Shown: positions 1 to 32,136 of the stretch, piece after piece
Position numbering within the stretch: position 1 is the stretch's first letter
Layout of the letters: every line of letters begins with the position of its first letter
Program-made: the position numbers and the translations under genes
DNA from: an uncultured bacterium
Lineage (GTDB): Bacteria > Fidelibacterota > Marinisomatia > Marinisomatales > UBA1611
DNA length: 32,136 bases
Direction: 5' to 3'
Assembly (NCBI GenBank): GCA_905478065.1
Contig: CAJQGZ010000089.1
Span: 1 to 32,136, forward strand
Notes under the pieces: generated by a model
Databases searched by the model: none
What the model saw: the letters and a program-made list of their open reading frames with translations, nothing else
Told to the model about the DNA's origin: nothing

Positions 1-137
1 CTTTTAGTAGTGGCAGGATCACACATCAGAGAGCCGATAATAGCAGATTTGAGTGGTCTTATGAGCCAGGTACACAAGGTGGCGGAGATGACGCTAAAAT
101 TGGTACGCTGGGTAATAGAACTGCAATTGCGCAATAA
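1..137 (+). CDS. Type IV pilin-like protein, 3' fragment (array member P0)
   Basis: Open frame entering from the left edge (first full codon at 3) and stopping with TAA at 135-137; 44 residues are visible. The tail contains GRITHQRADNSRFEWSYEPG followed by a Gly/Asp-rich end with GTLGNR. It matches the C-termini of the genes at 677 (SRITHQRADNSRYFWNYD, GSLGNR) and 3305 (GRITHQRADNTRWQWSY), so this is the end of another member of the pilin array, of the type called A here. The N-terminal prepilin segment lies outside the window. The next gene begins 25 nt downstream, consistent with one operon. Identity as a pilin is inferred from the paralogues. Confidence 0.85.
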   Translation, partial: FSSGRITHQRADNSRFEWSYEPGTQGGGDDAKIGTLGNRTAIAQ

Positions 138-162
138 AAACTATAAGAATTAATAGGAGTAA

Positions 163-651
163 ATGATGAATTCAACAAATAAAAATGGTTTTACTTTAAT
201 AGAATTAATAATGGTTATTATCATTATTGGTATTCTAGCAGCAGTTTCAATACCTAGGTTTGCTGTTGTCATTAGGCAGGGCGAAGCAGCATCTGAGCAA
301 GGTATTATAACACAAGTTGTCGAAGGTTTAGAAACATGGGCAATGGAAGAGTTTATGGATACAGGAATTAAATCTTGGCCTGAGAACCCTTTCAGCGTAC
401 TAACATCTATCTCTTTTGAATACGATAGTACCAATACTGACATGACTAGTTTGGTTGGTGGTGAATGGATTTTTACAGGCCAGACAGAAAGAACATTTGG
501 CAACATATCTTTAGCAAATGCAATTGTGCACAGGCGTGTTGAAGATAGTCTATCTGTTTGGATTTATGACCCCGCTAATGGTGCTATAAGTCATGGAGAT
601 TCACCCTATTTACCTTTCACTAAAATATTTAAAGGCGATTTAGCCCAATAA
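163..651 (+). CDS. Type IV pilin-like protein (array member P1, type B)
   Basis: 162-residue prepilin. The leader MMNSTNKNG ends in Gly and is followed by FTLIELIMV, with Glu at mature position 5 and a hydrophobic helix to about residue 30, the class III signal cut and N-methylated by prepilin peptidase. The soluble part carries SWPENPF (about 67-73), EWIFTG and a late HRRVEDSLSVWIYDP segment. It resembles the gene at 2794 most closely (same SWPENPF, WIFTG and V-W-x-Y-x-P segments). An AGGAGT ribosome site at 155-160 suits either ATG at 163 or 166. Role inferred: a major or alternative subunit of a pilus or pseudopilus fibre. Whether it is a T4P pilin or a GspG-like pseudopilin cannot be settled from sequence alone. 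Confidence 0.9.
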   Translation: MMNSTNKNGFTLIELIMVIIIIGILAAVSIPRFAVVIRQGEAASEQGIITQVVEGLETWAMEEFMDTGIKSWPENPFSVLTSISFEYDSTNTDMTSLVGGEWIFTGQTERTFGNISLANAIVHRRVEDSLSVWIYDPANGAISHGDSPYLPFTKIFKGDLAQ

Positions 652-676
652 ATAGAGTTTAAAAAGGAGTCTGATT

Positions 677-1141
677 ATGAAGAACAAGTATAATAAAGGT
701 TTTACACTGATCGAGTTAATCATTGTAATGGTTATTCTTGGAATCATGGCGGCCGTAGCGGTTCCAAGATACCTAGATAGTATTTCTAATGCAGAAGAAT
801 CTGCAGAAAATGCTGTAATAAGCAGCATAAAATCTGGCTTAAAGCAATATGCAAATAATAAGCTATATAGTGAAGGTAGAGCCATTTGGCCGACAAACCC
901 TTTTGATGCTCTTTCAGAGTTGCCAGTTGGGTATGATTCGAACGACAATGGAAACGAATCTGAGATAGGGCAACTTGATGGTGTTGCTGATCAGGATGGT
1001 GAGTGGACTTTCGATATGAATAACTCTAGAATAACGCATCAACGTGCTGATAATTCTAGATATTTTTGGAATTATGATAGAGGGGTTCAGGCTGGTGACA
1101 ATGCTAGTATTGGTTCTCTTGGAAACAGACAAGAATTATAA
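677..1141 (+). CDS. Type IV pilin-like protein (array member P2, type A)
   Basis: 154-residue prepilin with leader MKNKYNKG, then FTLIELIIVMVILGIMAAVA with Glu5. The soluble domain has IWPTNPFDAL (about 70-79), an Asp/Asn/Gly-rich stretch (YDSNDNGNESEIGQLDG) that could bind calcium as the GspG pseudopilin loop does, then EWTFD and ITHQRADNSRYFWNYD. The tail with GSLGNR pairs it with the truncated P0 and with P8. AAGGAG at 664-669 is a well-placed ribosome site and the gene lies 25 nt after P1. The calcium idea is an inference from the acidic loop only. Confidence 0.9.
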   Translation: MKNKYNKGFTLIELIIVMVILGIMAAVAVPRYLDSISNAEESAENAVISSIKSGLKQYANNKLYSEGRAIWPTNPFDALSELPVGYDSNDNGNESEIGQLDGVADQDGEWTFDMNNSRITHQRADNSRYFWNYDRGVQAGDNASIGSLGNRQEL

Positions 1142-1168
1142 TTAAAAACTACATAATAAGATTTAAAA

Positions 1169-1558
1169 ATGAAGAAAAATTTAAATAGTGGTTTTACACT
1201 AATAGAACTAGTAATAATCATGGTAATCTTAGGTGTTTTAGCTGCTGTAGCAGTTCCAAGGTTAGGGAATACAATTGATTCTTCTGAACAATCAGCTGAA
1301 GAAGCAGTCATTGGAAACCTAAGATCTGCTTTAGAAGTCTATGCAATGGACCAAGTTGTAAATAATTCAAACAAAAGTTATCCTGATAACCCATTTGAGG
1401 CACTTGACGATAAGAGCAAAAATGATTTATATAACAATAATTGGCAAATAGGCGGATTTGGTAATGACGGCATAAATCATGTCAGAAATGATGGATCGAG
1501 ATCATTCTGGAGCTATAACTCTGATAATGGCGAAATTCAGTTCGGATACACGCAATAA
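1169..1558 (+). CDS. Type IV pilin-like protein (array member P3, type C)
   Basis: 129-residue prepilin: leader MKKNLNSG, then FTLIELVIIMVILGVLAAVA with Glu5. The soluble part is short: helix to about residue 65 (LEVYAMDQVV), SYPDNPFEAL, then HVRNDGSRSFWSYNSDNGEI near the end. The first 40 residues are identical to those of the next gene, which starts on the last base of this stop codon (TAATG at 1556-1560), so the two are very likely translationally coupled. Upstream there is no strong Shine-Dalgarno motif. It belongs to the compact type C group (1169-2764), which lacks the longer C-terminal tail of type A. Confidence 0.9.
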   Translation: MKKNLNSGFTLIELVIIMVILGVLAAVAVPRLGNTIDSSEQSAEEAVIGNLRSALEVYAMDQVVNNSNKSYPDNPFEALDDKSKNDLYNNNWQIGGFGNDGINHVRNDGSRSFWSYNSDNGEIQFGYTQ

Positions 1559-1677
1559 TGAAGAAAAACTTAAACAGCGGTTTTACGCTAATAGAATTAG
1601 TAATTATCATGGTAATCTTAGGTGTCTTAGCTGCCGTAGCAGTTCCAAGGTTAGGGAATACAATTGATTCTTCTGAA
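1247..1677 (+). repeat. Duplicated 5' segment of pilins P3 and P4
   Basis: The 42 bases at 1247-1288 are identical to 1636-1677 (offset 389), and a further 22-base identical run follows six mismatched-codon bases later (1295-1316 and 1684-1705). Upstream, 1169-1246 and 1558-1635 encode the same residues but differ at several third positions. The identical core encodes the end of the N-terminal helix (VAVPRLGNTIDSSE). Confidence 0.85.
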
Positions 1678-1926
1678 GAAGCTGCTGAAGAAGCAGTCAT
1701 TGGAAGTCTCAGCTCAGCTATAGAAGTTTACGCAATGGATCAAGTAGTTTTAAACTCAGTAAAGAGTTACCCGTTAAACCCGTTTGATGCATTAGATACA
1801 AAAAGTAAAAATGATCTTCTATTTTCAAAAGGCTGGTGGTTTAGCAACGGGAATATTCGACATACTAGAAATGATGGCAGTGAATTAACCTGGGGATACA
1901 ATACATCAACTGGAGAGATTAATTGA
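1558..1926 (+). CDS. Type IV pilin-like protein (array member P4, type C)
   Basis: 122 residues, the shortest complete member. The leader and N-terminal helix are identical to P3 over residues 1-40. The soluble part then diverges: SYPLNPFDAL, GWWFSNGNIRHTRNDGSELT and WGYNTSTGEIN at the very end. The ATG overlaps the P3 stop by one base and no ribosome site is visible within the P3 3' end, so coupled translation is the likely route. Probable recent duplicate of P3 with divergence concentrated in the exposed domain. Function inferred as a fibre subunit. Confidence 0.9.
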   Translation: MKKNLNSGFTLIELVIIMVILGVLAAVAVPRLGNTIDSSEEAAEEAVIGSLSSAIEVYAMDQVVLNSVKSYPLNPFDALDTKSKNDLLFSKGWWFSNGNIRHTRNDGSELTWGYNTSTGEIN

Positions 1927-2327
1927 TGAAAAAATTGTTTAACGAAGGATTCACACTGATTGAATTAGTAATCATCATGGTAGTACTTGGAATTTTAGCA
2001 GCAGTTGCTGTCCCTAGAATGGGTAACACAATTGCATCGTCTGAAGAAGCTGCTGAAAATACGGTTTTAGCTTCTCTTCGAACTGCTGTTGAAGTCTATG
2101 CAATGGACCAAGTGGTCAAAAACTCAAATAAAAGCTATCCGTACAATCCTTTTGACGAGCTTGATAAATTGCCAGAAGGTTACACGAATGATGGCTACCT
2201 TGATGCAGATGGTGAATGGATATTTACATCTGATAATTACATTGCTCACCAAAGAAATGACAACACTCGGCACAAATGGTATTATGATGTAAGCACTGGT
2301 TTATTTGGAGCTAGAGTTGATTACTAA
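1926..2327 (+). CDS. Type IV pilin-like protein (array member P5, type C)
   Basis: Starts at ATG 1926, overlapping the P4 stop by one base (TGATG). A TTG in frame at 1923 would add one residue but is less likely. GGAG at 1911-1914 is a usable ribosome site. The 133-residue prepilin has leader MKKLFNEG, then FTLIELVIIMVVLGILAAVA with Glu5; SYPYNPFDEL; an acidic loop NDGYLDADGEW; and AHQRNDNTRHKWYYDVSTG. It shares EVYAMDQVV with P3 and P4, and part of the acidic loop with type A members, so it looks intermediate between the two groups. Confidence 0.9.
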   Translation: MKKLFNEGFTLIELVIIMVVLGILAAVAVPRMGNTIASSEEAAENTVLASLRTAVEVYAMDQVVKNSNKSYPYNPFDELDKLPEGYTNDGYLDADGEWIFTSDNYIAHQRNDNTRHKWYYDVSTGLFGARVDY

Positions 2328-2377
2328 ACTCGATAGAGATTTTTATGAATTTATTACAACAAAAAGAAAGTTTTAAA

Positions 2378-2764
2378 ATGGTCGCATCAAAAAAATTGCG
2401 TGAAGGTTTTACGCTAGTTGAGCTAATTATTGTAATGGTTATCCTAGGAATTATGGCAGCAGTCGCAGTACCAAAAATGGGTAACATTATATCTCAATCC
2501 GCTGAAGCTGCTGAAAATGCTATACTTGCCCAGCTAGAATCTGCTGCGGAGATCAAAGCATTGGACAATGTTTTATTAACAGGGTATAAAACATATCCTT
2601 CGAATCCTTTTAACGAGTTAGAGAAAACGCCATCAGGTTACACAAATGGTACTGATTCTGGTCAAGAAGATGCATGGTGGTTTTCAGCAGATAAAGTTTA
2701 TCATAGGAGAAATGGCACAAGTTATTTTTGGAGCTATAACTCTAGTAACGGGGAAATAAATTAA
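2378..2764 (+). CDS. Type IV pilin-like protein (array member P6, type C)
   Basis: Prepilin with FTLVELIIVMVILGIMAAVA and Glu5. I chose ATG 2378 because it gives a ten-residue leader (MVASKKLREG) like its neighbours. An in-frame ATG at 2345 would give a 21-residue leader, and neither start has a strong ribosome site. The soluble domain has TYPSNPFNEL, an Asn/Asp/Gly loop, AWWFSADKVYHRRNGTS and FWSYNSSNGEIN as the final residues, like P3 and P4. Fibre subunit by inference. Confidence 0.87.
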   Translation: MVASKKLREGFTLVELIIVMVILGIMAAVAVPKMGNIISQSAEAAENAILAQLESAAEIKALDNVLLTGYKTYPSNPFNELEKTPSGYTNGTDSGQEDAWWFSADKVYHRRNGTSYFWSYNSSNGEIN

Positions 2765-2793
2765 ATTTAACAAAATAAGAATGAGGCAATTAA

Positions 2794-3276
2794 ATGCAAC
2801 ATATGAAAAATAAAAACGGATTTACGATAATAGAGCTTATCATGGTCATGATCATAATCGGAGTTTTAGCGGCAGTCGCTATTCCACGGTTTCAAGATAT
2901 TGTAATTGAAAGTGAAGTTGCTGTAGAACAACGAATATTGAATACTATCTATGATGGTTTGGAGACCTATGCTCGTGAGCAATACATTGCGAACGGTGTT
3001 CGTTCCTGGCCAGAAAATCCATTCGTAGCACTATCTAAACTTCCACCAGATTATGATGCTGACCTTTTTGTACTATCTCAAATGAAAGATAGGGACTGGA
3101 TTTTTACAGGCGAAGGAAACAACCCTACCTACAACCTTGCAATAGCCCATTTAAGAAAATCTGATAGCATTGCGGTTTGGAAATACAATCCTAACGATGG
3201 AAAAATTGAACATAATGGCGCTCCATTTGGTCCTATCAACATCGTTCATAGAGTGAATGGTACTGGCGGTAATTAG
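2794..3276 (+). CDS. Type IV pilin-like protein (array member P7, type B)
   Basis: 160-residue prepilin: leader MQHMKNKNG, then FTIIELIMVMIIIGVLAAVA with Glu5. The soluble domain has SWPENPFVAL, DWIFTGEGN and IAHLRKSDSIAVWKYNP, the same order of segments as P1 (163-651). GAGG at 2783-2786 supports the start at 2794; an internal ATG at 2803 is possible. With the following gene it repeats the B-then-A order seen at P1-P2. Confidence 0.9.
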   Translation: MQHMKNKNGFTIIELIMVMIIIGVLAAVAIPRFQDIVIESEVAVEQRILNTIYDGLETYAREQYIANGVRSWPENPFVALSKLPPDYDADLFVLSQMKDRDWIFTGEGNNPTYNLAIAHLRKSDSIAVWKYNPNDGKIEHNGAPFGPINIVHRVNGTGGN

Positions 3277-3304
3277 AAATATTTATAAATAAGGAATTAT
3301 TATC

Positions 3305-3799
3305 ATGAAGAAAAATAATAAAAATGGTTTTACCTTAATTGAATTAATAATGGTTATGATCATCTTGGGTATTTTGTCTGCAGTGGCTATTCCAAGATAC
3401 TTAGAAACCATACAAAAATCTGAGATCACAGCAGAAGATGCTGTAATAGATAAACTCTGTGCTGCTCTTGAGAATTATGCTCAGCATAAAATGCTAACTA
3501 AAGGAAGACGATACTGGCCGGAAAACCCATTCGAAGCTTTAGAAACGTTACCTCAGACGTATACCACTGACGGTAACGACAGCGATACTGATAATGAGTG
3601 GACATTTGTAAATTGGTATTCTGGCGATGAAAATTCTGGAGGCGTTTCTGGAAGGATTACGCATCAGAGAGCTGACAACACAAGATGGCAGTGGTCTTAC
3701 AATGCGGGTATTAATCACGGAACAGACAAAGATGTAACCGGTACTCTTTATATTAGAACCGAGCTTGGTACAGCGGGGTCTGAAGTACGTTTTCAATAA
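3305..3799 (+). CDS. Type IV pilin-like protein (array member P8, type A)
   Basis: 164-residue prepilin and last member of the array: leader MKKNNKNG, then FTLIELIMVMIILGILSAVA with Glu5. The soluble domain has YWPENPFEAL, an acidic loop TTDGNDSDTDNEW, and GRITHQRADNTRWQWSY, close to P0 and P2. AAGGA at 3291-3295 is the ribosome site. A strong hairpin followed by T-rich sequence lies 35 nt downstream, so the major array transcript can end here. Confidence 0.9.
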   Translation: MKKNNKNGFTLIELIMVMIILGILSAVAIPRYLETIQKSEITAEDAVIDKLCAALENYAQHKMLTKGRRYWPENPFEALETLPQTYTTDGNDSDTDNEWTFVNWYSGDENSGGVSGRITHQRADNTRWQWSYNAGINHGTDKDVTGTLYIRTELGTAGSEVRFQ

Positions 3800-3834
3800 T
3801 AAATAAAAATTCAATTTTATTGATATTATCATTT

Positions 3835-3872
3835 AAGGCTTCGTTAATAATAGCGAAGCCTTTGTAATTTTT
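3835..3872 (+). terminator. Rho-independent-type terminator after the pilin array
   Basis: Perfect 9-bp inverted repeat, AAGGCTTCG at 3835-3843 and CGAAGCCTT at 3854-3862, with a 10-nt AT-rich loop. It is followed by TGTAATTTTT, a broken T tract. It lies between the last major pilin-like gene and the first minor pilin-like gene, so it probably ends or attenuates the array transcript. Read-through would supply less message for the downstream minor pilins. Confidence 0.75.
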
Positions 3873-3879
3873 GGAGTAA

Positions 3880-4350
3880 ATGTTGTTTAAAAAATTAAAA
3901 TCAAATTCTGGCGTTACTATGATAGAACTCGTGATTGTATTAGCGATCATGGGTATCCTTGCAGTTACCGTTGTTCCTATGTTCAGTCAACTTCAACATA
4001 AATCACAAGTCAGTAGAAATTTATCAAATATGAAAATTATTCAAGAAGCATTTTTAAACCATTACTATACCACGTATGCAATCGGCGCGCCTCAAGTCCC
4101 TCCTCCCCCTGTCGATAGTTTAATGACAGATGTTTGGTGTAATACGCCAATGGACTCTTCAATTAATTTTAAAACGCCAAATGAACTATTTGGTACAGGT
4201 GAAATACCAAAGAACTCAAATCATGTTCCTTTTGTTTATCGCAGTTGGATTGATACAGAAATTGATGGCAGACAAAAAAGAAAGATTCTGATTAAGGATA
4301 GTGACGCAGACAGTCCATCCTATGGTGAATTTCTTTTATTTACAATCTAA
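3880..4350 (+). CDS. Prepilin-like protein, first of the minor pilin group
   Basis: 156 residues. Leader MLFKKLKSNSG, then VTMIELVIVLAIMGILAVTV: the residue after the cut is Val instead of the usual Phe, but Glu5 and the hydrophobic helix are present. The soluble part has FSQLQHKSQVSRNLSNMKII, a Pro-rich turn (PQVPPPPVDS) and a C-terminal beta-rich region. It lacks the WP.NPF and R.D..W.Y signatures of the upstream array. GGAG at 3873-3876 is the ribosome site, directly after the hairpin. Likely a minor pilin or pseudopilin; its exact equivalent (GspG, GspH or an MSHA minor pilin) is not clear. Confidence 0.82.
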   Translation: MLFKKLKSNSGVTMIELVIVLAIMGILAVTVVPMFSQLQHKSQVSRNLSNMKIIQEAFLNHYYTTYAIGAPQVPPPPVDSLMTDVWCNTPMDSSINFKTPNELFGTGEIPKNSNHVPFVYRSWIDTEIDGRQKRKILIKDSDADSPSYGEFLLFTI

Positions 4351-4390
4351 CTATTGTTTTTTTATATCAAGCCTTAGATTTAATTAGGGT

Positions 4391-4888
4391 ATGAAAATAA
4401 TAAAACACACAAAACAATCTTCATTATTATCCTCAAAAGGTTTTTCTTTAATTGAACTAGTTATAGTTATGATAATTCTAGGTATCATCATAGCAGCTTC
4501 TTCATCTAGGTTACGCGACATCACAGTTAATGTTAGAATTAACTCTGCTGCCAATCAAATAACTTCAGATATTGACCAAGCAAAAAGCATGTCTATGGGT
4601 CGTAGAAAACAAATAAAATTTGTATTTAATCAAAATAATGAGACATATACTATTTATGAAGAAAATAATTTATTTACTGATTACCCAGGAAGCCTTAATG
4701 GTGTAGTTAGCCTGTCCGAAACCAATAATTCTGGTGTAGACATTACTTCCGTGAATTTAAATGGTACAAATATTTTAACTTTTGATAAATGGGGAACATG
4801 TCTCCAAGGAGGGACAATTATACTAAATCAATATAAAGAAATTCATGTGAAAAAAATCACGGGTTTTTGGGAAATAAAAAATTTATGA
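4391..4888 (+). CDS. GspH/FimT-like minor prepilin
   Basis: 165 residues. A 17-residue leader ends KG, then FSLIELVIVMIILGIIIAAS with Glu5. The following SAANQITSDIDQAKSMSMGRRKQIKFVF is the typical GspH/FimT pattern (helix, then a basic segment leading into beta strands with a Gly-rich DKWGTCLQGGTI turn). GspH-type proteins form part of the tip-initiating complex of pseudopili. The AGGGT just before the ATG is too close to be a good ribosome site. Its 3' end overlaps the next gene by 4 nt (ATGA), indicating coupled translation. Placement as GspH-like is from pattern recognition, moderately sure. Confidence 0.82.
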   Translation: MKIIKHTKQSSLLSSKGFSLIELVIVMIILGIIIAASSSRLRDITVNVRINSAANQITSDIDQAKSMSMGRRKQIKFVFNQNNETYTIYEENNLFTDYPGSLNGVVSLSETNNSGVDITSVNLNGTNILTFDKWGTCLQGGTIILNQYKEIHVKKITGFWEIKNL

Positions 4889-5295
4889 TTATCAAAAAAA
4901 CTATTTCCGGTTTTGCTTTGGTAGAAATTGTAGTTGTCGCTCTGCTTCTCGGCGGTGCTTTTATTGTTTTTATCGAGGCTCTAAACCATACTAAAAAAAT
5001 GCAAGTTAAATCTGAAGTAAAAACAATTCAGACCGTTCTTTTAAATAGTAAAATAAACCAAATCCGCAATACTCAATTCATTGCTATTGCTTCTATAAAT
5101 AACTTTTTAGAATTTGAAAGCAACCCTGGTTATTTTTATAAAGTTAGTGTAAAGCACACTGATCAAACCTTTACAACAATATACGATAATATGACAACAG
5201 ATTTTAAATTAATCACTATAGAAATCAGACATGGACCAGCTCAAGAGGTGGCTCCAATCTTGAGCGATACTTTTGTTGTCAGTAATATTATTTAG
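4885..5295 (+). CDS. GspI/PilV-like minor prepilin
   Basis: Started at ATG 4885, which overlaps the previous stop as ATGA. A TTG at 4867 would extend it by six residues but is less convincing. The 136-residue product has leader MIIKKTISG, then FALVEIVVVALLLGGAFIVF with Glu5, and a small soluble domain. Size, position between an H-like and a J-like gene, and a leader with FALVE point to the GspI/PilV/MshD class that joins the minor pilin tip complex. No further motif allows a firmer name. Confidence 0.78.
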   Translation: MIIKKTISGFALVEIVVVALLLGGAFIVFIEALNHTKKMQVKSEVKTIQTVLLNSKINQIRNTQFIAIASINNFLEFESNPGYFYKVSVKHTDQTFTTIYDNMTTDFKLITIEIRHGPAQEVAPILSDTFVVSNII

Positions 5296-5309
5296 ATAGT
5301 GAAGGATGA

Positions 5310-5885
5310 ATGAATAATAACAAACATATTAAAATCACATCAAAAGGCTTTACTCTTATTGAATTAATTATCACAGTGGTTGCAATCGGTATATTCGGAG
5401 GGATTACTGCAAATATCTTAGCAAATGCTTCAAAAATATATTCAGAGACTTTAAAAAAACAAAAATTTGTCTCTGAGGCAAGATCATCTTTTTTTCAACT
5501 AAATAGGAATCTAAGTTTGCAAACGTGGCCTACTAATGACAATATTATAAATTCAAAAACAATTGATATCAAAAGTGCAAATAATACTCGATTACAATAT
5601 AGTTTTTTAAGTAATAGTGAGCTTCGTTTTAGTATTTATCAACATCCTAATTTAGAGCCTACTTCACAAACCTTATCCACAATTACAGACTTTAATTCGT
5701 CAAACATTTTCTATTATGATGCTCAAAATAATTTCATTATTGATGACTTGTACTCTGATAATATTACTTTAAACAAAATAAATATTTTATTTAATAGTTC
5801 AGGTGATGGATATCTAATGAATTTTGAAAGTTATATTTCTCCTTATAATTATCAGTTTGGGAAACCAATGGACTATCATGAGTAA
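5310..5885 (+). CDS. GspJ/PilW-like minor prepilin
   Basis: 191 residues. The leader ends SKG, then FTLIELIITVVAIGIFGGIT with Glu5, followed by a helix (SETLKKQKFVSEARSSFFQLNRNLS) and a beta-rich domain. This layout (conserved R in the post-helix segment, about 190 residues) is that of the GspJ/PilW/MshO family. AAGGA at 5302-5306 sits close to the start. Its last codons overlap the start of the next gene by 8 nt. Name by position and architecture, not by a diagnostic motif. Confidence 0.78.
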   Translation: MNNNKHIKITSKGFTLIELIITVVAIGIFGGITANILANASKIYSETLKKQKFVSEARSSFFQLNRNLSLQTWPTNDNIINSKTIDIKSANNTRLQYSFLSNSELRFSIYQHPNLEPTSQTLSTITDFNSSNIFYYDAQNNFIIDDLYSDNITLNKINILFNSSGDGYLMNFESYISPYNYQFGKPMDYHE

Positions 5886-8331
5886 GGTGAAAACTATTTC
5901 TTTTAATACTCTAAAAAAAACAAGTGATGGTGTCATCTTAATTTCTATGTCTTTAGGTATTTTCGTGATTATAAGTATTTTTACATTCTTTCTAATGAAG
6001 CTAGTTGTAAAAGAAAACAATATGTCTTTATATCATGCTTTAGATATTAAAACAAGAAATCTTGCACATTCTGCTATGGGTCGAGGAATTTTTCAATTTG
6101 GAAATTTAAGAAATATTACTTCACAAACTGGTAATCTCAATAATGGTAACTATGCTATTTCATACGATGGGGTAGCTGATGAGATAGGAGATCCTCTACC
6201 CTATTCTCATTATACGATGCTGAAATCTGATGCTGAAATCAGTGATTCCCAAAGAAAAACCAGAATATTTCTTTCTTCGTTTCCAAGCGGATTCAATCCA
6301 GCATTTTATGGTGAAAACATATCCGACCAATCTTTTGATGGTGGTATTATAAATGGCGGTCACCTTATAAAAAAGAATGGAAACTTTTTCCATAATGGTA
6401 CTCAGATAAATATGGAAGGTATAAAAGAAGGTATGCCTCAATTTAATAACATGTATGATGATGAAATCATTTGGACTCAAAATAATGTAGAAATCAATTC
6501 GTCGAACCCAGGAAATAACCCAAATAATAAGTTTTTAAATTTTGATGGGAACGACTACGTAAAAGTGATCTATTCAAATACCACAACCACAACCACTTAT
6601 GAGACTACAACCACAACCATACCAGGAACAACAACAAATTACACAGCTACTTTTGAGGGTAGAAGCGGCTCTTTAGGTGGAAGTGGTTACATGGGTATGA
6701 ATTGGCATGGAAGACTCTACGTATTAAATGGTTCTGGGTATGGTAACTCTGGATATCAAACAGCGGTAACTTCAGGAACTCAAGTTGCCTATAATGCTTG
6801 GAATGAGCAAAATGTTTATTTTGAATCAAGTAATGGTTCAGAATTTGATTTCCGAGATTTTTATTGTGCATCTGCATGGTATAATAGCCAAACTCTTTAC
6901 GTAAGAGGCTATAAAAATGGTTCTCAAAAATATAATAAATCGTTCACTATTTATAAAACGACTAGACAAAAATTAACCTGTGATTTTTATGATGTAGATA
7001 AAATTATTTTTTCGAACAGCGGTAACCATGTAGCATTTGATAACTTCCGCTGGACAAAAACTAGCCCGTCGACAACGACAACGACGACGACTCCTGTTAC
7101 GACGAGTACAACAACGACCACTCTACCAAAATTTAATGAGAATAGAACATTTGTCGCATGGGTCAAACCTTCTGATGATCACAATACTGGTGGTGGAATC
7201 TTAACTTCTGGAACAGGCGATTGCACAGGGAAAATGTTCGCCATTGGAAGAAGCGGAGGAAAGTTGTTTTTTTGGGGAGGATGCAAAGACTGGGCCTCAA
7301 ATCTAACCATTCCGAAAGATCAATGGTCATTTATTGCTGTGACATATAATGGAAGTAAAGTTCGAGCATTTGTTAATGGCGTTTGGGAAGAAACGACACT
7401 GAATGGATTTAATACTCAAATAAGTGAACTTTTTATCGGTGGAGAAACGACGAATAATGGATCTTCTTTTAGAAACTATTTTCGGGGGGGGATAGATGAA
7501 GTGGCTGTTTGGAATAAGGCTTTAGCAAATTCTGAAATATTAGCTTTGTATAATAATGGAGCAGGATTAGACGCATCTTCAAATTCAGGAGATTACATTT
7601 CGGAAAATAATTTAAGAGGCTATTGGAAATTCAATGATGGTGCTGGCTCATCCCTATCTGATAATAGTGGAAATGGGAAAAATGGGACAAACTATGGAGC
7701 AACATGGAATACTGGAAGTCATACACAATCACAAATTGGTCCTCTAGTTTTTAATTCTGGCACTCAGTTAAACCTCAATTCTCCAAATTGTGGATCTGAC
7801 CATACATCTATTTGCGTGAATAATAAAATTGCAGTAAACCAAAATATAATTTTTAATGATACAGATATATCAGGTTCTGGAATTATAGTGGCGACTGGGA
7901 AAATAACTATAAATCAAAACAGCACAGTTGGTGGAGGCGTTACTTTCATTGCAAATGATATTGAAATCATTGATGTTTCAATGGGAGAGCCATCTTTATT
8001 TAATAGTTCTAGCGGTCCTGTAATTATATATATCGAAAATGGAGGTCTAATATCTAATTCAAATAATATATCAGGTCTTATAATAAATAATGATTCAAAT
8101 AACTCTGGTACCCTTACAATAAATAATTCAAGTATTAATGGAGCAATATTGAATTATAGTTCTAATTTCATACTAAGTAACAATACAAGTATCGTAGGTT
8201 CTATCGTTTCTAACTATCTTGTTGCAATGGATAATAGCTCAAGCATAACAAAAGGAAATCTTCCTTCATTTTATGGAAAGAACATTGGATTAAATAGTTC
8301 CGTAATCCCAGGAAGCTACCTAGAATACTAA
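5878..8331 (+). CDS. GspK/PilX-position prepilin-like protein with split LamG lectin domain
   Basis: 817 residues from ATG 5878, which overlaps the previous gene by 8 nt; an in-frame ATG at 5824 would lie deep inside that gene. A basic N-terminus is followed by DG then VILISMSLG and a membrane helix (about 19-42). Glu5 is absent, as in GspK. Residues 218-234 (FLNFDGNDYVKV) look like the first strand of a LamG/concanavalin A-like jelly roll, but the next LamG strand (RTFVAWVKP) begins only near residue 422. Between them lie two Thr-rich linkers (about 235-253 and 399-416) flanking an independent beta-sandwich. LamG continues to about 610 (DQWSFIAVTYNGSKVRAFVNG; YFRGGIDEVAVWNKAL; GYWKFNDG). Residues 630-817 are an Asn/Ser-rich, beta-helix-like repeat region. 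It probably caps the fibre tip and may bind glycans. MshQ of MSHA loci is recalled to carry a similar lectin-like domain. Confidence 0.82.
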   Translation: MSKVKTISFNTLKKTSDGVILISMSLGIFVIISIFTFFLMKLVVKENNMSLYHALDIKTRNLAHSAMGRGIFQFGNLRNITSQTGNLNNGNYAISYDGVADEIGDPLPYSHYTMLKSDAEISDSQRKTRIFLSSFPSGFNPAFYGENISDQSFDGGIINGGHLIKKNGNFFHNGTQINMEGIKEGMPQFNNMYDDEIIWTQNNVEINSSNPGNNPNNKFLNFDGNDYVKVIYSNTTTTTTYETTTTTIPGTTTNYTATFEGRSGSLGGSGYMGMNWHGRLYVLNGSGYGNSGYQTAVTSGTQVAYNAWNEQNVYFESSNGSEFDFRDFYCASAWYNSQTLYVRGYKNGSQKYNKSFTIYKTTRQKLTCDFYDVDKIIFSNSGNHVAFDNFRWTKTSPSTTTTTTTPVTTSTTTTTLPKFNENRTFVAWVKPSDDHNTGGGILTSGTGDCTGKMFAIGRSGGKLFFWGGCKDWASNLTIPKDQWSFIAVTYNGSKVRAFVNGVWEETTLNGFNTQISELFIGGETTNNGSSFRNYFRGGIDEVAVWNKALANSEILALYNNGAGLDASSNSGDYISENNLRGYWKFNDGAGSSLSDNSGNGKNGTNYGATWNTGSHTQSQIGPLVFNSGTQLNLNSPNCGSDHTSICVNNKIAVNQNIIFNDTDISGSGIIVATGKITINQNSTVGGGVTFIANDIEIIDVSMGEPSLFNSSSGPVIIYIENGGLISNSNNISGLIINNDSNNSGTLTINNSSINGAILNYSSNFILSNNTSIVGSIVSNYLVAMDNSSSITKGNLPSFYGKNIGLNSSVIPGSYLEY
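6580..6636 (+). repeat. Threonine-rich linker 1 (low-complexity)
   Basis: Encodes TTTTTTYETTTTTIPGTTT, 14 threonines written only with ACA, ACC and ACT (no ACG). It sits at the boundary where the LamG-type fold is interrupted. Such linkers are often extended, exposed and glycosylated; no direct evidence for that here. Confidence 0.8.
6637..7062 (+). other. Inserted beta-sandwich domain within the LamG-bearing protein
   Basis: About 142 residues (253-394 of the 817-residue product) rich in aromatic and Gly residues: ATFEGRSGSLGGSGYMGMNW, RLYVLNGSGYGNSGYQTAV, SGTQVAYNAWN, EFDFRDFYCASAWYN, LYVRGYKNGSQKY, and a final HVAFDNFRW strand. This order resembles a domain recalled from small exported proteins (GLNW..fyVLdg..GY..g..SG..vAyN...) that end in a D-N-[LF] strand. 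It is bounded on both sides by Thr-rich linkers, as expected of an independently folding insert. Family assignment is from memory and unverified. Confidence 0.6.
7072..7125 (+). repeat. Threonine-rich linker 2 (low-complexity)
   Basis: Encodes TTTTTTTPVTTSTTTTTLP, again 14 threonines, but seven of them use ACG, a codon absent from linker 1. It ends just before the resumption of the LamG strand RTFVAWVKP. Confidence 0.8.
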
Positions 8332-8340
8332 GGAGTAATT

Positions 8341-8703
8341 ATGACATACATTAAACTTATCATACCTTTAATCATTATAAACATAGTCTCAGCACAATCC
8401 CCTACAGTTAGAGTTGAAGGTAGTCATACTCTTACACAAGGTAATGGAGTTGGTATTTATGAAGCTGTAGACCTTTGTTTAAAGCAGGCAATAATAAATG
8501 GTGTTTTTGACTATTTAAATACAAAACATAATTTTGAAGACGACCAAAGAGAAACCCTTCTAAAAAAATTAGACCCAATAATAGAAATGTGTGTAACGGA
8601 GCCTTCAATTATGAATCAATTAATAGATGGTAATACAATTTCTATTCAAGCTCAAGGGCAAGTTGATCCGATGATATTAAACTCAATTCTTGGCTTAGAA
8701 TAA
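8341..8703 (+). CDS. Small exported protein, FlgT-N/LPP20-like
   Basis: 120 residues with an N-terminal hydrophobic signal (MTYIKLIIPLIIINIVSAQ, likely cleaved after SAQ). The mature part VRVEGSHTL...GVGIYEAVDLCLKQAIINGVFDYL is the beta-strand plus helix pattern seen in the FlgT N-terminal and LPP20-type fold, which are periplasmic or outer-membrane associated. Two Cys (CLKQA and MCVTEP) could pair. AGGAG at 8331-8335 overlaps the upstream stop, so it is co-transcribed with the minor pilins. A periplasmic accessory role in pilus assembly is plausible, but I do not recognise a named family member. Confidence 0.75.
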   Translation: MTYIKLIIPLIIINIVSAQSPTVRVEGSHTLTQGNGVGIYEAVDLCLKQAIINGVFDYLNTKHNFEDDQRETLLKKLDPIIEMCVTEPSIMNQLIDGNTISIQAQGQVDPMILNSILGLE

Positions 8704-8786
8704 TATTTATTTTTATGGAAATTGCTATGAGGTATAAAATACTATTATAGCTAACTTAAATTGAAAAATTTTAACTAAATTATTTT
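8704..8786. other. 83-nt AT-rich intergenic spacer
   Basis: The only spacer of note between the minor pilin genes and the following membrane-protein gene. It contains TTGCTA and TATAAAAT-like stretches that could serve as promoter elements, but spacing is not convincing and no perfect hairpin is visible. I make no promoter call. Confidence 0.3.
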
Positions 8787-9194
8787 ATGATATACATACT
8801 TAGCATTGGAAGTATTTCAGTTTTTTTTGGGTTCCTACTTTTAGCTGCCCCAAATACTATTTTATCTATCGAAAGAAGAGCTAATAAGATATACATGACA
8901 GATCCAACTTTCATGCAGTATCGAGTGCCGTTTGGGGTCGGTCTTTTTGCTGCCTCTATATTTATTATTTATTCTTTAATTAATGAATCTACAGAATACT
9001 TGATAATCATTGGAGTCTTAGCCCTAATTTTCAGCTTGATGTTGTTGCTAACTCCAAAAGCAATATTTTCTCTAGAAAGGCAAGCTAATAGGGTCTATAT
9101 GACAGACCCAACATTTATGAAATATCGTGTGCCTTTTGGTATCTTTTTGCTTTTATCTGGAGCTTTCATGATATATTCAAGCATTGGTTATTTT
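8787..9194 (+). repeat. Internal tandem duplication (2 x 204 nt)
   Basis: Codons 1-68 (8787-8990) and 69-136 (8991-9194) encode homologous units of exactly equal length. The shared YMTDPTFM loop is encoded with different synonymous codons in the two copies, so the duplication is old and held by selection on protein. Confidence 0.8.
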
Positions 9195-9197
9195 TAA
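8787..9197 (+). CDS. Four-helix membrane protein made of two 68-residue repeats
   Basis: 136 residues, strongly hydrophobic, with about four membrane spans (roughly 1-21, 46-64, 70-88, 114-132). Residues 17-64 and 85-132 align without gaps at a period of 68 (about 29 of 48 identical). Both copies hold an E-R-x-A-N segment then YMTDPTFM and YRVPFG between helices. The two conserved loops should face the same side of the membrane. I do not recognise the family. No clear ribosome site precedes the ATG. It lies between the minor pilins and the ATPase fusion, 21 nt before the latter, which suggests but does not prove a role in the same system. Confidence 0.8.
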   Translation: MIYILSIGSISVFFGFLLLAAPNTILSIERRANKIYMTDPTFMQYRVPFGVGLFAASIFIIYSLINESTEYLIIIGVLALIFSLMLLLTPKAIFSLERQANRVYMTDPTFMKYRVPFGIFLLLSGAFMIYSSIGYF

Positions 9198-9218
9198 AAT
9201 AAAAGGGTCAATTTAGCC

Positions 9219-12098
9219 TTGGAATTATTTGAATCAATTGGTCTTAAAGCCGATCCATTTACAACCTCCCCAAACCCTGATTTATTTTTTCCTGCAAAAG
9301 AGCATAAACAATGTCTCGAAGGCCTTGAGCTCGCAATTAGAATGCGCAGAGGATTATCCGTCGTTAGAGGAGGTATCGGAACTGGAAAGACGACAATAAG
9401 TAGAAAACTAATCCAAAACTTCTCATCAGATGAAGATGTCAAATTTGAATTTTATCCAGTTCTAGATCCAAAATTTGAATCTGAACTAGTTCTTTTACAA
9501 CATCTAGTAGACTTATTCGGAATTGAAGAGGATGCCGGCTCAGCTGTAATCGAATGTAGGAATCAAATTGAACACCATCTAATCAAGGCAGGCGTAGAAG
9601 ATGGTCGAGTACTAGTCCTGGTAATCGACGAAGGTCAAAATTTAAAAGGTGAATTTTTAGATGTTTTCAGAACATTATTAAATTTTGAAACAGATGATTT
9701 CAAACTGCTTCAATTAGTGATTTTTGGCCAACCTGAAATGACTTCTATCATTCATGAGTATCCAAATTTTGAAGACAGAATTACATTTAATTTTGAACTT
9801 GGTCCACTTGATTTTGAATCTGTGGAAGGTATAATAAAACATCGATTAACTGAAAAAGGTGGTGGTGGCCGTGAGTATTTCACTACCGATGCTATTCGTG
9901 CGATACATAATCAAACCCAAGGCTATCCAAGAAAGATTAATAAGTTATGCCATCAGCTGCTGCTAAATATGATGAGTGAGAAAGCTGAGATGGTATCCCT
10001 CGGAATTGTTGAAAATACAATTGGTGGAAAAGTGCCTGATGGACTTATAGATCAAGAAGAGCCTGAAGAAGTAGTAGCCATAAAAGAGGAAAAAGAAGAA
10101 GAGCCTGAAGAAAAGAAAGATGTTGCCGCAAATAAACTCTTTGATATTTTAAGAAAGAGCGGGAAAAAAGATAGCGGTAGCGGTAAAATTGGAGAATCAG
10201 TATCTGAAGACGATATCATTGGCGATCTATATGGCGAAACTGATGAAGATGATGAAGATGACGAATTAGAAGAGGAAATCGTTGAAGAAGAAGAAGAAAG
10301 CAAATGGTTCCAACGGCGTAAACAAAGATTAAAAAAGAACATTGGTGCTTATCCTGCAAACATAAATCCTCCTGCTCTTAAGAAAGAAAAATTGCTTTTA
10401 GGCATTGCAATGGATCAAGGACATATATACTCAGCATTAGTGCAAGATAAAGGCGGTATTAAATCACTCATTGGGGCTGATATTTTTTCTGCAACTAAAG
10501 CAAAGTTAGATCCAAAAAGAAACCCAACCGGGTTTTCTGTTGCTTTAGGAAAAGCGTATGAACAATTAACAACAAAGCTTGAAAAAAAAGGAAGTAAAGT
10601 TCCGCGAAGTATTACTAAAAAACTTCATGCCGGAGTACCGATAGCTTTTACAATTAACAATACTTCAAGCTTATTAAAAACTGTTCTTGTCCCTCAAGAA
10701 AATAAAAAAGAGCGGAAGATGATTATTGAGTATGATGCGAAAAAAAATCTTCCTTTCAATTCAGATGATATTATTTTTGACTCGGTTGAATTAGAGCAGG
10801 GCAAAAATATCATTGGTGTTGCAAATGCCGAATACATAGATGCCCCCGCACAAACTTTATCAGAAAAAAAGTGGGATGTTCGCTTTTGGCCTCCTGCAGC
10901 TCAAACCGTTTTAAATTCATTTCGCTGGAACTACCCTGGGAAAAAACACGATATCGTTTTAATTTTTCATATTGGAGAAATTGAAAGTTTTTTACTAGGT
11001 TATAATCAAGGGTACCCAGACGCAATCGTTCCACTAGACCTTGGTATTCAGAACCTTACAGATGCATGGAAATATCGTTCTACCGCATCTAAAGCAAAAT
11101 GGGATAAAAGAGATTACTGTAGAGTCCCTCCGTCAATTTTAAAATCTGAAATAAAAGATAATTCTACAAATAAACAGAAAAAACCGCAAGACGATGCAAT
11201 GCGTCCTGTAATTGAAGGTTGGGATCAAGAGCTTGAAAGAGCGTTAAATAGCATGGCGCAATCTTTTCCTGTTGATAACATTTCTGAAATTTTCTTAAGT
11301 GGCTGCGCAGAAGAAGTGTTGTTTCTTGATGAGTACCTGCACAATCAATTAGACGTAACCGTCGAATATTTGGACCCTTTTAAAAATATAGCATTTTTTC
11401 CTGATGAAGAAGAGAGAGAAAATTTTGATTTTTCAAAAACAGCTCTTACCACTGCTGTTGGGGCCGCTCTTAATCTTGATAAATCTATAAGTCTTCTACC
11501 AGATATGTTTAAAGAGTCTGAAAAATTTAGACTGGGTAATAAGTTTAGTATTCCTGCAGCTGCGGCAATTTTCTTTGGAGTTATTTCTTTATCGGGTTGG
11601 ACATCAGTAAACCATGATGATATGCGCTCGAAGCTCAATTCGATGAGATCTCAAGCTTCAAGTATTGCTCCAATAAAAAATAAATATGAAAAAGTTTCCT
11701 CTGAAAAGAATACTATTGTGAAACAGCTCGATGTACTTCTAAAAGAATCGAAACTTTCCAATTTATCTATTAGTGTCATGCGATTTTTTAGCTACAATAC
11801 GCCAAAAGAAATAACATTAGATATGATTTCTTTTCAACGCGGCTGGGAACGTGGAGACTGGATCCATGTTGGGAATTCGCTTGAAAAAGTAATTACCATT
11901 GTTGATGAAAATAAAGATTTTGCAAAAGTTGCTGGGGCAATCACCGCTAACCCGGCATTAAAAGAAAGATACTTTTCAAACTTCATTACTCAAGTTGAGA
12001 ATTCTGGTCTTTTTAAAAAAATTGATGTCATTAATAAAAAAACTACAAGCGGTATGGATATTGACAATATGACATTTGAACTAAAGTGTGAATTATAA
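9219..12098 (+). CDS. Fusion of ExeA/MshM-type AAA ATPase, PilM and PilN
   Basis: 959 residues from TTG 9219. The frame is closed by TAA at 9195-9197, no in-frame ATG precedes the conserved FESIGLKADPF start, and AAGGG at 9202-9206 is a possible ribosome site. Residues 1-270: AAA ATPase like GspA/ExeA/MshM, with Walker A GGIGTGKTT at 51-59 and Walker B VLVLVIDE at 131-138. Residues about 277-365: very acidic, low-complexity linker. Residues about 390-750: PilM-like actin-fold domain (GIAMDQGHIYSALV; VPQENKKERKMIIEYDAKKN; IFLSGCAEEVLFLDEYL; late VGAALNLD). Residues 757-761, ISLLP, match the INLLP motif at the PilN N-terminus. A membrane helix follows (about 777-797), then a coiled coil and a PilN-like periplasmic domain. 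GspL is a natural PilM-PilN fusion; adding the ATPase is the unusual part. It should couple cytoplasmic ATPase and PilM to the PilO/PilP inner-membrane complex. Confidence 0.88.
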   Translation: MELFESIGLKADPFTTSPNPDLFFPAKEHKQCLEGLELAIRMRRGLSVVRGGIGTGKTTISRKLIQNFSSDEDVKFEFYPVLDPKFESELVLLQHLVDLFGIEEDAGSAVIECRNQIEHHLIKAGVEDGRVLVLVIDEGQNLKGEFLDVFRTLLNFETDDFKLLQLVIFGQPEMTSIIHEYPNFEDRITFNFELGPLDFESVEGIIKHRLTEKGGGGREYFTTDAIRAIHNQTQGYPRKINKLCHQLLLNMMSEKAEMVSLGIVENTIGGKVPDGLIDQEEPEEVVAIKEEKEEEPEEKKDVAANKLFDILRKSGKKDSGSGKIGESVSEDDIIGDLYGETDEDDEDDELEEEIVEEEEESKWFQRRKQRLKKNIGAYPANINPPALKKEKLLLGIAMDQGHIYSALVQDKGGIKSLIGADIFSATKAKLDPKRNPTGFSVALGKAYEQLTTKLEKKGSKVPRSITKKLHAGVPIAFTINNTSSLLKTVLVPQENKKERKMIIEYDAKKNLPFNSDDIIFDSVELEQGKNIIGVANAEYIDAPAQTLSEKKWDVRFWPPAAQTVLNSFRWNYPGKKHDIVLIFHIGEIESFLLGYNQGYPDAIVPLDLGIQNLTDAWKYRSTASKAKWDKRDYCRVPPSILKSEIKDNSTNKQKKPQDDAMRPVIEGWDQELERALNSMAQSFPVDNISEIFLSGCAEEVLFLDEYLHNQLDVTVEYLDPFKNIAFFPDEEERENFDFSKTALTTAVGAALNLDKSISLLPDMFKESEKFRLGNKFSIPAAAAIFFGVISLSGWTSVNHDDMRSKLNSMRSQASSIAPIKNKYEKVSSEKNTIVKQLDVLLKESKLSNLSISVMRFFSYNTPKEITLDMISFQRGWERGDWIHVGNSLEKVITIVDENKDFAKVAGAITANPALKERYFSNFITQVENSGLFKKIDVINKKTTSGMDIDNMTFELKCEL

Positions 12099-12103
12099 TT
12101 AGT

Positions 12104-12916
12104 ATGGATAAGCAAAAAAATCTTTTTATAGGAACCATAGCTTTCGTCATTTTATCATGTGGAGTTTGGTATTTCATGTATTTCAGTGAACTAAATAAAT
12201 CACTAGAATCAATGAGCAATAATTATAAGCAACTACAAAATGAAAAAAATAAATATTCTCAAATAAAAAATAAGTTCCCCACAATTGAGAAAGAATGGAA
12301 GGACCTTAAAAAAGAACTAACTGCTCTAATCAATAAAATTCCAACAGATTCACAATTCGATAACGTCACTAAAATGCTATTTAGCCTTTTAGAAAAAAAT
12401 AAACTCGCGATTGATAACTTTAACCCTTCTCTTGCACCACTCGACGAAAAACAAATTATAAGTCCTGAGACTCAAGAAATGATTTTAGTCGAGAAATATC
12501 CAATTGATGTTGAATTGAGAGGAAGTTTTATCAACTTTGGCAACTTTTTAGATCAACTAGCTTTTTCAAATTATTATCTAACAATAGGAAATATCCAAAT
12601 ATCACAAAACCAGTATTCGGAAGGCGAACAAAAAATATCTTTCATATCTTACATTTATACAAAAAACAGTAGCAATGACATTAGCCTAATCCAAAATGAC
12701 CAAAACTACGCAAGTACTTCCAACAAGGTTCAGAATAACTCTGGTTTAACAGATCAATCCGAAGAAGACCTTATCACAGAAGCAATACAAACTACTGGAG
12801 CTACCAGTTTGGTTGATATTGTTAAGATAATAAAACATATTAAAGACAACTCAGGAAAAGACATTGATGAGAATCTTGTATTATCTTTGCTTCAAAAAAG
12901 GCTTAAAAACTTATAG
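12104..12916 (+). CDS. pilO: PilO-like inner-membrane assembly protein
   Basis: 270 residues: short cytoplasmic N-terminus, one membrane helix (about 8-28), a coiled coil (about 35-78, LESMSNNYKQLQNEKNKYSQ), then the ferredoxin-like PilO fold. Family features are KIPTDSQFDNVTKMLFSLLE (the 'LP...ei..lL..l' region) and ELRGSFINFGNFLDQLAFS ('G.Y..l..Fl..la'). A Ser/Asn-rich tail (about 200-270) is longer than usual. It starts 5 nt after the ATPase-PilM-PilN gene and should pair with its PilN domain in the periplasm. Equivalent to GspM/MshJ. Symbol given by family. Confidence 0.85.
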   Translation: MDKQKNLFIGTIAFVILSCGVWYFMYFSELNKSLESMSNNYKQLQNEKNKYSQIKNKFPTIEKEWKDLKKELTALINKIPTDSQFDNVTKMLFSLLEKNKLAIDNFNPSLAPLDEKQIISPETQEMILVEKYPIDVELRGSFINFGNFLDQLAFSNYYLTIGNIQISQNQYSEGEQKISFISYIYTKNSSNDISLIQNDQNYASTSNKVQNNSGLTDQSEEDLITEAIQTTGATSLVDIVKIIKHIKDNSGKDIDENLVLSLLQKRLKNL

Positions 12917-12998
12917 GTAATTACTATTTTTTCAATTTTTAGCTTTTGTAAGATTTTCCGTTAGTTAAACCTCTATTTAGTTTAAATTAATAGTCGAC
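12917..12998. other. 82-nt AT-rich spacer before the pilP-like gene
   Basis: Contains TTAAAC (12965-12970) and GTTTAA nine bases later, a weak 6-bp inverted repeat without a following T tract. I see no convincing promoter or terminator. Confidence 0.3.
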
Positions 12999-13541
12999 AT
13001 GACCCCTAGACTTAGAAACCTGTTAATTGGATTGGGGATTTCAGTGGCGATCATGATTTTTGATCATTTTAACCAGTCATCTGGATCCAGCAGTTCTAAC
13101 GCTTCGAAACAAGCAAAAACTAGAAAGCCTAAAAAGGTAGTTGTGCAAAAATCTGTACAGGCTAATAGTGCGCCCAGTTCTAAAAATATTGCTTCTATCA
13201 CCAATATCCGAAAAAGGTCTAATCGGTCTTCTCAGCTTGTTGGCTGGCAAAGAAACCCTTTTAATACTGTCGCCATAAATAGCGAGGCTGACATTGATGG
13301 TTCATCAATTAGTTCGGAGCAAGAAAAAGATATTGAAAAATCAATTCTTTTGAAAAATCTTGAGCGGTATAATGTCGAAATCGTTGCTGAGTTTAATAAT
13401 GAGAAAATCGTATTGATTGATAGTCGAAGGTTCAGGCAAGGTGAATACCTAAACGATGAAATACTAATTGATAGAATTGAAAATGATCAAATTACTTTTC
13501 GAAATGGTAGTACAACTGTTACTAGAAATGTTGGAAACTAA
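12999..13541 (+). CDS. PilP/GspC-like secretin-linking protein
   Basis: 180 residues: N-terminal membrane helix (about 6-23), Ser/Lys-rich extended linker (about 27-80), the motif WQRNPF near 84-89 (PilP proteins have R-D/N-P-F at this place), and a C-terminal beta domain (YNVEIVAEFNNEKIVLIDSR; LIDRIENDQITFRNGSTTV) like the HR domain of PilP/GspC. It bridges the inner-membrane PilN-PilO complex and the secretin. PilP is normally a lipoprotein; here a membrane helix and no lipobox make it more GspC/MshK-like. The stop is directly followed by the secretin ATG at 13542. Confidence 0.78.
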   Translation: MTPRLRNLLIGLGISVAIMIFDHFNQSSGSSSSNASKQAKTRKPKKVVVQKSVQANSAPSSKNIASITNIRKRSNRSSQLVGWQRNPFNTVAINSEADIDGSSISSEQEKDIEKSILLKNLERYNVEIVAEFNNEKIVLIDSRRFRQGEYLNDEILIDRIENDQITFRNGSTTVTRNVGN

Positions 13542-14861
13542 ATGATAAGAAATAAATATTTACTTATTCTAATTATTATGCAAGCTTTGGCGATGTCTCA
13601 ATGGGACGACCCCGCTTATTCAAGGATTACGCAGAGTGATCAGGAAAATGAACGCTATAAATTAATGGATAAAATGTCTATCAATCTAAAAGAGTCAGAC
13701 ATTAGGAATGTTTTAACTATGATTGGTGAACTTACGGGATTAAATATTGTTATCAGTCCCAATATTCAAGATACCATCACCGCAAACTTGGAAAACGTTA
13801 CTGTAAAAGCAGCCTTAGATGCTATTTTAAAGCCAAATAACTACAGCTATTTTGTTCAAGATAATATCATAATTGTTAAAGACTTGGATACTCAGTTAAT
13901 TGGTGAACTAGAATCTGTCGTCATTAGACTTAAATATATCAATTCAAATGACCTCCAGGCGCCACTTTCAACTATTTTAACATCAAGAGGAACGGTCCAA
14001 TCCTTCCTCCCCGTTGCCTCGATGGCGGGCCAAACAGGTCCTCCTAATATGGCAATTGTATCCGATGTTCAAGAGAACATCCCAAGGGTTTTGAGCATGG
14101 TTAAACAGTTGGATAAGCCTATAAAAAATATAAACATTGCTGTCAAATTTATTGAAACACAAATGGATACCTCTAAAGCTTACGGCGTTGATTGGACTAA
14201 TAGCCCGATACAATTAGGTGGTAGCCCTGATGATACAGTTAATTTCCCAATAAACCTTAGCAATATTACCATTGCAACGCTTAATCCAACCCAGTTTGCT
14301 TCCGCTCTGAAGATCATGCAAGCTAGAGGACGAAGCAAATTATTATCAAGTCCTCAAGTAACGACACTTGATAATCATCAAGCCACAACGGAAGTTTCTA
14401 CAACTGTCTACATCGAAGGGCTAAACTCTGGTGGAAACAATAGCGGGGGAAACAATCAAGGAAATGCTGTAGGTGGTGTCCAAGGTTTATCACTCTATGG
14501 GAATACAACAACAGTCCAAGAAAAAGATATTGGTATAAAATTACAAGTAACTCCAAGAATCAATGAAAATAACATAATTACCCTTTTAGTAGATGCAACC
14601 GTAGAAGCTTTACTTTCGGCCGCAGAAATTTCTACGGATAAGCCGCGTTCAACAAAGAGAACTGTAACTACACAAGTTTCAGTCTTTAACGGAGAAACTG
14701 TTATAATTGGTGGACTCATTGCCGATAATATTATTAGGAATAAAAAATATGTTCCGATTCTTAGTGCTATACCTATTGTAGGTTATTTTTTTAAAACTAC
14801 TTCTGTTCAGAAAGAGCAACGCGAGTTGCTTATGTTCATCACTCCAACTATTTACGATTAG
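13542..14861 (+). CDS. Secretin (PilQ/GspD/MshL family)
   Basis: 439 residues, short for the family. Signal peptide (about 1-19, MQALAMSQ). STN-type N0 domain about 46-115 (INLKESDIRNVLTMIGELTG; VTVKAALDAILKPNNYSYFV). An N1-like domain to about 195 (VVIRLKYINSNDLQAPL; SDVQENIPRVLSMVKQLDKP). The secretin beta-barrel core runs to the end: NIAVKFIETQMDTSKAYGVDW, LLSSPQVTTLDNHQATTEVS, VTPRINENNIITLLVDA, GETVIIGGLI, and the signature VPILSAIPIVGYFF followed by RELLMFITPTI. A Gly/Asn-rich loop (about 292-312) interrupts the core. There are no AMIN or pilotin-binding domains. It forms the outer-membrane channel for the fibre and starts immediately after the PilP-like stop. Confidence 0.92.
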   Translation: MIRNKYLLILIIMQALAMSQWDDPAYSRITQSDQENERYKLMDKMSINLKESDIRNVLTMIGELTGLNIVISPNIQDTITANLENVTVKAALDAILKPNNYSYFVQDNIIIVKDLDTQLIGELESVVIRLKYINSNDLQAPLSTILTSRGTVQSFLPVASMAGQTGPPNMAIVSDVQENIPRVLSMVKQLDKPIKNINIAVKFIETQMDTSKAYGVDWTNSPIQLGGSPDDTVNFPINLSNITIATLNPTQFASALKIMQARGRSKLLSSPQVTTLDNHQATTEVSTTVYIEGLNSGGNNSGGNNQGNAVGGVQGLSLYGNTTTVQEKDIGIKLQVTPRINENNIITLLVDATVEALLSAAEISTDKPRSTKRTVTTQVSVFNGETVIIGGLIADNIIRNKKYVPILSAIPIVGYFFKTTSVQKEQRELLMFITPTIYD

Positions 14862-14872
14862 ATAGAATCATT

Positions 14873-17776
14873 ATGCAAAAAGATTATCCATATATTATTA
14901 TTTCTTTTAGCGTTGCTGTTGTTTTCATTCTTTTAACTCTATTTGGGCTTGGCGAAGGGCTTGAAAACAAACTTCTAGACCTAAGGTTTTTAAATAGAGG
15001 GAAAATTGAGACTAGAAGTGATATTGCAACTTTGGACATGGATGCGAAGAGTTTACAAGTAACTGGAAGGTGGCCATGGAGTAGAGAGAAACATATTCCT
15101 TCAATCTTAGCTGCAAAAGAGCATGGAATGGATGCCTTAGCTTTTGATATTTTTTTTATTGAAAGACAAGAAAGAAAGTTGGAATTTGAAGATATTTCAA
15201 CAATAAATGATAGTGTACTAACTCTAAAAGAAGTTAAAAACCTTTTCCCTGATCCTGATATTGAGGTAGCAAATGCCGCTGAAGATGCTGGTAATATTTA
15301 TTTTGGATACACTTTTTTCCCTCAACCTTCAAAGAAAATGTCCATCAAAAAGCGAACAAACGATAAAGAAAAACGCTTACAAATTTTAAAAGAAAGAAAA
15401 TTCTATCGACAAATTTCTCCAAACGAATATAAAACAGTAAATGATTTTTATGATATTGACCCTCCTGTTGATGAACTAATAAAATCAAGCAAAGGCACTT
15501 ACTTTTTTCAAACTGTTGCTGAAGATGACGGAGTAAGTAGAAAATATCCCTTATTTGGTAAATATGAAGATGGACTATTTCCTAATGCTGGATTAGCTTT
15601 AGCGCTCGATCATTATAATGTCAATTTTAATGATGTTGAAATCATTCCAGGAAAACATTTATCCATCCCCCTACCTTATCAGGATGAACACGGCCGAGAT
15701 GCTATCGAAATTCCTATTGATAAACGAGGTCTAATGCAAGTTAACTGGGCTGGTCAATGGGAAGATGAAAATGGAAACTTTGATTTTACGCACTACCCTT
15801 ATTGGGTTTTAAAAAAATTCAGAGAAACTGAGTATGATAATTTTGTAATGGCTAATGTGAAGAAAATAGCCTTCTCTGATTCAACTCTTCAAGGGGCAAA
15901 AAATTTAAAAGCTCTAATGCGTGCAGCATTTAAAGCAAAATTTGCGAGTAAAAAAGATGTGATTAAGGCAGTGAAACAGCTAGCAATGGCTGGTCAAATG
16001 GAATCATACATACAAAAGACAAATAATTTAAATACGGGTGAACAGTTTTTTGAAAGCATGGGCCGAAAAGCGAAACCTCAAATGATAAAAATGTATAATG
16101 AAATAAAGAATGCAAATATCATTTCCAAAGAACTATTATCAGATTCAAATATCAGTCTCAATGATCTTTTAACATCAAAAAAAATCGTATTTGAAGCACC
16201 TATTAAAGGATACAGCATAAGTAGCTTTGACAAACTTAAAAAAGATGTCAGCTCTTTATCGAAGACAACTAAAGATAAAAATTATAAAAAGACCTTAAAA
16301 AAATCCCTTGTAGAAATATCCCAGCTTGAAAGAAATTTTTTAATCGTTCAAAATCTGAACAAGCACAGTATTACTGATCAACAAAGACCTCTATATTTTT
16401 TCCAAAACAAGGACAGAATCACAGTTGGGAATATTAAAAAAAATACAGCTCGTAGAATTGTACCTTTTGAATTTTATAAGAAAAAATTATTGTATGGTTT
16501 AACAGCTGCTGGTACATCAGATCTTGGTTCACAACCATTTAATGGTAGTTATCCTATGGTTGGACTTCACGCAAACGCTTTAAATACAATCTTATCTGAT
16601 ATTTTTATAACCAGGACTTCAAAGATTATTGTTTCAATAATCCTATTGTTTTTAGCGGCGTTATTAGCATTTGGAATTCAAAGACTTAGCCCTGCAATTG
16701 GTGGAATCGCTGTTTTAGGACTTATAATAACATATACTGCATCAGCTTTTTGGGCATTTTCAAATTATTACTTATGGTTAGATTTATTTGCTCCAATTGC
16801 GACCATAGGACTTGGTTATCTAGGAATAACGGTCTACAACTATATCCAAGAAGAAAAAAATAAACAATTCTTAAAATCCTCATTTGGAACATATATATCT
16901 CCTGAGCTAATTGATGAAATGTATGAAAGTGGGAAAGAGCCTGAACTCGGTGGAGAAGAAGGTTATCACACCGCATTCTTTACCGATATTCAAAGTTTCT
17001 CGGCCTTTTCTGAAAAACTTTCTGCAAGTGACTTAGTCAGTTTATTAAATGATTACCTAACAGAAATGACTGACATCCTAATGGAGAATAACGGAACATT
17101 AGATAAATATATTGGGGACGCTATCGTAGCCTTTTATGGCGCTCCACTTGATTTAAAAAACCATGAACTGATGGCTTGCAGGACTGCAATAAAAATGCAA
17201 GAACGCTTAGCTGTATTAAGACAGCAATGGCAAGAAGAAGGTGACCGTTGGCCAGAAATAGTTCATCATATGCAAAATCGGATAGGTATAAATACAGGCA
17301 AAATGGTGACTGGAAATATGGGTTCTGAATCAAGAATGAATTATACAATGATGGGTGATACTGTAAATCTTGCTGCAAGGCTTGAAAGCTCAGCAAAGCA
17401 ATATGGAGTTTATATACAGCTATCTGACAGTACCTATGAAGCAGTAAAAGATCAAGTGGTTGTTCGAGCCCTTGATTTCGTAAGGGTCATGGGTAAAACA
17501 GAACCCGTAAAGGTCTTTGAATTAATCTCTGAAAAAGGACAAGAACCAGAACCATACAAAAAAATTCTTCCAATATTTCATGAGGGCTTAGAAAATTATT
17601 TCAAACAAGATTGGGACAAAGCAATTGAAGCGTTTAAAACAGCTGATGAATTAGAAGAAATGTTTCCAGGAAGAAAAACGAATCCTAGCAGAATATATAT
17701 TCCTCGCTGTCAGAATTTTAAAGCGAATCCCCCTGGAGATGATTGGGACGGTGTCTGGACTCAAACCTCTAAATAG
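14873..17776 (+). CDS. CHASE2-domain class III adenylyl cyclase
   Basis: 967 residues: N-terminal membrane helix (about 7-25), a large extracytoplasmic CHASE2-type sensor (LLDLRFLNRGK, GRWPWSREKH, ALAFDIFF) with a long Lys-rich insert (about 340-480), three membrane helices (about 583-660), and a catalytic domain (about 690-880). Metal-binding Asp are D705 (FTDIQSFS) and D749 (YIGDAIVAFYG). Lys745 (LDKYIGD) and Thr825 (YTMMGDTVN) occupy the base-specifying positions, and N832 and R836 are the transition-state pair. Lys/Thr fits an adenylyl cyclase of the IIIb kind. A TPR-like tail follows (about 900-967). It starts 11 nt after the secretin stop, so it is probably in the same operon; cAMP could regulate pilus or surface behaviour. 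Ligand of CHASE2 unknown. Confidence 0.92.
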   Translation: MQKDYPYIIISFSVAVVFILLTLFGLGEGLENKLLDLRFLNRGKIETRSDIATLDMDAKSLQVTGRWPWSREKHIPSILAAKEHGMDALAFDIFFIERQERKLEFEDISTINDSVLTLKEVKNLFPDPDIEVANAAEDAGNIYFGYTFFPQPSKKMSIKKRTNDKEKRLQILKERKFYRQISPNEYKTVNDFYDIDPPVDELIKSSKGTYFFQTVAEDDGVSRKYPLFGKYEDGLFPNAGLALALDHYNVNFNDVEIIPGKHLSIPLPYQDEHGRDAIEIPIDKRGLMQVNWAGQWEDENGNFDFTHYPYWVLKKFRETEYDNFVMANVKKIAFSDSTLQGAKNLKALMRAAFKAKFASKKDVIKAVKQLAMAGQMESYIQKTNNLNTGEQFFESMGRKAKPQMIKMYNEIKNANIISKELLSDSNISLNDLLTSKKIVFEAPIKGYSISSFDKLKKDVSSLSKTTKDKNYKKTLKKSLVEISQLERNFLIVQNLNKHSITDQQRPLYFFQNKDRITVGNIKKNTARRIVPFEFYKKKLLYGLTAAGTSDLGSQPFNGSYPMVGLHANALNTILSDIFITRTSKIIVSIILLFLAALLAFGIQRLSPAIGGIAVLGLIITYTASAFWAFSNYYLWLDLFAPIATIGLGYLGITVYNYIQEEKNKQFLKSSFGTYISPELIDEMYESGKEPELGGEEGYHTAFFTDIQSFSAFSEKLSASDLVSLLNDYLTEMTDILMENNGTLDKYIGDAIVAFYGAPLDLKNHELMACRTAIKMQERLAVLRQQWQEEGDRWPEIVHHMQNRIGINTGKMVTGNMGSESRMNYTMMGDTVNLAARLESSAKQYGVYIQLSDSTYEAVKDQVVVRALDFVRVMGKTEPVKVFELISEKGQEPEPYKKILPIFHEGLENYFKQDWDKAIEAFKTADELEEMFPGRKTNPSRIYIPRCQNFKANPPGDDWDGVWTQTSK

Positions 17777-17780
17777 GTCT

Positions 17781-20700
17781 ATGTTCCTAAATAGAAATTT
17801 TTTCTTTAAAATATCTTTTTTAATCCTTCTCGTTCAAAGAGCAGTTTTTAGTGAAGAGGTATTCGAGATAGATGCTGACCGTAGCTCCATATTACAAAAT
17901 ATAATATCCTCAGATATTGGTATTGCAGATTTAAATAATGATGGTGTTAATGACATTATACTTTCTGGTTATAATAAAATTGGAAATCAAGAAGGGTTAT
18001 TTTTAAATACCTACAGTATTTCATCTACAGGTGTAATCGACACACTTCAGATGAACCTACTTAGTAATTATTTTACTTACATCCCTGAAAACCATTCATC
18101 AAAATATATAGGCGGGGATGGTGGATTATCACTTGGCGATTATGATAGAGATGGACTAATTGATGTATTAATCCATGGCGCTGAGTTTATGCTTTTGACA
18201 CGAAACTTAGGTGGTAACCTATCTACAAATAATTATATGCCTGGTGACTTTAGTGAAAGTTTAGGCGAGAGCTCTTTGCAATGGGGCGATGTTGATAATG
18301 ATGGAGATCTTGATCTTTTTTGGATGGGATTAAAAAATGGAAGAACAACAATAACAAATAAGCTTCTTCTTAATCAAATAGATTTTGAAGGGAATACAAA
18401 TTGGGCGTTTGATAATTCGATTGTAATGCCTGACCTACGTAATGGGGCACTTGCTTGGGAAGATATAGATTTAGATGGAGATCTTGATCTGCTTACAAGT
18501 GGGCAACAACTTACTGTTGAATCTGGCGTAACTAAATTATACCTAAATGACCCCCTAGGAAGATTAGGCGAAGATACAAATCAAGAAATTGCAGCATTAA
18601 AAGGAACAGCAATTTGTTTTTCAGATTTAGACAATGACACAGATTCAGATTTAATTATTTCTGGTTATAGTCCTATAGATTCTTCATTAAAGACATTGAT
18701 ATATATTAATGAACCCACGGGAAACTTTAGACTAGCTGATGAACAAATTAATTTTGGAACCATATTTGGTTCTATTAAAGCAATCGATATTAACATGGAT
18801 GGATTTAAAGATATTGCGATAAGTGGAGCTGTTCAACATAGTATTAATTATGATAGTATATATCTAATTGACACACTTCAAATGAGTGAACAAGGCGATG
18901 TTTTAGAAGCAGATACTACGGTACTTTTGCTTAACCCGAGAGATAGTGTTTGGGCATTAGAAGGAAAAATATTTTTAAATAGTGGTAATGGTGAACTTGA
19001 ATTCAATGATATTCAAACAATTGAAGGTGCTCGAACTATCTCCTTTGTTGATGTTAACCAAGATAAAAAACCGGATATTATTGCTTCTGGAACTACTGAG
19101 GTTGGAGATAGTGATAGCTCTTTTGTATCGGTTCTGTTAAATGTTTCGGTTGGTTCAAATAATAAGCCAACACCCCCAACAATTTTAGAGTCATTCGCAA
19201 TTAGTAATAGAGCTATTTTTAATTGGGGTGCTGGCAGTGATGACATCGCACCTGCCCAGACTCTCCACTATAACCTTTCGATCGCAAGAGTATTAGATGG
19301 AAATGAAACCAAGGCACTAATTCCAGAGATTGTTGCTTATAATAATTCTAACGTCGGGACTAGACTCATAAGGGAGTTTACCAATATCCCATGGGGTAAT
19401 TACAATTGGAAGGTTCAAACTATTGATCCATCAGGTGTTATTTCTGATTGGTCTGAAGAAAAAGAACTATTCATACCTCGATTAGTAAAATCCTTTCAAT
19501 CTATTCCTGGTTACTCTTATGGTATTTCTAGGTGGAGCGATATTAATGATGATGAACTTTTAGATTTAGCCATAACAGGGAACCTTTATACAGGGTCGAG
19601 TAAAACACAAATATATTTAAATGATGATGGAATTTTAAATGTTGATAACCTCCAGCCTCGCATGGCAAATGTCTATGGCGGTCACCTAAGCTTTGTTGAT
19701 TATAACAATGATGGGTTTTTGGATATCTCCATGACAGGGATTGCCACAATAAACTTTTCAACATTTACAGCTCTTCTGCTATATAAATATGAAAACGGAA
19801 ACTTCATGTTAGATGAGCAAGAGAATCAGCTATCTGCTTCCAGCGGGTATTGGGGCGGTCAATACAACCACGATTGGGGTGACTATGATAATGATGGAGA
19901 CCTCGATTTAGTTAGTGGAGGTATAAGTATTTTTGACAATACTAATTATCTAAACGTATTTAACAATTCAAATGGACTATTATCAATTGATACAACACAA
20001 ACTGATTTGGTGCCCTTATTCCCCTCCGCAGTTGTGTGGATTGATATAAATCGTGACAATCATTTAGACTTGTTGGCTTTGGGACGGCTAGGCTCTGACG
20101 GCATTTCGCACATGTATATTAATGATAGCACAGGAAATTTAACGCTATCATCAGAACAACCATTTTCAATTCCCTCTACATTGCATGCTATTTCTGTAGG
20201 AGATTATAATAATGATAGCTTTGATGATATCGCCGTCGCACACCTTGATGGTTCAAATATGCATACAAACATTTATACTAACGAGAATGGAACAAGATTC
20301 ACGCTTCAACAAGAGCTCGAAGGAGCAACCTATTCAAGCTTAGACTGGGGTGACTATGACAATGATGGCGATCTTGACTTAGTAAGCAGTGGGTATACCG
20401 GAACATTAATTACTGACTTAGGGCAAACAGAGTATATCAATCCTATAACAAACATTTATCAACAAAATGAAAATGGCCAATTTATATTAGACTCTTCATT
20501 ATATATGCTAGACAGCGTCGGCCTCTCTTCTACCCAATGGGGTGACTATGATAATGATGGAGATCTCGACTTATTAGTAACTGGAGAGACAGAAGAAAAA
20601 GAGCTTATTACTAGAGTCTATGAAAATTTAGAAGGCTTTACAAACCCTAACAATAAACCCACAAAACCAATAATGCTTTTAAGTGACGTAAATATAGATT

Positions 20701-22052
20701 CTGTTTACATCAGTTGGCAGGGTGGTATCGATACTGATAATCAAAGTGGATCAGGAAGAACTTCTGATATCGCTTTGAAATATCAATTGCAAATGGGCGA
20801 AGACCAAAATTATAGCCTTGCAGGAAATACTCATTCAATAATCTCAGGAAAATATGGAACGGGGAGAATGGGTTCTAGATCAGGGACAAACCATGTAATA
20901 AATAGCTTACCAGAAGGCAGGTATCAATGGAGAGTGAGGTCTATTGACCACAGTTTAGGTTCCTCAGAATGGTCTAATTGGGATTATTACTATATTGACC
21001 AAACCCCTCCAGAAGTTGATACAATTCAAGTTAATTATGGTGTTGGTGGTCAAATAATTATTATCGTCAATTTTAAAGAAGAATTTGAAATGAATAATTC
21101 TTCAGAAGCTGAACCATTTATCTATGCCGTACATCCAGATATGAATGATATTGATGGTGACCAGATAAGCGATACTTTAGTTGTGGTTAAACAAAGTTAT
21201 AGTGCCACTGTATGGACCGGGCTCCTTAGCCTTCCAGATAATTATATTGGAAAATCAATAAAATTACATATCTCAAATGCGAAAGATATGCGTGGAAATA
21301 TCATGAAGCATTCTGTATACTTTAAAACTCCTCAAAAAATCATATCACAGGCAGGAGGAAGTGTTGTAAGCTCAGACGGGAATGTTTCAATTTTATTTCC
21401 TCAAAATGCTGTGAATGAAGATGTTTCTATTTCAATAAATCCATTAATTGAAATAGCAGCCATCGACACAAATCTTATATCAAATTTTTATACAATATCA
21501 CCCTCTGATTTAGAATTAAAAAAACCAACTATAATAAGAATAGCAGTTCCTGCTAATGAAATAGACGGCAGTCAACAAAATCAAAACTTACATATTGGAA
21601 GGTTAAATACAATAACTGGAGAAAAAACAACTATAGGCGGGTCAATCATAAGTGTAAATGGAACTCCATACTTACAATCGCAATTATCACAGTTAGGCGT
21701 TTTTGCAGCGTTCAAATCTGATAGTACAATCAGTGTTGATTCACTAAAAACGGATAAGATAATATGTCAACCAAGGATATTCTCTCCTGCGGGCTCTGTA
21801 TTTGAGTTTCCACATACAAATATTTTATTTGATCTACCTAGTTCAGATAATGTAACTGCAAGAATATTCAATGTTTCTGGAAAAATAAAGAGGACATTAA
21901 AGCCTGAACAGAAATTAGGGCCTGGAAGCAACGTGATTATCTGGGACGGTAAAGACTTTGATGGTAGCGTGGTACCTAGCGGTTTATATATTGTGACTCT
22001 TGAATCTTCTGAATCGATATTCAGAACTACTGTCGGGGTCCTGAATCGATGA
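17781..22052 (+). CDS. Secreted FG-GAP/VCBS repeat protein with T9SS-type tail
   Basis: About 1423 residues from ATG 17781, which gives a clean signal peptide (MFLNRNFFFKISFLILLVQR, cut near VFS|EE). An in-frame ATG at 17739 would overlap the cyclase gene by 38 nt. Fourteen FG-GAP-like calcium loops (D-x-[DN]-x-D-x..D) occur: seven at about 17925-19130 and seven at about 19540-20600, each set followed by a fibronectin III-like domain beginning NKPT (about 19160 and 20650). Then come an Ig-like region, a ZU5-like segment (GGSVVSSDGNVSILFPQNAV) and a C-terminal FlgD-like beta domain (ARIFNVSGKIKRTLKPE; GPGSNVIIWDGKDFDGS; VPSGLYIVTLES), the usual tail for type IX export. Likely a large cell-surface adhesin or binding protein. 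The stop overlaps the next start (ATGA). Confidence 0.88.
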   Translation: MFLNRNFFFKISFLILLVQRAVFSEEVFEIDADRSSILQNIISSDIGIADLNNDGVNDIILSGYNKIGNQEGLFLNTYSISSTGVIDTLQMNLLSNYFTYIPENHSSKYIGGDGGLSLGDYDRDGLIDVLIHGAEFMLLTRNLGGNLSTNNYMPGDFSESLGESSLQWGDVDNDGDLDLFWMGLKNGRTTITNKLLLNQIDFEGNTNWAFDNSIVMPDLRNGALAWEDIDLDGDLDLLTSGQQLTVESGVTKLYLNDPLGRLGEDTNQEIAALKGTAICFSDLDNDTDSDLIISGYSPIDSSLKTLIYINEPTGNFRLADEQINFGTIFGSIKAIDINMDGFKDIAISGAVQHSINYDSIYLIDTLQMSEQGDVLEADTTVLLLNPRDSVWALEGKIFLNSGNGELEFNDIQTIEGARTISFVDVNQDKKPDIIASGTTEVGDSDSSFVSVLLNVSVGSNNKPTPPTILESFAISNRAIFNWGAGSDDIAPAQTLHYNLSIARVLDGNETKALIPEIVAYNNSNVGTRLIREFTNIPWGNYNWKVQTIDPSGVISDWSEEKELFIPRLVKSFQSIPGYSYGISRWSDINDDELLDLAITGNLYTGSSKTQIYLNDDGILNVDNLQPRMANVYGGHLSFVDYNNDGFLDISMTGIATINFSTFTALLLYKYENGNFMLDEQENQLSASSGYWGGQYNHDWGDYDNDGDLDLVSGGISIFDNTNYLNVFNNSNGLLSIDTTQTDLVPLFPSAVVWIDINRDNHLDLLALGRLGSDGISHMYINDSTGNLTLSSEQPFSIPSTLHAISVGDYNNDSFDDIAVAHLDGSNMHTNIYTNENGTRFTLQQELEGATYSSLDWGDYDNDGDLDLVSSGYTGTLITDLGQTEYINPITNIYQQNENGQFILDSSLYMLDSVGLSSTQWGDYDNDGDLDLLVTGETEEKELITRVYENLEGFTNPNNKPTKPIMLLSDVNIDSVYISWQGGIDTDNQSGSGRTSDIALKYQLQMGEDQNYSLAGNTHSIISGKYGTGRMGSRSGTNHVINSLPEGRYQWRVRSIDHSLGSSEWSNWDYYYIDQTPPEVDTIQVNYGVGGQIIIIVNFKEEFEMNNSSEAEPFIYAVHPDMNDIDGDQISDTLVVVKQSYSATVWTGLLSLPDNYIGKSIKLHISNAKDMRGNIMKHSVYFKTPQKIISQAGGSVVSSDGNVSILFPQNAVNEDVSISINPLIEIAAIDTNLISNFYTISPSDLELKKPTIIRIAVPANEIDGSQQNQNLHIGRLNTITGEKTTIGGSIISVNGTPYLQSQLSQLGVFAAFKSDSTISVDSLKTDKIICQPRIFSPAGSVFEFPHTNILFDLPSSDNVTARIFNVSGKIKRTLKPEQKLGPGSNVIIWDGKDFDGSVVPSGLYIVTLESSESIFRTTVGVLNR
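19875..20580 (+). repeat. Near-identical FG-GAP loop coding repeats
   Basis: Three segments starting at 19875, 20346 and 20538 each encode WGDYDNDGDLDL with nearly the same bases over about 36 nt; a diverged relative starts near 18284 (WGDVDNDGDLDL). All are in frame within one gene. They may be sites for repeat-number change. Confidence 0.75.
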
Positions 22053-24790
22053 AAAAATTAATTTTTACTTTTTTTGTTATTTCTTCAGCGCTCTTATCCC
22101 AAGAACAAATATTCGTTGGAACGCGGCCACTAGGAATGGGTGGTGCTTTCATCGCTGTAGCTGATGATGGTAATACAATTACCTGGAACCCTGCGGGACT
22201 TCCTCGCTTGCGAAGAAAAGAATTTACATCAAGCTATGCTGACCTTTATGCTATGGATATTACACATTCATATACCGGTATCGTTTGGCCATTTGGTGAC
22301 CGTGTTGCCGTAGGGTTTGATTGGTCTAATATTGGTTATGATGATCAAGAGCTTAACTATAGTGAAAATAAATTAAACTTCTCCATAGGATATCAACCGT
22401 TTAAACTTGTTTCAATTGGTGGAACATTTAAATATATATCCAGAGATATGGGTCTTGATGGAACGTCATACGGAAAGTCAACTGGAATTGGATATGATTT
22501 GGGACTTCTAGTTTCTCCACACAAAAAATTGCGATTTGGTCTCGGTGTTTATGATCTTGGTGGCACAGATGTTACCTACAAACAAAATAAAGTAGATGAA
22601 CAACTCTTAGGGCAAGCATTTAAACTTGGTATCGCCTATTTCCCAATAGATGGTTTAACGCTTGCGATGGATATAGATAATGATAGGGCTCATGTTGGTG
22701 GAGAATATTTTGTAAAAAATCGAATTGGATTCAGAGCGGGTTTTCAACAAGATCTTAATGGAGAAGAAAAACTATTAATCCCTTCTGCGGGTATTACCTT
22801 AAAATTTAAAAGTATCGTTTTTGAATACGGATACGAATCACATCCTTATTTAGAACCAACATACAGATATTCATTATCATTACAGTTGAGTCCAGCTGTT
22901 GTCAGTATCAATTCAGCAAAAATAAATCATAATCCTATATTTAGATCTTTACATAGATATTATGAAGGAACTCCTTTTGTGAAAACAAATATCAAAAACA
23001 TTTCAGATGCTGAACTCCCTGTTGATATTTCGTTTTTCATCCCTACGATGATGGAGAACCCGCATACTGAATCAATTACTCTTCCGCCAAAATCTGATGA
23101 AACGTATAACCTGGGTGTCTCTTTTTCTTCAGACGTTTTAACATCGGCAAAAGCTTCATTTGATAATCTTGTTCAGCCTGATATAAAAGTCACTTACAAA
23201 CAAGACGGCGAAGAAAAACTTGCTCAGAAAAAATTAGAATCATCCTATGTTCTTGGAAAAGGAAAATTAACTTGGAGTGATCCTGAAATGATTGCTTCCT
23301 ATTTTACAACCCAAGATGTTGTCGTAGATAAATTTGCTAGAACAAATATTCAAGCATATTCTGAAGTCCTAAAAAAATATTTTGGAAAAACGAATTTAGG
23401 AAGAGCTATCATTTTGTATGATGCTTTGGGAACATTTGGCTTAGTTTATAATGTCGACCCTTCTACTCCCTTCCTTCAAATATCTGATGATAAATCAGCT
23501 TTTGATACTGTTAAATACCCCTGGGAACTTTTAGACGATAAAATTGGTGATTGTGATGACCTTGCTACTCTATATAGTACTTTATTAAATAATATTGGTA
23601 TTGAAACTATGTGGCTTGATGTCTTTAAACCTGGGGAAGGTCATGTTTTTTTAATGTTTGATAGTGGCGTCGACCCAGATGATGTTGATCGATTATTTTT
23701 AGATAGAAATGAAGTTGCGGTATTTGATGATAAGGTATGGATTCCTGTTGAAGCTACCTTGGTCGGCAAACCATTTTTTAGTGCCTGGAAACAAGGAGCA
23801 CTAAAATATTCTCAAATGAAAGCAGATCAATTTGTAAATGAAATAAACATGACAAAAGCCATGGCAAAATATTTACCTGGCTCCATTGCTCCTGAGGAAG
23901 TTTATATACCTGACCCAACAGGGGTTAGTGAGCTTCTTGAAGAAGATATTAGACAATACATAAAGTGGCTTGATCAAGTAGTGGCAAAAGGTATTGAAGG
24001 CAAATTAGAAACGGCTGATGATTATTATGATGTTGCTGTTCTTTATATGGAGTTTGGAAGATACCAGAGCGCAATTGACAATCTAAATACGGCAATGAAT
24101 ATCACACCAAATTTCCCTGATGCATTAAATACCTTAGGTGTTTGCTATACGAAGCAGGAAGAATATGAAAAATCTATCGAATTTTATAATAAAGCCTTAG
24201 AGCAACAATCAAACCATCCTGGCTTTATGTTAAATATTGCAATTTCACAGTTCATGCTAGGAAATAAAGGATTAGCAAAACAGACCTATGATGAGGTTGT
24301 TCAGATTGCTCCTTCCTTTTCAGGTAAACTAGAGGATATTCTTGGCGCAGCAAAAGCATCAATGGGACCAATGGCCAGCTCAAATACAATTAGTCTATCT
24401 GCGGATCTGGAGGCGGATCTTGATGCAGAATCTTCAAAAGGATTAAATGAACTAAAAGACTCCGCTCCTAAGCTTGAGCCAGAAGCTGTCCAACGTGCTT
24501 CATATAGAGCTCGCAGAGCAAAGAGTGATAATGCCGTTGGAATTACCTTTGCGCAAATTGGAAATAATGCAATGGCAGTAGATTATTTTAGAAAAGCGAT
24601 GGACAAAGATCCGGAAAATGATGAATACAAAATCAATCTAGCTGTAGCCTTATACCGCATCCGAAGCTACGATAGCGCTTTCCAACTTTTTGAAGAAGTC
24701 AAACTGAAGAGTCCAGAATTGGTGGGGCAAGTGAGCTTTATAGAAAGTATGGGCGAAAAACCATCTAAATACAAAAAATTTGATTCATAG
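22049..24790 (+). CDS. PorV/UPF0164-like barrel fused to transglutaminase-like and TPR domains
   Basis: 913 residues. Signal peptide (about 1-18, SALLSQEQ), then an outer-membrane beta-barrel of the PorV/UPF0164 kind (about 18-285; opening TRPLGMGGAFIAVADDGNTI and WNPAGL is the family hallmark). A beta-sandwich-like middle (about 300-410) follows. Then a transglutaminase-like fold with IGDCDDLATLYSTLL (Cys502), GHVFLMF (His532) and WIPVEATL (Glu568) as a probable catalytic triad. The C-terminus has TPR helices (about 655-770 and 825-900). PorV-type proteins in T9SS organisms shuttle exported cargo, and the 4-nt overlap with the upstream T9SS-type protein fits a partner role. Enzyme activity is inferred only from the C-H-E pattern. 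Confidence 0.86.
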   Translation: MKKLIFTFFVISSALLSQEQIFVGTRPLGMGGAFIAVADDGNTITWNPAGLPRLRRKEFTSSYADLYAMDITHSYTGIVWPFGDRVAVGFDWSNIGYDDQELNYSENKLNFSIGYQPFKLVSIGGTFKYISRDMGLDGTSYGKSTGIGYDLGLLVSPHKKLRFGLGVYDLGGTDVTYKQNKVDEQLLGQAFKLGIAYFPIDGLTLAMDIDNDRAHVGGEYFVKNRIGFRAGFQQDLNGEEKLLIPSAGITLKFKSIVFEYGYESHPYLEPTYRYSLSLQLSPAVVSINSAKINHNPIFRSLHRYYEGTPFVKTNIKNISDAELPVDISFFIPTMMENPHTESITLPPKSDETYNLGVSFSSDVLTSAKASFDNLVQPDIKVTYKQDGEEKLAQKKLESSYVLGKGKLTWSDPEMIASYFTTQDVVVDKFARTNIQAYSEVLKKYFGKTNLGRAIILYDALGTFGLVYNVDPSTPFLQISDDKSAFDTVKYPWELLDDKIGDCDDLATLYSTLLNNIGIETMWLDVFKPGEGHVFLMFDSGVDPDDVDRLFLDRNEVAVFDDKVWIPVEATLVGKPFFSAWKQGALKYSQMKADQFVNEINMTKAMAKYLPGSIAPEEVYIPDPTGVSELLEEDIRQYIKWLDQVVAKGIEGKLETADDYYDVAVLYMEFGRYQSAIDNLNTAMNITPNFPDALNTLGVCYTKQEEYEKSIEFYNKALEQQSNHPGFMLNIAISQFMLGNKGLAKQTYDEVVQIAPSFSGKLEDILGAAKASMGPMASSNTISLSADLEADLDAESSKGLNELKDSAPKLEPEAVQRASYRARRAKSDNAVGITFAQIGNNAMAVDYFRKAMDKDPENDEYKINLAVALYRIRSYDSAFQLFEEVKLKSPELVGQVSFIESMGEKPSKYKKFDS

Positions 24791-24815
24791 TGCACAATGT
24801 CGTAATATTTAAATA

Positions 24816-25274
24816 ATGAAAAAGTTCTATTATATATTACCTATATTATTCTTTTCTCTAGTAACTGCTCAAGAAGACGAAGAAGACATCAACATGGATG
24901 ATCTTTGGGACACTACCGTTTGGGAAGAAATCGAAGAAATAAATGAAGTTGAAGGGGAAGTTGAACAAGTAATAACTGTGGCTGGTGTTCGCGGAGCTGA
25001 AGCTGAGGATGAAGCTCTACATCATCTTTATTATAGAAAATCCATGAAAGGCCCTAATAAAATGGAACTGCAGTCGGCTTTAGGAAAACTTATGAAAACA
25101 CTTAGCAGATTAGAGAAAAAAAATAAGGACCATGCTAAAATTCCTGAAGTTAGGCATTATATGATTCAAATATATCGGAAGCTAGGTGATGAGAAAACCG
25201 CTAGAGCTAAAGAACAAGAACTAATTACTCTTGCTCCAGAGTCAAAATGGGCAAAAGCTTACGCTGCAAAATAA
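24816..25274 (+). CDS. Small acidic exported protein of unknown function
   Basis: 152 residues: signal peptide (MKKFYYILPILFFSLVTAQ), then a very acidic stretch (EDEEDINMDDLWDTT.WEEIEEINEVEGEVEQ, about 20-53), then VAGVRGAEAEDEALHHLYYRKS and a helical, basic C-terminus (about 75-152) with a half-TPR look (IYRKLGDEKTARAKEQELITL). It follows the barrel-TPR gene by 25 nt and is probably in the same operon, perhaps binding its TPR domain. I do not recognise the family. Its stop lies 4 nt from the stop of the convergent gene. Confidence 0.8.
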   Translation: MKKFYYILPILFFSLVTAQEDEEDINMDDLWDTTVWEEIEEINEVEGEVEQVITVAGVRGAEAEDEALHHLYYRKSMKGPNKMELQSALGKLMKTLSRLEKKNKDHAKIPEVRHYMIQIYRKLGDEKTARAKEQELITLAPESKWAKAYAAK

Positions 25275-25278
25275 ATAA

Positions 25279-26787
25279 TTATTTCTGTATCCTTAATCCA
25301 AATCCAAGTTGCATGCCTGTCGCGTTATTAAATATTCCACCTAACTGACCTCCACTGATATCGAAAATTACTGAGCCCATTTTAAGGCTCATTCCAGTTC
25401 CCCATCCAAAACTATTTTCGCCTCCAAATGATACTCCAAAATAGAATGGAGATTTAGAGTTAGGATAAAATTCTGATCCTAAAGATATGAGTGGCGTACT
25501 GCTGGCCCAATAACTTTTCCCAAAATCAATTCGAATATTTGCATCTAAGGTCACCCATTCTACCGCTTTATAGGTACCGCTAATATTTATAGAAGTTGGT
25601 AAACTTGTTTTATAGCTAGAACTCTCTTTTACTTCAGATTGATTTAAAAGATTTGTTATAGAATCTGCTTCCGCTATATCTTCCGGTGTAAGCTCTCCTA
25701 ATACACTAGCTGTATATACGGTTGCACCACTCCACTTAAATGAAGCAAAAATATTATCGATGCCAGCACCAATAGTTAGTTTCTCATCAATTTCTGTTAT
25801 AATACCTAGATCAAAACCAATCCCAATTGGAAAAGAACCTTTTGGAATAGAATCATCTATGGAAACTGGAAGCGATGCACCTAATTCTATATCAGCATCA
25901 ATTAGAGTATTGGCATCGGTTCCTTGGATTTTTCCATTAACGCTTGCTGTATGTACTTCCGCAAGGCCAATAAGCAGGTTAGATCTTAAGCCAGCATAAC
26001 TTTTCTGCCCAAATGGAATAATACCTGGTTTAAGTATAAACCCTTTTGAATAAGATATCGGCAAGTAAGTAATGTGCTCCATTTCTAAAGAGCTAATATT
26101 TAATTCTTTTCCTTTTTCTAATCCTATAAATGGAACTTGAGCAAGCCCGCTTGGAATGTTTACAGAAGTATAGCTAACTACTTGTCCAAGGCTTACCACA
26201 TTTGATCCAAAACTAAAATTTATTAATGGGAGACTAGAGAAAACAGGAACTTGAATATTAATATCATTAGAGATACCTTTTAAAAAGTCTTTTCTTTCTT
26301 GTGCATTCCTTAAATCTTTTCCACCAAATAATTGATTACTAATCCAATTCGGTGTAATTGAACCACTCCCCAAACCAAAGGACACGTTAAAAAGACTCAT
26401 ACTAAAATTAGATTCAGAGATTAATGAATCCGCTAGCAATGAGTCCGCGGATGCAATGATATCTTCTATTTTTATTGAAAGGGAATCAGGACCACCTTCA
26501 TCAGCACTTTCAAATTCTGAAAACTCATTATCTAGGCTATCACTATCCGTGGTGTTTATATCTTGAAATGCATTAACTAACTCACCCGATTCTTCTAATG
26601 GCAGATTATTAACTGTGGCTTCACTATCTAATTGAGCTGCTTTATACCCTAAAGTAGCAGGGTTATGAAAAACATTCAATTGCCCATGCATTCTTAATTT
26701 ATTAGCACCTGAGGTCGCTATATCTACTGGACTAGTTTGACAAAAGATGAAAGACAATACTAAAGAAAATTTAATTAAATTTTTCAT
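25279..26787 (-). CDS. PorV/DUF5723-like outer-membrane barrel protein
   Basis: 502 residues from the ATG at 26787 (complement CAT at 26785-26787), which gives a signal peptide (MKNLIKFSLVLSFIFCQ). An ATG further upstream at 26841 would run into the preceding gene. After GANKLRMHGQLNVFHNPATLGY, the usual barrel opening of this group, comes an acidic Ser/Asp/Glu-rich insert (about 60-130), then a long series of amphipathic strands ending in GMQLGFGLRIQK, typical of a barrel. Its start is separated by one base from the stop of the lipoprotein gene, so the pair is coupled. DUF5723 is a guess from layout; an outer-membrane barrel is well supported. Confidence 0.78.
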   Translation of the reverse strand: MKNLIKFSLVLSFIFCQTSPVDIATSGANKLRMHGQLNVFHNPATLGYKAAQLDSEATVNNLPLEESGELVNAFQDINTTDSDSLDNEFSEFESADEGGPDSLSIKIEDIIASADSLLADSLISESNFSMSLFNVSFGLGSGSITPNWISNQLFGGKDLRNAQERKDFLKGISNDINIQVPVFSSLPLINFSFGSNVVSLGQVVSYTSVNIPSGLAQVPFIGLEKGKELNISSLEMEHITYLPISYSKGFILKPGIIPFGQKSYAGLRSNLLIGLAEVHTASVNGKIQGTDANTLIDADIELGASLPVSIDDSIPKGSFPIGIGFDLGIITEIDEKLTIGAGIDNIFASFKWSGATVYTASVLGELTPEDIAEADSITNLLNQSEVKESSSYKTSLPTSINISGTYKAVEWVTLDANIRIDFGKSYWASSTPLISLGSEFYPNSKSPFYFGVSFGGENSFGWGTGMSLKMGSVIFDISGGQLGGIFNNATGMQLGFGLRIQK

Positions 26788-26788
26788 T

Positions 26789-29695
26789 TTATTCTTCGTC
26801 CGCCAATGTAGATAAATCAATTGAAGATGATACACCATCAATTGTTATTTTAAGTGTGTCTGTACTCAAAAATTTTACGGGTGTACCTTCATTTGAAATG
26901 ACACTGATTTGTGGCTGTATCCAACTAGGAGATCGTTTCAATAACTGAAATGCGTCTTCATCTAAATATATAGTATCAACAATACTCGCATCAGGAGAAA
27001 AGGTAAACCCAGATAATAACGTATCAACTTCTCCATTTTCGATAGCTAGTGAATCAGGACCTAAAAGGACGGATACGCTTGCACCAAATTCCCATTGATT
27101 ATTGATTGTCATAACAAGCGCTGCATCAATAATTTCATCAGGAATACCTAGACTATCTCCTTGTTTAACAAATTCAACCGGGTCTGGACTTATCAATGCA
27201 CCATCATCTACCAAGAACATTAATGGGGCTCTAACAGACATAACGCCAGAAAGAGAATCATCACTTGCGACTGTACCAACAGAGTCTAAGTCTCCAACCT
27301 TCGCTGAACCTCTTGCTACGATGCGGTCAGGTCTAATATTAATAAGTTCAGATGCATTTGAGATTTCAATGTTAGGGTTTGCATGGATATTTTGGTTAAC
27401 CATTCTAGTTATTGAATCACCGTTTGTATCATTATACGCAGTGATACTTAGATTTAAGTAAACAGGAAGATCAATACTAGAATTAAAATCAAGAAACATC
27501 TCAACATCATTAAAATCAAACCCATCAAGTTCTTCTGGAAGAGCATCAATGGTTTGTTCAACAGGATCAATATCAATGAAAACTGGATTAATTTGACCAG
27601 TAACAGATTGGAAAGCCATATCAGTCATATTTACAGAGATAGAAATAGAGTCACTCAAAGACAAAGTCATTTCTTGATCTGAAGGCAATGAAATATTTGA
27701 GACATAGTTTACTTTTTGAGTATCAACGTCTGAGGGTAAAACTAAATTATAACCACTTAAATCTATCTGGACCTCAGATATTCCTGAGTTAATTGTAAAA
27801 GTAGTGTCTAGCGAAATAGAGTTCTTATAAAATTCAGTAATTTGAAAAAACACATCAGCAACGACCCCAATACTATTATTAATTGACAGCGAAAGCTCGC
27901 CTGATTTTAAAAGTGCATTGTGAACGATCGTTGAATCATCTAACGATATCGAGTTTGAATCTGACATTGCATCTTGCGCAAAAAACCCTCGGACCGTCGA
28001 GAATCCTAAACCTGTAACAGTAATATCAATATCCATAGAATCTAATAAGCTGTAAGTCCCTACCTCATACACCGTCTGGACATCAGCGGTATAGTTAAGA
28101 GATTGGCTATCTCGAGGCATAACAATTTTATATCCATTTAAATCAACTTCTATAGGGTCTAAAACTCCAAACATTGCACCTGTGTTTATAATTAAGGGTT
28201 CATTGCTTGAGACATTTATAATTTCATTTATAGTAATCACTGCTGTTGGCGCACCCTCAGAACTAGTGTTAATACTATTAGAGACGTCCAGAATGAGGCT
28301 TCCACTATTTAAGTATGCCTCAAGAATATCAGAATCACTTTCAATATTTATTTCTCCCTCAAAACCAAGATCTTGAGGCGTTACCATTCCTTCAAAGTTT
28401 GAAAATAATAACTGCTGGCCTTCAACTGAACCTTCTAAAACAATATTAACTATTATACTATCTATGGATTTAATCTCAACAAAATCATCGCCCGAATCAT
28501 TTGTTGTAACGTCATATGAATAAATAACGGACTGATTATCAATCGCCATTGAAAGCGTGTAGCCAGAAATATCAGTTTCATTTAAAATATTTTCTGAGTT
28601 TGCAGATATATTGATATTCGTCTGAAAATTATTACCATTTGCAGCTTTTAAAGACGGTATAGATAAAATCATATTACTAGCAACGCTCATATAATTATCA
28701 ATATCTATTGATAATTTTCCACCACTAATTGTTGCAAGGACAACTTTGTTTGAATCTGCTGCTAAACTTATTGAACTAGATTCTGAAATGGTTTGAGCAG
28801 GTATTTTTGCATTCGCTGAAGTAACCTCTAATCCGCTTCCAGATATCTCTACAGAAAATGAAGAAATTTTTGCGGCCTCATTAATCAATACATTGGATTC
28901 ACCTGGGCTACTTCCTGTGACCTCAACAATGACATTACCTGGAAGTGTAAGTCCAGATAAATCTAAAAGAGCTGACTGCTGCGAACTACTATTGATTGGC
29001 CCTTGAATAGTTGTTGTCCCGCCTGTTATGTCTGATCCATCTGCCTTTTTTAATTTAACGTCCACATCACCAAGGGGTATAACAAGGTTATTTATAATTG
29101 TAATAGAAAGAGATCCTGAATTAAATGCAGCTTCAGAGAAATCATTGAAACTAAAACTATTTGTAACAGGCTCTAAGTCAAAAGAGGGGATAGTAACCGT
29201 GTTCCCATTTGGAATGTCTGAAACGCTTGGATAGATAGATGAAAATAAATAGGGTTCTGTTGATTGAGGTTCGATGTTATCTAGCGTAATTAACCCTACC
29301 TCTGAAACTACTTTATTTTCAACAGCATCAATACCAACGGGATCAAATCCAATTTTTTCTTCCACTTCTGAATCTTCAATTGTCACATTGTCAACATTCT
29401 GAGAAAACTGTTTATTGATATCTTCAATAGAAAGCTTGTCCCCAACTTCTTGCTTTTCAATATTTACTGTTTTATTAAATACAAATATTGAATCGCTTAA
29501 ACCATATGACTCTTTTGTGATGCTTGAATCACCTGTTAAGATATCAACATCATTTAGCGTAATCGATTCTTGATAAATGGAAAATCCTAATTCAGGTTGA
29601 ATAATAGGTAATTTGTCCAGATCAGGCTCAATTGAGCATGAAGATAAAAGCGCAGCTGCTAATAAAAATAAATTATATTTTTTATCATCAATCAT
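26789..29695 (-). CDS. Large repeat-containing lipoprotein
   Basis: 968 residues. Lipoprotein signal with lipobox LLSSC (Cys20), so lipid-anchored, probably to the outer membrane. From about residue 195 the protein is built of roughly six divergent beta-rich repeats of about 110-140 residues. Each opens with a strand like SGSLSITIINNLVIPLGDV, SGSLILDVSNSI, SGELSLSINNSI or LVMTINNQW, and several contain an LSGY..-V-L-P segment followed by a D-S-[IM]-x-I-x-V strand. No enzymatic motif is visible. No good ribosome site is seen before ATG 29695. With the downstream barrel it may form an outer-membrane lipoprotein-barrel complex, an inference from the 1-nt spacing. Confidence 0.82.
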   Translation of the reverse strand: MIDDKKYNLFLLAAALLSSCSIEPDLDKLPIIQPELGFSIYQESITLNDVDILTGDSSITKESYGLSDSIFVFNKTVNIEKQEVGDKLSIEDINKQFSQNVDNVTIEDSEVEEKIGFDPVGIDAVENKVVSEVGLITLDNIEPQSTEPYLFSSIYPSVSDIPNGNTVTIPSFDLEPVTNSFSFNDFSEAAFNSGSLSITIINNLVIPLGDVDVKLKKADGSDITGGTTTIQGPINSSSQQSALLDLSGLTLPGNVIVEVTGSSPGESNVLINEAAKISSFSVEISGSGLEVTSANAKIPAQTISESSSISLAADSNKVVLATISGGKLSIDIDNYMSVASNMILSIPSLKAANGNNFQTNINISANSENILNETDISGYTLSMAIDNQSVIYSYDVTTNDSGDDFVEIKSIDSIIVNIVLEGSVEGQQLLFSNFEGMVTPQDLGFEGEINIESDSDILEAYLNSGSLILDVSNSINTSSEGAPTAVITINEIINVSSNEPLIINTGAMFGVLDPIEVDLNGYKIVMPRDSQSLNYTADVQTVYEVGTYSLLDSMDIDITVTGLGFSTVRGFFAQDAMSDSNSISLDDSTIVHNALLKSGELSLSINNSIGVVADVFFQITEFYKNSISLDTTFTINSGISEVQIDLSGYNLVLPSDVDTQKVNYVSNISLPSDQEMTLSLSDSISISVNMTDMAFQSVTGQINPVFIDIDPVEQTIDALPEELDGFDFNDVEMFLDFNSSIDLPVYLNLSITAYNDTNGDSITRMVNQNIHANPNIEISNASELINIRPDRIVARGSAKVGDLDSVGTVASDDSLSGVMSVRAPLMFLVDDGALISPDPVEFVKQGDSLGIPDEIIDAALVMTINNQWEFGASVSVLLGPDSLAIENGEVDTLLSGFTFSPDASIVDTIYLDEDAFQLLKRSPSWIQPQISVISNEGTPVKFLSTDTLKITIDGVSSSIDLSTLADEE

Positions 29696-29765
29696 AGGAA
29701 AATCTTATTCAAAAAGGGAAATGAAAATAAGAAGATATTATGATTTAATAAATGATGATTTGATT
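29696..29765. other. 70-nt spacer between the lipoprotein and T9SS-type genes
   Basis: AT-rich, with no perfect hairpin and no convincing promoter on the minus strand. Nothing else to report. Confidence 0.3.
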
Positions 29766-32136
29766 CTATTTTAATAAAATCATTTTCTTTGAAGCAAAAA
29801 AGCCGTTTGCTTCAATTGTATAGATATACATACCAGCTGAAACAGGATCACCTTTTTCATTAGTAGCATTCCATAATACGTTTTTATATCCGGCATCTTG
29901 TGAACCACTAAATAACGTACGAACCTTAGAACCTAGCATGTCATAGATCACAATTTCTACAGCACTAGTATTAGGAAGTGTGTACATGATCTGAGTGCTT
30001 GGGTTAAAAGGGTTTGGATAATTTTGAAGTAGTGCAAATTCCATCGGTATCATTTCTTCTTCAACTCCAAGCGTCACCATAGCAGCATTAGATGGATCGC
30101 TTTCATTTCCACTTACATCAACAGCTGTCACCCAATATTCAAATTCACCAGATTGATTAACATTATCTGAGTAGAAGTTGGTTTCCGTTGAAATAATAGT
30201 AGCAGATCCACCTGCGATAACATTTTGTCTATATAAGTTGTAGTGACTTAAATCTTCTGCTTCAGAATGAACCCAATCGAGATCAACAACTTCTCCAGAG
30301 AAACTTGCAACAAGCTGCTGAGGTATTCCTGGAAAAATATTATCAATAGAGTAACTTGTGACTGGGTCTGAATCAAAAAAGATATTTTGATTAATCGTGT
30401 GCGCTGTCACCATAAATGTACTTTCAAAAATACCTTCTTGAGTTGAATCACCTAAGGTTGGAACAACCATACTATACACATCAGAACCCCTATATGGAAC
30501 CGTTGAAATCAAGTTCCATTCTTCATCCATTCTCCAAATACTATATTGAGGAAAGATTTCATACTCGCGAGGATCACCAGGCGTCCAAGCTAATTCTAAT
30601 TGCCCACCTTGATCATTTGGAACGTCTTCTAAAAATACAACCGTAGGCGGTTCCGGAGCGTCTGGCGCTACAAAATAAATATCATAATTAATGACATTAT
30701 CTTCAATCGTAAATGCATTCGGCACATAGACAGATTGATAATTTGAACCAGGTACCCAAGCATATAAACTATATGTCCCATTTATTAATGCAAGCGTGTA
30801 CGCTCCATTTTCATCGGAAGATATGTACGCTTGATAAGTTAAATCTGAATTCCAAATATTTAACCAAACCGTTGCGTTATCTCCTTCATTTAAATGGACT
30901 AAACCTGCGAATCCCCCATCAAATTGAGCAACTGGAGTAAGGGTAAAATCAATGTTTTGATCGCTGCCAGAAAGCTCAACACTATATTCAAAAGTCATAT
31001 AATAGTTTGTATTACCAGCTCCAAAATCATAACGACCATTTGGAACTTGTAACGTATATTCACCAGCCTCATTTGTAAAGGTACTTGCAATCGTATATCT
31101 TTCCCCTTCCGGAGATACAAATACTTCTATATCAAACAGACCATTTCCGCTCGGGCCAGCAACAATTCCAGAAACTGTATTGAGATAGACTTCGTCTAAA
31201 TAAAAATCGCGAGTAAATGATTGCCCAGAAACAACTGATAATGTGTCAAAATGTTCTTCATGATTATTAGCCGTAATAGATATATAGTATTCTGATTCAG
31301 GTAAAAATAATTGATAAGAACCCTCTTCTGATGTTTCAATTGAAAACAACTGTGTAGTGTTAACATTGTAAGCGTTGATAGTAGCGGAGCCTATTGTACT
31401 TTGATCAATATTTGAAAATACTGTCCCGGAAATCATACCAGGATCAGGATCATCACCTTGCATTAAAGTAATATCCATTTCATGGGAAGACCCTACTTCA
31501 AACGCTATATCACTAGCAGATTGAACACTTGTTTCATAACCATTAGCACTTACAATCAATACCCCATCATCACAATCACCAGAGTAATAATTAAATAAAC
31601 GATAGGTACCAAGTGCGCCTGTGTGATCCCAATCGCTTGCTTGATCACAGTTAAGTTGAATTTCTGCATACGGAATTAACTCATTCGTTTCAATATCCTT
31701 AATTGTTCCGTACAACCTGGAGGCAGAAGACATCTCAGCAATGCCAACATTTATTTCTTCCTGCGAACCAGAACTTAGAAAAAAGGCATCATGCTCTACC
31801 CAGTATCCATCCGCATACACAAATAGATCATAATCTTTTTCACCCGGTACTTGAACCATGAAATAACCATTCTCATCTGTCAAAGATTCAATTGTTTCCA
31901 TTTCTTCATCTGTGTAAGCAAGGAGTACCGATGCACTTGCTAACGGTGTGTTTGTATACCAGTCTGTAACCGTACCTTCGACAATAGCGTCTTCAAGTAC
32001 ATTTAAGGAAGCATTGAGATTCGTCTCTTCGAAAGGAGCGACATAAAGATATTCGTTGTGATCTACTAACCCTTCATAAGAAATATTAACAAAATAATTT
32101 AAAGAGCCGACAAGATCTAAACTATATGTACCATTT
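29766..32136 (-). CDS. T9SS-type secreted protein with carboxypeptidase-regulatory-like repeats (5' end outside window)
   Basis: The frame stays open from the Met at 31901 back to the right edge (VEGTVTDWYTNTPLASASV and other repeat sequence lie upstream), so the true start is outside the window. At least five carboxypeptidase-regulatory-like beta repeats are seen (each G-x-V..., then DENGYFMVQVP, EEGSYQLFLPE, EAGEYTLQVPNGRYDF, ENGAYTLALINGTYSL). Two fibronectin III-like domains follow (about 30070-30660), then a C-terminal type IX sorting domain: FALLQNYPNPFNPSTQI, VIYDMLGSKVRTL, WNATNEKGDPVSAGMYIYTI and a basic end KKMILLK. Expected to be exported by T9SS and surface attached; binding role inferred. 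Confidence 0.88.
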   Translation of the reverse strand, partial: NGTYSLDLVGSLNYFVNISYEGLVDHNEYLYVAPFEETNLNASLNVLEDAIVEGTVTDWYTNTPLASASVLLAYTDEEMETIESLTDENGYFMVQVPGEKDYDLFVYADGYWVEHDAFFLSSGSQEEINVGIAEMSSASRLYGTIKDIETNELIPYAEIQLNCDQASDWDHTGALGTYRLFNYYSGDCDDGVLIVSANGYETSVQSASDIAFEVGSSHEMDITLMQGDDPDPGMISGTVFSNIDQSTIGSATINAYNVNTTQLFSIETSEEGSYQLFLPESEYYISITANNHEEHFDTLSVVSGQSFTRDFYLDEVYLNTVSGIVAGPSGNGLFDIEVFVSPEGERYTIASTFTNEAGEYTLQVPNGRYDFGAGNTNYYMTFEYSVELSGSDQNIDFTLTPVAQFDGGFAGLVHLNEGDNATVWLNIWNSDLTYQAYISSDENGAYTLALINGTYSLYAWVPGSNYQSVYVPNAFTIEDNVINYDIYFVAPDAPEPPTVVFLEDVPNDQGGQLELAWTPGDPREYEIFPQYSIWRMDEEWNLISTVPYRGSDVYSMVVPTLGDSTQEGIFESTFMVTAHTINQNIFFDSDPVTSYSIDNIFPGIPQQLVASFSGEVVDLDWVHSEAEDLSHYNLYRQNVIAGGSATIISTETNFYSDNVNQSGEFEYWVTAVDVSGNESDPSNAAMVTLGVEEEMIPMEFALLQNYPNPFNPSTQIMYTLPNTSAVEIVIYDMLGSKVRTLFSGSQDAGYKNVLWNATNEKGDPVSAGMYIYTIEANGFFASKKMILLK

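Follow-up and report, generated by a model that had tools for sequence, protein, structure and literature searches.

A Predicted Type IV Pilus Tip Protein With a Domain Nested in Its LamG Module, Encoded in an Apparently Exchanged Gene Block of a Marine Bacterium

The DNA analysed here (the window, 32,136 nucleotides) belongs to a genome of 2.13 Mb in 146 contigs, 82% complete, whose relatives point to a marine Candidatus Neomarinimicrobiota bacterium as the host: the relatives with names, among 18 loci, belong to Candidatus Neomarinimicrobiota or to marine bacterial genomes left unclassified. We consider it probable that the window encodes a type IV pilus tip subunit in the GspK/PilX position, that the LamG domain of this protein carries a nested unit of Thr-rich linkers and a beta domain, and that the tip block has been exchanged between relatives. 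The genes and protein features located below all lie on the forward strand.

Gene Neighbourhood and Predicted Tip Position

Nine pilin genes (163-4350) are followed by those of a GspH, an I/V-like and a J/W-like minor pilin and of the tip protein, and then by those of an ExeA-like ATPase-PilM fusion, of PilO and of a secretin. Eight of the nine upstream pilins match N_methyl; the ninth (1923-2327) was recognised by its GFTLIE motif. The GspH/FimU-like minor pilin (4391-4888) matches N_methyl and PF12019 (E 2.5e-4, 22.0 bits against a cut-off of 21). That in the GspI/PilV position (4867-5295), which has no significant Pfam match, was assigned from gene order and its N-terminal motif GFALVE, and that in the GspJ/PilW position (5310-5885) carries GFTLIE and matches N_methyl at its cut-off.

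The open reading frame of the tip protein (5824-8331) amounts to 835 residues when counted from TTG 5824. An in-frame ATG at 5878, giving an 817-residue product, is the likely start of the tip pilin gene (5878-8331), preferred because it overlaps the end of the upstream gene. The pilin moiety (5878-6330), a conserved N-terminal region in the orthologue alignment, bears a type III-like signal (SDG/VILISMSLGIF) and lacks Glu5. Pilins of the GspK/PilX type are not known to have Glu5. The residue is present in all 12 upstream pilins, which leaves the tip protein as the only one of 13 pilin-like proteins without it; none of 15 orthologues has it either (Ser or Ala stands instead), Gly-1 being found in all 15. 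Pfam gives no N_methyl or PilX_N (PF14341) match for the tip protein, and a relative (L071) matches PilX_N only at E 0.046, below the cut-off. As these tests failed, the protein is placed as working like PilX/GspK and not as a certified member. Gene order and the absent Glu5 predict the GspK/PilX position, and in this respect the location at the tip of a pilus-like fibre, proposed in the earlier note, gains support. GspK has been proposed to lie at the pilus tip together with GspI and GspJ (PMC8179133).

A LamG Domain Interrupted by a Nested Unit

From its N-terminus, the tip protein is composed of the signal and a hydrophobic helix, a pilin-like region, one LamG strand, a linker, a beta domain, a second linker, the remainder of LamG and a solenoid-like C-terminus. 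The first LamG strand, FDGNDYVKV (aa 240-248; 6541-6567), recognised by orthologue alignment and structural matches, is followed by Thr-rich linker 1 (14 Thr in 23 residues; 6568-6636), by the inserted beta domain (aa 272-410; 6637-7053), whose strands appear in both structure models, and by Thr-rich linker 2 (16 Thr in 30 residues; 7054-7143). LamG resumes at RTFVAWVKP (7144-7170; aa 441-449 as numbered on the 835-residue frame) and is completed within 7144-7740. Such a LamG, split by a unit nested between Thr-rich linkers, is what the earlier note had described, and the sequence, the insert-less orthologues and the model all bear it out. The unit stands, and only its length needs correction: FDGNDYVKV and RTFVAWVKP are separated by a counted 192 residues (about 139 of them in the beta domain) instead of about 180. 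The end formerly placed at 7710 (aa 629) is reasonable, since LamG-fold matches run to about aa 630-639. PF13385 (LamG_3) matches aa 425-572 (E 2.9e-18, 66.9 bits against a cut-off of 27.6) and starts only past the insert, while in an insert-less orthologue (L063) it matches unbroken over positions 1-151. The C-terminal beta-solenoid-like region (7741-8328), ending in PGSYLEY, is conserved in the alignment and modelled at a pLDDT of mostly about 80-92; in a relative (L069), DUF7305 matches this region below the Pfam cut-off.

The Thr content of the linkers is unmatched in the window, whose 20 other proteins reach at most 7 Thr in their densest 20-residue stretch. Moreover, the two linkers are the only places in the window's genome with six consecutive Thr codons (three overlapping forward matches, none in reverse). 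Poly-Thr matches in the genome G001 mostly correspond to a stretch of Gln in a different frame.

A profile of the N-terminal region, searched over 33 genomes of the family, detected the protein in 19. Insert-less homologues proved to be the rule, as 13 of these 19 genomes have an uninterrupted LamG (in one of them, G012, the gene is truncated at a contig end), two have LamG with the insert (the window's and G003) and four have other passengers. The latter are glycine-rich in G001 (PF12810, 25.5 bits against a cut-off of 24.5), a Reelin-like sandwich matched below cut-off in G002, and a Cys-rich module in G008 and G018 (L071, the one scanned, had no Pfam passenger match). A third copy of the insert was found in TMED6 (G173, contig NHBL01000053). 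The nested architecture is present in three separate MAGs (the window's, MED-G177 and TMED6) and is therefore not an assembly artefact. At 12 insert-less loci the loop at the insertion point spans 11-15 residues (11 loci parsed; 11 residues by eye in L060). In the trimmed alignment A15 (14 rows, L064 being left out for an ambiguous residue), both LamG halves are in register and the insert is gapped in all 11 insert-less rows. The solenoid-like C-terminus is common to passenger variants having complete genes. Because this protein exists in both insert-bearing and insert-less forms, it offers a clean natural experiment on the accommodation of an entire domain by a loop of a lectin-type domain.

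Structure Predictions

A first AlphaFold model, built from three sequences, had a mean pLDDT of 48.9; a second (mfe124d89d4ca), built from the 14 sequences of A15, reached 69.3 with a pTM of 0.42. The best structural matches of the second model are LamG, pentraxin and related sandwiches (Z 15-22, 155-206 residues aligned), among them 4dqa (Z 22.1, rmsd 2.8, 203 aligned), serum amyloid P 1sac (Z 19.0, rmsd 2.6, 188 aligned, chain residues 5-204 on model residues 51-451) and agrin G3 1pz7 (Z 15.2, model residues 51-449). The aligned ranges, reported by their first and last residues only, start at model residue 41-59 and mostly end near 447-456, strand A corresponding to model residues 57-65. Since these ranges extend across the insert, the single-domain targets are covered by the residues that flank it. 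With matches to 1sac and 1pz7 that start at strand A and finish beyond the insert, and with homologues that mostly lack the insert, neither of the two outcomes named in the earlier note as refuting was observed. A complete sandwich that includes the first strand is supported, with 188 residues aligned to the 204-residue 1sac. The first model agrees with a LamG match spanning the insert (Z about 7-9, many ranges starting at residues 20-29). Instead of hydrogen bonds, it is the match ranges and the alignment of orthologues from which we infer the pairing of strand A with the LamG sheet.

Could the protein instead consist of two tandem domains, with FDGNDYVKV matched fortuitously and LamG starting after linker 2? 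The Pfam match beginning only at aa 425 would fit this arrangement, to which we nevertheless give almost no credence, for an FDGSNDY strand sits immediately before the loop in the orthologues of A15 and the structural matches include the FDGNDYVKV strand. On the orthologue alignment and the structural match ranges, the tandem reading was rejected in favour of the nested one. The insertion falls in the first interstrand loop of LamG, which therefore still closes as one fold across it in alignment and model, with the insert predicted to hang on two flexible tethers.

The fold of the insert is partly resolved in the second model, its second half having a pLDDT of about 75-90 and its first half of about 34-57. 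Among the matches listed for either model there was no separate fold match for the insert; LamG matches filled the lists, and the absent insert match is therefore no evidence of a new fold. The second model, which leaves the pilin moiety outside, also displays solenoid-like strands at the C-terminus.

Relatives and Evolutionary Rate of the Inserted Domain

A profile of the insert matched 3 of 171 genomes of the class, each time in the tip protein, and a single-sequence search over 245 genomes of the phylum matched six at E <= 0.01. Beyond the three tip-protein copies, these matches are in G080 (E 4.3e-9), G222 (3.5e-5) and G160 (0.0066). The last two are probably due to chance, that of G222 lying in a protein that does not look like a PEP-CTERM protein. 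In the G080 proteins (L025), which come from the same phylum, a beta domain aligns with the insert at 28-29% identity, and a PEP-CTERM signal is found at the end (PF07589 in the one scanned with Pfam, TIGR02595 above cut-off in all three scanned). These proteins stand alone, whereas the insert of the window is nested in a tip pilin, in which Pfam and NCBIfam revealed no PEP-CTERM sorting signal. From these matches, the insert appears to be a visiting module that brings its own Thr linkers and is otherwise seen here only in PEP-CTERM proteins. Searches of Pfam, PHROGs, NCBIfam and PDB sequences gave no known family above threshold. Two other origins were considered and rejected, namely a mobile element, prophage or plasmid, as the insert had no match in plasmids, phages or, by three queries, viral contigs, and a paralogous donor within the window's genome, where the insert matches only itself. 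A LamG query likewise had no match in viral contigs.

Among the three insert-bearing orthologues, identity is 36-40% in the insert, against 62-80% in the N-terminal, LamG and C-terminal segments and 58-75% in the linkers. With a dN of 0.68-0.74, compared with 0.12-0.28 in the other segments, the evolution of the insert is about 2.5-6 times faster than that of the remainder of the protein. Of 15 comparisons, 10 gave a saturated (infinite) dS, and selection is therefore inseparable from relaxed constraint in the insert. Low identity, flexible Thr-rich tethers and the relaxed constraint that dS saturation allows would all suit an insert that is passive, weakly constrained decoration (a spacer, a shield or a glycosylated decoy), leaving binding to LamG alone. 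This explanation seems unlikely, though well worth keeping in mind, given that the insert is retained in all three complete genes of this cassette type without stop or frame break and that its core aromatic and Gly positions are conserved among the three copies. We favour an insert that itself contributes to recognition.

Comparison With Known Pilus Proteins

A survey of modular pilins distinguished 264 architectures, some with PF13385 (PMC8179133). The tip protein resembles them in having a non-pilus domain grafted on a pilin, here LamG with its insert. It departs from them in two respects: the survey requires the N-terminal IPR012902 motif whereas the tip protein has no N_methyl match in Pfam, and it has a nested passenger, of which the available text of the survey (PMC8179133) gives no description. 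Among the papers listed in our literature searches, none dealt with Marinimicrobia LamG pilins or with a domain nested in a pilin LamG. Close precedents are provided by Streptococcus sanguinis PilC, Thermus thermophilus ComZ and the Acinetobacter baumannii comC cassette. For the present protein, a role as adhesin and the ligands are proposals. PilC is a modular minor pilin, modelled at the pilus tip, whose ConA-like lectin module binds glycans (PMC9934059). It belongs to another phylum and has an Ig-like followed by a lectin module at its C-terminus, unlike the interrupted LamG and subsequent solenoid-like region found here.

ComZ is a GspK-type tip pilin enlarged by a domain insertion with a beta-solenoid, and it binds DNA (PMC6561018). 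The available description of ComZ (PMC6561018) includes no LamG, and ComZ was absent among the structural matches listed for the second model. Like ComZ, the present protein is a large tip pilin with a GspK-like position and a solenoid-like region, the latter common to the passenger variants with complete genes; both features would also be expected of a DNA-uptake receptor of this kind, in which LamG and its insert would be structural or bind extracellular DNA. We regard such a function as quite unlikely. The passengers vary (LamG, glycine-rich, Reelin-like, Cys-rich), a situation more typical of ligand adhesion, and the lectin pilin of S. sanguinis binds glycans (PMC9934059). Adhesion remains the reading that we prefer.

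Apparent Exchange of the Tip Block

The tip cassette (4405-8778, about 4.4 kb), delimited by identities, DNA-level edges and trees, comprises the three minor pilins, the tip protein and one small gene (8341-8703), the last of the variable block, whose 120-residue product has no Pfam match. Compared with the genomes G001 and G002, its flanks are strongly conserved, with 91-100% identity across the nearest genes: 100 and 98.1% identity for the pilin on the left (3880-4350), and on the right 98.2 and 97.5% for the ExeA-like AAA ATPase fused to PilM (9219-12098) and 94.9 and 93.7% for PilO. A small protein of the right flank (8787-9197) is 94.9% identical in G002, G001 showing only its last 26 residues. 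The pilins farther upstream share 76-97% identity with those of G001; for the two reached by the G002 contig the figure is 98-100%. Inside the block, identities to G001 and G002 are 46.9 and 44.3% for GspH, 37.3 and 41.2% for the I/V-like and 33.9 and 36.0% for the J/W-like pilin. The tip protein is alignable at its N-terminus (43 and 38%) and, in G002, at its C-terminus too (39%); the small gene has no match in either genome. On a single G002 contig that includes both flanks, the DNA-level match breaks off at 4405 and picks up again at 8778. Sequence comparison thus shows relatives with near-identical flanks to differ wholesale in the minor-pilin/tip block. The window's cassette type is found at 61-78% identity (43-47% for the small gene) in G003, G173 and, within its contigs, G005, whose flanks are less similar to those of the window than the flanks of G001 and G002 are.

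The flank tree groups the window with G001 and G002 (support 100/100). The tree distance between the window and G001 goes from 0.034 for the flanks to 1.44 for the cassette, a rise of about 42-fold, compared with 2-3-fold for G003 and G173 (for the latter, 0.41 and 0.16). When rooted on G017, the cassette rejects the group of the window, G001 and G002 (p-AU 0.0063), a group chosen after the identities had been seen; the unrooted topology test did not reject it (p-AU 0.319). The divergent block between near-identical flanks indicates that the tip cassette was exchanged among close relatives. One could instead invoke MAG artefacts or very rapid evolution in place, considering that all the genomes are drafts, mostly metagenome-assembled, that the tip gene of G001 is cut off by the end of its contig and that the unrooted test was not significant. 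Such a cause appears improbable in view of the G002 pilin, block and PilM start sharing one contig, of the disparity between the distance rises, and of block edges that coincide with gene edges.

The apparent exchange of this cassette has a parallel in A. baumannii, where a recombination block spans the pilus genes comC/fimU/pilV and not their flanks and where a finger is inserted in a VWA domain (PMC10374093). Both cases combine minor pilins and a tip protein that diverge between conserved flanks with an insertion within a domain that is adhesive in A. baumannii and probably so here. They differ in that the A. baumannii adhesin is of the ComC/PilY1 type with its finger in VWA (PMC10374093), whereas here the tip pilin carries alternative passengers and a nested domain; no PilY1/ComC adhesin gene is present among the five block genes of the window.

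We propose that the pilin helix and the partner minor pilins prime and cap the pilus, and that LamG, together with a second head tethered by the Thr linkers, is displayed by the tip protein beyond its solenoid-like region. By analogy with S. sanguinis PilC (PMC9934059), LamG would bind a glycan, and the faster-evolving insert may act as a second recognition head, which would make of this protein the two-headed adhesin suggested in the earlier note. The block may be exchanged through homologous recombination in its flanks, changing the tip and its partner pilins together as in the A. baumannii comC cassette (PMC10374093). With the whole block exchanged, binding specificity would be swapped as a unit.

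More tentatively, ocean Neomarinimicrobiota might possess a swappable tip cassette, in which the pilin start and the solenoid end stay fixed on either side of an exchangeable passenger slot (LamG, LamG with a nested beta head, glycine-rich, Reelin-like or Cys-rich) that is exchanged with the minor pilins between near-identical genomes. The nested head of one cassette type could then be a diversifying recognition surface, driven by pilus-using phages or by changing surfaces; as a whole, this broader scenario is a possibility that we find less probable than not. Exchange of the tip set would let bacteria alter what they stick to, and our observations suggest that pilus tips are modular and exchangeable in this uncultured marine phylum, on whose attachment biology little has been published. 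Should the tip determine what the cell or a pilus-using phage recognises, metagenomes could be read for the block as a direct genetic marker of niche and of susceptibility to phages.

Five pairs of genomes from four other genera, which lie further apart, displayed no comparable divergent block. As an exception, the tip protein in g2 is 46% identical, against 53-73% for the surrounding genes.

Likely Exchange of the Tip Block, and Its Passengers

The minor-pilin and tip-protein block (4405-8778) shares 34-47% identity with that of relatives in which the genes flanking it most closely share 91-100%; from sequence comparison, this block is likely an exchanged cassette. Alternative passengers occupy the variable slot of the tip protein: tandem glycine-rich ALK/LTK-like modules in L042 (relative G001), a Reelin-like module in L069 (relative G002), and Cys-rich modules in the orthologues L071 and L073.

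The TMED6 contig NHBL01000053 (L054 / L056), which bears a third insert-bearing copy, is placed with the genus of the window by its flanks, the start of its PilM being 100% identical over 102 aa, despite the assignment of the TMED6 genome to another family. Judging from these sequences, the contig appears to have been either mis-binned or transferred. On contig C61 of G001 (L076 / L100), an ORF with Gln/Pro runs adjoins a ribonucleotide-reductase-like ORF, which we take to be viral in appearance, and C61 is possibly foreign DNA within that MAG.

Genes Surrounding the Tip Block

Nine consecutive pilin genes (163-4350), all with Glu5 and several mutually paralogous, precede the minor pilins. Downstream lies a small protein (8787-9197) that is very highly conserved within the genus and whose two halves, RRANKIYMTDPTFMQYRVPFG and RQANRVYMTDPTFMKYRVPFG, resemble each other; it is followed by a single 959-aa fusion of an ExeA-like AAA ATPase, related to the XrtA/PEP-CTERM-associated ATPase, with PilM (9219-12098). 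A CHASE2-guanylate cyclase protein and then a 1437-aa FG-GAP repeat protein (14873-22052) also adjoin the pilus genes.

Follow-up and report, generated by a model that had tools for sequence, protein, structure and literature searches.

What might an ATPase of the ExeA/GspA/MshM type do when it belongs to the same polypeptide as PilM and PilN? The question is raised by a gene of a pilus operon in a 32,136-nucleotide stretch of DNA from an uncultured bacterium, referred to here as the window. Positions 9219–12098 form a single open reading frame, uninterrupted by any stop, that begins at a TTG and runs for 959 codons; profile matches and a fold search within it recover the domain order read in an earlier note on this DNA: ATPase, linker, PilM, ISLLP motif, membrane helix and PilN. 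The features of the operon are as follows.

163–8331, forward strand: GspG-like pilins (eight in tandem, 163–3799) and minor pilins, including one of 835 residues with a LamG domain
9219–12098, forward strand: fused gene, AAA+ ATPase–linker–PilM–PilN, 959 residues, TTG start (open reading frame, profile searches, alignment)
9219–10028, forward strand: ExeA/GspA/MshM-type AAA+ ATPase domain, residues 1–270 (TIGR03015, 3e-50; AAA_22, 9e-17)
9369–9395, forward strand: Walker A, residues 51–59, GGIGTGKTT (G51, G52, G54, G56, K57, T58 and T59 invariant in 15 of 15 fusions)
9609–9632, forward strand: Walker B, residues 131–138, VLVLVIDE (D137 and E138 invariant in 15 of 15 fusions)
10029–10373, forward strand: acidic disordered linker, residues 271–385 (pLDDT, composition, hydropathy)
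10128–10157, forward strand: short conserved motif inside the linker, residues 304–313, ANKLFDILRK (alignment)
10374–11471, forward strand: PilM-like actin fold, residues 386–751 (PF11104, TIGR01175, NF045709; Foldseek to 2ych and 5eou)
11487–11501, forward strand: ISLLP motif, residues 757–761, counterpart of the INLLP docking motif of PilN (sequence; VNLLP or INLLP in most relatives)
11544–11600, forward strand: single membrane helix, residues 776–794 (hydropathy scan)
11607–12098, forward strand: PilN-like coiled coil and periplasmic ferredoxin-like domain, residues 797–959 (PF05137 in relatives; predicted helix–EEHEE topology)
12104–12916, forward strand: PilO (PF04350, 2e-9)
12999–13541, forward strand: PilP/GspB-like small protein (position; weak homology-region matches, T2SSB 0.07 and SctD C-terminus 8e-4)
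13542–14861, forward strand: secretin of PilQ/GspD type (Secretin, 3e-40; TIGR02515 PilQ, 1e-52)

Domain composition of the fused protein

At the N-terminus is the AAA+ domain, of which residues 8–267 are matched by the XrtA/ExeA-type ATPase model TIGR03015 (profile search, 3e-50) and which carries Walker A and B motifs of the ExeA type, placing it among the ExeA/GspA/MshM-type ATPases. The score lies below the equivalog cut-off of the model (324.5 bits), and identity with the XrtA protein itself is rejected on this ground. No membrane helix is found ahead of residue 776 by hydropathy scan, and none belongs to the ATPase; no peptidoglycan-binding domain is matched by Pfam in the fused protein. 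Since the only membrane segment belongs to PilN and no peptidoglycan-binding domain is present, the ATPase is assigned to the cytosolic MshM type and not to the multidomain GspA proteins. In the latter, the ATPase is followed by a membrane helix of its own and a periplasmic domain that binds peptidoglycan; both are absent here, and the analogy with GspA action on peptidoglycan drawn in the earlier note finds no support. The ATPase is the best-conserved part of the chain, with a mean identity among 15 fusions of 67% (34% for PilM and 37% for PilN) and 95 invariant columns.

Connecting the ATPase to PilM is a linker that spans 115–197 residues in relatives, is variable in sequence and contains no membrane helix (composition and hydropathy); in an AlphaFold2 model built on an alignment of 15 relatives, pLDDT is below 50 across residues 273–371. 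The same model is good for approximately residues 372–759, with the linker disordered and residues 1–72 poorly predicted, and shows no confident docking of the ATPase onto PilM. Foldseek places PilM structures first for this model (5eq6, 5eou, 3jc8 and 2ych; target TM up to 0.77, E between 1e-17 and 5e-15); the cytoplasmic domains of FtsA and GspL rank lower. Profile searches agree: the C-terminal half of PilM (residues 651–751) is matched by TIGR01175 PilM (5e-8) and PF11104 PilM_2 (2e-10; 40.9 bits, over 27), and residues 467–845 by NF045709, the model of the PilM-like protein Amuc_1101 (1e-15, 57.5 bits), which matches 15 of 15 fusions. The ATP phosphate motif of PilM, D-x-G-x(4)-K (Lys26 of Thermus thermophilus PilM), is lost in the fusions (alignment), so that the AAA+ domain may be the sole nucleotide-binding part of the chain. 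As the motif is also degenerate in many relatives with a separate ATPase gene, and kept in others, the loss is independent of the fusion.

The PilN part, identified by the ISLLP motif at residues 757–761, the helix at 776–794 and a predicted topology of a long helix followed by strand–strand–helix–strand–strand, is the weakest of the domain assignments as judged from profiles and prediction. This topology fits the permuted ferredoxin fold of PilN and PilO (PMC4471445 for the fold). Hence the expectation of the earlier note that both folds lie within residues 390–959 is borne out for PilM by three profile models and by Foldseek, and only in part for PilN: the window protein has no direct Pfam match there, PF05137 PilN has matches in 13 of the 36 relatives in the alignment (7.5e-7 at best), and a fold search with the PilN domain alone returns chance matches that are not significant.

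Each segment of the chain has a counterpart in a known system. MshM of MSHA pili and other ExeA-like or XrtA-associated ATPases (TIGR03015) are likewise AAA+ domains of about 270 residues lacking a peptidoglycan-binding part, and MshM is likewise encoded together with a type IV filament platform; MshM is, however, a separate protein, whereas here the platform protein itself begins with the AAA+ domain. In the GspA/ExeA–GspB pairs, including natural GspAB fusions, an ATPase of the same family is partnered or fused with an inner-membrane component, and a PilP/GspB-like protein is encoded close to the fusion in the window. GspA, however, usually carries a membrane helix and a peptidoglycan-binding domain of its own and is fused to GspB rather than to PilM or PilN. 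GspL of type II secretion and the Amuc_1101 family of Akkermansia combine the PilM actin fold and a PilN-like part in a single chain built around one membrane helix, as the earlier note had said of GspL, but have no ATPase domain in front; the 57.5 bits of the window protein, against an equivalog cut-off of 650, place it outside the Amuc_1101 family. Type IVa PilM and PilN (2ych, 5eou, 3jc8) share the PilM fold and an INLLP-type docking motif, but are separate, mutually binding proteins, and D-x-G-x(4)-K is degenerate in the fusion. The PilM–PilN fusion is already known and old (GspL, Amuc_1101), as is the GspA–GspB fusion. No description of an ATPase–PilM–PilN chain was found in the openly licensed literature, and none of the NCBIfam or Pfam models matched here spans the whole chain.

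Occurrence and origin of the fusion

The same full-length open reading frame turns up, in a search of 61 related genomes, across many genera of uncultured ocean bacteria that belong to a single family-level group within Candidatus Neomarinimicrobiota (Marinimicrobia, SAR406); at least 16 genomes have the fusion. Fifteen copies were aligned end to end, the others being 34–87% identical to the window protein. Their assemblies stem from numerous separate projects, and some bear isolate names of single-cell style (a single-cell origin is taken from the names); incomplete copies stop at contig ends. An assembly or frameshift artefact, a point that the earlier note had wanted checked, is thereby ruled out in practice. 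No member of the group was seen with separate ATPase and PilMN genes; one apparent fission (G144, L184) is a PilMN fragment at a contig end beside unrelated genes, which reads as a chimeric contig and was not counted. The fusion is a fixed trait of the family-level group, in which every complete PilMN protein starts with this AAA+ domain, and not a peculiarity of the window genome. A contig search with the single protein had matched nothing, and the copies were found by an alignment-based search that relied on two peptide patterns, so that fusions may also exist in other phyla. The locus also lies on contigs labelled Thaumarchaeota SAT137 and Euryarchaeota SP88 (L071, L083), record names that look wrong.

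In other Neomarinimicrobiota families and in Calditrichota, a separate ATPase gene (approximately 275–345 residues) lies directly upstream of a PilM–PilN gene, in the operon order ATPase, PilM–PilN fusion, PilO and PilQ, with a PilP-like gene often placed before PilQ. At equal PilMN divergence, the fused ATPases show roughly the same conservation as these split ones, or a higher one, in a comparison of pairs that are not independent. In most split loci the end of the ATPase gene runs 8 nucleotides into the PilMN gene, which lies in a different frame; in three (L172, L173, L174) the two genes share one frame with a single stop between them. All fused copies form one clade of the ATPase tree (support 100/100), which requires one change and leads us to reject multiple independent fusions. 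Together with the operon order of the split relatives, this single clade argues that the joining of PilM to PilN is ancestral and that the ATPase joined them in a single event at the base of the fusion family. As read from the sequences, the fusion arose end to end from two neighbouring, usually overlapping genes. In one genome (L092, 7298–10255) PilMN is further fused to PilO (985 residues) and the ATPase is separate; the ATPase of this metagenome-assembled genome groups with those of Calditrichota.

The joint itself preserves a trace of the ancestral gene. Within about the first 25 residues of the separate PilMN proteins of Neomarinimicrobiota and Calditrichota is the motif ATNRLLDLLR, or a variant of it, the counterpart of which (residues 304–313) sits about 30 residues past the ATPase in the fusion, indicating that the whole N-terminus of PilMN was retained. 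No conserved internal start codon was found in the fusions between the ATPase and this motif, and free PilMN is accordingly not expected. The fused copy is the sole TIGR03015-type ATPase in eight of the nine fusion-group genomes checked, and the ninth has two, both fused. Both observations support the fixed 1:1 ratio of ATPase to platform proposed in the earlier note. Two fusion copies on different contigs (L042, L064) are found in genome G014. Most relatives start the fused gene with TTG, CTG or apparently ATT and only a few use ATG, which suggests weak initiation.

Proposed role of the ATPase on the platform

The fused ATPase has no match to the T2SSE domain (PF00437), and its candidacy as the pilus motor (PilB or PilT) was rejected, T2SSE motors being encoded by separate genes. 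A PilB-type motor with an MshEN domain is encoded elsewhere, as is GspF, and in several relatives both lie on the contig of the fusion; the presence of this separate motor argues against a motor function of the fused ATPase. In the related secretion systems, the ATPase domain of ExeA is required for ExeB complex formation and secretin multimerisation (PMC4098917), and GspB, which also occurs in GspA–GspB fusions, has the fold of the PilP/GspC homology region (PMC9239104). By analogy to these, the ATPase most likely acts on the platform, and on balance we favour reading the protein as a PilM–PilN (GspL-like) inner-membrane platform subunit with a built-in MshM-type ATPase that acts on the platform itself. 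ATP-driven formation of an AAA+ ring would gather copies of PilMN, with PilO and PilP, into a ring that could serve as a docking place for the N0 domain of the secretin, followed by release. The long flexible linker would let the AAA+ domains meet without distorting PilM, the covalent joining would raise their local concentration and set the 1:1 ratio, and a separate motor of PilB/MshE type would power filament growth.

In Vibrio cholerae, deletion of mshM did not lower the number of surface MSHA pili, and insertions in mshM suppressed a pilus-dependent motility defect (PMC4624765). The first of these results cautions against assuming an essential assembly role for MshM-type ATPases, and together they indicate that their role may instead be regulatory. 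They also bear on a rather unlikely alternative, in which the fused ATPase, seated beside PilM, regulates or helps the motor, switching extension on and off or promoting disassembly in filaments that have no PilT of their own. PilM and GspL are the known docking place of the PilB/GspE motor (PMC6325625, PMC4471445), and the contigs with the fusion carry PilB nearby and no PilT, whereas the split operons of other families have PilT/PilU-like genes directly after PilQ. However, the ATPase is not a member of the PilT/PilB family, and it persists in split relatives that do have PilT/PilU-like genes; it is therefore no substitute for PilT.

Unlikely, too, is that the fusion makes no mechanical difference, overlapping genes having been joined through a small mutation and their products acting as before with only their expression ratio altered. 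Little would have been needed, since the genes already overlapped by 8 nucleotides or were parted by one in-frame stop, and the linker is long, disordered and variable; yet no reversal is seen in the group, though fission would be easy, and even a neutral fusion would show that the ATPase can withstand being permanently linked to PilMN. Highly improbable is a GspA-like action on peptidoglycan that places the secretin, for although the domain resembles the ExeA/GspA family, it comes with neither a peptidoglycan-binding domain nor a membrane helix of its own. A role in pilus assembly control, as the earlier note had proposed, is inferred. A tentative and somewhat doubtful extension is that, in type IV filament systems generally, the ExeA/MshM ATPase serves to remodel the PilMN platform as a dedicated AAA+ protein, gripping it by the N-terminal motif A-T-N-[KR]-L-L-x-x-[LI]-R, which two phyla share and the fusion keeps in its linker.

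The role and partner of MshM-type ATPases have been unclear to date, pilus number in V. cholerae being kept on mshM deletion, and the fusion, natural and conserved over a long time, points to PilMN as the likely partner; the split relatives offer a direct route to testing this partnership. The fusion further implies a type IV filament platform with an AAA+ domain of its own on each subunit, a geometry not described for type IV pili, type II secretion systems or MSHA pili in the literature searched.

Further genes of the operon

Upstream of the fusion, the eight tandem GspG-like pilin paralogues (163–3799) carry N-methylation motifs, and a genome of the same genus (G003; L035, 1345–5239) likewise has eight tandem pilin genes. 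The 835-residue minor-pilin-like protein (5824–8331), which has threonine-rich stretches and into which a LamG domain is inserted (PF13385, 3e-18), is a possible tip adhesin. Immediately preceding the ATPase is a membrane protein of two repeats (8787–9197; SLER.AN..YMTDPTFM.YRVPFG), which is conserved at this position in families f1, f7 and f25. Directly after the secretin is a CHASE2-adenylate cyclase (14873–17776), conserved in the fused family and in a split genome (G110, L171), which hints at a possible control of the filament by cAMP. In another genome (G021; L086, L045), the PilO gene is enlarged (approximately 849 residues) and the CHASE2 cyclase lies between PilO and PilP.
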